A stretch of 64,000 nucleotides of DNA from Symploca sp. SIO2C1 (GCA_010692635.1 JAAHGL010000024.1:1-64000), one strand, 5' to 3'; positions 1-64,000 are shown, counted from the first letter of the stretch. Notes: generated by a model not told the origin, from the letters alone. A program made the numbers and translations.

Positions 1-410
1 GGAATCCTGGATTTTACCCCTAGCGATTCAGTATTTCCCAGTTAAACTCAACAGACGATGTCCTAACAGTACGTTCGGCGTTTTACCTAATCAACTTCTG
101 ATTAGAACCCCATACTCCAAGTAAATCGTAGGAATTATGACTATTTTATCACGGCGCTTAAAAGCGCCGACGCTACATCCCACGGATGAATCACGTGGGC
201 TTTGCTTAAAATTCTGTAAGGTAAAAGAGAACATTTAGAGCTGATCTCAATCAATCCCTGGTCAAACCCACATGGCTACCCAGAAAAACCCTAACTACTC
301 ATTGATCCCTAGCGAAAGCTGGGGGTCTTCTTTCTTTGGTCTGTGTTCTGAGTTTTCTCAAAAAGGTATAATTAATGTGAATTACGCTCAGTACTAGCAA
401 GACTTAACAG
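1..410. other. Intergenic stretch with two strong hairpins
   Basis: No convincing gene is visible. Two adjacent dyads stand out: CGGCGCTTAAAAGCGCCG at 152-169, and CCCACG...CGTGGG at 179-199 followed by CTTTGCTT. The second resembles the hairpin often seen at the ends of cyanobacterial IS200/IS605-type elements and the dyad at 16365-16387 of this window. The stretch may hold the end of an element whose body lies left of the window. That reading is inference. Confidence 0.35.
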
Positions 411-2720
411 TTAATAGACACTTACATCTTTAATGAACCACTGACCCTCTTTGCGTACTAAATCATACCGTACTCGCAAATTGTCATCATAGGATTCAGC
501 TTGGCTAAGCTGACCATTTTGAAAGAAAGAACCAACTTCCTTAACAGCAGCATCTACCCTAGCTTGATCCGGATTAGCATCGCTGGTATTTACTGAGTTC
601 ACTTCAACTTCGTGTTTGTACTGCCAGTAAGAACCACTTTGCTTAGTCTCTTCTGCACGTTGCTGCCAAGTAGACAAAGTTGGATTGACTAAGATTTGAG
701 CTAATTGCTCAATTTGGTGCTCTGTACCAAGAGCATTGCTTTTGATAGACAGCCAATTTTGAATTACTTGCTTAGCTGTTTCCTCCGTCAACAGACCCTC
801 TGGAGCAGTTATTTGACTATCCGGCTCAGGAATTTCTACGGGAGGCTGCTCTAGCTCTACTTGTGCTTGCTCTCCCTCTAGTTCCGGTGTCCTGCGTCCC
901 ATCAATGGTCCAATCAGGACTAGACCAAGGACTCCCAATCCTATCAGAACAAGAAGGGTCGGTAATAGTTGACGCTTATTTTTTGAGAAAGGCTTGGACT
1001 TCCTAGATATCAGTTGCAGATTACCAGGTGTTAGACCATCCAGACTTTCCCCACTACTAGATGGCTCTGGAACTACCGAACCCCTTCCCGTAGAGCTACT
1101 TATTGGTTGGTGCTGTTGGTGTTGTGGCTTTTCAGTAGGGAAGCCTGTTACTTTGGAGTCTCTTACCGTTGCTACCGGAGCAATCCCTTGAGCTGTTGAC
1201 ATATTTGAGACACTTGAGACTGCTGAGTGCTCGGCAGTCTCACCAAAGTTTCTAGTCCTACTAGCTGTCACAGTAGCAGGCTCTCGTGTCAACGGTGAAG
1301 CAACAGTTACTGGTTCATTAATATTTAGTGGCAATTTGTTTGTTGTTAACGGTTTTTTACCAGTAGCTCCCCCTGAGGGTACTGTAGTTGCATAGGCTTT
1401 TTTTTGAGATTCCACAACAGCCCATTCATTATCAGCTTCCCCTGTTGAATCTGACAGATTTTCCAAATATGCCTGAACCTGTTCATCTGCAAAGTATTCT
1501 TTTAAAGATGCCTTCTGGTCAGCTAGGTCTCTGAAGTGGTTAAATACTGAATTTTGTAACCAACGCTCTCCATAAAGGCACAATCCTGGTAGTAAGTCTG
1601 GAGCCCCTTGAGAATGTTCACGAATAAAGGCAAGAGGTTCGTACTCCTGACTGAGCTCTAGTGCTCTACTGGCTTCTTCTGTTTGACCTAAAAGTAGGGC
1701 ACATACTGCTTGTTCTAGATGGACATCTTGACGTTTGCTCAAGCGCATCAGTAGTTGTTTGCCACGAGCAATTAAGCCAGGTTGTCTTTGGGCAAATCCC
1801 CTTGCTAGTAAAGCGTAGACTGCTAAGTAAGTGGCAACAGCTGAAGGACGACGAGCTTCTGTCTCAAAGAGAGTTTGCTGTTCAGCAGCACTCAGATAGC
1901 CGCGCAACTGCTGCATAAAGCGGAGAAAGTCATCAATTCCTAATCCTGATTGATCATCACCATTACCATCAATGCCTCCACGCTCTTGTAGTATATCTTG
2001 CAGCAAGCCCAAGCCATTGCGCCTTTCACTAATATTTTCGTCTGGTAGGGCTAATAATTCCAAGATACGGTAAGGACGTAGCTTGTAGAGATCTACCTGA
2101 ATTTCTCCTCGGACACTGGGAAATAAACCTTCTGTTAGAAGTAATTCTTGACCTGTTTCTAGGGAAGTAGCCGCATTTTCATAGTGACCCTGCTGCCACT
2201 GCTCTCGACCAAGTTCCAAACAGCCCAGCGCTAGAGTTAAAATAATGTCAGCTCTAACTAACTGCGGGTCCCCTAAGCGACCCTTATCCAAGCCAATACT
2301 ATCACTACCACTTAGATAAGGTTGCCCTAGTTTCAGTACTAGTTCGTATTCCCCAAGTTCTTGAAGGATGAGCAATACACCAACAAATTGCTCATCTTTG
2401 ATTTCGATACTGGGGGTATGGGAGTCTGTATTAGAGTTAGTCACAACTCCCTGACTAGAGCGCTTCGCCCCTAATGCTTGGTCTGGCTCTTGGTCATAAG
2501 TTTTGGTCAAAAAATTATTATCATAGGCGGAGCGCTGTTCAGATTCAGAAAGAATCTCGTAGGCTTCATCTAGGAGTTGTTTTCGAGACGCGATAGCTAC
2601 TTCGGAATACTCTCGGCGCGGCAATTGCAAGGTGCGATCACGATAGGCTTGGCTAATTTGTTCAGCAGTAGCCTGGATCGGTAATCCTAAAATTCGGTAG
2701 TAATCGAGCGGAATTCGCAC
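411..2720 (-). CDS. ftn2: Cell division protein Ftn2/ZipN (ARC6 homologue)
   Basis: This is a divisome membrane protein that tethers and organises FtsZ; the chloroplast homologue is ARC6. The 769-residue product starts with a DnaJ-like domain (residues 5-68, DYYRILGL...AYEIL), followed by a long alpha-helical region. It has one transmembrane segment near residues 600-622 and a C-terminal ARC6/IMS-type domain (about 665-769) expected on the periplasmic side. A low-complexity Ser/Thr/Pro linker (about 440-590) precedes the membrane segment. The start codon is GTG. Length and architecture match the cyanobacterial family. It is transcribed divergently from pdhA. Confidence 0.93.
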   Translation of the reverse strand: MRIPLDYYRILGLPIQATAEQISQAYRDRTLQLPRREYSEVAIASRKQLLDEAYEILSESEQRSAYDNNFLTKTYDQEPDQALGAKRSSQGVVTNSNTDSHTPSIEIKDEQFVGVLLILQELGEYELVLKLGQPYLSGSDSIGLDKGRLGDPQLVRADIILTLALGCLELGREQWQQGHYENAATSLETGQELLLTEGLFPSVRGEIQVDLYKLRPYRILELLALPDENISERRNGLGLLQDILQERGGIDGNGDDQSGLGIDDFLRFMQQLRGYLSAAEQQTLFETEARRPSAVATYLAVYALLARGFAQRQPGLIARGKQLLMRLSKRQDVHLEQAVCALLLGQTEEASRALELSQEYEPLAFIREHSQGAPDLLPGLCLYGERWLQNSVFNHFRDLADQKASLKEYFADEQVQAYLENLSDSTGEADNEWAVVESQKKAYATTVPSGGATGKKPLTTNKLPLNINEPVTVASPLTREPATVTASRTRNFGETAEHSAVSSVSNMSTAQGIAPVATVRDSKVTGFPTEKPQHQQHQPISSSTGRGSVVPEPSSSGESLDGLTPGNLQLISRKSKPFSKNKRQLLPTLLVLIGLGVLGLVLIGPLMGRRTPELEGEQAQVELEQPPVEIPEPDSQITAPEGLLTEETAKQVIQNWLSIKSNALGTEHQIEQLAQILVNPTLSTWQQRAEETKQSGSYWQYKHEVEVNSVNTSDANPDQARVDAAVKEVGSFFQNGQLSQAESYDDNLRVRYDLVRKEGQWFIKDVSVY

Positions 2721-2929
2721 AGTCTACTTCCCCAGTACACAGCAACTGATTTAACATATATTAGCCAACAGCCTACTAACTAGAGCTACTGTAGTTACTG
2801 AACTGTCAACTCCATAACAAGAGCAACTTAGACTATTCTTTAGCTTCTGGTTGCTTTCATCTGCTACTAATTCTAGCAATGTTTGCAGGTTATTCTCATA
2901 ATTGTTACCGCAAGGATACTACTAAACCG

Positions 2930-3961
2930 ATGGTTCAGGAACGAACTTTACCCAATTTTAAAATTGCTTCCGGCACGATCACCAAAGAAGAAGGATTACT
3001 CCTATACGAAGATATGGTGCTGGGGCGCTTGTTTGAGGACAAATGCGCTGAGATGTACTATCGGGGCAAAATGTTTGGTTTTGTCCACCTTTACAATGGT
3101 CAAGAAGCAGTATCAACTGGTGTGATTAAGGCATTGCGTCCAGACGAAGATTTCGTATGCAGCACCTATCGAGATCATGTTCATGCTTTGAGTGCAGGGG
3201 TATCAGCGCGGGAGGTGATAGCGGAGTTATTCGGCAAAGCGACGGGTTGTAGCAAAGGGCGTGGTGGTTCAATGCACCTGTTTTCAGCTCAACATAATTT
3301 GTTGGGAGGTTATGCCTTTGTTGCGGAAGGAATTCCTGTTGCTACAGGTGCTGCTTTTCAAAGCAAATATAGACGAGAGGCTTTGGGAAATAGCAATGCA
3401 GATCAGGTAACTGCTTGCTTTTTTGGTGATGGAGCCTGCAATAATGGTCAGTTTTTTGAATGTTTGAATATGGCAGCTCTTTGGAAACTGCCAATTATTT
3501 ATGTTGTCGAGAACAACAAGTGGGCCATCGGGATGGCTCATGAGCGAGCAACATCCCAGCCGGAGATTTACAAAAAAGCCAGTGTTTTTGGCATGGCTGG
3601 TGTAGAAGTAGACGGCATGGATGTTATCGCAGTAAGATCTGTAGCTCAAGAAGCGATCGCTCGTGCTCGTGCTGGAGAAGGTCCTACCCTGATTGAAGCT
3701 CTTACCTATCGCTTCCGAGGTCATTCTTTAGCTGATCCCGATGAACTTCGATCCCAGGAAGAGAAAGAATTTTGGTTCACTCGCGATCCCATCCAAAAAT
3801 TGACCGCTTACCTCACAGAACATAATCTGGCAGACTCTGAGGAACTCCAGACAATCAGGCAAAAAATTCAGGATGTTATTAATGAGGCTGTTGAGTTTGC
3901 CGAATCAAGTCCTGAACCTGACCCTAGTGAGTTGCGCCGCTACATTTTTGCAGAGGATTAA
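2930..3961 (+). CDS. pdhA: Pyruvate dehydrogenase E1 component, alpha subunit
   Basis: This is the thiamine-diphosphate-dependent subunit that decarboxylates pyruvate in the pyruvate dehydrogenase complex. The ThDP motif is visible as [20 protein letters not shown] followed by VVENN. The N-terminal part has the substrate-channel motif [11 protein letters not shown] and GRGGSMHLF. The ATG at 2930 (MVQERTLP) was preferred to the upstream ATG at 2879, because family members begin with this sequence and the extra 17 residues look non-coding. No E1-beta or E2 gene is adjacent, as is usual in cyanobacteria. A terminator-like hairpin follows. Confidence 0.95.
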
Positions 3962-3973
3962 TTAAAGTCATTG

Positions 3974-4004
3974 AGCCAGAGGATAGGTCGAGCCTCTGGT
4001 TTTC
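3974..4004 (+). terminator. Rho-independent terminator of pdhA
   Basis: Stem CCAGAGG (3976-3982) pairs with CCTCTGG (3993-3999) and is followed by TTTT. It lies 15 bases after the pdhA stop codon. Confidence 0.7.
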
Positions 4005-4101
4005 CTAGGGATAAAATCCTTCGATTCTATAAATATTTTTTATATGTTGGAATAATTTAATATTTAATCAAAACATCATGTATACAAGGAGGTAAGATGA
4101 A

Positions 4102-4452
4102 CTAAGTTGAGACTAAATTATTTACTTCAGGGGGAGACCCAAAAGACTGAATTTTGTATTTAACCAGATTGGCAAGATCTTGGAGTTGAGCTATTGCTTC
4201 AGCACCTTCGAGCTTCATGAGTTCTCTATCATCTCGCATTTCAGTCCATGTGATACCATAATCTGAGACCAAAAATCTAATCAGATGGTTATCTCCTAAA
4301 CTAACCATAAAAGAGGCACTATTCATTTGACCGCCGCAGGTATAGCAGGAAGCTAAATAGCCTCTCTTTTCTAGGACAACGGCTAAGGCTTGAAGGTTCA
4401 TCACCAAATCCTGGACAAATTGACGGTGTTGCTCTGCAAGTCTTACAAACAT
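4102..4452 (-). CDS. DUF1815 family protein
   Basis: This 116-residue cyanobacterial protein has no established function; I recognise the family from FVRLAEQHRQFVQDLVMNL and YTCGGQMNSASFMVSL. It is soluble, with no signal peptide or membrane segment. The Cys pair in SCYTCGG could bind a metal or form a disulfide, which is inference. The gene stands alone between pdhA and a long non-coding stretch. Confidence 0.8.
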   Translation of the reverse strand: MFVRLAEQHRQFVQDLVMNLQALAVVLEKRGYLASCYTCGGQMNSASFMVSLGDNHLIRFLVSDYGITWTEMRDDRELMKLEGAEAIAQLQDLANLVKYKIQSFGSPPEVNNLVST

Positions 4453-5057
4453 ATTTATACTCCCAAAACTAAACTAAAATTTCTCTTCTTTATCACTGCT
4501 TCATGATCTAAACATCTGGCAAAACCAGATGTCTCTTCAGCATAGGCAAATCCTTTAAAGTTAGGATTTATCCAGACTGTTTAGCCGATTATTACTAGCT
4601 TAACCTGCTTAAGAGTTTTAGTGATGTATCAGTAACAACACTCAGTAAAACTTTCCTGCATCCTATATCTTAATTTTTTTTTTAGGTTCTACCTAAAGAT
4701 GGACTTACAGGTTAATCTAAGCGTCCGGAAAAAGTTAATTTAATGGGTGAGATTGTTTTTGAAAGGGTTGAAGTAACAAGTTTTCAGGCATTGTCAAATA
4801 CACCCAGCTGATTTAACAAAACATTGATTAACTCAGCAATTAAAAAACTCACCAGCCAAACATATAAAGATAATGAAAGTCTATATATTCATAACAAATT
4901 GTACTCATAATTTAAATAAAACCCCAGCTACAGTATAAAGGTGTATCTGGGGAAATATTATTTCTGAGTAGCGGCAAGATATCGACTTACAGGTTTTGGA
5001 TTCGGTATTCTTGCAACAATGAGATACTCTTGCGATTAACCTGGCTGGTTGAAGATG
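4453..5057. other. Intergenic region, AT-rich, one hairpin
   Basis: No gene is apparent in about 600 bases. A clean dyad ACATCTGG-CAAAA-CCAGATGT lies at 4512-4532, in the leader of the DUF1815 gene. It could be an operator or attenuator, or a terminator of an unannotated small RNA. Long T and A runs occur at 4673-4682. Nothing else was identified. Confidence 0.4.
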
Positions 5058-5270
5058 CTAATAGACTTGCCACCAACCAAGTGCTGGTCCAATAAACCGG
5101 ATTGTCAGCCACGAGATCACAACAAGACCAATACCAATCCAAGCACCTCTAGTCGTCCATTTGACAAATTGCTCCCCTTGACTTTTAGTAATCGGGAGCC
5201 AGGGAAAAATATTCTGCTCTTTACCGTACTGCTCTCCAAGTGCGGTTTTACGACGTTTGGCTTCACCCAT
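5058..5270 (-). CDS. DUF2839 family small membrane protein
   Basis: This is a 70-residue cyanobacterial protein of unknown function. The motif MGEAKRRKTALGEQYG at the N-terminus is typical of the family. One hydrophobic segment (about residues 40-62) predicts a single membrane span. The start is placed at MGEAKRRK (ATG at 5270) rather than the in-frame ATG at 5276, because the family begins with this sequence. Confidence 0.8.
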   Translation of the reverse strand: MGEAKRRKTALGEQYGKEQNIFPWLPITKSQGEQFVKWTTRGAWIGIGLVVISWLTIRFIGPALGWWQVY

Positions 5271-5355
5271 GATCAATTGCCTTGACTAGATGCAACTGAT
5301 CATAACGCTGTTGGTGCTAACTCGTTGCAGTATTATCCATTCTTAATACTTCATC

Positions 5356-6963
5356 TTAAAACCAGTGGTCACCGCTTGTTGTCGGGACTCCTACTCTAAA
5401 CCAACTGGGATCTAAATAGTTAATCCGCGCAAAGGGACTGAGAACACAGAGCACTTGACTACCGTAACTGCGATGATTCACTCGGTTGTCTAGGAGAGCA
5501 ACAATGCCTTGGGATTCTCTTACCGGCGTAATCGCTCGTTGTAATTTCCTCAAAGCAACAGGCAAAAGATACAGGCGAAACCAATCTAAGCGTTTTTGCT
5601 TATAAAAAGCTACTCGGCCAGCAACCAGAGGATTTTCTAGGGAAGGAATCGGTAAAGTAGCAATAATCAGCAGTTGAGGGGCTGGGAATTCAGCCTGATG
5701 ACATCGCCAGAATTCCCAGCCAGTGATGAGGATACCGTTGTCATCCAAATTTGATTTTTCTACCTGTACCCGTGAACCTAATTCCGCAGCTAAAACTGTT
5801 CCTACCTGAACCTTAAGATGTATATCTCCCACTAAGATAACTACCAGACCTTGGGTATTAGTACTAAGACTTAGGAGGTAGCGAACTTGCTGGCTCAAAG
5901 CATCTTGAAATCGTGAATTGTTGGGCATTGGCAACCCATCGGGCAAATATAGTTGAATCTGTTCGTTGTGTCGGCTGGGGGAGAACTTCAAGCAAGTCAA
6001 ATCTCCCAATCCCATCTGCTGGCGGTAAAAAGATGCGCTTTTATCCAAGTCCAGTGCTGAGCCAATTAGCACTACTGGCTGCATAGACCAAATTGGCTTG
6101 AGGACTTTTGCTACCTCTACTGGTCTACAGTACAAAGAAAAATAACCCTGCGATCGCGCAATCGCTGCCCACATCAGCTCACTTGAGCTTTGCCAGCATT
6201 GCCAAAAATGTTTCCACGCTCTTGGTAAATAGGGGTAGTGATCAACACCTTCAGATTCTTGTGATACTGCATCATTATCATTTAGCTTCCTACAGAGATT
6301 TCGCTGTTGTAGTGCCCCTAAGGCTTTAAATAGCTGCTGCAAGATATCTTGTTCTTTCGTCTCTAACAGACAGCACTCATAAGAGTTAGGAGGGTGCTGA
6401 AATAGAGCTTTAGTAAGCCTTACACGCACATCCCGAATCCAATCTGCTTGTTGTGGAAAAGCTAGCATCAGTTCATCCCAGTCTCCTGGCCCAATACAAG
6501 CTTGGAGTTGATCACAAGTCCATTCTTCCAAGTCATCAGCACCATCAATCAAGGTAGGGATACCGGAGGGAAACCAAGCTTTACCGAACAAGCGGTCGGT
6601 AAGCCAAGATTCTGGAGAAGTAATCAGCAATCCACAGAACTGCTTATCCGGAAAACTGTCTCCTCGGTAAATTGCTTTATCAGTACCAATCCATTGTTGC
6701 AAACGGGGAATTTCAACCCGCAGCAACCACTGCTGTATTGATACAGGAGCCACCAAAATCACTGGTCCAGACCAGATTAGTGCTGGTAGCAGGTAACTCA
6801 AACGATATTGTATATCGGTGCTTCCTGTCTGAATCAAGGCAGGACGCCCCAACCGCAAGGCTCGCGCTACTAACCTTGCCATCGTCAAATGGTGAGGCCA
6901 GCTTGGTTGACCTTGCTCTCGTAGAAAAGCACGCAGAGAAGAATGGACTTCTACCTCAATCAC
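5356..6963 (-). CDS. DinG/Rad3-like helicase homologue with degenerate ATPase motifs
   Basis: This 535-residue protein has the overall layout of a DinG-type helicase, including the motif ITGWEFWRCHQAEFPAPQLLIIATLPIP near the C-terminal helicase domain and a closing segment like the family's (VRESQGIVALLDNRV). The expected Walker A (GTGKS/T) is replaced by IQTGSTDIQYRLSYLLPAL, and the DEAH box by DGADDLEEW. The ATPase is therefore probably inactive or strongly altered. The start is GTG at 6963. Its role may be structural or regulatory in DNA repair (inference). It could also be annotated simply as a helicase C-terminal domain protein. Confidence 0.6.
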   Translation of the reverse strand: MIEVEVHSSLRAFLREQGQPSWPHHLTMARLVARALRLGRPALIQTGSTDIQYRLSYLLPALIWSGPVILVAPVSIQQWLLRVEIPRLQQWIGTDKAIYRGDSFPDKQFCGLLITSPESWLTDRLFGKAWFPSGIPTLIDGADDLEEWTCDQLQACIGPGDWDELMLAFPQQADWIRDVRVRLTKALFQHPPNSYECCLLETKEQDILQQLFKALGALQQRNLCRKLNDNDAVSQESEGVDHYPYLPRAWKHFWQCWQSSSELMWAAIARSQGYFSLYCRPVEVAKVLKPIWSMQPVVLIGSALDLDKSASFYRQQMGLGDLTCLKFSPSRHNEQIQLYLPDGLPMPNNSRFQDALSQQVRYLLSLSTNTQGLVVILVGDIHLKVQVGTVLAAELGSRVQVEKSNLDDNGILITGWEFWRCHQAEFPAPQLLIIATLPIPSLENPLVAGRVAFYKQKRLDWFRLYLLPVALRKLQRAITPVRESQGIVALLDNRVNHRSYGSQVLCVLSPFARINYLDPSWFRVGVPTTSGDHWF

Positions 6964-7052
6964 AAATCAGTAGCGCCTGAACGCCCCCAGAACTTGACAC
7001 TAGTAGGTAATTAACCTTGCTTTTGCTCAACTAGAGCAATCTTTGGCAACAA

Positions 7053-7123
7053 TAGACATCTCCAAAAACTCAATATTAACCTAAGTCCCATAAGGGTTTT
7101 AGGTTCTTTTCTAGAGATGTCTA
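7053..7123. mobile_element. 71-bp TIR element (family with TAGACATCTC ends), copy 1
   Basis: The element begins TAGACATCTC and ends GAGATGTCTA, a perfect 10-bp terminal inverted repeat. A second element of exactly the same length with the same ends and the same central CATAAGGGTT at identical offset lies at 11304-11374. It has no coding capacity, so it is MITE-like. The mobilising transposase is not in the window. Confidence 0.7.
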
Positions 7124-7214
7124 ATGACGCCATTTCAATTATGCCAGTGCTAGATCTGCTCCAGACAAAAATTGAGGTGTGGAAGATTTAGTAAGGGCTC
7201 GGTACAATATGCTC

Positions 7215-7326
7215 CTAGTAGAGCGCGGCGGAAATAACCCACCAGGAGAGAGAGCGATAGAATCGTTACTCTCTAAGCATTCTTCATTCTTAATTCTTAA
7301 TTCTTAATTCCGCGCAGCGGTACTAG
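7215..7326 (+). mobile_element. MITE-like element (CTAGTA ends), copy 1
   Basis: This is a 112-bp element with imperfect terminal inverted repeats (CTAGTAGAGCGCGGCGGAA at the left, the complement of CTAGTACCGCTGCGCGGAA at the right). Its conserved core includes AATAACCCACCA and GCGATAGAATC..TACTCT. Related copies lie at 31693-31796 (inverted) and 59139-59251. The copies differ in the number of AATTCTT heptamers in the middle. Confidence 0.75.
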
Positions 7327-7386
7327 TATTTCCTGTTACTTATATTTTAGTGATATTTGAATCTTAAGAATCCAGTGAATTTTTCT

Positions 7387-8226
7387 ATGAATATTGGAAT
7401 TGTAGGACTAGGGCTGATTGGTGGATCGCTAGCGTTGGACTTGAGGGCACTGGGTCACCAGATTTGGGGAGTCTCTCGCCAAGAGCGAACTTGTCAGTTA
7501 GCTATTGAGCGTGGTGTGGTGGATCACGCCAGTGTAAATCTGAAGTTACTAGCAAAAGCAGATGTAGTCTTTATTTGTACGCCAATCGCTGCGATCGCGC
7601 CAACTGTCCAGCAGTTAATTCCCTATCTGTCTCGAGAAACCATACTTACCGATGTTGGCTCAGTGAAGCAGGCGGTAGTTGAGGAAGTTGCTCCCCTTTG
7701 GTCTAATTTTGTGGGAGGACATCCGATGTCAGGAACAGCAGATAGTGGTATTGAGGCTGCTCAGTCAAATTTATTTGCTGGTAACCCTTATGTGTTAACA
7801 CCAGTTGAGACAACTCCATCAACAGCTGTAAAAATTGTCGAAGAGATTGTGCGATCGCTCACTGCACAAGTTTACTTATGTTGTCCTGAAGAGCATGACC
7901 GAGCAGTGGCTTGGATTTCTCACCTACCGGTGATGGTTAGTGCTAACTTGATTGACGCCTGTATGAGTGAGACTGAGCCAGCTGTGTTAAAGTTAGCGCA
8001 ACAATTAAGCAGTTCTGGCTTTCGAGATACCAGTCGCGTTGGAGGAGGCAACCCAGAGTTGGGAGTGATGATGGCCCGTTACAATCGGGAGGCACTGTTG
8101 CGATCGCTCACGACCTATCGCCACAACCTCGACCAGCTTATTAAAGTCGTTGAGTCCCAAGATTGGCAGGTTTTAGACAACAAACTCCAGCAGACTCAGT
8201 TGCACCGTCCGGAATTTTTCTGTTAG
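7387..8226 (+). CDS. tyrA: Prephenate/arogenate dehydrogenase
   Basis: This NAD(P)-dependent enzyme oxidises arogenate (the usual cyanobacterial substrate) or prephenate in tyrosine synthesis. The Rossmann motif GLGLIGGS lies at residues 7-14. The TyrA signatures GGHPMSGT and HDRAVAWISHLP follow, with the catalytic His in the latter. The ATG at 7387 (MNIGIVGLG) is preferred over the in-frame ATG at 7357, because the Rossmann strand should begin within a few residues of the N-terminus. The 279-residue length is normal for monofunctional cyanobacterial TyrA. Confidence 0.93.
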   Translation: MNIGIVGLGLIGGSLALDLRALGHQIWGVSRQERTCQLAIERGVVDHASVNLKLLAKADVVFICTPIAAIAPTVQQLIPYLSRETILTDVGSVKQAVVEEVAPLWSNFVGGHPMSGTADSGIEAAQSNLFAGNPYVLTPVETTPSTAVKIVEEIVRSLTAQVYLCCPEEHDRAVAWISHLPVMVSANLIDACMSETEPAVLKLAQQLSSSGFRDTSRVGGGNPELGVMMARYNREALLRSLTTYRHNLDQLIKVVESQDWQVLDNKLQQTQLHRPEFFC

Positions 8227-8361
8227 CTGAGTAATTATTAAATATAAGTGACAAGACACAATAACCAAATCTTGAGATTTTACGTCATCGCAACACTGCT
8301 GTCACCAAGACGTCACAGTGAACGTCTATCTTAATAATTGTAGTACTTACAGGGAATGAGA

Positions 8362-8411
8362 AACAACAAATAACAAGTAACAAATAACAAACAACAAACA
8401 ACAAACAACAA
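8362..8411 (+). repeat. Heptanucleotide repeats abutting the protease start codon
   Basis: About seven units of AACAAAY (AACAAAT/AACAAAC) run right up to the ATG of the HtrA-type protease. The tract occupies the place where a Shine-Dalgarno sequence would be expected. Confidence 0.8.
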
Positions 8412-9626
8412 ATGAAAAAAGCAGCAACTTATTTATCTCTACTAGTGCTAGGAACTGGTGTTACCTTTTCTGGCGGCTATTTACTGGCTCGTAACTCACC
8501 TTTTTCAGCAGAGTCTACTTCTCAAAATTCTTCTGGCGTCTTAGCCGCAACTTCAGCTACCAAACCTCTATTGAATCAAGACTCCAACTTTATCACTAAC
8601 GTTGTTGAACAAGTCGGACCAGCGGTCGTAAGGATTAATGCTTCTAGAACTGTTAGTAGTCAACGTCCTGATGGTTTTAATGAGCCATTCCACCGCTTCT
8701 TTGGTTCCCAATCCCCTGAACGACCAGCACAACGAGTAGAACAGGGTACAGGTAGTGGTTTTATTATCAACAAAGATGGTCAGCTTCTCACCAATGCTCA
8801 CGTTGTGGATGGTGCTGATACTGTGGAGGTAGTTCTCAAGGATGGTCGTCACTTTGAAGGCAAGGTGATAGGAACTGACTCCCTAACAGATGTTGCCGTA
8901 GTCAAAATTGAAGGGGATAATCTCCCCACAGTTGCTCTTGGCGATTCCGAGCAACTAAGATCTGGAGAATGGGCGATCGCGATTGGTAATCCCCTTGGTT
9001 TGGATAATACAGTAACTACTGGTATCATCAGTGCCACTGGTCGTTCTAGTTCTCAAGTAGGTGTTGAAGATAAGCGAGTAGAATTTATTCAAACCGACGC
9101 TGCTATCAATCCTGGTAACTCTGGAGGACCTTTGCTCAATGCCTCCGGTCAAGTGATTGGTATGAACACAGCAGTTATTCAAGGAGCCCAAGGTTTAGGC
9201 TTTTCTATTCCGATCAATACTGCTCGACAGATTGCTCAACAGTTGATTACTCAGGGCAAAGTGGAACATCCTTATTTAGGTATCCAGATGATGACTTTGA
9301 CCCCAGAATTGACAGAACAGCTTAATCGCAGAACTGGTTTCAGGATAGACGACTCCGAAGGTGTGTTCATTGCCCAAGTAGTACCCAATTCACCAGCTGA
9401 TAGAGCTGGACTCCGTGAGGGCGATATTATCACCAAAATCGAGGGTAAGTCAGTAAAAGAGGCCGGTGACCTCCAAAAGTCTGTACAAAATTCTCAGGTA
9501 GGCGGTAACTTAGAGCTAGAGTTGCGCCGCGCTCGCCAAGATATTAAGGTAATAGTGAAGCCTGGTGCTTTTCCTACTCAAAGACACTCATCCAACAATA
9601 GGTATAGCAACCGCCAAGGCGGTTAG
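8412..9626 (+). CDS. HtrA/Deg family serine protease (HhoA/HhoB type)
   Basis: This is an envelope quality-control protease. The N-terminal 27 residues form an export signal or membrane anchor (hydrophobic YLSLLVLGTGVTFSGGYLL). The trypsin-like domain has the triad His130 (TNAHVVDGAD), Asp160 (SLTDVAVVKI) and Ser237 (NPGNSGGPL). One PDZ domain follows (about 290-385). This matches cyanobacterial HhoA/HhoB/HtrA, which have a single PDZ. The last few codons (SNRQGG, stop) lie in a dyad that appears to belong to the end of an adjacent IS630 relic, so the natural C-terminus may have been replaced. Confidence 0.92.
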   Translation: MKKAATYLSLLVLGTGVTFSGGYLLARNSPFSAESTSQNSSGVLAATSATKPLLNQDSNFITNVVEQVGPAVVRINASRTVSSQRPDGFNEPFHRFFGSQSPERPAQRVEQGTGSGFIINKDGQLLTNAHVVDGADTVEVVLKDGRHFEGKVIGTDSLTDVAVVKIEGDNLPTVALGDSEQLRSGEWAIAIGNPLGLDNTVTTGIISATGRSSSQVGVEDKRVEFIQTDAAINPGNSGGPLLNASGQVIGMNTAVIQGAQGLGFSIPINTARQIAQQLITQGKVEHPYLGIQMMTLTPELTEQLNRRTGFRIDDSEGVFIAQVVPNSPADRAGLREGDIITKIEGKSVKEAGDLQKSVQNSQVGGNLELELRRARQDIKVIVKPGAFPTQRHSSNNRYSNRQGG

Positions 9627-9836
9627 GACGCTAAGTGCAATACATACTCCATCGCATCTCGTAGACAATTAAACTCCTCTAGTTGCTTACGAATGCGACT
9701 TTTTAGCCAAGACCAGCATCGTTCAATCTTGTTAAGATCTGGTGAATAGGCCGGTAAGTAAAGTAACTCACAACCTGCTTGCTGTATCAATTGCTCAATA
9801 CGACCCCCTTTATGAAAGGTCGCATTATCCATAACT
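9623..9836 (-). pseudogene. IS630-family transposase, 3' fragment
   Basis: Only the C-terminal 69 residues of a DDE transposase remain: MDNATFHKG, then LLYLPAYSPDLNKIERCWSW with the family's last catalytic acidic residue (E in NKIE), and a typical closing helix. The reading frame is cut at 9837 by the start of another TIR element (9837-10062). Its stop codon overlaps the end of the upstream protease gene on the other strand. It is a non-functional relic. Confidence 0.85.
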
Positions 9837-10062
9837 AGGGTTTGCTGAATAAGTCGATTGATTCGGGTTTTGAAGTAATGATTAATGAGTAATGAGTAAT
9901 GAGTGATGAGTAATGAGTGAATTACCCCTCGATTAGCTCCCAGATTTGTTCAATTGTGCAAGCTTTTTGAGCCAAAAGGTATAATTTCCTTGCACTTATT
10001 TGGCTTGTAAAATGCTTGAAAGCTTTGTTTGGCATAGCTTCCACACTTATGCAGCAAGCCCT
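9837..10062. mobile_element. 226-bp TIR element (AGGGYTTGCTGMATAAGT ends)
   Basis: The ends AGGGTTTGCTGAATAAGT (9837) and the complement of AGGGCTTGCTGCATAAGT (to 10062) form an 18-bp inverted repeat with two mismatches. No transposase is encoded. It interrupts the IS630 relic on its left and supplies the end of vapC on its right. It contains a TAATGAG heptamer expansion. A truncated relative starts at about 42221, and a 17-bp piece of it (AGATTTGTTCAATTGTG) recurs at 59369. Confidence 0.7.
9877..9921 (+). repeat. TAATGAG heptamer tract
   Basis: Five to six units of TAATGAG/TGATGAG in tandem lie inside the 226-bp TIR element. Confidence 0.75.
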
Positions 10063-10424
10063 AACAAATCGCGATCGTTAGAAACCACCGTTAAACCTTT
10101 AACAATAGCCGTTGCTGCAATTAAAATATCCTCCGTTTGAATTGGTAAACCCTTTAATCTGAGTTTCGCATGAATTTCGGCGGCTTTTTCTAAAATCGCT
10201 AAATCATCTAATAAAATTATTTGATAATCTTGACAAAGTTCATTGAACTTTTCTAGTTGTTTAGTAGCTTTGACTGCAAACAGACCTCGTTTAATTTCAA
10301 AACAAGTAATGCAACTGATTGCCAGCAAATGTTTTTGAGACTTTACTTGCTTTATTTTTTTCTTAATCTTTAGATTATTTCTCAAAACCAAAGAAACAAT
10401 ATTTGTATCTAATAAATAACCCAT
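10047..10424 (-). CDS. vapC: VapC-type PIN-domain toxin
   Basis: This is a putative type II toxin ribonuclease of 125 residues. PIN-domain acidic residues are visible: Asp6 in GYLLDTNIVS, Glu in CFEIKRG, then TEDILIAATAI and VVSNDRDLL. The family usually cleaves tRNA or rRNA with Mg2+. The antitoxin gene lies directly upstream with a 5-base gap. The final residues GLAA and the stop codon are encoded by the terminal inverted repeat of the 226-bp element, so the C-terminus has been remodelled by insertion. Confidence 0.88.
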   Translation of the reverse strand: MGYLLDTNIVSLVLRNNLKIKKKIKQVKSQKHLLAISCITCFEIKRGLFAVKATKQLEKFNELCQDYQIILLDDLAILEKAAEIHAKLRLKGLPIQTEDILIAATAIVKGLTVVSNDRDLLGLAA

Positions 10425-10429
10425 ACTTT

Positions 10430-10726
10430 TTATTTTCGTTTAATCGCTTCATCAAAAATAGCCAGTTGCTCAGGACTTAATTCATTTAATGTTCCGGCTA
10501 CTGCTTCTGTCACCATGATTGCACTGCAATGCTTCTTTAACTCTTGCTCTGACATAGTATTAAATTCTTCAACGGGCAAATTCTTTTGAAAGAGTTTTGC
10601 TAAATGGTTAACCATCTCTGTATAATCAAGATCCTCTTGAAATAACGGTCGTTCTTCCATCAAAATAGCAACCACTTGCTCAATTCTCTGAATCAGGGAT
10701 TTTTGAGTGACATCATTGGATAACAT
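10430..10726 (-). CDS. Putative antitoxin of the VapC pair
   Basis: This 98-residue acidic/helical protein sits immediately upstream of vapC in the same operon. No recognised DNA-binding fold is obvious from the sequence, and I do not recognise the family by name. Position, size and the 5-base gap to the PIN toxin support an antitoxin role (inference). An AGG-rich stretch lies just before its start. Confidence 0.65.
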   Translation of the reverse strand: MLSNDVTQKSLIQRIEQVVAILMEERPLFQEDLDYTEMVNHLAKLFQKNLPVEEFNTMSEQELKKHCSAIMVTEAVAGTLNELSPEQLAIFDEAIKRK

Positions 10727-10896
10727 ATTGACAACCTCCGAGGAAATAACAAGGGATAAAGCTGACAGTTGGAACGCCTTCAGTACCTCTTCAATATTAA
10801 CATGTTTTAATACATGAGATAATAGCGGTTTAAACTGACGGTCAAGAACTCATTTTGACAAAATATATCCCTTAGTAATTTCCACAAAACATCTGT

Positions 10897-11325
10897 ATGA
10901 AAATTTCTAATCAAGAACTGAATTTATTAAAAGATAAAGCCCAACAAGCTTTAACAAAAGCCTATGCTCCCTATTCCAAGTTTCGAGTTGGAGCAGCGAT
11001 ATTAACTGATGAAGGTAATATATTTACTGGTTGTAATATTGAAAATTCTTCATATGGTCTAACAATTTGTGCTGAACGAGCAGCTGTTGCTTCGGCTATC
11101 GCTAATGAAGGTGGTGAAATAATGAAGATCCGGGCAGTTGTAATTGTTACTGAGCCTGAAAAACCCTGTGCTCCTTGTGGTGCTTGTAGGCAAGTTTTAT
11201 CTGAGTTTGGCTTGGAAGCAATTGTTTTTTTTCAAGGACAAGATCAAGAGATTAAACAACTAACGGTAGCAGAACTTCTACCAGAAGCGTTTGAATTGAC
11301 TATTAGACATCTCCATAAACCCTGA
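10897..11325 (+). CDS. cdd: Cytidine deaminase
   Basis: This zinc enzyme of pyrimidine salvage converts cytidine/deoxycytidine to uridine/deoxyuridine. The catalytic Cys-Ala-Glu lies in GLTICAERAAVASA, the other zinc Cys residues in PCAPCGACRQVL, and the substrate loop in NIENSSYG. The 142-residue length suits the homotetrameric form. The last seven codons plus stop (IRHLHKP) lie inside a 71-bp TIR element that begins at 11304, so the ancestral C-terminus has been replaced. Confidence 0.94.
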   Translation: MKISNQELNLLKDKAQQALTKAYAPYSKFRVGAAILTDEGNIFTGCNIENSSYGLTICAERAAVASAIANEGGEIMKIRAVVIVTEPEKPCAPCGACRQVLSEFGLEAIVFFQGQDQEIKQLTVAELLPEAFELTIRHLHKP

Positions 11326-11374
11326 TTTTGGCACGGTGGCATAAGGGTTATAGCATAATTATTGGAGATGTCTA
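11304..11374. mobile_element. 71-bp TIR element (TAGACATCTC ends), copy 2
   Basis: It begins TAGACATCTCCA and ends TGGAGATGTCTA. It has the same length and the same central CATAAGGGTT offset as the copy at 7053-7123. It is inserted into the 3' end of cdd and provides that gene's stop codon. Confidence 0.72.
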
Positions 11375-11437
11375 TTTAGAATAGAATGCATTGGTGACAG
11401 CCAAATTTCTAGACAGCTCTAATAAAGATCTTGGGTT

Positions 11438-12985
11438 TCACGACTCGCCGTCCTTCTTTTCCCCTGCTCCCTCTTCTCCCCACTTTGCTGGTGATTCCGC
11501 TGCTTTAGGAGTAGATCTGGGTTTCACTTCATAAGGTTTAGAAGGTACAATTTCCAACTGTCGGTGTTTCAGTTTCGGCTTTTCTACTGGTTTGCTTGGT
11601 GGAGCTTCCTTCCTACCTCCTGTTCCCCGCCGTCGCTCAGAAGTACGTTCTTCACTGGTATCTTCTGCCACCACTTCATAGAGAATAGCAATTTTATTTT
11701 GCTCCGTACCCTTGCGTAAAACCCTACCCAAGCGCTGAATATACTCGCGACCTGAACCTGTACCTGATAAGATAATCGCCACACGAGCATCAGGGACATC
11801 TACTCCTTCGTTAAGGACATGAGAAGCTACAAGGGTGTTGTATTCTCCTTCACGAAAACGAGTGAGCATGTCGTGACGTTCCTTGACTGGAGTTTGATGG
11901 GTAATTGCAGGAATCAGTAACTCTAGGGAGATGCGGTAGACAGTGGCATTATCGTTAGTGAAAATCAGGATACGTTCTGGGTAATGTTGAGCAAGTAACT
12001 CTGTAAGTACCCGCAGTTTGCCTTCCGTACACAAAGCAATTTCTTTCGCTTCCCGGTGAGCCAGCATCGCACGGCGTCCCGCTTGAGACTTCGCGCTTGC
12101 CATGACAAACTGTTGCCAACCTTCCATACTACCTAAGTAGATTTTGGAAGCTCTTAAGAACTCGTTGCGTAGTTTGATAGCAGCATTATAGCGATCGCGT
12201 TCTGTCTGAGAGAGTTTAACCTTAATTTGAACAACTTTATGCTCAGCTAGTGCCAAACCCGCGAGTTCTTCAGCTGTTTTACGGTAGACTTCCGGACCAA
12301 TCAGAGTCTCTAGTTCATGATGACGTCCATCAGAGCGATCTGGGGTGGCAGTAAGTCCGAGGCGGTAAGGAGCGATCGCATATTCAGCTATTACTTTATA
12401 AAAGTCTGTCGGTAAGTGGTGACACTCATCACAAATCAATAGTCCGTAGAGATTACCCAAGGATTCAGCATTGATAGCAGCACTATCATAAGTAGAGATC
12501 AGGATCGGTGTGCGATCGCGAGAACCTCCTCCGAGTAATCCTACCTCAACATCGGGAAATGCTGCCTCCAGCTGAGCATACCACTGATGCATCAAATCCA
12601 GGGTTGGCACCACAATCAAAGTACTGCGGGGTGTCGATTGCATTGCTAATTGGGCTAGGTAAGTTTTACCCGCAGCCGTAGGCAATACCACTACTCCCTT
12701 ACGTCCCCTCTGCTTCCAACTTTCTAGTGCTTCTTGCTGGTGGAGGTAAGGTTCCATCTCAAAGCTGGGTACTAGTTCCAGCTGAGAAAATTCCTTTGCT
12801 TGATCGGTAAAGATAGTTCCTTGTGCCTGTAATGTTTCCACCAAAGGGCGGTAGTAAATACCCGGTATGCGAAACTTCTCTACCCTGTCGTCCCAAGTGG
12901 CATAATCCACCCAGCTTTTCCCTCTGGGCGGTGGATGCAAAATCAAAGTGCCCCGATCAAAAGTTAACTTGGGGGTACGCGACAT
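11438..12985 (-). CDS. XPB/Rad25-like superfamily 2 DNA helicase
   Basis: This 515-residue protein is a likely DNA-repair or transcription-coupled helicase. SF2 motifs occur in order: Walker A in VVLPTAAGKTYLA, DECH box in LLICDECHHLP, motif III RLGLTATPDRSDG, and motif VI YIQRLGRVLRKG. The N-terminal domain (FDRGTLILHPPP) is the XPB-like damage-recognition part. The C-terminus (after about residue 445) is a basic, Pro-rich, low-complexity tail. Archaeal and bacterial XPB homologues often pair with a Bax1 nuclease; no such gene is adjacent here. Confidence 0.9.
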   Translation of the reverse strand: MSRTPKLTFDRGTLILHPPPRGKSWVDYATWDDRVEKFRIPGIYYRPLVETLQAQGTIFTDQAKEFSQLELVPSFEMEPYLHQQEALESWKQRGRKGVVVLPTAAGKTYLAQLAMQSTPRSTLIVVPTLDLMHQWYAQLEAAFPDVEVGLLGGGSRDRTPILISTYDSAAINAESLGNLYGLLICDECHHLPTDFYKVIAEYAIAPYRLGLTATPDRSDGRHHELETLIGPEVYRKTAEELAGLALAEHKVVQIKVKLSQTERDRYNAAIKLRNEFLRASKIYLGSMEGWQQFVMASAKSQAGRRAMLAHREAKEIALCTEGKLRVLTELLAQHYPERILIFTNDNATVYRISLELLIPAITHQTPVKERHDMLTRFREGEYNTLVASHVLNEGVDVPDARVAIILSGTGSGREYIQRLGRVLRKGTEQNKIAILYEVVAEDTSEERTSERRRGTGGRKEAPPSKPVEKPKLKHRQLEIVPSKPYEVKPRSTPKAAESPAKWGEEGAGEKKDGES

Positions 12986-13122
12986 TAGCTTATTCTTGTT
13001 ACCGTACCGCAGCTATTGTACAGGTTTGTAGAGACAAATAGTTTGATTAGGGCATCTGGCGGTTTAGCGAAAAGTGAACTACTACATTAAGCAACCGATA
13101 ATTCTCATTAGACTTACATATC

Positions 13123-16100
13123 ATGAGCGAACTGCTAACTCCACCAACAACAACTCCAACTGAGGACAACCAGGAAAATGGTCACCCAACAGAGCATAAT
13201 GTTCCGGATGTGAGTAAAGCCTCACCGCTAGCAAAGTTCTTCTTCCTCAATACGGTTTTTGCAATTCTGTTGTGCGTACTGCTAGTGATTGGGGGTTTGC
13301 TGGGTGCAGCAAGCATGGTAAAAGAAGGAGATCCGGATATTAAAGTTGCGATCGCATCTGTTCAGACTGTTTGGGGGGGTGCTGATCCTGAAACGATCGA
13401 AAATCAAGTTACGGACAAGATTGAAAAAGAACTTAAATCTCTCAAAGGTCTTAAAGATCTCAGTAGTGCTTCCTTCGAGGGTATGTCCCTGATTAATGTG
13501 GAATTCACTGCTGAATCACCAATCAATGAGTCGATCTCCCTGGTAAGAGCCGAAGTTGATGAAGCTAAGCCGGAGTTACCCACGGAGGCTGAACAACCTA
13601 AGGTAGAACAAGTTTCCGTCCAAGATACTCCGATACTCACCATTGGTTTGTTTGGCAACATTGATATAGCAGTCTTGAGTAGTGCGGCCCAGGAAATTGA
13701 AGACTTGTTGGAAAAAGTCCCTAATGTGAGAAAAGTGGACTTGGGTGGGGAACGGGAGGAAGTGATCCATGTACAGCTCAAACCCTATCGCATGCTCACC
13801 CTGGGCATCTCTTCAACTCAAGTGAGTAATGCCATCCAGAACGGCAATCGAGATACTCCTTGGGATCAGGTGGAGAGCGATGAAATTGGAACCCAGGTAC
13901 GTTTGTACGGTAGATATCGCACTCTGGAGGATTTACGGAGTTTGCCGGTGGCTCGTCTTGGTGGTGCGGAGGGGAGAGTGGTACTACTAGGAGAGATTGC
14001 TGAAGTGCGCCGGGATTTAGAACGGGAAAGGAATCGTGCTTTTATTAGTTCCGAGCAGGGGGAGTTTCAAACGGTAATTAACGTGGATGTTGTCAAAGTT
14101 CCAGGTACAGACACCATTCAGGTAATTAGGAATTCCTTGGCAGCGATTGAAAAAGCAAAACAAAACCCCAGTATTTGGCCCTACGGCATGGAGTACAAGG
14201 TGATCAACACCGATGCCGATCTTATTAATGAAGAACTCACTAATCTCTTCAGCAATGCTTCCCAAGGGGTACTGGGAGTCTTTATCGTCTTGTTGCTTGC
14301 TTTGACTTGGCGTGAAGCAATTATCGCTGGTTTATCGATTCCTCTTACTTTCCTCGGTGCGATCGCAGTTCTTTGGCTGTTTGGTAATACCCTTAACAGC
14401 ATGGTGCAGGTAGGCATGATTCTAGCATTAGGACTGCTAGTGGATGTGTTTATTCTCATGATGGAAGGAATGCATGACGGAATTTTTGTTGAAGGCTTAA
14501 CCTTTAACCAGGCAGCTCTCAAAACCGTCAGAACCTATGCTGCTCCAGCTTTTTCCGGTCAGGTAACTACTATTTTGGCAATGGCGCCCTTGATGGCAAT
14601 CAGCGGCACTATGGGGCAATTTATCCGCTTGATTCCCATTAGTGCCATTGTTTGCCTGCTCCTGAGTTTCCTCATCGCCCTCTTTGTGGATATCCCTTTA
14701 TCCCGCTACTTGCTAGCCAATGTTAAAAAAGGCACAAAAAAGACTTTTATCGACCGAGTTACTGAAGTTGCCTCTGAGAGTTTTAGACAATGGAGTCTGG
14801 GAGTCACGGTGCGTAACAAAACTACTGCTCGCCTCTGGACTTTGGTAGCCATCAGCCTGTTTGTCTGTACCACAATTCTGGTGGGAAATGTCCCAGGAAC
14901 TCTGTTTCCCAACGATGATGGACGTAAGCTCAGTGTTAATGTGGAGATGCCTCCGACAACTACCTTGAATAGTTCCCAGGAAGTAGCAGATGAGTTGGGG
15001 GAAATCTTGCGCAGCAAAAACTACTTTGAAAGCGTCATCAAATTTGTTGGTCAACGTAGCAACTTAGTACAAGAAAGTGGTATTAAGCCTAGCACAGGCA
15101 ACTACCTCCTCGGCTTTTCTACGATCTTCACTCCTAAAACTGAACGGGAGAAGATGTCCTTTGAATACCTTGATGAGCTGCGGGGAGAATTGAGCCAAGC
15201 CTTACGCAACTATCCAGGAGCCTCTCTGGTAGTAAACGAGCAAGGTACAGGAGAGGGAGGAGACCCCATTGAGGTTAAACTCACCGGCAACAATATGGAG
15301 GAGTTGCGACGCATTTCTGGGGAAGTACAACTAGCTCTAAGGCAGATTCCCGGCAGTGTGGATGTCCGGGATGACCTCGGTTCCTTGCGTCCGGATATAA
15401 AATTCCGTCCCCGACGGGAGGCAATGGATTTCTACGGTTTGTCTCCAGAGGATCTTGCCATGCAGGGACGCTATATCATGACTGATAATGATATTGGTGA
15501 CTTTCCCATTGGTGGTGGTAAGGAAGACTTAGAAATTCGCCTCAGCACCGCTTGGCCATCACGAGAGGGTGGAGTTGGTGGACCGACACGACAGGATGAA
15601 CTCAGGACAATTCGTATTTTAACCTCCCAAGGGGAGACAATTTCTGGAGAGCAGGTACTCGAACAAGAAATTGGTGAGGCTCCTCTGTCAATTACCCACA
15701 AAGATAGTCAACGGACAGTAACCGTTCTAGCCAAAAATAAAAGTCGCACAGTGGGGGAGATTTTGGGGGACTTGGAGCCAAAGCTCAAAGAAATGCAACG
15801 CCAGTGGCCCCAAGGCTATTCTTATCAGTTCAGTGGTGAGGCTCAAACCCAAAGTGAAACCTTTGGTTCAGCCCTCCAAATGGCTGGTGTAGCTATCTTC
15901 CTCGTGTTTGCAGTACTAGTGATTCAATTTGGTTCTTTCACCCAGCCATTCATCATTATGCTGGCAATTCCCTTCGCTTTAATTGGGACATTTGGCTTTT
16001 TCTTCCTCCTGTGGATTCCGATCTCTTTCCCTGCAGTAATCGGTATCATTTCCCTGGCAGGAATTGTGGTGAATGACTCAATTGTGATGGTGGAGACAAT

Positions 16101-16359
16101 GAACAGCCATCGGGAACGGGGTCTGGATGTAAGGGAGGCAGCGGCTCATGGAGCATCGGATCGTCTACGTCCTATACTAACAACCAGCATTACGACTATT
16201 GTCGGGGTGATTCCTCTAGCGCTCTCGTCCCCTATCTGGTTCCCCCTTGCCAGTGCCATTGGGTTTGGCTTAGTGGCATCAACATTGATTGCTCTTTTAG
16301 TAGTTCCTGGGTTGTATCTTCAGTTAACGCCCAATAAGCCTGTTGCAAAGCTAGAGTAA
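13123..16359 (+). CDS. RND-family efflux permease (HAE1/AcrB-like)
   Basis: This is an inner-membrane proton-driven exporter of 1078 residues with the duplicated RND layout: one N-terminal helix (about 38-62), a large periplasmic domain, a helix cluster (about 378-530), a second periplasmic domain and a C-terminal helix cluster (about 910-1070). The second half shows the motif AGIVVNDSIVMVE. In the first half the usual Asp-Asp pair of helix 4 is Asp441-Val442 (LLVDVFILMMEG), so one proton-relay acid is missing. No membrane-fusion protein or TolC gene is adjacent. The substrate cannot be predicted. Confidence 0.9.
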   Translation: MSELLTPPTTTPTEDNQENGHPTEHNVPDVSKASPLAKFFFLNTVFAILLCVLLVIGGLLGAASMVKEGDPDIKVAIASVQTVWGGADPETIENQVTDKIEKELKSLKGLKDLSSASFEGMSLINVEFTAESPINESISLVRAEVDEAKPELPTEAEQPKVEQVSVQDTPILTIGLFGNIDIAVLSSAAQEIEDLLEKVPNVRKVDLGGEREEVIHVQLKPYRMLTLGISSTQVSNAIQNGNRDTPWDQVESDEIGTQVRLYGRYRTLEDLRSLPVARLGGAEGRVVLLGEIAEVRRDLERERNRAFISSEQGEFQTVINVDVVKVPGTDTIQVIRNSLAAIEKAKQNPSIWPYGMEYKVINTDADLINEELTNLFSNASQGVLGVFIVLLLALTWREAIIAGLSIPLTFLGAIAVLWLFGNTLNSMVQVGMILALGLLVDVFILMMEGMHDGIFVEGLTFNQAALKTVRTYAAPAFSGQVTTILAMAPLMAISGTMGQFIRLIPISAIVCLLLSFLIALFVDIPLSRYLLANVKKGTKKTFIDRVTEVASESFRQWSLGVTVRNKTTARLWTLVAISLFVCTTILVGNVPGTLFPNDDGRKLSVNVEMPPTTTLNSSQEVADELGEILRSKNYFESVIKFVGQRSNLVQESGIKPSTGNYLLGFSTIFTPKTEREKMSFEYLDELRGELSQALRNYPGASLVVNEQGTGEGGDPIEVKLTGNNMEELRRISGEVQLALRQIPGSVDVRDDLGSLRPDIKFRPRREAMDFYGLSPEDLAMQGRYIMTDNDIGDFPIGGGKEDLEIRLSTAWPSREGGVGGPTRQDELRTIRILTSQGETISGEQVLEQEIGEAPLSITHKDSQRTVTVLAKNKSRTVGEILGDLEPKLKEMQRQWPQGYSYQFSGEAQTQSETFGSALQMAGVAIFLVFAVLVIQFGSFTQPFIIMLAIPFALIGTFGFFFLLWIPISFPAVIGIISLAGIVVNDSIVMVETMNSHRERGLDVREAAAHGASDRLRPILTTSITTIVGVIPLALSSPIWFPLASAIGFGLVASTLIALLVVPGLYLQLTPNKPVAKLE

Positions 16360-16363
16360 GCTC

Positions 16364-16390
16364 ATCCCACGACTAAAGTACGTGGGATTT
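16364..16390 (+). terminator. Hairpin after the RND gene
   Basis: TCCCACG (16365-16371) pairs with CGTGGGA (16381-16387) and is followed by TTT. It may serve as the terminator of the RND gene. It also resembles end hairpins of IS200/IS605-type elements. Confidence 0.5.
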
Positions 16391-16394
16391 CGCG

Positions 16395-16454
16395 TCATTA
16401 GTAAGCGTGTCATTAGTCCTTTGTACTAATGACCAATGACACGCTTACTAATGA
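16395..16454. repeat. 20-bp perfect inverted repeat (long palindrome)
   Basis: The left arm at 16395-16414 is the exact reverse complement of the right arm at 16435-16454. The 20-base spacer contains its own smaller dyad (ATTAGT...ACTAAT). The whole can form a cruciform or a long RNA hairpin between two co-directional genes. Confidence 0.85.
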
Positions 16455-16455
16455 C

Positions 16456-16516
16456 AAAGCGGCGGGGCGACATTTCCTCCAACCCATTGAAGGAGTTAGC
16501 TTCCCCGTCGCTTTTT
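16456..16516 (+). terminator. GC-rich hairpin followed by T run
   Basis: AAAGCGGCGGGG (from 16456) pairs with CCCCGTCGCTTT (to about 16514) and is followed by a T run. An inner CTCCAACCCATTGAAGGAG dyad fills the loop. It is terminator-like on the + strand, or the end of an old insertion element. Confidence 0.45.
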
Positions 16517-16651
16517 GTAAGTCTCAACTCCAAAGAATAAACCTGCTCAAAAAACCCGGACAGATGGAACTTTCAGCAGTAGATAAGATCAGTACTGGCA
16601 AATCTGGAGCAACGGTGACTTGCACTTGTAGCACCTTAGCTTAGGTAATTT

Positions 16652-17881
16652 GTGGAAAATGAAAATACCAGCAAACAGTGCGTAACGCTTCGGGCTTTAC
16701 ACCCTACCGCAGGTACATTCTTTTCCAGCAATGGTCTTAACAGATTGATTGCTGTACTGTTGAGGCTGTTGTTAAATATTGACAGCCTGGGTGTAAATTG
16801 GGAGATAAATTTGTACAGCTTCCTTCAGTCTATCGGTATTGCCGACCCCAGCGGCACTGGCTGGCTGGCGGTTATCTTAACCTTTGGTTTAGCCTGGGGA
16901 GTAACTTGGCGTTTTATTCCAGTAGTACGTTCCTTTGCTTTACAGGTTGGTTGGGCGGATCAACCCAACTCGCGACGACTTAATAAGGAACCTTTACCTA
17001 ATGTAGGAGGGTTAACTATCTACACAGGGGTAGTTGCTGCCGTAGTGCTGGCAACCTTATTGAGACCAATTGTACTCGAAGCCGTGTTAGCTCAGGTGCT
17101 AACAATTTTACTAGGGGGTTCCATCTTAGTACTGGTAGGCTTTATTGATGATCAGTTTGGTCTACCCCCCATGTTTCGTTTATTGACACAGATTGTCACA
17201 GCACTTTTGCTAGTTGCTAGTGGTACTGGGATTGAAACTAGTTTTGGCACTCCTCTTGACTCACTATTCTCGACTGTACTAACAGTGTTATGGGTAGTTG
17301 GGATTACTAATGCCATTAACCTTATGGATGGAATGGATGGTTTGGCAGGGGGAATTAGCTTTATCACCGCTATGAGCCTATTAGCAGTTTCTGCGCAATT
17401 TCCTTCCCGTGCAGCAGCAACTTTACTTCTAGCAGCCTTGGGAGGTGCGACTCTGGGTTTTTTGCGGCACAATTTTCATCCCTCCCGGATCATTATGGGA
17501 GATGCAGGAGCTTACTTTTTCGGTTATGTACTGGCTGCTACCAGTATTTTAGGTCACCTGAAAGTAACCACGATCTTTGCTCTAGTACCTCCAGTTCTGT
17601 TTTTGCTCTTGCCGGTATTGGATACTACCCAGGTATTTGTACGGCGTTTAATGGTGGGGAAAAATCCTCTGACTACCCCTGGTAAAGATCACTTACACCA
17701 CCGTTTACTAGACTGGGGTTTATCTCAACGCCATGCTGCTCTGATCCTTTGGACAATTGCTTTGCTCTCTAATTGGCTGGCAATGAAACTGCAGGGTATG
17801 ACTGGGGTGGTAATCCACACGACTTCAGTTAGTATTATCCTACTTTTAGGCTTTACTATTTGGCGAACGAATAGGTATTAA
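16652..17881 (+). CDS. Polyprenyl-phosphate N-acetylglucosaminyl-phosphate transferase (WecA/MraY family)
   Basis: This integral membrane enzyme transfers a sugar-1-phosphate from a UDP-sugar to polyprenyl phosphate, the first step of O-antigen, exopolysaccharide or teichoic-type polymer synthesis. Family motifs are FIDDQFG, NAINLMDGMDGLAGG, MGDAGAYFFG and the cytoplasmic DHLHHRLLDWG. About 10-11 hydrophobic segments are visible. The GTG at 16652 is the furthest upstream start; the conserved region only begins near residue 50 (SFLQSIGIADPSG), so a downstream start is quite possible. It lies 18 bases before fmt. Confidence 0.88.
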   Translation: MENENTSKQCVTLRALHPTAGTFFSSNGLNRLIAVLLRLLLNIDSLGVNWEINLYSFLQSIGIADPSGTGWLAVILTFGLAWGVTWRFIPVVRSFALQVGWADQPNSRRLNKEPLPNVGGLTIYTGVVAAVVLATLLRPIVLEAVLAQVLTILLGGSILVLVGFIDDQFGLPPMFRLLTQIVTALLLVASGTGIETSFGTPLDSLFSTVLTVLWVVGITNAINLMDGMDGLAGGISFITAMSLLAVSAQFPSRAAATLLLAALGGATLGFLRHNFHPSRIIMGDAGAYFFGYVLAATSILGHLKVTTIFALVPPVLFLLLPVLDTTQVFVRRLMVGKNPLTTPGKDHLHHRLLDWGLSQRHAALILWTIALLSNWLAMKLQGMTGVVIHTTSVSIILLLGFTIWRTNRY

Positions 17882-17899
17882 TTCAAGTCTAAATTAACA

Positions 17900-18901
17900 A
17901 TGAAAATAATTTTCTTCGGTACTCCCCAATTTGCTGTACCTTGTTTAAAGCGATTGCTAAACCATCCCGAATTTGAAGTTCTGGGTGTGGTCACCCAACC
18001 GGATAAGCGTCGAGGACGTGGCAATAAACTAACATTCTCACCAATAAAAGCAGTTGCTGTGGAGCATCAACTACCAGTCTGGCAACCACAACGAGTAAAA
18101 AAGGATGTCCAAACCCTTACTCAACTCAGACAAGCGATGGCAGATGTTTTTGTTGTTGTTGCTTATGGACAAATTCTCTCCCAAGAAATTCTGGATCTGC
18201 CGAAACTTGGCTGTGTGAATGTTCACGGTTCAATTTTGCCCAAATATCGAGGAGCTGCTCCTATCCAGTGGTGTTTCTATCGTGGGGAAATGGAAACTGG
18301 TATCACTACCATGCTCATGGATGAAGGAATGGACACTGGAGCAATGTTGCTGAAGGCTGATACACCAATTGGATTATGGGATAATGCCCAGCAATTGGCA
18401 GAAACTCTCACTAATCTGGGAGCCGATTTGTTGGTTGAAACGCTCCTGAAGCTGGAAAGCGGGGAAATTCAACCAATTCCTCAAGATGAATCCCAGGCAA
18501 CTTACGCGCCACTGATTCAAAAGTCCGATTATGGTTTAGATTGGTCAAGGACTGCTATTGATTTACATAATCAAGTCAGGGGATTTATCCCGAACTGTGT
18601 AGCGTCATTTCGGAATAAATCCTTGAAAATTATTGTAGCTGCTCCCCTTAATGCAAGTTACTTATCCCAGTTGTCCCTAAAGTTAAATATATCTGAGCCA
18701 GAATTGTCCTCTTTAGTAGACAATTCGGGTCATCCCGGAGAAATAATGAGCATTATCAAAGGAATTGGTCCGCTCGTGCAAACTGGCGAGGGTTTGTTGC
18801 TCTTGCAAGAAGTGCAACTGTCAGGTAAAAGGGTTCAGTCTGCTTGGGACTTTGTTAATGGGATGCGCTTGGTTGTAGGAGAGATTTTAGGAAATGGTTA
18901 A
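17900..18901 (+). CDS. fmt: Methionyl-tRNA formyltransferase
   Basis: This enzyme formylates initiator Met-tRNA with 10-formyl-tetrahydrofolate. The N-terminal formyltransferase fold starts [15 protein letters not shown]. The catalytic region [18 protein letters not shown] and [11 protein letters not shown] is intact. The C-terminal OB-like tRNA-binding domain (about 210-325) is present. At 333 residues the protein has normal length. It follows the WecA-type gene closely and may be co-transcribed. It converges on the DUF6464-like gene, overlapping it by four bases. Confidence 0.95.
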
Positions 18902-19269
18902 TTAGGAATTTCTGGAGCAGCAGGTTCATAGAAGCGGCAAGTATCACACGGCCCTTCTGGATTAACAGCGCAACGAATAAGTTCAGAGTGAGCATTAAAG
19001 TTGCAACTAGCATCACCCATTACCCAGCGTCCTTCAATGAGACTTTTCTCCTTTGGGCGTTTGGCAGCCTTAACGTAAAGTGCGATTTTATGTAATCGAT
19101 AGCCTTCTAACTTTAAGCGATAGCGGTGGCGGCGTTCTAAAATTGTATAGGTTTGACCTTGATAGTCGAGATAGTGACCTGGTTGGGGCATCCAATCGAG
19201 TTTGACATTTCCAAGGGTTTGACGCGGGTGCGTCAGAATAAGCTCTGTTGGTATAGAATCTGGCTCCAT
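18898..19269 (-). CDS. DUF6464-like cyanobacterial conserved protein
   Basis: This is a 123-residue soluble protein of unknown function. The C-terminal motif [20 protein letters not shown] with CDTCRFYE has four Cys residues that could bind zinc or an iron-sulfur centre (inference). The family assignment rests on recall of this cysteine pattern. The 3' end overlaps fmt on the other strand by four bases. Confidence 0.65.
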
Positions 19270-19507
19270 AGTATCAATGTAATACTGACTACATTTTGGA
19301 TAGTAGCGCGATCTCTGCCTTAGTGTATTTGACTTCAGATTGTCAATAGAATTACTAGAAGCAACAAGGTTTTTGCAGTTTGTCTAAAATTTAAATTCAG
19401 GAGCTCATTCAAGAGCGCCTGCCTACTTTCAAGTAAGGTATGCTGTCATTATGTCGCTTATGCACTAGAACCTGTGTAAGGACTGTACCATTCTTCTTTG
19501 CTTCACC

Positions 19508-20212
19508 ATGGTTATTGCTCAACCTCTAACCCCACAAACCCCTTCCCTAACGATCGCATGGGAGAAGCTACCGGATGATTATAAGTTACCTGATGATCCT
19601 GTGGATAATGTAAATCAACCTGCCCTTGCTGCTGCCCTCACAGATAGTTTGAATCAAGCAGGACTGATAGCAGATACCTCGTTTACCATGACTAACTATG
19701 GGATATGTGCAACGGTTAATGAGGAAATTGTGGTAAAAGCGCCTGACTGGGCTTATGTTGCTCAGATAACAGTCCCTAGAGCAGAGATTGAACGCAGTTA
19801 CACCCCCCATTTACAGGGTGATGTTCCAACCATTGTGATGGAATTCCTTTCGGAAACAGCAGGAGATGAATATTCCAGTAAACCTACTTATCCCCCAGGC
19901 AAATGGTTTTATTATGAAGCCGTATTGCAGGTGCCGTACTATGCAATTTTTGAGCCAACATCCGGGGACTTGGAAGTTTATGGGCTTCAGGAAGATGGTC
20001 ACTACTCCATTCAAATCATGGCAGAAAATGGGTTGTATTGGCTCGAATCCATGCAGCTATTCTTAGGAGTCTGGCAAGGCGAAAGGGAAAATCGGACAGG
20101 TTACTGGTTACGGTGGTGGGATGTAGAGGGAAATCTATTGCTATGGGGGATCGAGCGGGCGGAGCGGTTACGGGCACAACTCCGAGCAGCAGGAATAGAG
20201 CCTGAAGACTGA
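19508..20212 (+). CDS. Uma2 family protein (DUF820, restriction-endonuclease-like fold)
   Basis: This belongs to the large cyanobacterial Uma2 family, predicted PD-(D/E)XK nucleases of unknown target. The protein has 234 residues. Recognisable parts are VVKAPDWAYVAQI, TIVMEFLSE and the C-terminal YWLRWWDVEGNLL with AERLRAQLRAAGIEPE. It stands alone and the biological role is unknown. The family is often linked to mobile-element-rich genomes. Confidence 0.85.
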   Translation: MVIAQPLTPQTPSLTIAWEKLPDDYKLPDDPVDNVNQPALAAALTDSLNQAGLIADTSFTMTNYGICATVNEEIVVKAPDWAYVAQITVPRAEIERSYTPHLQGDVPTIVMEFLSETAGDEYSSKPTYPPGKWFYYEAVLQVPYYAIFEPTSGDLEVYGLQEDGHYSIQIMAENGLYWLESMQLFLGVWQGERENRTGYWLRWWDVEGNLLLWGIERAERLRAQLRAAGIEPED

Positions 20213-20234
20213 CAACTCTTTAAAGGTGTGGATG

Positions 20235-20267
20235 AGAAGTCGGACTTCTTGAAGAAGTCCGACTTCT
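20235..20267. terminator. 16-bp perfect hairpin between convergent genes
   Basis: AGAAGTCGGACTTCTT (20235-20250) and its exact complement at 20252-20267 are separated by one base. The arms are themselves internally palindromic. It lies between the convergent uma2 and nadB genes and could act as a bidirectional terminator, but no T run follows. Confidence 0.55.
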
Positions 20268-20318
20268 GAAGTATAAGCGATCGCACCCGCCTAAAAACCC
20301 CTTGCGTATCCTGAAAGC

Positions 20319-22103
20319 TTAACAATTCTGGGTGGTAGCTCCAGGGAATAAACTTTTCTCTGTTGTGGCTCTATTAAATTGCATTAAGTTACCATCGGCA
20401 GTCATCGGGCTGATTTCAGTAAGTTCAATTACTGGTGATTTATACCAATTCTCCCCTTGTACCAACGTATGGACTTGCCAATTGGGTGAAGTTTGCGGAT
20501 AATCACTACGGTAATGTCCTCCTCTGCTTTCTGTGCGCCAAGCAGCACTTTTGAGGATTAAGTAGGCAATATCAAGCAAATTGAGGGTTTCAGTACAAGT
20601 GCGGAGTTGCTGTTGAGCATTGTCTGAGGTTAATTGCACCGTTTGGTTAGGTGTTAGATTAAGCAAGTATTGAGTTACTTCTAAAGCTGCTAATTGACGA
20701 CGCCAAGAACTAACTTGGGCAATTGCAACTTCTAATGCTTCTTGGGAACGACAAATTCCTGCACTTTGCCACATTAGCTGAGGCAAATTTTGCCGTACTG
20801 AGGTAATCCACTCCATTTCTGTTTCCCAGTCTCCTGACTCAGTGATTACAGAAGGAGACTCTTCTGGTATCAAATTAGGTTCAATTTCCAGCCGAGACAG
20901 TTGAGCTGCAAAAACTACGCATTCTAATAGAGAGTTGCTCGCTAAACGATTGGCACCTTGAACTCCTGTACTGGCTGTTTCACCAATGGCATATAGTCCT
21001 TTAATGGAAGTTTCACTATGTACATCGCTAACGATTCCTCCCATCCAGTAATGAGCCGCAGGAGCCACTGGAATCGGTTTACTAAAAACATCAATACCCC
21101 AGTGTTGACAAACTTTGATGATATTGGGGAAACGGTGAGAAATTTGTTCAGGGGGAATGGGCTCCAAGTCTAAGTAGACACAGTATGGTTCTGGTGCTGT
21201 TTGCTGTAAGTGATTAAAAATTGCCCGACTAACTACATCTCTTGGTGCGAGTTCCCCATCAGAATGATAATTGAAAGCAAAGCGCTGTCCTTGGGAATCT
21301 ACTAAATGGGCGCCTTCTCCTCTAACTGCTTCACTAATCAGAAAGCGAGGTGCTCCTGCTTGGGTTAAAGCGGTGGGATGAAATTGGACAAACTCTAAAT
21401 CCCTTACTATCGCTCCCGCACGCCAAGCCAGTGCGACTCCGTCTCCGGTACTTACTGTGGGATTAGTGGTTTGGGAAAATACTTGACCACCACCACCAGT
21501 TGCTAAAATGACCGCAGATGCTTTTATCCAGCTAATTTGCCCTTGGGAAAGTATACTAATCCCCTGACAATGACCAGTTGAGTCATCAATCCACAAACTC
21601 AAAGCCAATGCTGGGGAAATTACTTGGATATTAGGACGCTGCAAGACTTGTTCGATGAGAGTATCGACGATTGCTCGCCCTGTAGTATCGGCAGAATGGA
21701 GGACACGGGGACGGGAGTGAGCCGCTTCTAGAGTCATGGCTAGCTTTTTTCCTTGGCGATCGAAAGCTACTCCCATTTCTACGAGAGACTCAATTGCAGC
21801 AGAGCCATTCTCGACTAAAAATTTTACTGCCTCCGGTTCGCAAAGACCCGCACCAGCTTTGATGGTATCAGCAAAATGTAACTCTGGTGTGTCTGTGGGG
21901 TCAATGGCAGCAGCAATCCCTCCTTGCGCCCAGCTACTTGAGCCAGTTTTGAGGGAATCTTTGGTAATTAAGCCCACTTGTAAATGAGTAGGTAAGCAGA
22001 GGGTGGCATAGAGTCCTGCTGCACCACTACCGATTACCAGGATATCGAACTGAGAAGGATGATGGGAAGGTTGTTTAGTCACTGGGCGATGCTCTCTTTT
22101 CAC
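20319..22103 (-). CDS. nadB: L-aspartate oxidase
   Basis: This FAD flavoprotein oxidises L-aspartate to iminoaspartate, the first step of de novo NAD synthesis. The dinucleotide-binding motif GSGAAGLYATL is near residue 27. SSWAQGGIAAA, EFVQFHPTAL and the active-site region GGIVSDVHSETSIKGLYA are present. The C-terminal helical domain carries RGGHYRSDYP. At 594 residues it is slightly longer than the typical 530-550. Its pathway partner nadA lies at 37.1 kb, not adjacent. Confidence 0.94.
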   Translation of the reverse strand: MKREHRPVTKQPSHHPSQFDILVIGSGAAGLYATLCLPTHLQVGLITKDSLKTGSSSWAQGGIAAAIDPTDTPELHFADTIKAGAGLCEPEAVKFLVENGSAAIESLVEMGVAFDRQGKKLAMTLEAAHSRPRVLHSADTTGRAIVDTLIEQVLQRPNIQVISPALALSLWIDDSTGHCQGISILSQGQISWIKASAVILATGGGGQVFSQTTNPTVSTGDGVALAWRAGAIVRDLEFVQFHPTALTQAGAPRFLISEAVRGEGAHLVDSQGQRFAFNYHSDGELAPRDVVSRAIFNHLQQTAPEPYCVYLDLEPIPPEQISHRFPNIIKVCQHWGIDVFSKPIPVAPAAHYWMGGIVSDVHSETSIKGLYAIGETASTGVQGANRLASNSLLECVVFAAQLSRLEIEPNLIPEESPSVITESGDWETEMEWITSVRQNLPQLMWQSAGICRSQEALEVAIAQVSSWRRQLAALEVTQYLLNLTPNQTVQLTSDNAQQQLRTCTETLNLLDIAYLILKSAAWRTESRGGHYRSDYPQTSPNWQVHTLVQGENWYKSPVIELTEISPMTADGNLMQFNRATTEKSLFPGATTQNC

Positions 22104-22174
22104 TGTTGTTTAAACAAAAATACGACTAGCTATTTCAAGATGGTGGAATCTTGAACAAAGATTGGTTGTTTCAA

Positions 22175-22218
22175 CCTTTACTTATCTGCTCTTGAGCCTT
22201 TACTTATCCACTCTTGAG
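22175..22218. repeat. 22-bp tandem duplication
   Basis: CCTTTACTTATCTGCTCTTG AG is followed directly by the same 22 bases with one change (CTGC to CCAC). It lies between nadB and the fusion methyltransferase gene. Confidence 0.8.
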
Positions 22219-22264
22219 CTGAAAAATCCTTTGAAAAAATAGTTGATATATAGAGCCATACCCG

Positions 22265-23953
22265 CTAGGTAATCGTACCGAAACAAGATTCTTTTAGACA
22301 AACCCCTTCAGTGATCTTTTGACCATCTATTTCTAATAGCGCATGTTTATAGTCTAAATGTAGGTCACTTTCCATCGTAGATGTATAGTTACGCAGCACA
22401 CTTGACCAGGCTCCAAAGGTCTTTTGCTCAAACTTTAGGTGGTAGGATTGAGCATTGATCTGGGTGTGGGCACTGGCTTGACGATGATAGGATGCGTCTC
22501 CATGAAGGATTTTTTTCTCTCCATCTTGAGGCAGATTGAGGAGCTTAAAGTAGTTATATTTCTCTTGTCCAAAGGTGGCATCAGCACTCCAAATAATGCC
22601 ATAGTTAGGAAAGAAGGCATGGACAAAATGGTAGCCCCAAAACTTGGGATAGCTACCCTCATAGATCTTGCAATATCCTACTGCAGTTTGAGTCTGGTTT
22701 CCCATGCGCACCGTTCCCAAAAGTTGAGGCTGGTGGATCACTGGATGACTTTCTTTCTCCGCTGGAACACCCCAAGAAAGCTGAGTGGCTACTTGAAAAT
22801 CAATCTCTAAATCAGTTTCAGCCAGACGAATTTTCCCGCTGCAATCGTCCTTAATAATCTGAATATGAGGTTCTGAACATTTGTTTTCAGAGGTGTTGAG
22901 CAGTTCTCTAGAATGTCCTTGAGTATCGCACCACCAAGCAGAGTAGTGTTGGAGTGTTTCAGTTTGAAAATATCGTAGGGCAACGAGAGAACCGTCTTCC
23001 AAGAAAAAGTGATACTGCTCACTGTATACGGGAGTGCGCACGGAAAAATAGGCATCAGGCACCTGAGTAGTTTTGGACTGACAAGGTTTGCGCGCTGTAA
23101 TTAAAGAACCACCAATATTAAGGCTCTCAAACAAGTTATGAATCGTTTGATAGAAGTGACTACGATGATTGTAAACATCCTCACCAAAGGTGCGAACGGA
23201 TTCATTTTTGGATTGAATAAAGTTTTGATAACGCTCTTTGACCCAAGATGTCCATCCCGTTGTTAGATCAATAAAACAAATGTCCGTAAATCCAGCCTGT
23301 TCAAAGTGATGGCGATAGACATCACGAGTCGGTACATAGGGAGCTTGAACCTCATCCCCAAGCTTCGCCTGGATATCTGGTGTCAGGGGAGCGTTAGCAA
23401 CATAGTCTTCAATGTAGATCTGCCCACCTTCCTTCAGGGAACGAAAACAGACATCTAATAAGGCTTGACGATCCTTAATGTGTAGAAAGCAAAGAAAGGA
23501 AATCACGCTGTCGAACGCATTGAGTTCTAGCGCATTTATCACCTGGGGGCTAAGAATACTACCTGTCAAATACTGGATCTTTTGATGCAAACCTACTCGT
23601 TCGGTTAGCTCTCGGGCAATATTGTTAAAGTCTTCTCTCAACTCCACACCCTGAATCTGGCATCCTGTTTTGTGACTGATATAGCGAGCTGGGCCACCCA
23701 CCCCACTACCAATGTCTAACACTTGGGACGTGGAATTTAACTGGAGTGTTTCGATGGCTCGATCACATGCTTTGCTTCCAAAGTAATGGTACTGCTCTAG
23801 GTGACCTAAGTCCAACAAATCTTCAATTTGCAAAACTCCAGTGGCTTTTCCCCGTTGTTCCAGTGCCTTGCGAATACTATAAATCCGCCAATCGTAAATC
23901 AAAGCCTCCTCTTCTGAGAGATGGTTTGGGCTTTGCGTTTGTGGTAGGGTCAT
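22265..23953 (-). CDS. Methyltransferase fused to a lipocalin/CrtC-like C-terminal domain
   Basis: Residues 1-280 are a class I SAM-dependent methyltransferase (VLDIGSGVGGPARYIS, acidic loop VELRED, SFLCFLHI). They resemble small-molecule N/C-methyltransferases of the cyclopropane-synthase or phosphoethanolamine type. Residues 290-562 form a second domain rich in W, Y, H and beta-strand-like segments (FWGYHFVHAFFPNYGIIWSA). This part resembles the tocopherol-cyclase/CrtC-like lipocalin superfamily, an assignment made from texture only. No signal peptide is seen. It is the last gene of a minus-strand block of enzymes. Its substrate is unknown. Confidence 0.7.
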   Translation of the reverse strand: MTLPQTQSPNHLSEEEALIYDWRIYSIRKALEQRGKATGVLQIEDLLDLGHLEQYHYFGSKACDRAIETLQLNSTSQVLDIGSGVGGPARYISHKTGCQIQGVELREDFNNIARELTERVGLHQKIQYLTGSILSPQVINALELNAFDSVISFLCFLHIKDRQALLDVCFRSLKEGGQIYIEDYVANAPLTPDIQAKLGDEVQAPYVPTRDVYRHHFEQAGFTDICFIDLTTGWTSWVKERYQNFIQSKNESVRTFGEDVYNHRSHFYQTIHNLFESLNIGGSLITARKPCQSKTTQVPDAYFSVRTPVYSEQYHFFLEDGSLVALRYFQTETLQHYSAWWCDTQGHSRELLNTSENKCSEPHIQIIKDDCSGKIRLAETDLEIDFQVATQLSWGVPAEKESHPVIHQPQLLGTVRMGNQTQTAVGYCKIYEGSYPKFWGYHFVHAFFPNYGIIWSADATFGQEKYNYFKLLNLPQDGEKKILHGDASYHRQASAHTQINAQSYHLKFEQKTFGAWSSVLRNYTSTMESDLHLDYKHALLEIDGQKITEGVCLKESCFGTIT

Positions 23954-24157
23954 AATTCGTAAGGAGTCTAGGGTAAAAATCAGACTTGGCTGTAGTCAGC
24001 GATTGGTTAACGGAACACTGTCTAGAGGAAAATACAGCTTAGGATGACGGCTTTTGCATTCGTTGGATGGGCTTGAGGGCTGTAATTTGAATGTCCTCTT
24101 TTTGGACAAGACTAGCTTATCTTACTCCCCCAGCTCCCCCAGCGATGGGATATTTTT

Positions 24158-24958
24158 TTATTTGGAAGCCTCTAACCCCATCTGCCGTTCCCACTTACTT
24201 TGGATTTCATCGTAGTTACTGTAGTAGGTTTGGGGGTCAAACCCTGGTAAGGGTTCATAGACATCAATTTCTTCCCACAGGGGAGTCAAGCTCTCTAGTT
24301 GTTCTATCGATTGCTCCACAATTTTTTCTGGTTTTAACCAGTATTTCTTTTCTTCAGCAGTGGCACAAGGTCTAAGTTTGTTTTCATTACCAGTGTCGGT
24401 GGTACTGACGTTGATAAATCGACCCCTAATTAGTCCTTGCCATTCTTCTGACTTGGCTAAATTTTTGATATAGTCCCGTAGGGTATCTTTGGCATAAGTG
24501 TAGGAACGCCAAAAGGGAATTTTGTATTTATCGGTAATGGAACCAAAGGCACACAGAGCAAGGCTGGTTTTGGAACCTCGGCGATGCTCTTGGCTCAGTT
24601 TCGCAATCAGGGGTTCGGCAACGTTGACAAAGGTATGATAGTTGGAAGAAAATATTTCATCATCAACCTCATCTTGAGTTGCTCCAACAGAGGCAATTTC
24701 ACACTCGCTTTCGTATTTAAATTTGCCTACGCCATGAATTAAGATTGTATCTGTAATTCCTTCTAGATTTAGTTGATTAACGGTTTCTTCTGTCGCTTGA
24801 GCGTCAAGGAGATCGACTTGGCAATTGAGAGCAGTAGTTTCCATTGGCGAGCGCGAAATAGCTACGCAAGTGGTATTTTCTTCTTGCAAAAAGTGCTCAA
24901 CAAAGCTGTTACCGACAGCGCCGCTAGCGCCAGTAACGATTACCAGATGAGAATTCAT
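24158..24958 (-). CDS. Short-chain dehydrogenase/reductase
   Basis: This is an NAD(P)-dependent oxidoreductase of 266 residues. The cofactor motif TGASGAVG lies at residues 9-16 and the active-site YTYAK (YxxxK) near residue 180, with a preceding Ser in CAFGSITD. The C-terminal tail (SLTPLWEEIDVYEPLPGFDP) is unusual and may shape the substrate pocket. The gene lies third from the 5' side of the methyltransferase in a co-directional block, which suggests it reduces or oxidises an intermediate of the same pathway (inference). Confidence 0.82.
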   Translation of the reverse strand: MNSHLVIVTGASGAVGNSFVEHFLQEENTTCVAISRSPMETTALNCQVDLLDAQATEETVNQLNLEGITDTILIHGVGKFKYESECEIASVGATQDEVDDEIFSSNYHTFVNVAEPLIAKLSQEHRRGSKTSLALCAFGSITDKYKIPFWRSYTYAKDTLRDYIKNLAKSEEWQGLIRGRFINVSTTDTGNENKLRPCATAEEKKYWLKPEKIVEQSIEQLESLTPLWEEIDVYEPLPGFDPQTYYSNYDEIQSKWERQMGLEASK

Positions 24959-25043
24959 AGTTTTTTTGTATTTACTTAAATTTGAGGTGCTGGGTTTTAT
25001 TCCTCAACCCAGCCTAAAAAGGTGACATGCTCTGAGGAATTGT

Positions 25044-25793
25044 TCAATTCTCAAGCAAAATTGCAGAAGCAATAAATGCTCCCCGCTCTGCCATTGTGTA
25101 CAAACCTACATGATGGGATATATCTTGGGGGTGAATAGCTGTTTTGGGTAGACCCAATTGAGTTACCATTTCTGGGGTCATGTCGAAAGTTGAGCAACCC
25201 TCAGTATATACGGCAATCTCTTTGAGAGTGGGAGTAAGGTCATGATTTCTGGCGGATACAATGGTGACAACGAAATCCATCACGCAGATATCGGTGCAGA
25301 TTCCTACTACTACTAAGGCTTCTAGTTTATTTTGATTGATCCATTTGAGTAAGGTGTTATTACCTGTATCTACCTCAATAGAACCGATAAAGCCATTGAT
25401 GCAGTCTTTTTCAATTAAGGTGGTGTTGGGATCTTTCTCTAACCATTTTAGTTGAGGAACTAGCTTTTCTTCCCCTGAGCCCTTCTCGCAATGGGTAGGA
25501 TAAGGTAGTTCTGGTTTACCTGGTTCGTGGGTATCTAGAAATGCCAAGATAGGCCAACCTTTAGCAGTAAATGCTTTAGCTAAACGGTTAGTTTCTGCCA
25601 CCATCGTCTCTATTTGTTCGTTGGGTTCTGTTGGCGCTAGGGCACCATAACCAATAGTGCAGAAGCCGTTAACTACATCGACAACAATTAAACCTGTCGG
25701 GCGATCGCCTACAGTATAGGGTTGAGGGTCAATGGGTAAAGCCGCTTCAATTGCTGCTAATGTTGTATCGGGAGTGGTTAGAGTAGTTACCAT
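25044..25793 (-). CDS. Isochorismatase-like cysteine hydrolase (nicotinamidase type)
   Basis: This cytoplasmic amidohydrolase has 249 residues. The Asp is in LIVVDVVNGFCTIG, followed by FLDTHEPGKPELPYPTHC (metal-site-like Asp/His) and the catalytic Cys in VVVGICTDICVMDFV. The pattern fits nicotinamidase-like members of the superfamily better than isochorismatase. Either nicotinamide salvage or hydrolysis of a pathway-specific amide is possible. It lies 85 bases upstream of the SDR gene in the same block. Confidence 0.8.
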   Translation of the reverse strand: MVTTLTTPDTTLAAIEAALPIDPQPYTVGDRPTGLIVVDVVNGFCTIGYGALAPTEPNEQIETMVAETNRLAKAFTAKGWPILAFLDTHEPGKPELPYPTHCEKGSGEEKLVPQLKWLEKDPNTTLIEKDCINGFIGSIEVDTGNNTLLKWINQNKLEALVVVGICTDICVMDFVVTIVSARNHDLTPTLKEIAVYTEGCSTFDMTPEMVTQLGLPKTAIHPQDISHHVGLYTMAERGAFIASAILLEN

Positions 25794-26006
25794 TGTTATT
25801 TTTAGGTGACTTTACTTCCTTTTTGCTAAGACGCATTGAAATTCTGATTCACAAATCCTATATCCTATGCTCCTCAATCTTTTTGTCGATATCAATATCA
25901 CAGTTTAAATGCAGAACAGTTTATCATGTCTAATAGAGAACAATCTCAATTACAATCCAAAGCCCTATGATAATACTTTATCTGAAAATCTCTCAAATCT
26001 AAGGAT

Positions 26007-27134
26007 TTATCGATCTACATAGAGATGTTGATATTGATGAAACCGTTGTCGTGCTTGCAAGAAATCCCAAGAAATACAGGCAATTTCTAGATGTCGATTA
26101 CCTGTAAAAGGTTGCCGCCCATGCATAATTCTAGAGTCATTCATCAGCAGCAGATCTCCCGGTTCGAGACTAAAGCAGTATTGGTAGATGGGATTTTTTA
26201 GATAGGAAAAGAAGGTTGTATAGGCTGCATAAAATTTTTCCATCTGGTCAAATGGTAGTTTCCAACTGTAGCTGTGAGAATTGGCAAAATTGATTCTTGT
26301 GACCTTTCCGGAGTTGTCCAATTCTAGGATAGGCTGAGTTCTACAATAAAAGTACTCCCATTTTGTGTAAACCTGCTTGAACTGGATGGGAGTTTGAGTT
26401 AAAAGCTCAAAATAGTCTGGATGTTGCTGACGAAAATCATTCACAACTCGAAAACCGTCTATTATCAGTGACTCCCCACCAGAGGCAGCATTTTCCAAAC
26501 AATACAAACTTGTGAGCAGAGGGGGAGTGTGCCAATAGGTATAGTCTGTATGAAAGCTCATCCCCTTTCCAGTCTCGGCTAAGTCTTTTCCTTCCTTTGT
26601 CGTCTTTGATGGTGCGAACAATCCGTAGTCACTGCTGTAGATTGGTCCAATGGATTCGAGCATTGGCTGCAAATCCTTAGATTCTATATTATGCAGTACT
26701 GTAAATCCTACGGTAAAAAGTTGATTGAGCCACAATTGAGGATCGGATACCAGAGCTTCCTGTAACCTGGATATATTTGCTTCTATCCAAGCTTTATCCC
26801 ACAGGATCTCATTGCTCTGGGAAGCAGATTCAGGCTGTTGATTGGTTCTACCCGGTTCTGATTCCTCATCATAAGCGTGACTCAGTAGCCAAGAGACTGG
26901 GAATCTACTGTGGTGAGGAGGATCTTCGTTCCAGGTAATCCTTAGTTCTCCATCTTCCTCTTCCCAGGATAATGGTTCTGGAGGTGAAGTGCGATCGCTA
27001 ATTTCATAGAGCTTTTGAAAAGAAGTTGGATGACTGCACTGGGGACATAAGCAATTATCTCGCAACCAGATGTAGTGGAAACGTTTGCCTGCGACTGTTA
27101 AAAAGCTCTGTTTGGTGATTACATTACTTGTCAT
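26007..27134 (-). CDS. Gamma-butyrobetaine/trimethyllysine hydroxylase-like 2-oxoglutarate dioxygenase
   Basis: This Fe(II)/2-oxoglutarate oxygenase of 375 residues has the BBOX/TMLH two-domain layout. The N-terminal DUF971-like zinc domain has Cys28, Cys30, Cys33 (RDNCLCPQC) and a His near residue 86. The catalytic TauD domain has the iron triad His195-x-Asp197 (MSFHTDYTYW) and His338 (RIMHGRQPFTG), with Arg347 as the probable 2-oxoglutarate anchor. A strong GGAGG ribosome site precedes the ATG. In this context it probably hydroxylates an amino-acid-like or betaine-like intermediate (inference). Confidence 0.85.
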   Translation of the reverse strand: MTSNVITKQSFLTVAGKRFHYIWLRDNCLCPQCSHPTSFQKLYEISDRTSPPEPLSWEEEDGELRITWNEDPPHHSRFPVSWLLSHAYDEESEPGRTNQQPESASQSNEILWDKAWIEANISRLQEALVSDPQLWLNQLFTVGFTVLHNIESKDLQPMLESIGPIYSSDYGLFAPSKTTKEGKDLAETGKGMSFHTDYTYWHTPPLLTSLYCLENAASGGESLIIDGFRVVNDFRQQHPDYFELLTQTPIQFKQVYTKWEYFYCRTQPILELDNSGKVTRINFANSHSYSWKLPFDQMEKFYAAYTTFFSYLKNPIYQYCFSLEPGDLLLMNDSRIMHGRQPFTGNRHLEIACISWDFLQARQRFHQYQHLYVDR

Positions 27135-27195
27135 TAAAACCTCCTGATTATTCTTTGGTGCAATACAGTGTAAGATTTACAACTAGCAGAAAATT

Positions 27196-28602
27196 TTAGG
27201 GCTTTTCTAATTCCTGACATTCTTTAACCAGGATTTCCATTAGTTTAGGTGGCAGACGCTGATAGGATAAATCTAGTTGCTGGCATTGTCTCGACAACTT
27301 TTGATATTCGCTCCTATCTAGACGAGCTTCTTGCAGATAGCAGTTAATCGCCTCTCCAGTAAATCCTCGTTCAAGACATTTTTCCAAAGCAAGTTTACTT
27401 TCTGCGATTTCCCCCACACATTCAAAAGCATTGTGAGCTTCTAAGCCCATCAATTGTCGATAATAAAGCTGTAAATCAGGACGATTAAACAAATTTTCCT
27501 TGCCTAAGAAGTGTTGAAGCTCTTGTGATTGTTCTGGAGTCACATAAGCCATATAAGATAAATAAACGTAAGCACATTTAGGGCAGGATTTACACCAAGG
27601 AGGATTGCTGTTACAGGAGTAAACTAATTTGAGGTCATCTTTTCTGACTTTTTGGGATAGCAGCTGATAGACTAGAGTATCTGACATAGGTTTAAGCAAA
27701 CTAAAAATAGCCAGATTGCTGATAAACTCTTGTTGAATATATTCCTCATAAAGAATTTCACATTCGGTACTCTTACACCAAGCGTGATTAATAATCTGAT
27801 TATCTACCTTAACTTGTTCGCTATCAGCACTTTTTTCATTCCCGTAACAAAGTTGGGTATAGTTCTCTTGAAGGATGATGGGAAGAATGCCAAACACTCC
27901 ATAAGCTAGGGGTAAGTCCTCATAGTTTCTAATCTCAGAAACTTCTACACCTTCTACGCCATGCAGCTTAGCTGCGGGAGAATTAAGGAATGACTCGATA
28001 ATATACTGACGATGAATCTGGTGTGGCGGATTTTGGAGTTGATAAAGATGTTGTTCGTGCAGTTCAAATAACTTTTCAGGATTAGCATGGGTGTGGAGGT
28101 TGATGCTGAAACTATCAAAAAGAATATGATTATCGTCCAACAGACGAGCCATTAAAAGACTATCTTTTCCACCACCATTACAAAGAAGCAAAGGAGTCTC
28201 CCCTGGAACTAGAGTTACTGCTGCTATGTTCTTTGTGGTAACATCTTGAGCAATAATTTCAGCTCCTCGATAATCTAAATTACCAGTTTCATACCGCCAC
28301 TGTCCCAAACATTGTTCAACACTTATTTGCCAGAGATTTTGGATATTTTTTGTCCAATATTTGCCGTATTTTCCTAAATCAAGATGTGTTGGTTTTAAAC
28401 TTAATATTTTTAACCCATGAAATAATAAAATATGGAAATATATTTTTTCCATATATTCTTGACCATACTCAGCTTCAAGCTGATGAAAGTCAACTGTTGA
28501 ATACCAAAGAGTAGTTGTAAAAGTTATTTCATTGTATTGGCAAAGTAAAGTAAGATTGTGTTTTGAGCGAGTGCAATTGACAAGTTTTAAAATAATATCC
28601 AT
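27196..28602 (-). CDS. PP-loop ATP-pyrophosphatase-like protein (MurL-like)
   Basis: This 468-residue protein carries the PP-loop LLLCNGGGKDSLLMARL near residue 143. A downstream cysteine cluster, CNSNPPWCKSCPKCAYVYL (about 338-356), may bind metal. The combination of GGGKDS and WCxxCPKC recalls MurL, the ATP-dependent UDP-MurNAc-L-Ala-L-Glu epimerase, and its relatives; this is recall, not a search. ATP-driven activation or epimerisation of a carboxylate would fit. The ATG at 28602 (MDIILK) is preferred over the TTG at 28608. It overlaps nothing and follows the MDR gene by 29 bases. Confidence 0.65.
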   Translation of the reverse strand: MDIILKLVNCTRSKHNLTLLCQYNEITFTTTLWYSTVDFHQLEAEYGQEYMEKIYFHILLFHGLKILSLKPTHLDLGKYGKYWTKNIQNLWQISVEQCLGQWRYETGNLDYRGAEIIAQDVTTKNIAAVTLVPGETPLLLCNGGGKDSLLMARLLDDNHILFDSFSINLHTHANPEKLFELHEQHLYQLQNPPHQIHRQYIIESFLNSPAAKLHGVEGVEVSEIRNYEDLPLAYGVFGILPIILQENYTQLCYGNEKSADSEQVKVDNQIINHAWCKSTECEILYEEYIQQEFISNLAIFSLLKPMSDTLVYQLLSQKVRKDDLKLVYSCNSNPPWCKSCPKCAYVYLSYMAYVTPEQSQELQHFLGKENLFNRPDLQLYYRQLMGLEAHNAFECVGEIAESKLALEKCLERGFTGEAINCYLQEARLDRSEYQKLSRQCQQLDLSYQRLPPKLMEILVKECQELEKP

Positions 28603-28631
28603 TATCAATATTTTGAAGCTTCAGTAATATC

Positions 28632-29699
28632 TTATTTCCCAATACTCAGAACAACTTTGCCAAAGAAACCTTTCCCTTGAAAAAAATCCTGAGCTTCCTT
28701 CATTTCAGATAATTGAAAAATCTTAGCAACTAAAGGTTTTAACAGACCTTTTTCCAGATATCCGACTAACCTTTGAAACACATCCGCTTCTAGACGTGTT
28801 GCTCCAATCATCTCTAAATCCTTGTAAATCAAATCCCGCAAATCTAGAGCAACCATGGGATTGCCAATAGCTCCACAGGAAATATATCTCCCTCTTGGTG
28901 CCAGAGCTTGAATCATTAAATTAAAATAAGAGTCTCCCACAACATCCAAAGCAACAGTAATTTGATGTTGAGTTAAATTAGATTCTAATTCTTCATCTCG
29001 TCGATAAACATAATCAGCGCCCAAATCTTTAGCAAAACCTTCCTTATTAGCTCCCACAATCGCAATGACTTTGGCTCCTCTAATTTTGCTTAGCTGAATC
29101 AAAGCACTACCTACCCCACCAGAAGCGCCGGTAATTACCACGGTATCTGCCGCTGATATTCTGCCTTTAGTCAGCATATTTTCTGCTGTGGAATAAGCAC
29201 AGGGAAATGTCGCTAACTCAATATCAGACAGGATCGAATTAATTGGATAGACATTAGTAGCAGGAATTACTGCGTATTCAGCAAAACCCCCATCTAATTC
29301 ACTGCCAACATATTGATAGTCGTCTAAAGCGTCATTACGAATCCAACTGTCAACAATAACCCGTTGCTCCAGCAGTCTTGGTTCTACATCCGAGCCAATG
29401 TCTACAACTTCACCAACAATATCAGCACCTTGAATACGAGGAAACTCGGTTCCATGTTGCGTCCAACAAGCAGAACTATCGACATCATTTTCCTTGGTAT
29501 CTTGCAGGATAGCTTGAAAATTATCCTCCGCCGCATACCAACCTGTGCGAGTATTGATATCTGTATTGTTGACTGAACAAGCTCCGACTTTAATTAATAC
29601 TTCTCCCTTTTTTGGTACTGGTTGAGGTACTTGGGTATAGACAAGTTTTTCTGGTCCTCCAAAGCCAGTGAGAATAACCGCATTCATTAACTCAGTCAT
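28632..29699 (-). CDS. Zinc-type alcohol dehydrogenase-like/quinone oxidoreductase (MDR family)
   Basis: This NADPH-dependent oxidoreductase has 355 residues. It has the GroES-like N-domain (GEVLIKVGACSVNNTDINTRTGWY) and a Rossmann domain with VITGASGGVGSALIQL. The structural-zinc Cys cluster is missing, which points to the quinone-oxidoreductase/enoyl-reductase side of the MDR superfamily. It lies 14 bases downstream of the NADAR gene and is probably co-transcribed with the PP-loop and dioxygenase genes. Confidence 0.85.
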   Translation of the reverse strand: MTELMNAVILTGFGGPEKLVYTQVPQPVPKKGEVLIKVGACSVNNTDINTRTGWYAAEDNFQAILQDTKENDVDSSACWTQHGTEFPRIQGADIVGEVVDIGSDVEPRLLEQRVIVDSWIRNDALDDYQYVGSELDGGFAEYAVIPATNVYPINSILSDIELATFPCAYSTAENMLTKGRISAADTVVITGASGGVGSALIQLSKIRGAKVIAIVGANKEGFAKDLGADYVYRRDEELESNLTQHQITVALDVVGDSYFNLMIQALAPRGRYISCGAIGNPMVALDLRDLIYKDLEMIGATRLEADVFQRLVGYLEKGLLKPLVAKIFQLSEMKEAQDFFQGKGFFGKVVLSIGK

Positions 29700-29713
29700 A
29701 ATTTTTATCGCCT

Positions 29714-30154
29714 TTACGAATTCCGCAACTTAGTCCGCACTTGCATCAAAATCTCTCCTAGGCGATTTTTCCCACTCCCGTCTTTACCACAGCCCCAATA
29801 ATAATCTTGAGGAGCATTTTCTACAATTAATTCTTCTCCCGTACTTAACAAAATTTTCCCAATATCCTGATGAGTTTGAAACTTACCAAATAAACCTCGC
29901 TCCATCACATCTTCTTTGACTTCTTCCCAATCTTCACGCAGAGGGCGACTGCGCTCCCGTCCCATTTTGGCTGCATCAGCAGGAGTTTGAGCTAATCTAA
30001 TTGCTTCTAGATGTTCAGTCCCCACAAACTTTTGAGCTTGGAAATAATGCTCTGAAGTTTGCCACCAGAGCCCATCAAGTTCAAAACCGTGGGGAGAGAA
30101 GTTGGAGAAACAACCATAAGGCTTTTCTGATTCATCATAAAAGTAAATGGTCAT
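29714..30154 (-). CDS. NADAR family protein (YbiA-like)
   Basis: This is a 146-residue NADAR-superfamily enzyme. The family includes YbiA/RibX-type N-glycosidases that act on riboflavin intermediates, and enzymes that process ADP-ribosylated nucleobases. Motifs are GCFSNFSPHGF, WQTSEHYFQAQKF, GRERSRPLREDW and DYYWGCGKDGSGKNRLG. It is the first gene of the block that runs down to 22.3 kb. No DarT-type toxin is adjacent. Its link to the following enzymes is by position only. Confidence 0.88.
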   Translation of the reverse strand: MTIYFYDESEKPYGCFSNFSPHGFELDGLWWQTSEHYFQAQKFVGTEHLEAIRLAQTPADAAKMGRERSRPLREDWEEVKEDVMERGLFGKFQTHQDIGKILLSTGEELIVENAPQDYYWGCGKDGSGKNRLGEILMQVRTKLRNS

Positions 30155-30260
30155 TGTTGGTTAGCTCACAGACGAAGTTGTAAATGTCTTTGGGTTCGGA
30201 ACTTACTACGAACAATTATGGCAATTGACATACTCCCCGCGCTGAAGCGACGGGGATTCT

Positions 30261-31421
30261 TTACGCTTCATTGACGGACGCTACCGAGGTAGCCTTACTC
30301 TGTCTCGACGTACATTTAGAGTCGTGGTAATGCCCTATCCCGACTTTTTTTATATTTACCGAGGCGTTCTCGTCTCGGTCGTGTTCTGTGCCACAGTTGA
30401 GGCAAAGTACGGAACGCACCGATAAATCAATCTTGCCCCATTTGTAGCCACAATCAGAGCAAGTTTGGCTAGTTGGTTCCCATCGACTGATAACCACAAA
30501 CTTGCGTCCATACTTTTCAGACTTTGCCTCAACCAAGACCCGGAATTCTCGCCATCCTTGCTGACTAATTGCTCTAGACAATTTGCGGTTTTTGACCATA
30601 CCTGACACGTTCAAATCGTCCAAAACGATAGTTTGGTTTTCACTAACGACTTTGGTTGACAGCTTATGCAGGAAGTCTTTCCTGGTCTCAGCAATCTGAT
30701 TGTGCAATTTGGCAATAAGAATTCTAGTTCTACCTCTGCGTCTTGCTCCGTTTACCTGACGTGCAAGCTTCTTCTGAAGCTTGCGTACCCTACGGTCTAA
30801 CGCTGTGTAGCTGGGGCTTACAACTTTTTCCCCATTGCTCATCACAGCAAAAGTTTTAACCCCTAAATCAATTCCGATGCTTTGGTTTTTAACATCAATT
30901 TGAACAGGTTCTACTTCTACTACAAAGCTCAGAAAGTAACGGTTAGCGCAGTCCTTAATTATTGTGACTGAGCTAGGTTCTGACGGCAACTCTCTAGACC
31001 AAATCGGCTTAACAATCCCGACTTTTGCTAGGTAAACACCATCATCTTTTAGAGAAAAACCGCCACGAGTAAGTCTTGCGGACTGACTGGATGTGCGCTT
31101 TTTGAATTTGGGATAGCCAACTTTGCGCCCTTTCCTCTTCCCTTTACAGGAATCAAAAAAGTTCTTGAAAGCTATCTCCAAATCAGCTACAGACTGTTGT
31201 AGAGGTATGTTCGATACCCCGCCTAACCAAGCTCTACCTGGTGTCTTTTTTGCCTGAGTGATAACAATCTTTTGAAGTTCAGCCGACTTGGGTTTTTTCT
31301 CAGATTGTTTGCAGATTGCCAGAGCATCGTTATACACGACACGGACGCAACCGAACAACCGAGCTAAGCTCTGTTGCTGTCGGTCTGTTGGGTAGAAACG
31401 ATACTGGTATCTTGCTTTCAT
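30261..31421 (-). CDS. tnpB: TnpB RNA-guided nuclease of an IS200/IS605-type element
   Basis: This is an omega-RNA-guided endonuclease of 386 residues starting MKARYQYRFYPT (ATG at 31421; the upstream extension lacks family similarity). RuvC-I Asp185 is in IGIDLGVKTFA. The zinc ribbon has CSDCGYKW and CLNCGTEHDRDENASVNI, the latter with RuvC-III Asp350. At RuvC-II the usual Glu (VLEDLNV) is Asp268 (IVLDDLNVSGM), a conservative change at a catalytic position that may weaken cleavage. The reading frame is full length. It lies upstream of the NADAR block. Confidence 0.9.
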   Translation of the reverse strand: MKARYQYRFYPTDRQQQSLARLFGCVRVVYNDALAICKQSEKKPKSAELQKIVITQAKKTPGRAWLGGVSNIPLQQSVADLEIAFKNFFDSCKGKRKGRKVGYPKFKKRTSSQSARLTRGGFSLKDDGVYLAKVGIVKPIWSRELPSEPSSVTIIKDCANRYFLSFVVEVEPVQIDVKNQSIGIDLGVKTFAVMSNGEKVVSPSYTALDRRVRKLQKKLARQVNGARRRGRTRILIAKLHNQIAETRKDFLHKLSTKVVSENQTIVLDDLNVSGMVKNRKLSRAISQQGWREFRVLVEAKSEKYGRKFVVISRWEPTSQTCSDCGYKWGKIDLSVRSVLCLNCGTEHDRDENASVNIKKVGIGHYHDSKCTSRQSKATSVASVNEA

Positions 31422-31538
31422 CGCTGTGCTAGGATTGGTCTGTATCTTGATTATATATTGGTCTATAGAAGTCGAAGATCGTGAATGCTCTAAAAGGTGT
31501 CTCAAGACGTCGTTATGGGCAGGCTGGCTTTAAAAAAC

Positions 31539-31580
31539 CGCACGGCAAAACAGCTTTGTGGAGTCCCAGCTATTTTGCCG
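31539..31580. repeat. Imperfect inverted repeat in the tnpB upstream region
   Basis: CACGGCAAAA-C-AGCT and AGCT-ATTTTGCCGTG face each other across about a dozen bases. This can form a strong hairpin inside the left part of the TnpB element. Confidence 0.6.
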
Positions 31581-31692
31581 TGTCTGTTGGCGGCGCTCCT
31601 ATTGAAGTGCTTATACAGTACATCAAGAATCAAGAAAAGCCGTCCTAGAAGGACGGGGCTTGAATCCCATATTTTTGGTCAATAGTAGCAAA

Positions 31693-31796
31693 CTAGTACC
31701 GCTGGGCGGAATTAAGAATTAAGAATTAAGAATGCTTATAGAGTAAGGATTCTATCGATCTCAAACTGGTGGGTTATTTCCGCCGCGCTGTACTAG
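31693..31796 (-). mobile_element. MITE-like element (CTAGTA ends), copy 2
   Basis: This is an inverted copy of the element at 7215-7326, 104 bp long. It shares GGGTTATTTCCGCCGCGCTG and the GATTCTATCGATCTC core, and has three AATTAAG heptamers. It lies just outside the left end of the TnpB element, downstream of the AraC gene. Confidence 0.75.
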
Positions 31797-31849
31797 GACG
31801 ATTTCTAGAATAGGTAAGGATTTCATAGGAAAAGGGTTGCTACACACCC

Positions 31850-32755
31850 CTACTTGCTCTCAACAGCTGAAACATTCGTACCTATCAAACCTGCCGTATT
31901 GCCCCACTGGCGAGGTGATTGTCCAAAATACCGACGGAAATCTCGACTAAACTGGGACTGGCTGGAGTACCCTACCTGATATGCCGCTTCACCAACTGTA
32001 GTTCCATTGGCAATGAGCCTCGATGCATCATTGAGACGATGGAGTTTGATGAACTGAATGGGGGAGTAAGTCGTAACTTCTTTGAACTTGCGGTGAAACA
32101 CCGCGCGGCTCATACCTGCCTGCTTGGCTAAATCGTCAATCGAGATGGCTTCGTGAAGATTAGATCTCAGAAAGGTCAGTGCCCGCGATATTTTCTGCAT
32201 TCCCGCAAAGGCTTGGCGAATTGAGGAACCAGCCTTGCCTCGAAGAACGGCAAACATCAGTTCTTTCATCCTGCCGTTGCTGAGCATGGTAAGAGCAACA
32301 GGATCATCTAGCAACTCCAACATGCGCCCCAGTGCCTCCGTAAATTCGTCGTCCCATTTAACCACCGTCAGCCCAGGCATTACCTCGGTGCCGGAATCAC
32401 TGGAACTGTCTATGGCTGCTATCTCAAGGACAGTCTCGACCATCGTGCGGGTCTCAATGCTCAGCAAAAAGCCTAGAAGTGGTTTTTCCGGCGAGGCCTC
32501 GACTACCTCAGCTTCTACAGGAAGGGGTCTCGTACAGCACAAATATTGGTTCTCATCGTAGATATGTGTTGTACCGCTCAAGTATGCCCGTTTACTACCT
32601 TGAACAATGGCACAAATGCTGGGCTCATATACTCCCAGTATTCGTTTCACAGGATTACTTGTTCGATATAGCTGTAATCCCTCCAGTGGCGTGTTAGTCG
32701 CACCCTCTTCAACCGTGTGTCGATCGATAAGCTGGATAATTTCACTTTTTTTCAT
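31850..32755 (-). CDS. AraC-family transcriptional regulator
   Basis: This is a DNA-binding regulator of about 301 residues. The N-terminal AraC_N-type ligand domain (about 10-170) includes GVYEPSICAIVQGSK. The C-terminal double helix-turn-helix carries SIDDLAKQAGMSRAVFHRKF and VGYSSQSQFSRDFRRYFG. The start at 32755 (MKKSEIIQ) is preferred to the ATG at 32773, because it leaves the strong dyad at 32772-32814 in the promoter region. It is divergent from an alpha/beta hydrolase gene, which it probably controls. Confidence 0.9.
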   Translation of the reverse strand: MKKSEIIQLIDRHTVEEGATNTPLEGLQLYRTSNPVKRILGVYEPSICAIVQGSKRAYLSGTTHIYDENQYLCCTRPLPVEAEVVEASPEKPLLGFLLSIETRTMVETVLEIAAIDSSSDSGTEVMPGLTVVKWDDEFTEALGRMLELLDDPVALTMLSNGRMKELMFAVLRGKAGSSIRQAFAGMQKISRALTFLRSNLHEAISIDDLAKQAGMSRAVFHRKFKEVTTYSPIQFIKLHRLNDASRLIANGTTVGEAAYQVGYSSQSQFSRDFRRYFGQSPRQWGNTAGLIGTNVSAVESK

Positions 32756-32771
32756 ACATCTAAAATGGTTC

Positions 32772-32814
32772 ATTTTGCCTATTTTTTCACCTCTGTGAGA
32801 TAAATAGGCAAAAA
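32772..32814. promoter_or_regulatory. Operator-like dyad between araC-type regulator and hydrolase
   Basis: ATTTTGCCTATTT and AAATAGGCAAAAA form a 12/13-bp inverted repeat. An inner TCAC...GTGA dyad sits in between. The site lies in the divergent promoter region and is a likely binding site of the adjacent regulator (inference). Confidence 0.5.
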
Positions 32815-32917
32815 AATGAGATAAAAAGAGCTGTTTTATTGGTAATCAAGAGACTAATCTACATATAGATTAATTACTCTGCTCCACTTACAAGAATATG
32901 TAGTTAAGGACAAGAAC

Positions 32918-33886
32918 ATGTCAAACCTAATCCTTAATCCAGGAAAAAACGAAATTTCTTTTAAAAGCCAGGGATATACCCTTGCTGCAAATCTCTATGT
33001 ACCCGAAGGTTTTGATGCCTCCGGTAGCTATCCAAGCGTGATCTATTCCCCTCCCTTCAACCAGGTGAAGGAACAGAGCGGTGCTATCTATTGCCGCAAG
33101 CTAGCTGAGAGAGGCTATGTTGCGCTGGCATTCGACCATATCGGCTATGGCGACAGTGAAGGCGAAATTCGTAACTATGAAAATTCTTTTATCAAGATGG
33201 AGAGTATTCGGGACGGAGTTAGTTTTCTCGGCACTTTACCCTTTGTCAATCGCGATCGCCTTTTTGGTCTTGGCATGTGCGCTAGTGGTGGTTACATAGC
33301 TCTGGTAGCAACCACCGACAAACGGCTCAAAGCGATCGCTACTATCTCCGGGATGATGAGCAATCAGACAAGTTATTTCAAAACTATGGATCGCGAAACT
33401 GTCTGTGCTGTCATCGCTACAGCGAATACGGGACGGCAGAAATTTTATGAAACTGGTGAGGTTGAATACATGGACGCGCTTGGTATGGAGAATTTAGATC
33501 TTGATACCCTCAGCAAGGATTCTGCCCAGTATGAAGGCTATCAGTTTTACATGACCAAGCGGGCTGGGGCACAGACCTATCCGAATTACTCGCACCAGTC
33601 ACCCACCTTTTTGCTAGAAGCGCCGATGCTGGCTGATGCCCAGTCCTATGCACCCTATCTCTACATGCCCTATATCGGCATCTATGGTGAGAAGGCGTTG
33701 CAGGACACCGGCCCGTTGACAGTGAAATTCTATGAGGCTGCGAGCGAACCAAAAGAGCTAGTTGAAATTTCAGGTGCAAGCCATGTGTCGCTGTATGACA
33801 TCGAAGAAGATGTGGATCGCGCTGTTGCGGCAATGGATACGTTCTTCCAGAAACACAGCAGGGGTTCATTAATTAATAATGGATAA
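32918..33886 (+). CDS. Alpha/beta hydrolase (YcjY/DLH-like)
   Basis: This is a 322-residue serine/cysteine hydrolase. The oxyanion-hole region is IYSPPFNQVKEQ and the nucleophile elbow is GLGMCASGGY, where Cys sits at the usual nucleophile place (GxCxSG), as in dienelactone-hydrolase-like members. The acid and His are probably in YGEKALQDTG and ISGASHVSLYD. An AAGGA ribosome site lies before the ATG. Divergence from an AraC-type regulator suggests substrate-inducible expression. The substrate is unknown. Confidence 0.85.
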   Translation: MSNLILNPGKNEISFKSQGYTLAANLYVPEGFDASGSYPSVIYSPPFNQVKEQSGAIYCRKLAERGYVALAFDHIGYGDSEGEIRNYENSFIKMESIRDGVSFLGTLPFVNRDRLFGLGMCASGGYIALVATTDKRLKAIATISGMMSNQTSYFKTMDRETVCAVIATANTGRQKFYETGEVEYMDALGMENLDLDTLSKDSAQYEGYQFYMTKRAGAQTYPNYSHQSPTFLLEAPMLADAQSYAPYLYMPYIGIYGEKALQDTGPLTVKFYEAASEPKELVEISGASHVSLYDIEEDVDRAVAAMDTFFQKHSRGSLINNG

Positions 33887-33913
33887 TGAATAAGGAGAGG
33901 CTTTAAAGCGGAT

Positions 33914-33952
33914 TGATTAATTATCAATTATCAATTATCAATTATCCATTGG
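33914..33952 (+). repeat. ATTATCA heptamer tract
   Basis: Four tandem copies of TTATCAA/TTATCCA lie between the hydrolase and the Uma2 gene. Confidence 0.7.
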
Positions 33953-34025
33953 TAAGCCATAGCAATTTGCGCCCATTGAAGCGAAGATGAAATTGTCAGC
34001 TCTGAAAGTCTTTGATTTTAATCAT

Positions 34026-34589
34026 ATGGTACAGACACCAAAAAAGCTGTTGACACTAGAGGAATTTCTGGAATTACCAGAAACGCAACCAGCTAGTCAA
34101 TATATTAACGGAGCAATAATTCAGAAAGCTATGCCCCAAGGGAAGCACAGTATTCTTCAACGGGAATTGAGTTTTGTCTTAACAGCCACATTCAGATCAG
34201 ATAAAACAGCACAAGCTTTCCCGGAATTGCGCTGTACCTTTGGGGGGCGATCTATTGTTCCAGATCTGGCAATTTTCCGTACTCAGCGCATTCCCAGAGA
34301 TAGTAATGGGGATGTTGCCAATGTATTTAACCTCCATCCAGATTGGACAATTGAAATCCTCTCACCTAATCAAAGCCACACTAGAGTTGTTCGTAATATT
34401 CTCCACTGTCTTGATCATGGTACTCAAATGGGCTGGCTGCTAGATCCAGATGAATCTTGTATTTTTATCTATGGTGCAGATAAATTAGTTAAGGTGTTTG
34501 AAAAGACTGATTTGGTATTGCCAGTGCCAGAGTTTGCCCAAGGGCTTCATCTTACAGTGGGGGAGATATTTAAGTGGCTCAAATCATAA
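34026..34589 (+). CDS. Uma2 family protein
   Basis: This predicted PD-(D/E)XK nuclease-like protein has 187 residues from the ATG at 34026 (MVQTPKKLLTLEEFLELPE, the usual family start). The family core is visible: QYINGAIIQK, RSIVPDLAIFR (Asp), DWTIEILSP (Glu) and MGWLLDPDESCIFIY. Function is unknown. It is one of three Uma2 genes in the window, and its sequence differs clearly from the others. Confidence 0.87.
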   Translation: MVQTPKKLLTLEEFLELPETQPASQYINGAIIQKAMPQGKHSILQRELSFVLTATFRSDKTAQAFPELRCTFGGRSIVPDLAIFRTQRIPRDSNGDVANVFNLHPDWTIEILSPNQSHTRVVRNILHCLDHGTQMGWLLDPDESCIFIYGADKLVKVFEKTDLVLPVPEFAQGLHLTVGEIFKWLKS

Positions 34590-34622
34590 GGGAAGGAGGT
34601 AATTATCCATTATTGAATGTAA

Positions 34623-35456
34623 TTACAGACGAAAATGTAAAATTCCCCACTGCATATATCCTTGCTGGTAATATTCAATCCAAGGTTCAATGCTTTTGAG
34701 AGTTTTCTGGGCAAATTCAGTTGAGGTAATTTCCACTACCTCCTTATATCGCTTCCTAACTTCCTCTCCAAATCGCCGATAGTGAATCGGCACATTTTGG
34801 GAAAGATCAATAAAATTTAATTCCTCAAACCCTAATGCTTTAGCTGTCTGGCGATAAAAACTCAAAGAACCCATATTATCAATTCCCAGACGCTCAAAGG
34901 CTGGTTGTAACAAGCCTGGTGGACAAGTTTGACTTTGCATAGGGTCAGTAAAAATAAATTCACCCCCTGGCTTTAATATCCGCTTAACTTCCTCAAACAC
35001 ATGAGTGCGATCGCTGCTGTGTAGAATAGCATCTTGAGACCAAACAATATCAAAGCTATCATCAGGGTAAGGAATCTCTTCAAAACTCCCTTGAGTTACC
35101 TCAAGCAAATCTGCTAAACCCTGTTCCTGATTCAGTTGACGGTTGCGCTCATTTTGCAGCTCGCTCAAATTAAGACAGCACACCTGACAACCATAGGTTT
35201 TTCCCAGATACCGCCCTGCACCACCATAACCAGCACCCAAATCAATTACTCGCGAGTTCTGATTGAGATTTTCCAGAGTTTGAGCAATGGTTTCTACAGT
35301 ACGTTGCGAAGCATTATGGATGGGTTCATCAGCTTGCTTGTAAATCCCATAATGAATGTGTTCCCCACCCCAAATAGTGGCATACAAACGGTCAGTTTCT
35401 GAGCCATCGTAGTAGGTTTGAGCAATTTTGACAGCTTCGGAATAAGTAGTATTCAT
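34623..35456 (-). CDS. Dimethylglycine/sarcosine N-methyltransferase-like enzyme
   Basis: This is a 277-residue SAM-dependent methyltransferase. The length and order of motifs match dimethylglycine N-methyltransferase (second enzyme of glycine-betaine synthesis in halotolerant cyanobacteria): YYDGSETDRLYATIWGGEHI, VIDLGAGYGGAGRYLG, NERNRQLNQEQGLAD, IVWSQDAILHSSDR and FIFTDPMQ. It could make the osmolyte glycine betaine from sarcosine/dimethylglycine. The partner glycine-sarcosine methyltransferase gene is not in the window. A different small-molecule substrate is possible. Confidence 0.8.
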   Translation of the reverse strand: MNTTYSEAVKIAQTYYDGSETDRLYATIWGGEHIHYGIYKQADEPIHNASQRTVETIAQTLENLNQNSRVIDLGAGYGGAGRYLGKTYGCQVCCLNLSELQNERNRQLNQEQGLADLLEVTQGSFEEIPYPDDSFDIVWSQDAILHSSDRTHVFEEVKRILKPGGEFIFTDPMQSQTCPPGLLQPAFERLGIDNMGSLSFYRQTAKALGFEELNFIDLSQNVPIHYRRFGEEVRKRYKEVVEITSTEFAQKTLKSIEPWIEYYQQGYMQWGILHFRL

Positions 35457-35472
35457 CTTGAATCAATTGTTC

Positions 35473-36255
35473 TTAATCCTGTTTTTCTAATATATTTTTT
35501 ACCCAAATTGCATCAGTAGCTGATAGGGCAGGAATAACTTTTTGTTGGTAATCAATTATTAAATCATAGCGTCCTTGGTCATAAACTTGATGTAAAATAC
35601 TTTGTAAATCCAGATTTATTTCTGGATCTTCTTGACTCAGAGGTAAAGAAAAAACTGGAATCGCATCTTGAAGGTTAAAAGCATAGAGATATGCTTGAGG
35701 ACGTTGATGACTAGGACTGATTAAAATGCGATAGTCACCCTTGATATTCTGATCTAAAGCAATCATTGAATTACCTTTACGGAGCAAATCTATTTCTACA
35801 AAGCTTGTGCTACTACTGAAAATAAGCTGACGTTTTTTTTCGTATTTTATCCGACCTTCTCCTAGATTTTTATTGATTGGGGAAAGAATTTCAATAGCTG
35901 TAACAACTTCTCCTGTACCAACTCTCCTAACTTCTAGATATCCTTGTTTAATCGTCTCTGTCAAAGCAAGTTCTATCGTTAAAGGTTGGGTAGAAGGTAC
36001 TGCAACAGCGACATTAGACTCGGGAGATTTAATAGAGGTTTCAGAACTTTTAGCAATGATATTATCAGGGATGCCAATAAGTGTAGATTTTTCTCCACTG
36101 GTTTCATAGATGCGCACTTCTACTGCAACAACATATTTAGGGGCTAACTGTTGGTTTAACAAGCGAGCAATTTCCGTAATTAGCCAATGATGTACACTTG
36201 ACCAATAGGCTGAATTTTCCAAATAGGGATTCATTCCAGGGAAGGGGGAGGGCAT
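35473..36255 (-). CDS. DUF4058 family protein
   Basis: This 260-residue protein belongs to a family common in cyanobacteria and planctomycetes. It is recognised by the start MPSPFPGMNPYLE and by VAIEILSPINK-like text (VVTAIEILSPINKNLGEG) and FVEIDLLRKG. The last two resemble the PD-(D/E)XK arrangement of Uma2 proteins. Function is unknown. The ATG at 36255 is chosen because the family starts there. It ends 17 bases before the methyltransferase gene. Confidence 0.85.
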   Translation of the reverse strand: MPSPFPGMNPYLENSAYWSSVHHWLITEIARLLNQQLAPKYVVAVEVRIYETSGEKSTLIGIPDNIIAKSSETSIKSPESNVAVAVPSTQPLTIELALTETIKQGYLEVRRVGTGEVVTAIEILSPINKNLGEGRIKYEKKRQLIFSSSTSFVEIDLLRKGNSMIALDQNIKGDYRILISPSHQRPQAYLYAFNLQDAIPVFSLPLSQEDPEINLDLQSILHQVYDQGRYDLIIDYQQKVIPALSATDAIWVKNILEKQD

Positions 36256-36284
36256 CGCTATTTTTAAGTAATAAGCATTATAAG

Positions 36285-36312
36285 GCAGGAAGCAGGGGGC
36301 AGGAGGCAGGAG
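36285..36312 (+). repeat. GGCAGGA repeat tract
   Basis: About four imperfect heptamers GGCAGGA/AGCAGGG lie upstream of the DUF4058 gene. A related tract is near 63690-63720. Confidence 0.6.
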
Positions 36313-36465
36313 GAACAAGAGTTTACCCTACCTAAAAAGAAGTCAGAAACTACTCATATCAAGGGATTTAGATATCCCGCAGTCATTTTTAGTTTCTCAA
36401 GAGCTCCTGAGAAGTGCCCTGTGCCCCCAATTGAATGCAAGAAACACTTTGGGGAGCAGTAGGGG

Positions 36466-36510
36466 CGATTAGCAATTAGCAATTAGCAATTAGCAATTAG
36501 CCATTAGCCA
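36466..36510 (+). repeat. ATTAGCA heptamer tract
   Basis: Five to six tandem units of AATTAGC lie just downstream of the third Uma2 gene. Confidence 0.8.
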
Positions 36511-36524
36511 TGAGCTTTGCCACA

Positions 36525-37094
36525 TTACCAAACTGTTTCCAAATTCAAGCTAAATCCCGGTAATACATCTTCCCCAGATAGAGTTTTAGGTGCACTCAAT
36601 ATTCTCACTGTTTGTTGAGGCTGATAAATTTCTACAATTCTATTTTTGGGATCGATTAACCAGCCTAAGCGGATACCATTATCTAAATATTCTTGCATTT
36701 TCTTTCTTAAACTTTGCATGGTATCAGTACGGGAGCGAAATTCAATCACAAAATCGGGATAAAGGGGTGGAAAAGTTTCTTGTTGTTCTGGTGTGAGTTC
36801 ATTCCACCGTTCTATTTTTACCCAACTAACATCAGGAGAACGCTTTGCACCATTGGGAAGGCGGAAAGCTGTAGAAGAATCAAAAACTTCCCCAAGTTTG
36901 GTTTGATTGTTCCAAATAACAAATTGTGCTGACAGTTGGGCGTTGCTTTTTCCTGTATTGCCTCCTGTGGGGGGCATAATAATTAATTCTCCATGAGAAG
37001 TAAGTTCGAGACGGATATCTCGGTTAGCAATAGCCAGGATTTGGAATTGTTCCTCTGTAACTTTAAAGCTTGGGGGAATGCTAATGGTATTCAT
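36525..37094 (-). CDS. Uma2 family protein
   Basis: This third Uma2 gene gives 189 residues from the ATG at 37094 (MNTISIPPSFKVTEEQF). Core motifs are ELIIMPPTGG, KRSPDVSWVK, YPDFVIEFRSRTD and IRLGWLIDPKNRIVEIY. A longer frame with a TTG start would overlap the nadA stop by four bases. The ATG is favoured because of family starts. It lies downstream of nadA and may be co-transcribed. Confidence 0.87.
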   Translation of the reverse strand: MNTISIPPSFKVTEEQFQILAIANRDIRLELTSHGELIIMPPTGGNTGKSNAQLSAQFVIWNNQTKLGEVFDSSTAFRLPNGAKRSPDVSWVKIERWNELTPEQQETFPPLYPDFVIEFRSRTDTMQSLRKKMQEYLDNGIRLGWLIDPKNRIVEIYQPQQTVRILSAPKTLSGEDVLPGFSLNLETVW

Positions 37095-37120
37095 CTTATT
37101 ATCCACCCTGTAACCGGAGT

Positions 37121-38077
37121 TCAAGACATTTCTAACATCCTTTGAATCGGCTTCAGTGCCGCCACCCGGATATCTTCAGGTAAGGTTATTTCCGGTGTCC
37201 GATTCTTCATTGATAAATACAACTTCTCTAAAGTATTCAGCCGCATGTGGGGACATTCATTACAAGCACAATTATTGGTCGCTGGGGCAGGAATAAATTG
37301 CTTTTGGGGTGCATCTTTTTGCATTTGATGAATAATTCCTGGCTCAGTTGCCACAATAAATTGCTCAGTAGAAGTAGCTTGGCAATATTTCAATAAACCT
37401 GTAGTTGAGCCGATATAATCAGCGTGACGTAAAACAGCTGTCTCGCATTCTGGATGGGCAATAATTTCCGCTTGGGGATTCTCTATTTTGAGCTGGACGA
37501 TCTTTTTCTCCGAAAAGATCTCATGAACCATACAAGCCCCTTCCCAAAGTACTAAATCTCGTCCAGTTTCCTCCATTACATAGCGACCTAAGTTTTTATC
37601 CGGAGCAAAAATTATCGGTTGCTCTTTGGGAATTTGATTGACAATTTTGACGGAATTAGAACTGGTACAGATAATATCACTCATCGCTTTAATAGCAGCG
37701 GAGCAATTAATATATGACACCACTAAATGGTCTGGATGAGCCGCTTTAAAAGCAGCAAACTCTTGAGGTGGACAACTATCTGCGAGGGAGCAACCTGCAT
37801 CTAAATCGGGCAATAATACCAATTTATGAGGATTAAGGATTTTGGCAGTTTCTGCCATGAAATGCACCCCAGCAAAGACGATAACTTCCGCGTCTGTTGC
37901 TGCCGCCTGCTGTGAAAGACCCAGGGAATCACCAATATAGTCAGCAATATCTTGAATATCAGGTTCTTGATAGTAGTGAGCGAGAATGACTGCGTTTAAT
38001 TCTTGCTTGAGGTCTTCAATTGCTTCAAACAGGTCATTGGGAATCTCGGTATTTGGTCGTGGGCTGGTTACAAACAT
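37121..38077 (-). CDS. nadA: Quinolinate synthase A
   Basis: This [4Fe-4S] enzyme condenses iminoaspartate with dihydroxyacetone phosphate to quinolinate in NAD synthesis, acting after NadB. The three cluster Cys residues can be placed in [20 protein letters not shown] or GACMVHE, and [13 protein letters not shown]. The early motif [21 protein letters not shown] is typical. The ATG at 38077 (MFVTSPRP) is preferred over the TTG at 38086. At 318 residues it has normal length for the cyanobacterial type. Confidence 0.94.
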
Positions 38078-38721
38078 AGTGATCAATTACGAATTTAGCA
38101 CAAAGTTAAACTCAATCATTATTGAAAGGCAAGCACTGCAATTTGGCTAGGGTCAAGCTAATAGAACATTTAAATTGGTATTTTTCAAGTCCATACTCTT
38201 TATGGCAAAGGTTGGGAGAATAGAAGTAAGAGTTCCCTATCTTAACAAATAACAAATAAAATTTGCACCTCCGGGCTACAACACGGGGAATGAGTTAAAA
38301 CTGTCAGGTGGAGCTGAATATGGTCGTTTAGGCATTGATTTAGGTCAATTAAAGTTCCTAATTGAACTTTTTGTCAGGTCATCATGTCATTGAGGAACAG
38401 TTATAGCATTCTGATGACTCTGCGCCAAAATGCTTGTAGGACATTTATGGTTCTTCTCGGAGGGACAAGCTAGGGATGGGTTATTCGAGCATTTATCTAC
38501 CCCTATTGGATGATTTGCCAACCTGACATGCTCCTGAGAGCTGCAACATTTGGATACATTTGGGTATCTTTATTTTAAGAAATCACCTAAATCTCCTTCC
38601 ATGCAACACTTTTTCCTCTTCCTTGTTCCCTGTCCCCCCCCTCTACGAGCTTTAATATAGGTAAGCATTTGCCACTTTCCTCTGTCTCAAGCAATTAGCA
38701 AAACTGAACACTAATAAAGCA
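38078..38721. other. Long intergenic region, no gene seen
   Basis: About 640 bases separate divergent nadA and the two-component gene. A small dyad TCAATTA...TAATTGA followed by a T run occurs near 38345-38372. There is a C-rich run at 38633-38641. Nothing else can be named. Leader RNAs or promoters for both genes must lie here. Confidence 0.5.
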
Positions 38722-39801
38722 ATGACAAAAATTTTGGTGATTGAAGACGAAGAACTAGTGCGGGAGAATCTCCTAGATTTTCTGGAGGCTGAGGATTATC
38801 AAACCATTGCCGCTAGTAATGGCAAGATTGGTGTCGAATTAGCCCAAAACTACTTACCAGATTTAATTATCTGCGATGTGATGATGCCGGAACTTGACGG
38901 TTATGGTGTACTCAAGAAACTGAGCCACAATTCAGCCACAGCAACGATTCCATTTATCTTTCTCACCGCCAAAGCTGACAAAATTGATCGACGGGAGGGA
39001 ATGGAACTAGGTGCGGATGATTACCTAACCAAGCCATTTACCATCAAAGAATTGAAGAGGACAATCGAAGCTAGATTGGGAAGACGAAGGGAGATTAAGA
39101 AAAAATTCGATGATTTGCGTAATAGTATCACCTTGGCTTTGCCCCATGAAATGCGTACTTCTCTCAATGGTATTCTGGGTTCTTCCCAGCTAATGATGGA
39201 TCCTGGTTCCCTAGAAACCGAAGAAATCCGGGAAATGGCAGAAAGTATCTATAAATCTGGTAAACGTTTATTAAGGTTGACAGAAAATTTTTTACGGTAT
39301 ACAGAAGTGGAAATTTTAGCAACAGATCCAGAGCGAGTTGAGAAATTGCAAAATAGTTCGAGTAACTATCCTAAAGAGATTATAGCTAACCTGAGTAGAG
39401 AAATAGCAGACAAGCTAGGAAGGACAGCAGATTTACATTTGGAAGTGCAAGAAGCATCGGTGCAGATTGCTGATGCCAGACTCAAAACCATTGTTGAAGA
39501 ATTAATTGATAATGCTTTTAAATTTTCCCAGGTGGGTACACCAGTGCGGGTAGTTAGCACTGTACAAAATGATACTTTTATCCTATCAGTGAATGATGAA
39601 GGACGAGGTATGACTAAGGCTCAGATTGCTGATTTGGGGGCTTACTTACAATTTGAACGCAAACAATACGAGCAACAAGGTATAGGCTTGGGATTAGTTA
39701 TTGCTAAACGTTTGGCTGAATTACACGGGGGAGAATTAACGATAGAAAGTACACCTGGACAAAAAACAACTGTCCAGGTTAGCTTACCTCTATCTCCTTA
39801 G
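38722..39801 (+). CDS. Response regulator-histidine kinase hybrid
   Basis: This two-component protein of 359 residues has the order REC, then HisKA, then HATPase. The receiver has Asp52 (IICDVMMPELDG), the Thr in FLTAKAD and Lys in YLTKPF. The phosphoacceptor His142 is in LPHEMRTSLNG. The ATPase has the N-box ELIDNAFKFS, G1 NDEGRGM and G2 GIGLGLVIAK. There is no membrane segment or sensor domain, so it probably works as a soluble relay with another kinase. It stands alone. Confidence 0.9.
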   Translation: MTKILVIEDEELVRENLLDFLEAEDYQTIAASNGKIGVELAQNYLPDLIICDVMMPELDGYGVLKKLSHNSATATIPFIFLTAKADKIDRREGMELGADDYLTKPFTIKELKRTIEARLGRRREIKKKFDDLRNSITLALPHEMRTSLNGILGSSQLMMDPGSLETEEIREMAESIYKSGKRLLRLTENFLRYTEVEILATDPERVEKLQNSSSNYPKEIIANLSREIADKLGRTADLHLEVQEASVQIADARLKTIVEELIDNAFKFSQVGTPVRVVSTVQNDTFILSVNDEGRGMTKAQIADLGAYLQFERKQYEQQGIGLGLVIAKRLAELHGGELTIESTPGQKTTVQVSLPLSP

Positions 39802-39951
39802 CAGTTATTTTATTTGTTATTGGTTATTTGTTATCGGTTATTAAAAAGCACTCCTAATAAACACGCTCATGCGCTAATGGCTAATGGCTAATCTTTCAAG
39901 AAACAAGGCAGAAGGCAGGAGGGAAGAGGATTTGGCTTGTTTCTTTCATTC

Positions 39952-39976
39952 GTAGCGGGCGGTGTGCCGCCCGTGG
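39952..39976. repeat. GC-rich hairpin upstream of the YebC-type gene
   Basis: CGGGCGGTGTGCCGCCCG is a perfect 7-bp stem with a four-base loop, in the roughly 300-base gap between the kinase and the YebC gene. That gap otherwise holds TTATTTG-type heptamers and no gene. Confidence 0.6.
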
Positions 39977-40100
39977 GGCTGCTTTGAAGAAACACTCTTT
40001 CGGAGTGAGGGTGTGGGGTGTAGGGCATCGATGGTGGCATCTTGCCAGTGGCTTTTAGGCGCTTTCAACAAAAAACTAACGACGTAGGACAAAGAACTAG

Positions 40101-40859
40101 ATGGCAGGACATAGTAAATGGGCAAACATTAAGCGACAGAAAGCTAGAGTGGATGCAGTTAAGGGCAAGACCTTTGCTAAACTATCACGAGCAATTATTG
40201 TAGCGGCTCGTAGCGGTGTTCCTGACCCAGATGCCAACTTTCAGTTACGCAATGCTGTGGATAAGGCAAAAGCCGCTGGCATTCCCAATGAGAATATTGA
40301 AAGAGCGATCGCGAAAGGGGCTGGTAAACTAGGAGCTGATGGGGACAGCCTCGAAGAGATTCGCTATGAGGGCTATGGAGTTGGTGGTGTAGCAGTTTTG
40401 ATTGAAGCTCTTACCGACAATCGCAATCGTACTGCTGCGGATCTACGCTCCGCATTTACTAAAAATGGGGGCAATCTTGGTGAAACCGGTTGTGTCAGCT
40501 GGATGTTTGAGCAACAGGGTGTTGTTACTCTAGCTAGTACGGTTGAGGAAGATCAGCTGCTAGAAATTGCCTTGGAAGGGGGAGCCGAAGATGTCAAAAT
40601 GGACACAGAAGTATCTGAGGTATTTACGGAGGTAAGTAACCTGGAAACCCTAAATCAAACTTTGAAGAATAAGGGTTTACCCGTGATTGAAGCAGAATTG
40701 CGGTGGATTCCAGGGAATACGGTGGAGTTGACTGACCCAGACTGGGCGCGATCGCTCCTCAAATTGATGGATGCTCTAGAAGAGTTAGACGATGTACAAA
40801 ATGTTACTGCCAACTTTGACATGACAGATGAACTCATGTCCCTGAGTATGAGTTGGTAG
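40101..40859 (+). CDS. YebC/PmpR family protein
   Basis: This 252-residue conserved protein starts MAGHSKWANIKRQKARVDAV with ENIERAIAKG, EGYGVGGVAVLIE and NGGNLGETGCVSWMF. The family has been described as a transcriptional regulator (PmpR) and, more recently, as a translation factor acting on proline-rich stalling. The sequence does not discriminate between the two. It is full length and followed 81 bases later by a UbiH-type gene. Confidence 0.94.
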   Translation: MAGHSKWANIKRQKARVDAVKGKTFAKLSRAIIVAARSGVPDPDANFQLRNAVDKAKAAGIPNENIERAIAKGAGKLGADGDSLEEIRYEGYGVGGVAVLIEALTDNRNRTAADLRSAFTKNGGNLGETGCVSWMFEQQGVVTLASTVEEDQLLEIALEGGAEDVKMDTEVSEVFTEVSNLETLNQTLKNKGLPVIEAELRWIPGNTVELTDPDWARSLLKLMDALEELDDVQNVTANFDMTDELMSLSMSW

Positions 40860-40940
40860 CCAAGTTGCATCCCTTTGGCTGTTCGCGTCAAAATAAAGAT
40901 TAGTAAACATTATTATATTTTGTTACTAATAATTTGATAA

Positions 40941-42185
40941 ATGACGCTAGAACAGCTAAATAGAAAAATCTCGATACCCCAACAAGACTTTGATTATGAT
41001 CTGGCAATTGTCGGTGGCTCGATTGTAGGAGCAACACTTGCCTGTGCTTTGAAAAATTCTGGGTTAAGTGTGGTCTTAATTGAAGCACAACCTCAGTCTG
41101 TGGCAGTGGCAAGGAGGCAAGCCTACGCCCTTTCGATCCTCTCAGGACGCATTTTTGCAGGAATTGGGGTCTGGGAGAAAATATTGCCCCAGATTACCAA
41201 TTTTCGGCAAATTCGCCTTTCAGATGCGGATCATAAGGGTATCGTGCAGTTTCAATTAGCTGATTTAGATACAGAAGCTTTGGGGTATGTGGGAGAACAT
41301 CGTCCCTTACTGAGTTCGTTGCAAGAATTTTTGGCAGATTGCCCCCATATCAGTTGGCTATGTCCCGCCGAAGTAGTAGAGGTGGAGTATCAAGCATCTG
41401 GAGCAAACATCCAAGTCAAGGCAGATGGTGTACTTACTCAGCTCAGAACTCGCCTGGTAGTGGCGGCAGATGGAGCGAGATCCCCTCTCCGCACTGCTGC
41501 TGGCATTGGCACTCACGGCTGGAAATACTGGCAATCTTGCGTAACAGTAAGGATTAAACCGGAGAAGTCCCACAATAATACTGCCTTTGAACGATTCTGG
41601 CATAGTGGACCAATGGGAGTTTTGCCCTTACCAGATAATCGCTGCCAAGTGGTGTGGACTGCACCCCATGCAGAAGCAAGAGTTTTGAGAGATTTGCCAG
41701 AAAAGGAGTTTCTAGAACTTCTAGAACATCGCACAGGGGGATTATTAGGGCACTTGGAACTCGAAAGCGATCGCTTATTGTTTCCAGTACAATTAATGCA
41801 AAGCGATCGCTACACCCAATCGCGACTAGCACTAATTGGTGATGCTGCTCACTGTTGTCATCCAGTGGGAGGACAGGGGCTGAATATGGGCATTCGAGAT
41901 GCTGCCGCTCTAGCACAAGTGCTACAAGAAGCTCACCAGAAAGGGGAAGATATTGGCACAATGGCAGTACTTAAGCGCTATGAACGTTGGCGTAAATGGG
42001 AAAATTTAGTGATTTTGGGTTTTACTGATACTCTAGACCGCACGTTTTCTAACAACTGGCTGCCAGTAGTAGGGATTCGTCGGTTGGGTTTATGGATGTT
42101 GCGCCGGATTCGTCCTGTTAAGATTTATGCTCTGCAATTGATGACAGGTTTGAGAGGACGTCCTCCTCGATTAGCTCAACGTTAG
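40941..42185 (+). CDS. FAD-dependent hydroxylase (UbiH/Coq6 family)
   Basis: This flavoprotein monooxygenase has 414 residues. The FAD motif is DLAIVGGSIVGATLACAL, the DG motif VVAADGARSPLR, and the GD motif ALIGDAAHCCHPVGGQGLNMGIRDAAALAQ. Homologues hydroxylate aromatic rings in ubiquinone synthesis. Cyanobacteria make plastoquinone instead, so the substrate here is uncertain. It is full length, with a short gap to the YebC-type gene upstream. Confidence 0.9.
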   Translation: MTLEQLNRKISIPQQDFDYDLAIVGGSIVGATLACALKNSGLSVVLIEAQPQSVAVARRQAYALSILSGRIFAGIGVWEKILPQITNFRQIRLSDADHKGIVQFQLADLDTEALGYVGEHRPLLSSLQEFLADCPHISWLCPAEVVEVEYQASGANIQVKADGVLTQLRTRLVVAADGARSPLRTAAGIGTHGWKYWQSCVTVRIKPEKSHNNTAFERFWHSGPMGVLPLPDNRCQVVWTAPHAEARVLRDLPEKEFLELLEHRTGGLLGHLELESDRLLFPVQLMQSDRYTQSRLALIGDAAHCCHPVGGQGLNMGIRDAAALAQVLQEAHQKGEDIGTMAVLKRYERWRKWENLVILGFTDTLDRTFSNNWLPVVGIRRLGLWMLRRIRPVKIYALQLMTGLRGRPPRLAQR

Positions 42186-42777
42186 GGGATGGTTAATTGC
42201 TAATTGCTAATTGCTAATTGGCGCTTGCTGAATAAAATCAGGAGCCTTATCAGATAAGGGTTTAAAGCCTTTTTTATCCAAAGCAAGTACAAGGAAATGG
42301 TATCGATGGGTTCAATTTCTTTGCACTTTCACAGGGGAATCCCTATTGCTTCTTCCCAAGGTTGGTTGCATGATTGATTATTTTTTAGTGGGATAAATGT
42401 AAACCTATAAAAACAACAAACCACAAAGGCACAAAGGGCACGGGAGTTAGAGACCTACGTCTAATGTGAATTAAATTGTACATACTGTAGGGGCGGGTTT
42501 AGCGACAAACCAACCCATTTGACCCGAATCTTTCGATCAAAACCCGCCCAACGCTCTCCCAGGTTAATGCTCTTAGATGACATTGAGGTAGTGAGGAGAG
42601 ATATGGATGTTGGGTTTCGCCGATGTGATTGTTGGATAAAGCATCGAATATATTGATGCGACTCAACCCAACCTACAAGATCTGCGATCGCACTGATGCA
42701 GTTCGATTAGATGAGCTTGAGGCAAAACTTGAAGCAGGTCAATTATCAGAGTTTATGAGAATACGCCTACTTTGAAG
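42186..42777. other. Intergenic region of decayed repeats
   Basis: This 590-base gap holds AATTGCT heptamers (42191-42219), a truncated relative of the 226-bp TIR element (from about 42221), GTTGGGTTT...AACCCAACC palindromic text (42610-42680), and a 39-codon open frame at 42656-42775 that looks like a gene remnant. No intact gene is seen. Confidence 0.55.
42221..42335 (+). mobile_element. Truncated copy of the GCTTGCTGAATAA TIR element
   Basis: GCTTGCTGAATAA, then AAGTACAAGGAAATGGTATC and TTGCAC at matching spacing, parallels the reverse complement of 9950-10062 (AAGTGCAAGGAAATTATACC). Only one end is recognisable. Confidence 0.5.
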
Positions 42778-43188
42778 TTACGGAGTAACGGGTGTGCCAT
42801 TCAAGGTAATAAAAGGGTCACCATCACAACGACTAATGTCAGCTTGCCAACGAGAGGGGAAATCTGGATCGATGAACGTGATTTCAAATCTGCCCCAGTG
42901 GTAAGTGGGTCTTCCATCAGCTCCCTCTCTGTAGGTATCACAAGCTACTGATGAAGAACCCTGTACCCAATAGCCACTGTAGGAACTTCGGTCAGTGTAC
43001 ACTCCTGCTAAACCATCGATAAAGATCACTCCATCTTTACCGTAGTGCCAGATAGCGGTATTGTTGCGATCTTCATGATATACAACATTGTATTCTTCGG
43101 TGGTCCAAACCTCGTCCGCTAGAACTTGCTGGGATGTGACTGTGCCAGTCAACAAGGCTAAGGTTACGAGAAAATAATTCTTTTTCAT
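42778..43188 (-). CDS. Small secreted protein, unknown function
   Basis: This is a 136-residue protein with a clear Sec signal peptide (MKKNYFLVTLALLTGTVTSQ, cleavage probably after VLA at about residue 24). The mature part is rich in Y, W and D with two Cys (SSVACDTYREG and ISRCDGDP) that may pair. No family is recognised. It is probably periplasmic or extracellular. Confidence 0.7.
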   Translation of the reverse strand: MKKNYFLVTLALLTGTVTSQQVLADEVWTTEEYNVVYHEDRNNTAIWHYGKDGVIFIDGLAGVYTDRSSYSGYWVQGSSSVACDTYREGADGRPTYHWGRFEITFIDPDFPSRWQADISRCDGDPFITLNGTPVTP

Positions 43189-43498
43189 TGTTCGGTAACT
43201 TGGTTTAACTGAAAGTGTTGGCAGAGCAATGGCACTACATTATCAAACCAGCGCAGTTGCGCTCTGCTCCAGGCATTGGTTTTGCTGGTTGCTAACATAG
43301 CTCTGCCGTATTTCTTATACCAAATGCGGTTATTGTGGGGTACTTATCAAAATCCCCAAATCTTTTCCAGACAAAGACTTTGATTTTTTTTTATAGACCC
43401 TTGGTAAACCGGATTTGGTATTACCCCTTTCCGTGAGCTTTCCCTCTCTTGACCCTGGTTTAGTCCATTCCTGAATACCCAATTAATGTAGAGCAGAG
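43189..43498. other. Intergenic region with one TIR element
   Basis: The gap between the secreted-protein gene and the slipin region contains the 105-bp TIR element described separately and no gene. Confidence 0.5.
43317..43421. mobile_element. 105-bp TIR element (ATACCAAATSCGGTT ends)
   Basis: ATACCAAATGCGGTT at 43317-43331 faces the complement of ATACCAAATCCGGTT at 43407-43421: 14 of 15 bases match. It has no coding capacity. It is MITE-like, and only one copy was noticed in the window. Confidence 0.65.
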
Positions 43499-43813
43499 TT
43501 ATATAATTTGAGCGGCGGTAATTTTGCGCTCTAGCCTAGACGAAACAATCTTTGCTACCTGGGAAGCAATCATACCGCTCGCATCATTAGCATCATTAGT
43601 GGCGATGAATTTCTGAGCGTCTGTCGCTGCTGGAGCTAGAGCCGGGAACTTGTCGGCAATAATATTGAGTTTCCAGCTGACAATCGCTTTTTGATCAAGT
43701 CCAGCTTCTTCTAACCATTTAGCATTGAAAGAGAAGGAACTAACTATCCTCTTGCTTGATTGCTTGTCCTTGAACTTGCTTAATGTCCTGTGTACTTTGC
43801 TGCTGAAGCACAT
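43499..43813 (-). pseudogene. Open frame overlapping the slipin 3' end, probably a gene remnant
   Basis: The part beyond the slipin stop (43499-43736) reads as protein-like text (KWLEEAGLDQKAIVSWKLNI, then ASQVAKIVSSRLERKITAAQ). It has no good start codon or ribosome site of its own. The 5' part merely shadows the slipin gene. It could be the tail of a former gene fused by deletion. I do not recognise the family. Confidence 0.3.
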
Positions 43814-44555
43814 CTGTCCATTGCTTAGCTAGAGTAATGACATCCGATGGCATCATAATCAACGTGGTGGTATTGTTCTCAGAGCCAATTTCTGTGAGCA
43901 TTTGCAGTCGGCGTAATTCCAGAGCAGCCGGATTCTCTACTATCTTTTGAGATGCTTCTGATAGCTTAATGGAGGCTTCCTGTTCTGCTGAAGCTTTAAT
44001 TAGGCGAGCCCGTTTTTCCCGAACAGCTTCTGCTTCCTTTGCCATTGCTCGTTGCATGGAAGTAGGAATTTCAACATCCTTAATTTCCACCCGCTCAATC
44101 ACCACGCCCCAAGACTCAGTGATTTCATCAACAATCTCTTGAACCTTGAGGTTAATCTTGTCCCGGTTTTGCAGAACATCATCCAAAATATTTTGCCCAA
44201 CGACATTCCTTAAAGTAGTCATTGCTGCTTGATAAACCGCCATCTGGTAGTTTTCAACTTTGTTGATGGCTCTAGATGGTTCAAGGATGCGGTAGTAAAG
44301 CACCGCATTAACTTTAATGGTTACACTGTCAGCAGTAACAGCTTCTTGAGGGGCAATATCTACTGTTTTAGTGCGGATATCCACTTGAGCTTTTTGGTCT
44401 ATTAGAGGGATAATCCAATACATCCCCGGTCCTTTTACACCTCTTAACCGACCTAGCCGAAAAATGACGCCTCGCTCATATTCTCGGTCGATTTTCACCC
44501 CAGTTGTTCCCAGTAATAAGGCTATAGCAAAAACAGTGCCCAGAATAGTTTCCAT
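43740..44555 (-). CDS. Slipin (stomatin/prohibitin SPFH family)
   Basis: This membrane-scaffold protein has 271 residues. An N-terminal hydrophobic segment (about 3-20) anchors it. The SPFH domain follows (ERGVIFRLGRLRGVKGPGMYWIIPLIDQ, VDIRTKTVDIAPQEAVTADSV). A coiled-coil, Ala/Glu-rich segment (AMAKEAEAVREKRARLIKASAEQEAS) supports oligomerisation. Such proteins organise membrane microdomains and often partner an NfeD membrane protease, which is not adjacent here. Confidence 0.92.
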   Translation of the reverse strand: METILGTVFAIALLLGTTGVKIDREYERGVIFRLGRLRGVKGPGMYWIIPLIDQKAQVDIRTKTVDIAPQEAVTADSVTIKVNAVLYYRILEPSRAINKVENYQMAVYQAAMTTLRNVVGQNILDDVLQNRDKINLKVQEIVDEITESWGVVIERVEIKDVEIPTSMQRAMAKEAEAVREKRARLIKASAEQEASIKLSEASQKIVENPAALELRRLQMLTEIGSENNTTTLIMMPSDVITLAKQWTDVLQQQSTQDIKQVQGQAIKQEDS

Positions 44556-44954
44556 ATCTAGCTCCAGTGAGAATCTCTGCTAACTCTATTCTAGGTAGTT
44601 CCTATTGAGGGTGAAGGAATTTAACGTAACTATACCCTTAGTGGCAGCAAGCTTATTAATACATCTTAAAAAAGGACAGTTGCCTGAACCGTATTTATAA
44701 AAAAAATCTTAAGATTAGTACAGTCTTGATCAACAATAAAAATCTCTATTCCCTATTCCCTATTCCCTATTGCCCATTCCCCAACCAGCAAGATATCAGG
44801 TTGTTGAAAATATTGGAGATATGATAGTATCTGAGCTGTCTTAGTGGAAGCTGGATTATATAAATTATACTAGCGCTTCAGAAGCGACCCTCAGCTTTCC
44901 TAAAACACGAACTCAATTCTAGCAATTACTTTTTTAGTCAAATCCTTTGAGGAT
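44556..44954. other. Intergenic region between divergent genes
   Basis: About 400 bases hold the CTATTCC heptamer run (44745-44775), a short AGCGCTTCAGAAGCG dyad near 44872, and no gene. Promoters of the slipin and of the secreted Pro-rich protein must lie here. Confidence 0.45.
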
Positions 44955-45461
44955 GTGATAAATATGATGTTAAAGCTGCAAGTATTTACAGGAACAACGT
45001 TAGCACTTTTGCTCTCTGTCGGGTCTGGATATCCAGTACTAGCTGCCGAGAGTGTTCAGAAAACTGCACAAAAGCCGACAAATGCTCAACTACTAGCCCA
45101 TGCAGGGGACAGGGAAACTATCTCAGGTATTGTTACTGACATTGATGGGGATGTTGTGACAGTAAGGACACCAGATGGCGAAACTAAAAATTTGTGGATT
45201 CCAGAAGACGACCAAGAAGAACTGGGAATCGAAGTTGGCGATGCAGTTAGCGGAACTACACACGAGCCGGATGAAGAAATAATACCTGTAGAGTTTGTCA
45301 CTCGTCGTGAAATTACACCTGTCAGGATCGAGCTAACGGAAAGAGAACGGCGTCGAACTACCAGAACAACTCCACCTCAAACACGTCCGGCTCCTGTATC
45401 GCGTCCACCTCAAACACGTCCGGCTCCAGTTCAGAGTAGACCAGTACCAGGACTTTGGTAA
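44955..45461 (+). CDS. Secreted protein with Pro-rich repeat tail
   Basis: This is a 168-residue protein with a signal peptide (LQVFTGTTLALLLSVGSGYPVLA). A small beta-rich domain follows (ETISGIVTDIDGDVVTVRTPDGE...NLWIPEDDQEELGIEVGD), resembling OB/bacterial-SH3-like folds. The tail contains the tandem repeat PPQTRPAPV (twice, partly a third time). It is probably periplasmic and function is unknown. Confidence 0.7.
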   Translation: MINMMLKLQVFTGTTLALLLSVGSGYPVLAAESVQKTAQKPTNAQLLAHAGDRETISGIVTDIDGDVVTVRTPDGETKNLWIPEDDQEELGIEVGDAVSGTTHEPDEEIIPVEFVTRREITPVRIELTERERRRTTRTTPPQTRPAPVSRPPQTRPAPVQSRPVPGLW

Positions 45462-45501
45462 AGTTTTGTTTATTTGAGAGCTGAAAGGGTGACAAGCCTT
45501 C

Positions 45502-45558
45502 CGAAACCCAACGTCGAAGTACATTGTGTTGGGTTTCACTTCGTTCCACCCAACCTAC
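45502..45558. repeat. GTTGGGTTT palindromic repeat
   Basis: AAACCCAAC and GTTGGGTTT flank a short spacer. The following CACTTCGTTCCACCCAACC text is repeated almost exactly at 47822-47852, with looser relatives at 42610-42680. Confidence 0.7.
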
Positions 45559-45584
45559 AGTTTTATCGGTCTCATGCTACTACA

Positions 45585-46967
45585 TTATTTTCCTTGAATG
45601 ACTGGCAAACCTAACCAGTTACTCAGTTCATTGGCTAGCCAGTCTAACTCACTTTCAGAGAGTAAGCCGCCTCCACCAATGGTGAACTTTTTAGTTCCAG
45701 CCCAAATATTGATTTGTGGTTTAACTTCTATTTGACATCCTCTATGATCTGTTCTGTAGGTAGTTTCGGGTCTTTCTAACTTCAAAATATGATGCCGTGA
45801 AGCAGAAAGAGGACGATAATACTTACAACCAAACAGCTGATACCATAAGGAAATTTTCTCTTGGTCTAGCTTCAACCCGACTTGTCCAAAAAAAGCAAAC
45901 AAAATCTGTAGAATAAGCCAAACAGATACTCCCAGCCCTAATAAACTGAATAAAGGAGCAAAGAATCCTCCAGAATTCAAACTACTTACTGCGATAGCTA
46001 AAAACCAATCCCAGATGAGTGCAAATCCGATGATAGGCAATAATTTAAGAGTAAAACCTTTGGGTGGAATGTAAATTTTCAAAACATTGTGGTTTTTAAT
46101 TAAAACAACCTTAGAATTTTCAGGTTTTACTGGGACTAGGAGTGCAAGTGGTTGATTTTGTGGAGTTTCCTGCTCTAGAATTTGCAAAGCATGATCAGCA
46201 GATGCCAATCGCTCTTCAAGGGATGGTTCAGTTATCCATCGCAACCAATCAATGAAGCTATTTGAGAGACTAACATAATTTTCAAAGCAGATCTTCAAAG
46301 TTTTTTGAGGTAGATCAGCAGGATGCTGTCCCGAAGCCAAATATATTAGGGTTGTGCCTAAAGCATAAAGATCAGAAGCAGGTACTGCTCGTTCTCCAAA
46401 CTGCTCAGGTGGCATATAGCCATAGGTTCCCACAATTGTTCTTGTGGCTCCTTCACTCACAGCAGCTTGTACAGAACCGAAGTCTACCAAGTAAACTTGA
46501 CCTACGCTATTTCCAGAACGATTGGTTAGCAAGATGTTACCTGGCTTGATATCACGATGGATGATCGAGGGATAACGGTTATGAAGATAAAGAAGAACTG
46601 CTAAGATTTCTTTGGCAATTTCCTTCAACTCAGTTTCACTAAATGTTCGTCCAGCTTTGACTTGTTCTTCTAAGGAGGAAGCGTTGATGTAGCTTTGCAC
46701 TAAAGCAAAGCCTTTACCTGAATTTGTCTCAACATCAAAATAGTCCAGGTAGTGAGGGATAGCTGGATGGTTAAGCTCCTTCAAGATCTTGGCTTCGCGC
46801 TCAAAAAGCTTAAAATGTTCCCACTTTAGTCCACCATTAAAGAGCAATAGTTTAATAATAACTAAATCATGGGTTTGTTGATCTAGAGCAAGTAGAGTTT
46901 TTTGACCAGTTTTTTCTTTTAGCTGCCGTTGAATTTTGTAGCGTTCTCGCAATATCTGATTCACCAT
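45585..46967 (-). CDS. Serine/threonine protein kinase with C-terminal membrane domain
   Basis: This Hanks-type kinase has 460 residues. The catalytic Lys is in LVIIKLL, the catalytic loop is IIHRDIKPGNILL, the metal site VDFGS and the activation end YGYMPPEQFGERA. The Gly-rich loop is weak (LKEKTGQKTLLAL). Two hydrophobic helices occur at about 310-370. The remaining C-terminal domain (to 460) contains LGLKLDQEKISLWYQL-type beta text and may face either side of the membrane. It is typical of cyanobacterial kinases. The target is unknown. Confidence 0.9.
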   Translation of the reverse strand: MVNQILRERYKIQRQLKEKTGQKTLLALDQQTHDLVIIKLLLFNGGLKWEHFKLFEREAKILKELNHPAIPHYLDYFDVETNSGKGFALVQSYINASSLEEQVKAGRTFSETELKEIAKEILAVLLYLHNRYPSIIHRDIKPGNILLTNRSGNSVGQVYLVDFGSVQAAVSEGATRTIVGTYGYMPPEQFGERAVPASDLYALGTTLIYLASGQHPADLPQKTLKICFENYVSLSNSFIDWLRWITEPSLEERLASADHALQILEQETPQNQPLALLVPVKPENSKVVLIKNHNVLKIYIPPKGFTLKLLPIIGFALIWDWFLAIAVSSLNSGGFFAPLFSLLGLGVSVWLILQILFAFFGQVGLKLDQEKISLWYQLFGCKYYRPLSASRHHILKLERPETTYRTDHRGCQIEVKPQINIWAGTKKFTIGGGGLLSESELDWLANELSNWLGLPVIQGK

Positions 46968-47204
46968 AAGGACTACCTTGGAGATATTAGTAAGCCAGCT
47001 TATTTCTACTTTGTTCTAATTGCGAGAATTAACTACATTTTTGGGGACAACCAATACAGAAATACTTAACAATTATTCATGATCTTTCAGGATAAGGAGT
47101 CAGAAGTCAGGAGTGAGGATTTAGGAGGGCACTTTAAATGAGCGGTTAAGCTCGAAATTGCTTATTGAGGAATTATTTAGAATCAAGAATTGCTGATGTT
47201 TTTG

Positions 47205-47232
47205 TAAATTCTAAATTCTAAATTCTAAATTC
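47205..47232 (+). repeat. TAAATTC heptamer tract
   Basis: Four tandem units of CTAAATT lie just after the secreted-protein gene at 47243. Confidence 0.7.
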
Positions 47233-47242
47233 TTCGTTAACA

Positions 47243-47653
47243 TCACTCTAAGTTATCACTAACCTCAGGAGACACTGGTTGTTCATTGTTCTCAGACTGT
47301 TGTTGATTATTCCACTGTTCTAATTGTTGACGCCGGAGATTATCGATCGCACTGTCTATCTTTCCAGGAAGTTCACGCCTATATTCAAAAGGGCTGATTG
47401 AACCAGCTTGTTGGGCATTATGAATCAACTCAAAAGGGTCAAAGCTTTCCCCTGTACTCGAGAAAGCATTTACCTCATTTTGTGGTCCGATATCTCCTAA
47501 GGATTGAGCCCCCCCCGCTTGTTGTGCCCAAGTAGGTTGAGGTAGCACAGCAGAGGTAATACCGAGTGCTACGGTTGAGATGCCGATGCCTAGAGTAAGG
47601 CGAGTTAGTAGCTTTGACGGTAATGCAGAGGGGAACTGAGTACTAATATTCAT
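47243..47653 (-). CDS. Small secreted protein, unknown function
   Basis: This is a 136-residue protein with an N-terminal export signal (LTLGIGISTVALGITSAVLPQPTWAQ, cleavage probably after TWA). The mature part is Gln/Asn-rich with no recognised domain. The segment PFELIHNAQQAGSISPFEYRREL is the best-ordered part. Similar Q-rich exported proteins occur widely in filamentous cyanobacteria, but their role is unknown. Confidence 0.65.
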   Translation of the reverse strand: MNISTQFPSALPSKLLTRLTLGIGISTVALGITSAVLPQPTWAQQAGGAQSLGDIGPQNEVNAFSSTGESFDPFELIHNAQQAGSISPFEYRRELPGKIDSAIDNLRRQQLEQWNNQQQSENNEQPVSPEVSDNLE

Positions 47654-47774
47654 GGCATTTTACAGAGCAATGTTCTCGTTAATGTATCTATGTTAGTCAA
47701 GGTGATTTCTACCAAAAGGAGATACCAAGATAGATTTACTGTAGTGGCGTTACACACCTAAAATGGTGGAATAG

Positions 47775-47852
47775 GTAGGTTGGGTGTAGCGATAGCGAAA
47801 CCCAACAATGGAGCATATTCCGTTGGGTTTCACTTCGTTCCACCCAACCTAC
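47775..47852. repeat. Long palindrome with GTAGGTTGGGTG arms
   Basis: GTAGGTTGGGTG...AAACCCAAC and GTTGGGTTT...CACCCAACCTAC form arms of about 30 bases. It lies in the 290-base gap upstream of the Q-rich secreted protein gene and downstream of the ABC permease gene. No gene is seen in the gap. Confidence 0.7.
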
Positions 47853-47946
47853 AGTTTTAGTCGTGTCGCGCCAGTAGGGCGCTGTTAGCGATAGCGTAAC
47901 GCACCATCTCTTGGATTTGCTGGTACTTTCACCTCTCAAAAATCAC

Positions 47947-48840
47947 CTAAGCAAAGCGGCGACGCAGTAGGGGTTGGATTGCCAGTAACACCCCAGCAGC
48001 AAAAGTCAGGAGTACCAGCAATGCTCCACCAAAGCTAATGGATGCCCAAGGAGCTTCGATCACAATACTAGCTAAAGACCAATTGCTGTGCAGATAGAGA
48101 TAGCGAATAGGTTCGATAGCATAGCTGAGAGGATTGAGACAGGCAACTACCTGCAACCAACCTGGCATAAAGGCAAGAGGTGCAAGGGCAGTGCTAGCAA
48201 ACAGTAATGGTAGAGTCATAACAAAAATAACCGCAATCAGTTCAATATGACCAGGTAAGGCAAAAGCTAGTCCCAAGCTCAAAGCGGTGATGCCTACAAC
48301 CAATAAGAAGATAATCAGTCCAATCATCCCCAAGCCCGCTAGATTAGGTAAACCTGCTCCTAAAAAGGCACTAGCTGTGACAATTACTACTGTTTGCAGC
48401 AAGCTGAGGGCAATTATATAAATCGCGGAAGCAGCAACAATAGAGAATCTGGAAGCCAAAGGTGCTACTAGTAAGCGATTCAAGAAACCAAATTCTCGAT
48501 CAAACATTACTGGCAACCCTGCATTTAAAGCTCCTGCGAAGGCAGTGAAGACAATCACCCCTGCACCGAGGAATTTGCCATAGCTCAAACCTTCCCCAAA
48601 CAGTCCTTGGGGAGCATTTTGAAATAAAGCGCCAAACAGAATTAGCCACATCAGCGGCTGAATCAGCCCAGCAATTAAAGTGGAAGGACGCCTTTGTAGC
48701 TGAATAAATAGACGCTTAGTTAGAGCCAGAGTTTCCTGGATAAATTCACCTACACCAGGAGTATCACTAACTGGAATTTTATCTGCTGCCTCTGGCTGCA
48801 AGTTAATCTTAGGTTTAGATGGAGTAACTGTTGTGCTCAT
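47947..48840 (-). CDS. ABC-2 type transporter permease (DrrB-like)
   Basis: This is a membrane subunit of 297 residues with six hydrophobic segments and the ABC-2 signature region near the last helices (FASTALAPLAFMPGWLQVVACLNPLSYAIEPIRYLYL). It follows its ATPase gene by about 100 bases. Together they form an exporter of the daunorubicin-resistance type. Cyanobacterial relatives are often encoded near secondary metabolism, but no cluster is adjacent here, so the cargo is unknown. Confidence 0.9.
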   Translation of the reverse strand: MSTTVTPSKPKINLQPEAADKIPVSDTPGVGEFIQETLALTKRLFIQLQRRPSTLIAGLIQPLMWLILFGALFQNAPQGLFGEGLSYGKFLGAGVIVFTAFAGALNAGLPVMFDREFGFLNRLLVAPLASRFSIVAASAIYIIALSLLQTVVIVTASAFLGAGLPNLAGLGMIGLIIFLLVVGITALSLGLAFALPGHIELIAVIFVMTLPLLFASTALAPLAFMPGWLQVVACLNPLSYAIEPIRYLYLHSNWSLASIVIEAPWASISFGGALLVLLTFAAGVLLAIQPLLRRRFA

Positions 48841-48852
48841 AGTTGTTTATGA

Positions 48853-48879
48853 AAATGGGGAATTGGGAATTGGGAATTG
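48853..48879 (+). repeat. GGGAATT heptamer tract
   Basis: Three to four tandem units of GGGAATT lie between the two ABC transporter genes. Confidence 0.75.
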
Positions 48880-48941
48880 GAGGAGAGTATTTTTCTATTC
48901 CAACATTCGTAAGCGAAGTTAATGGATAAGTATTTATCTTC

Positions 48942-49961
48942 TTATCGCATACTTTGTTTGCGTTCTGCTTTGAGATCTCGTGTTCCAGCGGTAGCTAGTT
49001 CCGCATCCATTAAAGTTTTACCAGTAGCAGCGAGATAGACATCATCTAAACTAGGTCTTGCTTGAGCAATGCTAAAAGTAGGTAAATCTGCATCTTGCAA
49101 GGATTGCTGAATAGTCAGTAAAGCATCCCTTTGGGGTTTGACTACTAGGTTGAGGGAGTTACCCTGAGCGTTATTGATAATTACTTCTTGTACAAAGGGG
49201 AGAGCTTGCAGCAAATCTTTGGCTTTGTGTGCCTCTTCTGTCGGGGAAAACTCTCGGATGCGCAGGGTAATGCGATCGCCTCCTATTTGATCTTTTAACT
49301 GGGAAGGTGTACCCTCAGCTATGATACGACCCTTATCGATAATCGCTACTCGGTTAGCCAAGGCATCAATCTCTTCTAAATAGTGGCTGCTTAACAAAAC
49401 AGTGGTTCCTGCCTGCTGCAATTGGCGCAGGAACTCCCAAACCACAAAGCGACTTTCAATATCAAGTCCTACCGTTGGTTCATCTAGTACCAAAACCTCC
49501 GGTTGATGGAGTAATCCCGCTGCCATATCCAAGCGCCGACGCATACCACCAGAATAACTACCAGTTTTTTTATCTGCGTATTCCTGCAATCCGAGAAGCT
49601 CAATCATTTGATTGATGCGTTCTTTGGCAAAGGTGCTGGGAAGATGATAGAGATTAGCTTGCAGCGACAACAGCTCTCTACCCGTCAGTACTTTATCTAG
49701 GGCAACTTCCTGAGCCACATAGCCAATTCTGCGGCGCACTGCCCTAGGGTTGTTAAGGGCAGATATCCCAGAGACTTCGACTTTACCAGCATCTGGTGCG
49801 GTTAAGGTACACAAACAGCGAATAGTTGTAGTTTTACCTGCACCATTAGGACCAAGTAAGCCAAAAATTTCACCAGGTTCCACTTGAAAGGAGATGTCCT
49901 TGACAGCTTCGACATCACCGTAGCGCTTTTGGAGATTTTGGACTAAAACAGCGGCAGCCAT
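48942..49961 (-). CDS. ABC transporter ATP-binding protein (DrrA-like)
   Basis: This is the ATPase subunit, 339 residues. Walker A is GPNGAGKTTTIRCL, the signature SYSGGMRRRLDMAAGLLHQPEVLVLDEPT contains Walker B, and SSHYLEEIDALANR holds the switch His. The C-terminal extension (about 230-325, ending with SLDDVYLAATGKTL) is characteristic of the DrrA family. It is co-transcribed with the permease gene downstream. Confidence 0.93.
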   Translation of the reverse strand: MAAAVLVQNLQKRYGDVEAVKDISFQVEPGEIFGLLGPNGAGKTTTIRCLCTLTAPDAGKVEVSGISALNNPRAVRRRIGYVAQEVALDKVLTGRELLSLQANLYHLPSTFAKERINQMIELLGLQEYADKKTGSYSGGMRRRLDMAAGLLHQPEVLVLDEPTVGLDIESRFVVWEFLRQLQQAGTTVLLSSHYLEEIDALANRVAIIDKGRIIAEGTPSQLKDQIGGDRITLRIREFSPTEEAHKAKDLLQALPFVQEVIINNAQGNSLNLVVKPQRDALLTIQQSLQDADLPTFSIAQARPSLDDVYLAATGKTLMDAELATAGTRDLKAERKQSMR

Positions 49962-50109
49962 AATTATTACTCAAGCCGGTAGAGGCTACACAAATCTAAA
50001 CAATCTTTCTTTATTATTCTAAGCTCGACTTTATCCATTTAGCAGAATTATCGAAATGCGATCTCGCTAATAAACAAGGGTAGAGATGGTGACCTTACAA
50101 GACCAATAA

Positions 50110-50181
50110 TGGGCGATACTGGTATCGAACCAGTGACCTCTTCCGTGTGAAGGAAGCGCGCTACCACTGTGCTAATCGCCC
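50110..50181 (-). tRNA. tRNA-Val (CAC)
   Basis: It folds as a complete cloverleaf of 72 bases without encoded CCA. The acceptor GGGCGAT pairs with ATCGCCC and the anticodon stem CTTCC/GGAAG holds the loop TTCACAC (anticodon CAC). The T arm ACTGG-TTCGATA-CCAGT and the discriminator A are normal. Confidence 0.93.
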
Positions 50182-50207
50182 CAGAAGTCCCAATTTATCA
50201 TAAGGAA

Positions 50208-50320
50208 GCGCCGAGTGAGCGAAAAAAAAGGTGGGGAGATAGGGAAACAAAGGAAAACTAATGATTTGAGAGGATACTTCGTTAGAAATTCCTTCCCTAA
50301 TTTCGCTCACCCGGTAGCGC
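50208..50320. repeat. Long-range inverted repeat downstream of radC
   Basis: GCGCCGAGTGAGCGAAA at 50208 faces TTTCGCTCACCCGGTAGCGC at 50301-50320. The arms also share AGATAGGGAA-like text further in. It could fold in the radC transcript and act in termination. Confidence 0.5.
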
Positions 50321-50378
50321 CCACTAACAACTCAGTACCCAGTTGCACTCTAACGTAGTAGATATAGAGGAAGTAGAA

Positions 50379-51110
50379 TCAATCCCCTTGGGGATATTCA
50401 TCCCACAAAGTTGTAGTTAATCGCAGACTTTGGTGATTACCATCTCCCAAAATCAGATGATCTAGGAGAGGGATACAGAGCAATTGTGCCGCCTGCAATA
50501 GCTGTTGAGTTAGAGAAATATCTTCCCGACTAGGTTCAACAATGCCAGTAGGATGATTGTGAGCAATAATTACCCTTGTTGCTCCTTGACGCAGCACTTC
50601 CCGGAAAATATCACGGGGATTTGCTAATGTCTCAGTCGCTGTTCCAATGGTGAGTACTTGAGTTCCTAGCAAGCGATTTTTAGCATCCAGCAGCAGAACT
50701 GCAAATCGTTCTTGATTTTGCCACATTAAGTCGTGACTGAGGGCAGCCGCAGCTGCTGCGGGACTATCAATTATTGTGCTCTCTGCTGGTTTAGACAGAA
50801 ATGCCCGCTTTCCTAGTTCAACTGCAGCTATGATCGTTGTTGCCTTAGCTTGACCAATCCCATGAATTTTGATTAACTCTTTCGGACTGATGTCCCTTAG
50901 CACCTCTAAAGGATCCCGTTGGTGTTTCCCTAGTTCCTGCAATATGTATTGTCCCAAACCTACTGCTGAGAGCTTTCCTTTCCCTTGACCTGTTCCTAAC
51001 AAAATGGCTATGAGTTCTGCTGTTGCGAGATTTTTAGCTCCCACAGCCATTAATCGTTCACGAGGGCGTTCACTTTGTGGTATGTCGGCAATTCTCAGGC
51101 TATAAGTCAT
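50379..51110 (-). CDS. radC: RadC family JAB-domain protein
   Basis: This 243-residue protein has an N-terminal helix-hairpin-helix ([26 protein letters not shown]) and a C-terminal JAB/MPN metalloprotease-like domain. The metal motif is [19 protein letters not shown], with the catalytic Glu in FREVLRQG. The name comes from an old link with DNA repair that was later withdrawn for E. coli; the real function is unsettled. It is a single gene. Confidence 0.92.
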
Positions 51111-51293
51111 ATACGAAAATAAATAAGCACTTAACCCCTTGGGGATGATCTTTATTTATCCCTTGTTAAGTTCCTAAAATAATATTCAGGTTACAAAATC
51201 TTGAATAATCTGGCTGTAGCTGAAAATAACTACGGCAAATTTCTTCAACAACGAAGAAACTGGTAGTTTCTTTGTTTTTGAACTCTAGAGCTC

Positions 51294-52250
51294 TCAAGCT
51301 AGGTTATCTAATTGATGAATATTAGCAGCTTTGAGCATGTGATAGGTAATTAACAGCTGCGTAATCGCCAGCGGAAAACTTTGGAGGGTTTCCCCCGTTG
51401 TACCTGTCACCTTACCAATGTCTTGATTGCCTTCAAGACTGCAAAATTTACCTAAAAAAGGAACTTCATTACACAGCATTCGCTCCAATTCACTCACCTG
51501 CTCACTAGTGGCATGACCATCAATTTCCAGTACATCAACCGGTTTACCCATATCTCGGTCAAGTTCTAAGCGAATGGCTGAACTCAGATGGGTGCTACTA
51601 GGATTAATAATTTCGGCTAAGTCTGGATGCGGTATAGTCGGTCTGAGTACTAGTTTTACATTAAGCAGTAAGTCATTCTGCTCAAAAGTATCTTCAGGAG
51701 GGTAGAAGGTAACAACAATGTCTGACCATTTGCGCTGGGGACGGATAAACTGCTCTGAATCTGATTCACGCTTTCTGAGTTGATCGAGAACCTGTTCTTT
51801 AGTGTAGCCTCGCTTATAAGTATCCCGATTGATTTTCCACTGACTCCTTAAAGACTCCGGTGGAGCCAAGTATGCTTTGACATCGTAGCACTCCCTTGCT
51901 GCACGAGTAGAATAACCAAGCAATCCCTCAACAATCACAAACTTTCTCGGCTTGATATATTCTGGTGGGTCGAACATACCAGTACTGTGGTTATAAATGG
52001 GTTTGAGAATTGATTGTCCAGTACGTAGCATTCCTAGATGCTGCTGAATGATATCCAAGTAATTACAGTCGGGATGTAATGCCGAGATTCCCAGTTCTGC
52101 TCGCTGCTTGCGGTCATAGCGGTGATAATCATCTGTACAGATAACCGTGACATCTTCTGAACCCAGTACTTGAGCAATTCCCTTGGTCAAAGTTGTTTTG
52201 CCAGCGGCGCTATCACCGACGATGCCAAGGATAATAGGGCGATTAGTCAT
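51294..52250 (-). CDS. Phosphoribulokinase/uridine-kinase family paralogue
   Basis: This is a P-loop kinase of 318 residues. The P-loop is GIVGDSAAGKTTLTKG, with VICTDDYHRYDRKQR and KPIYNHSTGMFDPPEYI typical of phosphoribulokinases. It differs from the Calvin-cycle enzyme of cyanobacteria: the P-loop Cys of the redox pair is Ala16, while Cys38 remains, and the C-terminal third is unlike canonical PRK. Thioredoxin/CP12 control is therefore unlikely. It is often annotated simply as phosphoribulokinase. The true substrate is uncertain. Confidence 0.85.
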   Translation of the reverse strand: MTNRPIILGIVGDSAAGKTTLTKGIAQVLGSEDVTVICTDDYHRYDRKQRAELGISALHPDCNYLDIIQQHLGMLRTGQSILKPIYNHSTGMFDPPEYIKPRKFVIVEGLLGYSTRAARECYDVKAYLAPPESLRSQWKINRDTYKRGYTKEQVLDQLRKRESDSEQFIRPQRKWSDIVVTFYPPEDTFEQNDLLLNVKLVLRPTIPHPDLAEIINPSSTHLSSAIRLELDRDMGKPVDVLEIDGHATSEQVSELERMLCNEVPFLGKFCSLEGNQDIGKVTGTTGETLQSFPLAITQLLITYHMLKAANIHQLDNLA

Positions 52251-52396
52251 GGTTTTGATTACAGCTGAAACTAGTAGATGGATTAGTTTTCAATGTACAG
52301 CTCGTACACTTTGATTTTTAGAATGGGATAGCCCTATTTTCTCACACTTTGCCAGATAGAAAAAAATGCTGGAAAATGCATACCATCGTAAATAAC

Positions 52397-52753
52397 CTAA
52401 TTTTTACTAGCAAACTCAGTGGCAATCTCATCTGTTTTTACCGCCATAATAAAGTCGTTTTTGTGTAAACCGGAGATAGCATGAGTCCACCAAGTTACTG
52501 TTACCTTGCCATATTCAGTCAGCAAAGCTGGGTGATGTCCTTGCTCCTCAGCAGCATCTCCAACCAGATTAGTAAAAGCGATCGCACTTTTAAAATCAGG
52601 GAAGTCATAGCTACGCTCCAATCGTAGTTCTCCATTTTGTTCGACTATTTCCCAATCAGGAATCTGAGGCTTAAGTTGGGCAATTTCTTCCTGAGTAGCT
52701 ACTGGAGCATTTTGGTTACAGGGTTCGCACTTTTGTTTAGTCAGGTTTTCCAT
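52397..52753 (-). CDS. Pterin-4a-carbinolamine dehydratase
   Basis: This small enzyme recycles 4a-hydroxy-tetrahydrobiopterin. At 118 residues, the PCD/DCoH fold is recognised by WEIVEQNGELRLERSYDFPDF and the active-site motif QGHHPALLTEYGKVTVTWWTHAISGLHKNDF. The last part gives the usual E-x-x-H-H-P...W-W-T-H pattern. No aromatic hydroxylase is adjacent, so a broader pterin role is likely. Confidence 0.93.
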   Translation of the reverse strand: MENLTKQKCEPCNQNAPVATQEEIAQLKPQIPDWEIVEQNGELRLERSYDFPDFKSAIAFTNLVGDAAEEQGHHPALLTEYGKVTVTWWTHAISGLHKNDFIMAVKTDEIATEFASKN

Positions 52754-52896
52754 CGTGATTTCTCCATCTGAAGAGCCAATTTTATAGTCAAATTGTATTC
52801 AAACACAATTTTGCTCCCTAAAGAGCCCCACTTTTGAGGATAAAAACAGGGGAAGCAATCTTTTAACGAAAGTTTTACCGAGTCAAGCATTGTCAA

Positions 52897-52969
<73 letters not shown>

Positions 52970-53106
52970 TTACTTTTTTTGGCGCTTAACTAAGGTAACA
53001 AACTTGAATAGGAATTGGCAAGTAAAAATTTTAAGAGAGGACACTATACTTGTGGCAAAATGTGGGTTGATTGCTTATAAATGGTACTTTCTCGAGCAAA
53101 AAGCTA

Positions 53107-53142
53107 CTCACGAGGATTTTCAGTCCTCTCTATCTAACAACT
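53107..53142 (-). pseudogene. tRNA-Phe fragment
   Basis: ACGAGGATTTTCAGTCCTCT (53110-53129) is identical to the anticodon arm of the tRNA-Phe gene at 52925-52944. The next dozen bases (CTATCTAACAACT against GCTCTACCAACT) are still similar. The rest of the tRNA is absent. Confidence 0.75.
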
Positions 53143-53158
53143 TTGACGCAACTCTACC

Positions 53159-54801
<1,643 letters not shown>

Positions 54802-55490
54802 TGGCTGTGTAGAGTAGTGAGGAACTTCAACAACTGTAATGCTTCTTCTATAGATATTTTACAGAAATCCAGCAAGAAAGCGTCAATGCTCTGGGAGCTA
54901 GTGGAAAGCACTGTTTTTGCCAGCAAGAGCTACAGATATCTTGACGTACAGATACTGCAAGAAGTTTCTTGGCAATTTCTCATACTTAGGACTTTAGTTT
55001 GCTAAAGTGGGATTTTAACATTGTCTAAGCTATTGTGCAGCTAAGAAGCAGTGCTATTGAGAGCATCCCATTGAGTATAAATTTTTTAGCGTGGGCATCT
55101 CGCCTGCTTGTTGTAATAGTAGAGAGCAAGATGCTCCCACTACCAATATTTGGGTAACTTTGGGATGCACCCGTGCTATTGCCGTTAGTTGACCCAACAG
55201 CTTGGAGCAGTCAAGATCAGGAAGTAGTGGTAAGAAAGTACAGGTGAATACAGAGCTAGCTAAAGTGGGAGACATAGGAACTCACAAGATAGCTTACGAG
55301 GGTCAGAATTGGTAGCAGAAGTGATACCATCCCAATCACCAGCATTATTAAATATCAGGGGTATATCAACTAGAAATAAAGCTTTGAGAATTGTATCCAG
55401 TTGTTGATAGGCTAGAAAAACCACAACATATTCATTGGATTCTTCTCAAGTTGTTGTCTCTAACAGTTATTACAGAACTGGAGTGAATGC
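54802..55490. other. Intergenic region without a convincing gene
   Basis: About 690 bases. The stretch 55070-55180 has palindromic intergenic text (TGGGAGCATCTTGCTC-like on one strand, with GCAGGCGAGATGCCCACG) of the kind dispersed in cyanobacterial genomes. A 73-codon frame across it (55054-55275) does not look like a protein gene. The promoter of the regulator at 55491 should lie near the right end. Confidence 0.5.
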
Positions 55491-57218
55491 ATGAGTCAGG
55501 CAGGTAGTCGAAAACTAAAACTTATGGTGGTGGACGATGAACCTGACAATCTAGATTTGTTGTATAGAACCTTCCGGCGAGATTTTCGTGTCTTCACAGC
55601 GGATGGAGCAATGAGTGCCCTCGATATTCTTGAGAAAGAGGGGGAGATGGCTGTAATTATTTCTGATCAGCGGATGCCGCTGATGAACGGAACAGAATTT
55701 TTGAGCAAGACGGTTGACCGTTTCCCGGATACAATTCGTATTCTGTTAACTGGTTTCACTGATGTTGAGGACTTAGTAGAAGCAATCAACTCTGGACAGG
55801 TGTTTAAATATCTTACCAAGCCTTGGAACCCAGAGTATCTAAAAGCCGTAGTTCAGCAAGCTGCAGATATCTACAAGGTACTCAAACAAAGAACCAACCA
55901 ACTCCGCCGCGCCTTACGACGAGAAGAACTTTTTAATGCGGTGACAACAGCGATTAGAGAGTCTTTAGATTATAGCAATATGTTACAAACTGTGGTCACC
56001 AAGATTGGTCAAACTTTTGAAGCCACAGGTTGTATTCTAAGACCGGTAGAGGGGGAGCAGCTAACACCAGAATGTTTTTCTTACCTAGCTGACGGTAATA
56101 CTCAAGCACCACTCCCAAACAACACCGACTCTATCTTGGAGAATATTTTAAACAACCCACAAACCCAATTGTTTCAGGAAAAAGAAACGGATGACAATCA
56201 TTTAGTCCATTTTGTGGTCCCCCTAGTAGATCAGCAACAACTCTTGGCAGTTTTGTATCTCTATCAGCAAGGAACTGAGAATCCTTGGTCTTCTGAAGAC
56301 ATTGAACTGATGGAAGCGGTTACTGAGCAAGCGGCTTTGGCAATTTCTCAGGCAAAACTCCATCAACGCATTCAGTTGAATGCCCAAAAAATGCGTGATG
56401 AGCTAGAGGTAGCCCGCCAGATCCAAAATAATCTGCTGCGCCAAAGTATGCCCGATATTGAAGGAGTGCGAGTGCAAGCTCACTGCTATCCAGCACTAGC
56501 AGTAGGAGGCGATTTTTTTGAAGTTTACGTTCATCCCCAAGGGGATATCTGGTTAGCGGTAGGAGATGTTTCTGGTAAAGGTGTCCCTGCCGCTTTATTT
56601 ATGGCAAGTGCAATTTCAATTTTGCGCCGAGAGTTAGCTCAAGAGGTATCTCCGGAACCGGAGATTGTGATGCGAAATCTTAACAGTACAATGTCAGACG
56701 ATCTCTTCAGCAATACCTGTTTTATTACTATGGCCCTAGCTCGTTATACTCCATCATCACACCAACTGGTTTATGCTAGCGCCGGTCACATTTATCCTCT
56801 TGTATGGTCCCACCATCAGGTAGTTCAACAGCGAGCTTCTCCCGAAAAGAGCCTGACGGTAGAGCCTACTTACCTCTATGTACGTGGTGTTCCTTTAGGG
56901 ATTTTACCGGTTTGGAAGGCAAATTCAGGAAGCTTAACATTAAATCCTGGTGAGGTGTTACTTTTGATCAGTGATGGTATTACAGAGGCAACAATTAAAC
57001 AGGAAATACACACTACCTTAAGAGTCCCACCAGTATCTGAGAGTCAACAAAAAATTCAGCAAACTACTAACTCTATGCTCACTCAGTCAGGTCTTTGGGA
57101 ACTCTTGCTTGAGGAGCCAGCTCCTTTTGATCTCAAACATTTATTAGGTAAGTTTCGAGAATACACTAATAATGTTCAGGAAGATGACCAAACCATACTC
57201 TCTCTGGAGGTTCTGTAG
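55491..57218 (+). CDS. PP2C-type phosphatase response regulator (RsbU/IcfG-like) with GAF domain
   Basis: This partner-switching regulator has 575 residues. The receiver domain (about 8-125) has Asp59 (VIISDQRMPLMNG) and Lys in KYLTKPWNPE. The GAF domain (about 150-295) contains ILRPVEGEQL and VTEQAALAISQAKLH. The SpoIIE-type phosphatase (about 320-573) has metal Asp residues in VGGDFFEVY, VGDVSGKGVPAALFMA and LLLISDGITEA. Phosphorylation of the receiver would switch the phosphatase acting on an anti-sigma antagonist. It is coupled to the next gene with a single base between them. Confidence 0.93.
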   Translation: MSQAGSRKLKLMVVDDEPDNLDLLYRTFRRDFRVFTADGAMSALDILEKEGEMAVIISDQRMPLMNGTEFLSKTVDRFPDTIRILLTGFTDVEDLVEAINSGQVFKYLTKPWNPEYLKAVVQQAADIYKVLKQRTNQLRRALRREELFNAVTTAIRESLDYSNMLQTVVTKIGQTFEATGCILRPVEGEQLTPECFSYLADGNTQAPLPNNTDSILENILNNPQTQLFQEKETDDNHLVHFVVPLVDQQQLLAVLYLYQQGTENPWSSEDIELMEAVTEQAALAISQAKLHQRIQLNAQKMRDELEVARQIQNNLLRQSMPDIEGVRVQAHCYPALAVGGDFFEVYVHPQGDIWLAVGDVSGKGVPAALFMASAISILRRELAQEVSPEPEIVMRNLNSTMSDDLFSNTCFITMALARYTPSSHQLVYASAGHIYPLVWSHHQVVQQRASPEKSLTVEPTYLYVRGVPLGILPVWKANSGSLTLNPGEVLLLISDGITEATIKQEIHTTLRVPPVSESQQKIQQTTNSMLTQSGLWELLLEEPAPFDLKHLLGKFREYTNNVQEDDQTILSLEVL

Positions 57219-57219
57219 T

Positions 57220-57645
57220 ATGAAAACAGAGCTACAGGTACCGAGTGACTTGAAGTTTTTGACTATAGTTGAAAATTGGTTGCTAAGCTGTGTTGAATTA
57301 GAGTTAGGAAGCTGTGTCGATTGGTCGCGTCAATCTAATCGTTTACGACTAGTATTGGTTGAAGCTTACTCAAATGTAGTTCGTCACGCTCATCGAGAGA
57401 AACCACATTTACCAGTCTTAATTTGTTTGGAAGTCAAGGAGCAAAATATTGCTGTAGAGATTTGGGATCATGGACAAGGGTTTGACATCACAACTTATCT
57501 ACCACCTAATCCAAGTGATAAACAAGATAGGGGGTATGGCTGGTTAATTATGAACCGGCTAATGGATAGGGTAGAATATCGTATGCAAGTTAATGGTCGT
57601 AACTGTCTAAAGCTAGAAACCTATTTGCCGACAAAAGATAATTGA
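57220..57645 (+). CDS. Anti-sigma regulatory factor (RsbW-like serine kinase)
   Basis: This is a 141-residue GHKL-type ATPase that would phosphorylate an anti-anti-sigma factor. The N-box is RLVLVEAYSNVVRHAH, and the G1 motif VEIWDHGQGFDI is followed by DRGYGWLIMNRLMD. The ATG at 57220 follows the upstream stop codon by one base, with a CTGGAGG ribosome site inside the end of that gene, which shows translational coupling. The antagonist (STAS) protein and sigma factor are not in the window. Confidence 0.9.
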   Translation: MKTELQVPSDLKFLTIVENWLLSCVELELGSCVDWSRQSNRLRLVLVEAYSNVVRHAHREKPHLPVLICLEVKEQNIAVEIWDHGQGFDITTYLPPNPSDKQDRGYGWLIMNRLMDRVEYRMQVNGRNCLKLETYLPTKDN

Positions 57646-57676
57646 AGTTGATGTAAATTAGGTGCGTTTTAGCTTA

Positions 57677-58378
57677 TCAGAGCAGTTGAGAAAGTGGTCT
57701 GCCATTGTCAGATAGCTTCTGCTGGGGGAATTTTTGCCAATTTGATACTGGTTGTGTATTGTACACTAATTCACTTTCCAACCAATCATAGAGACTATTT
57801 AATTTTTTACTAAAAGCAGTATAGGTATGCTTCTGTTCAATCAAGTTTTTGCCAGCACTACCGAGACTCAGCCTCAAATTTTTATCTGCGACAAGACGGA
57901 GCATTCCTACAGAGAATGCTTCTGCATTAGGGTCGGCAAGCATGGCAATTCCACTGTCAACCACCTGAGTGTGAGTTGGCAAATTAGTAGCTAACAGAGC
58001 TTTCCCACTGTGAAGATAAGAATAGAGTTTCATTGGTGTATTATTACCCTTAATTCTAGGGGATACTAAAATGTCAGCCTGTAAGAGATACATTGCCAAA
58101 TGCTCAACCGGTTTTGCTCCTAGAAAATGGACTTGACCAAATATACCGAGAGTTTGAGCATAATTCTTATATTTTTGAATATCAGAAGTCTCTCCACCAA
58201 TAATGACTAAATCAAGTTTGTTATTCTTTTGAAGGGTCAAAGCAAAACTTTCTAAAAGTAGATCAATGCCCTGATAACCCTCCAAGTTTCCGACATACAT
58301 CAGCATAAGATTGCTGATACTCAATTCTGCTCTTAAGTCAGTCTTCATAAGAATTTTATACTCCTTAAACTTAACCAA
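57677..58378 (-). pseudogene. Glycosyltransferase group 1, C-terminal part
   Basis: These 233 codons encode the donor-binding half of a GT4-type glycosyltransferase: LMLMYVGNLEGYQGIDLLLESF, LDLVIIGGETSDIQKY, VHFLGAKPVEHLAMYL and PRIKGNNTPMKLYSYLHSGKALLATN. The frame is the same as that of the N-terminal half upstream, but three in-frame stops separate them. A TTG (58378) or the ATG at 58348 could restart translation. Either this is the 3' half of a broken gene, or the two halves are made as separate chains. Confidence 0.75.
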
Positions 58379-58380
58379 TC

Positions 58381-58428
58381 AATTTTAAAAAAGCTTAACC
58401 AATCAATTTAAAAGGGATATGTCTGGAA
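58381..58428 (-). repeat. 24-bp tandem duplication containing stop codons
   Basis: The sequence AATTGATTGGTTAAG occurs twice at 24-base spacing on the minus strand, exactly at the break in the glycosyltransferase gene. Each copy brings an in-frame TGA, and a TAA lies between them. Confidence 0.8.
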
Positions 58429-58963
58429 TCACAACAGTCTTATTCGGTTGATATTTCTGAATATCTGCTGCTAATGCATCGCAAACTGCAACTACTACTT
58501 TGGCGTTTCTGACGGCAATTCCTTCTATAAAATTCAAAATAGAAGCCAAAAAATTGATTTGAGGATATTTATCAATAATTTGTTGAACTAGAGATGAATC
58601 CATATCGTAGACATAGGGTATCTTGAATAAGATTTTCATCACTAGCCCGATAAAGACTGATTCTTCTCCAGCATGAATCAAATGGTAGTGTTTTTTCGAG
58701 ACCAGGCGAATAACTTCAACAAACATGAACAAATCACAGATTACTTTTTTACAAGAGAAGCCTGGTCGAATATTGCGAATAAATGGTAGAGCTGGAGTTC
58801 TGTGTATTGTGACGTTCTTGTAGTCAATATTACTCCCTTCATGATAAGTAATCACGTCAACCTGGTCTCCTCGTTCAGACAATACTTTTAAAACCAGATC
58901 AACTGCAATTGGTGTGCCACGTTTTTGATAAAATGGATGGGGAGCTAGTAATAAAATATCCAT
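58403..58963 (-). pseudogene. Glycosyltransferase group 1, N-terminal part
   Basis: These 186 codons encode the acceptor-binding half of the same GT4-type enzyme: MDILLLAPHPFYQKRGTPIAVD, YHLIHAGEESVFIGLVMKI, IPYVYDMDSSLVQQI and the start of the linker to the second half (VVAVCDALAADIQKY, VVIPDISLLN). It ends at a TGA located in a 24-bp tandem duplication. Without the stops the gene would encode about 429 residues, a normal length. Confidence 0.75.
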
Positions 58964-59138
58964 TTGACTGAAGGAGAGTAAAATATACTTACAAAGTGGC
59001 TTATTCTATCAAGTAAGATAACTTTTTCCCTGGGATGCAAGTTCTGTCAATATTAACTACCTTGTATAGTAAAATTAGCATTTGCAGCTATGAGATTGCT
59101 ACTCTCCCAGCCAAACTTCATCAACACTTCACAATTAC

Positions 59139-59251
59139 AATAGTGCAATGCAGCCTCAATAACCCACCAGTTTGAGAGCGATAGAATCCTTACTCTATAA
59201 GCATTTTGAATTTTGAATGCCAGAATTTTGAATTCCGCGCAGCGGTACTAG
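59139..59251 (+). mobile_element. MITE-like element (CTAGTA ends), copy 3
   Basis: This 113-bp element shares AATAACCCACCAGTTTGAGA, GCGATAGAATCCTTACTCTA and the right end CGCGCAGCGGTACTAG with the copies at 7215 and 31693. The left end is degraded, and the central heptamers are ATTTTGA rather than AATTCTT. Confidence 0.75.
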
Positions 59252-59396
59252 GAAGTTTAAAGGAAATGTAAAGTTGCTGAAAGCGGCAGGGGGCCTATTC
59301 CCTTTCAGAGACGGGAGACATCTCTAGCAACGAAAGTCATTTGTCAACTGTCATTGGTTGTTAATTTTGTGAGATTTGTTCAATTGTGATAGTGCA

Positions 59397-59455
59397 GATA
59401 ACGGTACTGCGGATAAACCAACGCGATCGCAAAAATGCCAAAGCCATCTGCGGTA
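59397..59455 (-). pseudogene. Relic of an aldo/keto reductase 3' region
   Basis: On the minus strand it reads PQMALAFLRSRWFIRSTVIC, matching PAQMALAFVRSRWFVTSTII of the intact aldo/keto reductase at 62591-63628 (corresponding bases about 62706-62770). About four-fifths of the bases are identical over some 60 positions, in the same orientation. No further homology is visible on either side. Confidence 0.8.
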
Positions 59456-59489
59456 GGTTAGGGCACTCAAAGGAATAATACCCAAAACT

Positions 59490-62150
59490 CTATTTAGCAC
59501 GACGTGCCAGAGAGATAACCTTGGTACGCCCCCTCCCTTTGAAGGTAAACCCTAACCCTGTACGAAAGATTTCCGGCATATAATAATCGTTTCCTTCACT
59601 GATCACAGCGCCATTATTTTCCAAGATTTTCACATCTTCCTGGGATAATCCTGTATCATCTCGCGTAAAAGGGATTTTCTTGTCCTCGCTTCTAAGATTT
59701 TGCAGCTTTTCAAGAACATCTCCCAAGGCTTTATTTTCTTGTTTAATCTCTTTGATTTTCTGCTTACCACATTCATTGAGTGACTCTCTAATTGCTTGAG
59801 GTATTAGGATACGATCCTGCCAACGATTATCACTGATAGAGTCTCTAGCTGCTATGTATAAAAGACGTACTAAATCTCGTGACTGAATTTGACCATTGAA
59901 ATCTGAAAGTGCATCAATTACAAACTGAGCAGAACGTGCTTGTTTAGAACGCTCACTGCCCAGTTTTTTACCCCATAGAGGTATTAGAGCCTGAGTCAGT
60001 TGTTCTTGCTCCATTTCCTGAAGTTTCTCAATATTAAGGCTAGTAAGGATATTTGCCCGCTTACTTACCCAAGTAACTAATCGCAGCGCTTCTTCCTGAC
60101 TCCACTTCAGAGCATAAGGCTGATAACGAGCCATCATTTGAGCAGTATTTTGGCGAACAGCAGCAAGTACAATATCGCGACGCACAAAAATGATAATTCC
60201 CAAATAACGACCAGGTTGTTGCTCTAGCCACTCTGGTACTTCTTGTAACAGGGCGCGTAAAGCTGTTTGTTGTGCTTCGTCACTAGAAAAGTCTTGAAAA
60301 AGATCTTCGAGACCATCAATTATTACAACCAATTGCTGTTTATTTTGGACTAGATGAGCCGTTAACTTCCTACCAGCCTTCTCTTGTCCCGGTTGGCATC
60401 CAATACTCCAAGCGATTATGTCCAGCCAACGTTCGCGCCACTGACCTTCATGAAGTGCTTGTTGGCAAGTCTCTCTAATTTTATCGCGTATTGTGTTTGC
60501 ATCTTGCGGATTATCTAGCCCCAATGATTTTGCAACAGATTCCTGAGTTTCTCTTACCATTTTCTTGGCAGGCTCTGCCAGATTTACTGATGCCAAAACT
60601 GGACAAATTAAAGCCTGAATTTGAATTTCACTGGCGCAGGCATCCTTGGCAAAAGTTTGCCAGTTTTTGCGACGGATAATTTGTAAAAAAGTATAAGTTT
60701 TTCCTGAGCCTTTAGCCCCAACTATCACGGTAATCGGTAGTTTTACTCGATGATCTGATGCTAAATGACGCAAAGAATCTGTAGCCAAAAAATCCTCAAA
60801 TTCTGCATTCTCGGCATACACAAGTCTTTCAACTATGTCTTTAAGTTGTTCTCTTTGAGATTTTAAACTCGGAAGGCTTGGACTTTCTTGAGCAAGTTCA
60901 CTTCGTTTACTGGGTAGCCATTCCAGCAGAGAACGCACAGCATCGACAATTCCTGAACGTTGGAGGCGAGTAATCACATCTTCCCAGGTGGAAGGTAAAG
61001 CTAGTAAACCACTAGTAAATGGTGTAATTACCCTGAGAGGTTCACTATCTTCTCCTAGAAATGGTTGAACTGCTTCAAGCAGTTTGTCTTCTGCTTCCTT
61101 TACTAAATCCTTAAGCCGTTCGTCTTCGGGAACCTGGGTAAAAATCAAGGCTGGTAATGGATCTTCTTCCCTAGTAGAAAGTGCACGGCTAGCCATTAGT
61201 TCTAGTAGTTGTACCGTCCCGGAAATAGACTGTGCACTTAATGTGGTGACAAATACACGGTACACTCGCGGATCTAAAATTAAGCCTGTAGCTAATTCAG
61301 AAAGTCCAGCTCGAAGGTCTACTAAAACAAAGTCTACTCCTAAAGCTTTGCCAATACTTGCGATAAGCTGTGTTAAGAGAAAAGGATTTTTTGCCCCTTG
61401 GATGAGATGTTCTGGTCTAATTTCCAAAGAAGTAAACCCTGAGGTGGAACGAAAGGAAGGTAAAACGTAAATACCATCAATTAGGCTACTCTTAAGTCGA
61501 TCTACTACTAATTTAACTGTATTCTCAGCTTCAGGAGATGGATCACCATGAGCAAGAGCTAAAACATCAGCAAAACAGATATCTGGATTAGGCAAACGTT
61601 GCTCAAAAACCCAACTAATTCCTGGTGCTTCTATGTCTCCATCTATCAGGAGAACCTGATATTTTTCGTTCGTTAGAGCCTTGGCAAAACCAAGAGCATG
61701 GGTTGTACGTCCTACACCTCCTTTAAAAGAATGAAAGGCTATTACTGGTGGAAAATCTGATGTAAAGCTTTCTGGAGGTTCGATATTTTGTGTAGGTTGC
61801 CAAATTACTCCTGGTTTAGACAAGCTGGGTATTAGTTTAAGAATCGGCGGTTTTTCGCGGGTTTCCTCAAATAAAACTGGCAATATCCGCTCACTTTGGG
61901 AGAGACTTTCTAAGATAATTGAGCTACTTGCTATCTCCTGATCTGCATCAATTCGGAATCGAGGATCATATACTTCACTTAGCCAATTTTTCGCTTCTTC
62001 TTGAGTGCCAGGACGAATTCCCATCCTTAGCTCATCCCAATAGCATCTTGCCCAAACTAGCCACTCTGGCCAGTTATCTTGCTCTTGCCTCCGTAGTAAG
62101 ATATCTTCTACGTCAACCCAAGTGTAAAGACGAATATCTGATGGAATCAT
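59490..62150 (-). CDS. Large two-ATPase protein: KGGVGR ParA-like domain plus STAND-like P-loop domain
   Basis: This 886-residue protein has four parts. An unrecognised N-terminal region (1-130) comes first. A ParA/MinD-like ATPase follows with Walker A AFHSFKGGVGRTTHA (residues 143-150, Arg instead of Lys before the Thr pair), DGDIEAPG at 171-177 and VLVDLRAGL at 275. A second P-loop ATPase has GAKGSGKT at 478-485 and Walker B LVVIIDGLEDLF at 607. The C-terminal region (about 690-886) is helical and may include a winged helix. I recall similar proteins being labelled KGGVGR-motif variant ATPases. It is translationally coupled to the HEPN-like gene (stop/start overlap at 62147-62150), which suggests a toxin-type partner controlled by a sensor ATPase (inference). 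Confidence 0.75.
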   Translation of the reverse strand: MIPSDIRLYTWVDVEDILLRRQEQDNWPEWLVWARCYWDELRMGIRPGTQEEAKNWLSEVYDPRFRIDADQEIASSSIILESLSQSERILPVLFEETREKPPILKLIPSLSKPGVIWQPTQNIEPPESFTSDFPPVIAFHSFKGGVGRTTHALGFAKALTNEKYQVLLIDGDIEAPGISWVFEQRLPNPDICFADVLALAHGDPSPEAENTVKLVVDRLKSSLIDGIYVLPSFRSTSGFTSLEIRPEHLIQGAKNPFLLTQLIASIGKALGVDFVLVDLRAGLSELATGLILDPRVYRVFVTTLSAQSISGTVQLLELMASRALSTREEDPLPALIFTQVPEDERLKDLVKEAEDKLLEAVQPFLGEDSEPLRVITPFTSGLLALPSTWEDVITRLQRSGIVDAVRSLLEWLPSKRSELAQESPSLPSLKSQREQLKDIVERLVYAENAEFEDFLATDSLRHLASDHRVKLPITVIVGAKGSGKTYTFLQIIRRKNWQTFAKDACASEIQIQALICPVLASVNLAEPAKKMVRETQESVAKSLGLDNPQDANTIRDKIRETCQQALHEGQWRERWLDIIAWSIGCQPGQEKAGRKLTAHLVQNKQQLVVIIDGLEDLFQDFSSDEAQQTALRALLQEVPEWLEQQPGRYLGIIIFVRRDIVLAAVRQNTAQMMARYQPYALKWSQEEALRLVTWVSKRANILTSLNIEKLQEMEQEQLTQALIPLWGKKLGSERSKQARSAQFVIDALSDFNGQIQSRDLVRLLYIAARDSISDNRWQDRILIPQAIRESLNECGKQKIKEIKQENKALGDVLEKLQNLRSEDKKIPFTRDDTGLSQEDVKILENNGAVISEGNDYYMPEIFRTGLGFTFKGRGRTKVISLARRAK

Positions 62151-62584
62151 CGGTTGATGTTCTCCTTAATCCAATCACAGAGATTTTCCAGCCATTTAAC
62201 CAGGTCTTTTTCATCCTGAGACTTCATCCGAATACCATACCGCCAAGCCTGATGAGCTTTTTCAATATCTAAATTAGAACCACCACTCGCTAGACGAAAA
62301 TGGGGAGCTTGGCTGACTTGGCTAGCAGAAATTCTGAGTTCTTTTCTCCATCTATCTAAATTATGCCCATCTTTTGATAAGAGTGTTTGGTCTGAAATAT
62401 CATTTATTGTGTGCAACCTATTCCTTCTTAGCCAAACACTCTTGATACCACATTCTGCCGCATAAAATAACAGCAGATTAGAGGACATACCTTGAGTTTG
62501 TCTAGAGGCACAAAGATGAGCATTAAAGGCTTGTCGTAATTGACTAGTACCAGTATTAATCATTTCAATAGCCAGTTGATTCAA
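62147..62584 (-). CDS. HEPN-like small protein
   Basis: This is a 145-residue, mainly helical protein. The segment SNLLLFYAAECGIKSVWLRRNRLH has the look of HEPN domains, and Arg53 with His58 (WLRRNRLH) fits the R-x4-H ribonuclease motif. HNLDRWRKELRI (from His74) follows, as in HEPN proteins with the pattern xAAECxxKxxWLR. No other domain is present. It begins 7 bases after the aldo/keto reductase stop codon, and its stop overlaps the start of the two-ATPase gene. RNA cleavage is predicted from the family only. Confidence 0.6.
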   Translation of the reverse strand: MNQLAIEMINTGTSQLRQAFNAHLCASRQTQGMSSNLLLFYAAECGIKSVWLRRNRLHTINDISDQTLLSKDGHNLDRWRKELRISASQVSQAPHFRLASGGSNLDIEKAHQAWRYGIRMKSQDEKDLVKWLENLCDWIKENINR

Positions 62585-62590
62585 AAACCC

Positions 62591-63628
62591 TTAAGGGGTG
62601 GGATTGGGATATTTAGCATGAACTGCATCAATTTCTGTCAAAATATCCTGATTCAGATTTACCTCTACACTGCTAATATTTTCCTTAAGTTGTTCCATCG
62701 TGGTAGCACCAATAATGGTACTGGTGACAAACCAACGCGATCGCACAAATGCTAAAGCCATCTGCGCAGGACCAATACCATGTTTGTCAGCAATTGCTAC
62801 ATATTCCTGCACCGCTTCAGTCAAATTTGTTTTCTCATAACGCATACCAAATCCCTGGAATAAAGCTAGTCGGGAATTTTCTGGCATCCCATCGATATAT
62901 TTGCCAGTCAACAGACCGAATGCTAAAGGACTATAAGCTAACAATCCTAGATTATGGAAGCGGCAAGCTTCTGCTATATGAGTATGGAATACCTGGTTGG
63001 TTAAGCTAAAGGCATTTTGAATTGAGACTACTTTGGGGAATCCTAACTGCTTCGCTAGATGAGAAAACTCACAGACTCCCCAAGGAGTCTCATTACTCAA
63101 ACCCAGGTAACGAATTTTACCTGCTTTGATTAAGTCAGCAAATACTTTTAGTTGTTCTACAATGGGTACAGTATCCTTTTCTTGAGAAGGATCGTAGTTT
63201 GGAGCACCAAATAGGGGTACATAGCGGTCAGGCCAGTGAATTTGGTATAAGTCGATGTAGTCGGTTTGCAGGCGCTTGAGGCTATCTTCTACAGCTTGCT
63301 CAATATTTGGTCGATCAATTTTGTGATTTCCCCCCCGAATCCAGGTTATCCGAGAACTTGGTCCTGCTATCTTGGTGGCAATAATTAGTTTATCCCGCTG
63401 CTGTTTGGCTAACCACTCACCAATGTACTCCTCTGTCTTTCCCTGAGTTTCTGCCTGTGTAGGCACTGGATACATTTCTGCGGTATCAATGAAGTTGACC
63501 CCTTGGGCAACGGCATAATCGAGTTGCTCACTCGCTTCCTGCACAGTATTCTGTTGACCATAAGTCATAGTACCCAAACAAATTTCAGATACTAACAGAT
63601 CGCTATCGCCCAGTTGTTTGTATTCCAT
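62591..63628 (-). CDS. Aldo/keto reductase (Tas-like)
   Basis: This NADPH-dependent carbonyl reductase has 345 residues from the ATG at 63628 (MEYKQLGDSDLLVSEICLGTM). The catalytic tetrad is Asp in NFIDTAEMYP, Tyr in the same segment, Lys in LIIATKIAG and His in YQIHWPD. The C-terminal cofactor region contains STIIGATTMEQLKENI. It is full length. A decayed copy of its 3' part lies at 59397-59455, on the other side of the HEPN/ATPase operon. Confidence 0.92.
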   Translation of the reverse strand: MEYKQLGDSDLLVSEICLGTMTYGQQNTVQEASEQLDYAVAQGVNFIDTAEMYPVPTQAETQGKTEEYIGEWLAKQQRDKLIIATKIAGPSSRITWIRGGNHKIDRPNIEQAVEDSLKRLQTDYIDLYQIHWPDRYVPLFGAPNYDPSQEKDTVPIVEQLKVFADLIKAGKIRYLGLSNETPWGVCEFSHLAKQLGFPKVVSIQNAFSLTNQVFHTHIAEACRFHNLGLLAYSPLAFGLLTGKYIDGMPENSRLALFQGFGMRYEKTNLTEAVQEYVAIADKHGIGPAQMALAFVRSRWFVTSTIIGATTMEQLKENISSVEVNLNQDILTEIDAVHAKYPNPTP

Positions 63629-63742
63629 CAGCTTTATTACTACCAAATTAGTCTCAATCTATCCTAACGTTGTTTAAGTAATAAGGATTAGAAGGCAGGA
63701 GGCAGAGGGCAGAAGGCAGAAGGGACAAGTAACAAAAAAAAA

Positions 63743-64000
63743 TTATCCAATCAAGTTTTTAAACAACTGATTTTCTTGAATTGTCTCAAAATCACAGTCA
63801 GTTTTGGCAGATTTGATAAATCTCTGAGGCTCTAGCTTGATTGCTTGTTGCAGGTTTTCAATTGCCAAATCAATATTAGTTTGCAGAGCATAACAGCAAG
63901 CTTTGTTATACCAAGCTTCAGGGTAATCAGGATTGATTTCAGTCACTCTGTCATAAGATGCGATCGCATCTTCATATCTTTGTAACTGATACAGAGAATC
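63743..64000 (-). CDS. TPR-repeat protein, C-terminal part (5' end outside the window)
   Basis: The frame is open to the right edge and the visible 85 codons are the C-terminus. Tetratricopeptide repeats are clear: YEDAIASYDRVTEINPDYPEAWYNKACCYALQTNIDLAIENL contains the A/Y/P spacing of a TPR pair (seen here in pieces, for example DYPEAWYNKACCYAL and IENLQQAIKLEPQ). The tail (FETIQENQLFKNLIG) is commonly found at the end of cyanobacterial TPR proteins. It probably mediates protein contacts. Confidence 0.8.
   Translation of the reverse strand, partial: DSLYQLQRYEDAIASYDRVTEINPDYPEAWYNKACCYALQTNIDLAIENLQQAIKLEPQRFIKSAKTDCDFETIQENQLFKNLIG

Follow-up and report, generated by a model that had tools for sequence, protein, structure and literature searches.

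What pathway, if any, is encoded where six enzymes of unrelated families lie side by side on one strand of a cyanobacterial contig? The block in question spans positions 22265–29699 of a 64,000 nt stretch from Symploca sp. SIO2C1 (GCA_010692635.1 JAAHGL010000024.1:1-64000), the whole of which was analysed and is called the window here. A preliminary description listed six co-directional enzymes, and the six ORFs are indeed intact, lie on the minus strand and agree with the families named: an MDR-family reductase (28632–29699; Pfam; closest solved structure 4j6f, E 6e-85), a MurL-like PP-loop protein (MURL, 27196–28608), a BBOX-like Fe/2OG dioxygenase (26007–27134), a nicotinamidase-like cysteine hydrolase of the isochorismatase fold (ICH, 25044–25793; PF00857), an SDR oxidoreductase (24158–24958) and a large, two-part methyltransferase (MT, 22265–23953). 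Orthologues suggest that MURL starts at the ATG at 28602 rather than at the TTG. The strong GGAGG site reported earlier is an AGGAGG ribosome-binding site at 27145–27140, on the minus strand and five bases 5′ of the dioxygenase ATG. The several short gaps also described are found between MDR and MURL (23 bp) and between MURL and the dioxygenase (61 bp), and a further gene, NADAR, lies 14 bp upstream of MDR, but the later gaps are wider (213 bp from the dioxygenase to ICH, 85 bp from ICH to SDR and 204 bp from SDR to MT), and close spacing is limited to NADAR-MDR-MURL-dioxygenase. Promoter and terminator scans gave signal no higher than in shuffled sequence.

Gene order in other genera defines the unit more sharply. 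An alignment of MURL, searched against one genome per GTDB species, retrieves eight loci, every one of them from a filamentous cyanobacterium: Moorena and Okeania contribute two each, and Hydrocoleum, Trichodesmium erythraeum, Symploca and Spirulina one each. The order SDMT-NADAR-MDR-MURL-BBOX-ICH-SDR is shared by Okeania (L062) and Trichodesmium (L065), although in Okeania a small unrelated gene separates BBOX from ICH. All seven genes are found in the window, where the first, an SDMT-like N-methyltransferase (34623–35456, minus strand), is parted from NADAR (29714–30154, minus strand) by a 4.5 kb insert (30155–34622). According to Pfam, the insert holds TnpB (30261–31505, minus), an AraC regulator (31850–32773, minus), a hydrolase (32918–33886, plus) and a Uma2-like gene (33987–34589, plus); SDMT and NADAR adjoin in Okeania, Trichodesmium, Symploca and Moorena. 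TnpB, formerly taken as the boundary of the block, is on this comparison inside the ancestral operon and not at its edge, and NADAR and the SDMT-like gene belong to the operon as well. Because gene order is kept in other genera, the block is more than a chance array.

The large methyltransferase has to be removed from the set. It is missing from the Okeania L062 and Trichodesmium L065 operons and is flanked by nadA and nadB in Moorena (G017:C4), in G001:C79 and in an Okeania locus (L081); it is thus a gene of a nadA-MT-nadB cassette, and the operon's own N-methyltransferase is the one at 34623. An AlphaFold model of MT (one sequence) had a mean pLDDT of 34 and was set aside. The proposal that co-occurrence of the PP-loop and dioxygenase genes would serve as a probe proved sound, in that a 2OG oxygenase (BBOX or PhyH) adjoins MURL in every close relative with a complete locus. 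The operon core is neither scattered in relatives nor composed throughout of housekeeping orthologues. The earlier idea of an undescribed small-molecule pathway is supported: gene order is conserved, and the papers searched do not describe any comparable nad-linked cluster.

The operon is also linked to de novo NAD genes. In the window it lies between nadA (quinolinate synthase; 37121–38086, minus strand; 82–94% identical to nadA of relatives) and nadB (L-aspartate oxidase; 20319–22103, minus strand; PF00890 and PF02910), and most relatives likewise have it next to nadA, nadB or nadC; besides the window, such neighbours occur in Okeania, Trichodesmium, Symploca and three Moorena. The Symploca order (G003) is nadA-nadB-SDMT-NADAR-MDR-MURL-PhyH-ICH-SDR. 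In Moorena, nadA-nadB-SDMT-NADAR heads a cluster of ~30 kb with nadC also inside. In Okeania the operon is preceded by nadC and followed by nadB; in Trichodesmium both nadA and nadB precede it, and a fragment of nadB follows. The Trichodesmium MAG (L065:3423-5264 and 15112-15738) has its upstream nadB read as two pieces and the fragment after SDR, as a result of either decay or assembly error. The Hydrocoleum contig (L064) carries NADAR-MDR-MURL-PhyH-BBOX and, at 11.9 kb, is short, with no nad gene within reach, an exception that counts against a nad-based pathway.

Single genes of the operon were traced as well. SDR is confined to loci of this kind and has no relative in the solved-structure search. 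Of 386 genomes surveyed across the phylum, five contain it; four of the five have it near nad genes, and the fifth holds a 42% homologue that is not near them. ICH lies ≤23 kb from nadB in all 12 of the genomes that bear it (12 of 99), the full 23 kb being reached in Moorena. The window genome has a second ICH (G000:C464, L098), 97% identical to the window copy and away from nad genes. As a control, nadA and nadB are ≤15 kb apart in 6/6 locus-bearing genomes tested. Among genomes without the locus, the two are close only in four (G001, G019, G020 and G025), hundreds of kb or more apart in six closed or nearly closed genomes, and on different contigs of drafts in the remainder, where distance is not readable; all of these genomes share kinship and the counts are not independent events.

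Operon-linked nadB copies cluster by host lineage, while oxygenase alleles cross families (88% identity between Moorena and Hydrocoleum, 80% between the window and Okeania, 55% between the window and Moorena), and common descent alone is therefore insufficient to account for the linkage. The extra nadB copies of other genomes group apart from the rest, and three of the four stand in nadA-MT-nadB cassettes; the nadB of these cassettes (L053, L054 and L081) makes up a distinct clade with full support, as would be expected had the cassette been transferred. A duplicated nadB was considered as proof of a dedicated pathway and rejected for the window, whose genome (G000) yields one match each for nadA and nadB. 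Both are consequently housekeeping genes as well, which counts against a nad-based pathway.

The middle of the locus is variable. PhyH replaces BBOX in Symploca G003, and in one genome (G015) a methyltransferase, a GST-like protein and a glutamine amidotransferase replace MDR-MURL-oxygenase. In another (G002:C661; L096 and L097), the interval from ICH to a second nadB holds an Fe-ADH, an isocitrate-dehydrogenase-like enzyme, an amidotransferase and a Cys/Met-family PLP enzyme, and the Moorena locus additionally carries an NRPS-PKS. The locus thus resembles a constant framework, made up of the nad genes, SDMT, NADAR, ICH and SDR, that holds exchangeable cargo. The block appears as the main part of an exchangeable, putative biosynthetic operon, SDMT-NADAR-MDR-MURL-oxygenase-ICH-SDR, which in filamentous cyanobacteria of the sea is placed amid the genes for de novo NAD synthesis. 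Side features of the Moorena loci L045 (7462-19560), L047 and L048 are a flavocytochrome-c-like enzyme, an AMP-binding/KS/AT/KR/TE synthase, a sulfotransferase-like protein and a cobalamin-binding MetH-like protein that lacks the N-terminal domains; by eye, Leu replaces the usual Asp of amino-acid adenylation domains in the Moorena adenylation domain. In Spirulina CS-785/01 (L067), a MURL of 58% identity lies in a different cluster, with a PLP decarboxylase, an asparagine-synthase-like protein, PhyH, a RutB-like hydrolase, an AlaDH-like protein and an SDR.

The nad link, NADAR and the nicotinamidase-like nature of the hydrolase, none of which the preliminary description recognised, point to pyridine-nucleotide metabolism. 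NADAR exceeds the cutoff of the YbiA-type family (TIGR02464, 161.5 against 73.7 bits) and matches the E. coli YbiA structure (2b3w, E 4e-41), from which an N-glycosidase activity is predicted. In ICH, mapped on PncA, the D39, K129, C170 triad and the metal ligands D87xH89...H101 are invariant in ten orthologues. The nicotinamidase score PRK11609 is not reached by ICH (39.9 of 174 bits), which counts against a nad-based pathway; among solved structures, nicotinamidases and other members of the fold score alike. The operon NADAR and SDMT are extra paralogues, and the window genome has three further, more distant copies of SDMT.

Trichodesmium, Moorena and other large cyanobacteria of the sea probably use the operon to make a small molecule, which is perhaps pyridine-derived. 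A pathway on quinolinate or nicotinate best accounts for the nad neighbours, the presence of an N-glycosidase family member and a hydrolase resembling nicotinamidase, and we tentatively favor a modular pathway that draws on quinolinate/nicotinate synthesis and leads to a methylated, hydroxylated, pyridine-derived metabolite. From the observed linkage, gene order and variable cargo we infer the following chemistry. NadB and NadA would supply quinolinate and, via NadC, nicotinate mononucleotide; the putative NADAR N-glycosidase and ICH may free or adjust the pyridine carboxylate, which the SDMT-like enzyme could then N-methylate. The MurL-like enzyme would use ATP to give an activated carboxylate, MDR and SDR would alter the oxidation state, and the variable Fe/2OG oxygenase would provide a hydroxylation step. 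The product would be kin to trigonelline and homarine as the simplest cases; a literature search returned no report of either compound in Trichodesmium.

The main alternative is a pathway to an N-methylated amino acid or betaine, in which the SDMT-like enzyme would methylate an aliphatic amino acid, perhaps from aspartate, MURL would activate or epimerise the carboxylate and the oxygenase would hydroxylate. Both SDMT and the BBOX/TmpA/TMLD oxygenases come from families that work on amines and betaines, and the group on which MurL acts is an amino-acid carboxylate (PMC8788868). Moreover, in 5/6 loci examined, members of a sister MURL clade (~30% identical and closer to MurL) have EgtD and an OvoA-type 5-histidylcysteine sulfoxide synthase as neighbours; this association with histidine-betaine genes instead of nad genes counts against a nad-based pathway. 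The five loci (L085, L086, L088, L089 and L090) place a PP-loop enzyme in a thiohistidine-like setting. Set against these points is the aromatic cage of the dioxygenase. The enzyme has the GBBH_N (GBBH-like_N) and TauD architecture, matches TmpA (6npb, E 1.5e-48) and human BBOX (E 2e-40) and retains the HxD...H metal site, in common with BBOX, TmpA and trimethyllysine dioxygenases. It differs from them in falling below every cutoff of the curated equivalogs of the group (234/400, 230/415 and 196/268 bits) and in the cage itself, which in human BBOX holds the trimethylammonium group and consists of Y177, W181, Y194 and Y366. The aligned positions are Y, A, E and C in the window, Okeania and Trichodesmium proteins. 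With three of the four residues replaced (W181A, Y194E and Y366C), the case for a trimethylammonium or carnitine-like betaine as substrate is weakened. Homoserine betaine, a Trichodesmium solute, was considered as a candidate, and the cage argues against a trimethylammonium substrate of this kind for the oxygenase. An amino-acid or betaine pathway would also leave NADAR, ICH and the nad linkage unexplained, and we regard it as doubtful.

It is also conceivable, if improbable, that the locus serves NAD homeostasis, recycling or repairing pyridine nucleotides and yielding no secreted or stored metabolite. Such a role would suit one genus (g11), where NADAR, an FMN reductase, a MoCF-domain protein, ICH and nadB are grouped and the rest of the operon is absent, but the rare and patchy distribution, the swapped oxygenases and the Moorena NRPS-PKS suit specialised metabolism better. 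We likewise attach little probability to the nad region being an insertion hot spot that merely tolerates mobile cargo, its biosynthetic genes having no chemical tie to NAD. The locus repeatedly contains TnpB, XisH/XisI-like and Uma2-like genes and its cargo varies, yet ICH and SDR each still adjoin nadB where the rest is absent (SDR and nadB stand together in G368, for example), and this locus brings together nadA and nadB, which most relatives keep apart. That NADAR is an ADP-ribosylation antitoxin or defence gene next to unrelated enzymes is very improbable: in DarT-NADAR operons, NADARs undo the ADP-ribosylation of guanine (PMC11125620), and the protein matches a PADLOC candidate model with 56 bits, in searches of PHROGs and PADLOC that otherwise gave little information, but the window protein is far nearer YbiA (2b3w) than 8bau, and the scan of its neighbours recognised no toxin family.

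If the pyridine pathway is correct, it would connect central NAD metabolism with an undescribed product of Trichodesmium, Okeania, Moorena and their relatives, cyanobacteria that are either major nitrogen fixers of the sea or sources of natural products. Further clusters of this sort could be sought with three clean probes (SDR, the operon-type SDMT and MURL), and two poorly understood families, the YbiA-type NADARs and the MurL-like PP-loop proteins, would gain testable functions. A wider proposal, which we hold with less confidence, is that bloom-forming and reef cyanobacteria have a family of modular pathways in which the de novo NAD route starts pyridine-derived specialised metabolites, with cassettes (MurL-like enzyme and oxygenase; amidotransferase and PLP enzyme; NRPS-PKS) exchangeable among nadA, nadB and nadC and the MurL-like protein acting as a new carboxylate-activating tailoring enzyme.

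How does this operon compare with known systems? Its SDMT is a full-length relative of sarcosine/dimethylglycine N-methyltransferase (NF041675, 340 bits), but is below the cutoff of 550 and forms a separate clade. MURL resembles MurL in its C-terminal part and shares the PP-loop with it, and ATP-dependent carboxylate activation has been proposed for MurL; the GGGKDS loop and a WCxxCPKC motif are invariant among nine MURL orthologues, and carboxylate activation or epimerisation by this putative enzyme is plausible. MURL differs from the MurL epimerase, whose defining reaction is the ATP-dependent epimerisation of a UDP-MurNAc-dipeptide, in scoring far under the curated equivalog (NF041275, 94.7 of 700 bits), in its rarity and in its place in a biosynthetic operon. 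A search of solved structures found no relative of MURL, and AlphaFold models of nine sequences were set aside (mean pLDDT 35). A precedent for NAD as a building block is altemicidin (sbz) biosynthesis, where the PLP enzyme SbzP joins NAD and SAM (PMC11610977). The likeness is that a specialised product would draw on pyridine-nucleotide metabolism, but no SbzP-like enzyme was recognised in the window operon, whose proteins show no PLP domain in domain and profile scans. Plant-type trigonelline synthesis consists of a nicotinamidase and a nicotinate N-methyltransferase. The outline proposed here, nicotinamide hydrolysis followed by N-methylation, would be alike, but the window methyltransferase belongs to a different family and the window operon would add redox and oxygenase steps.
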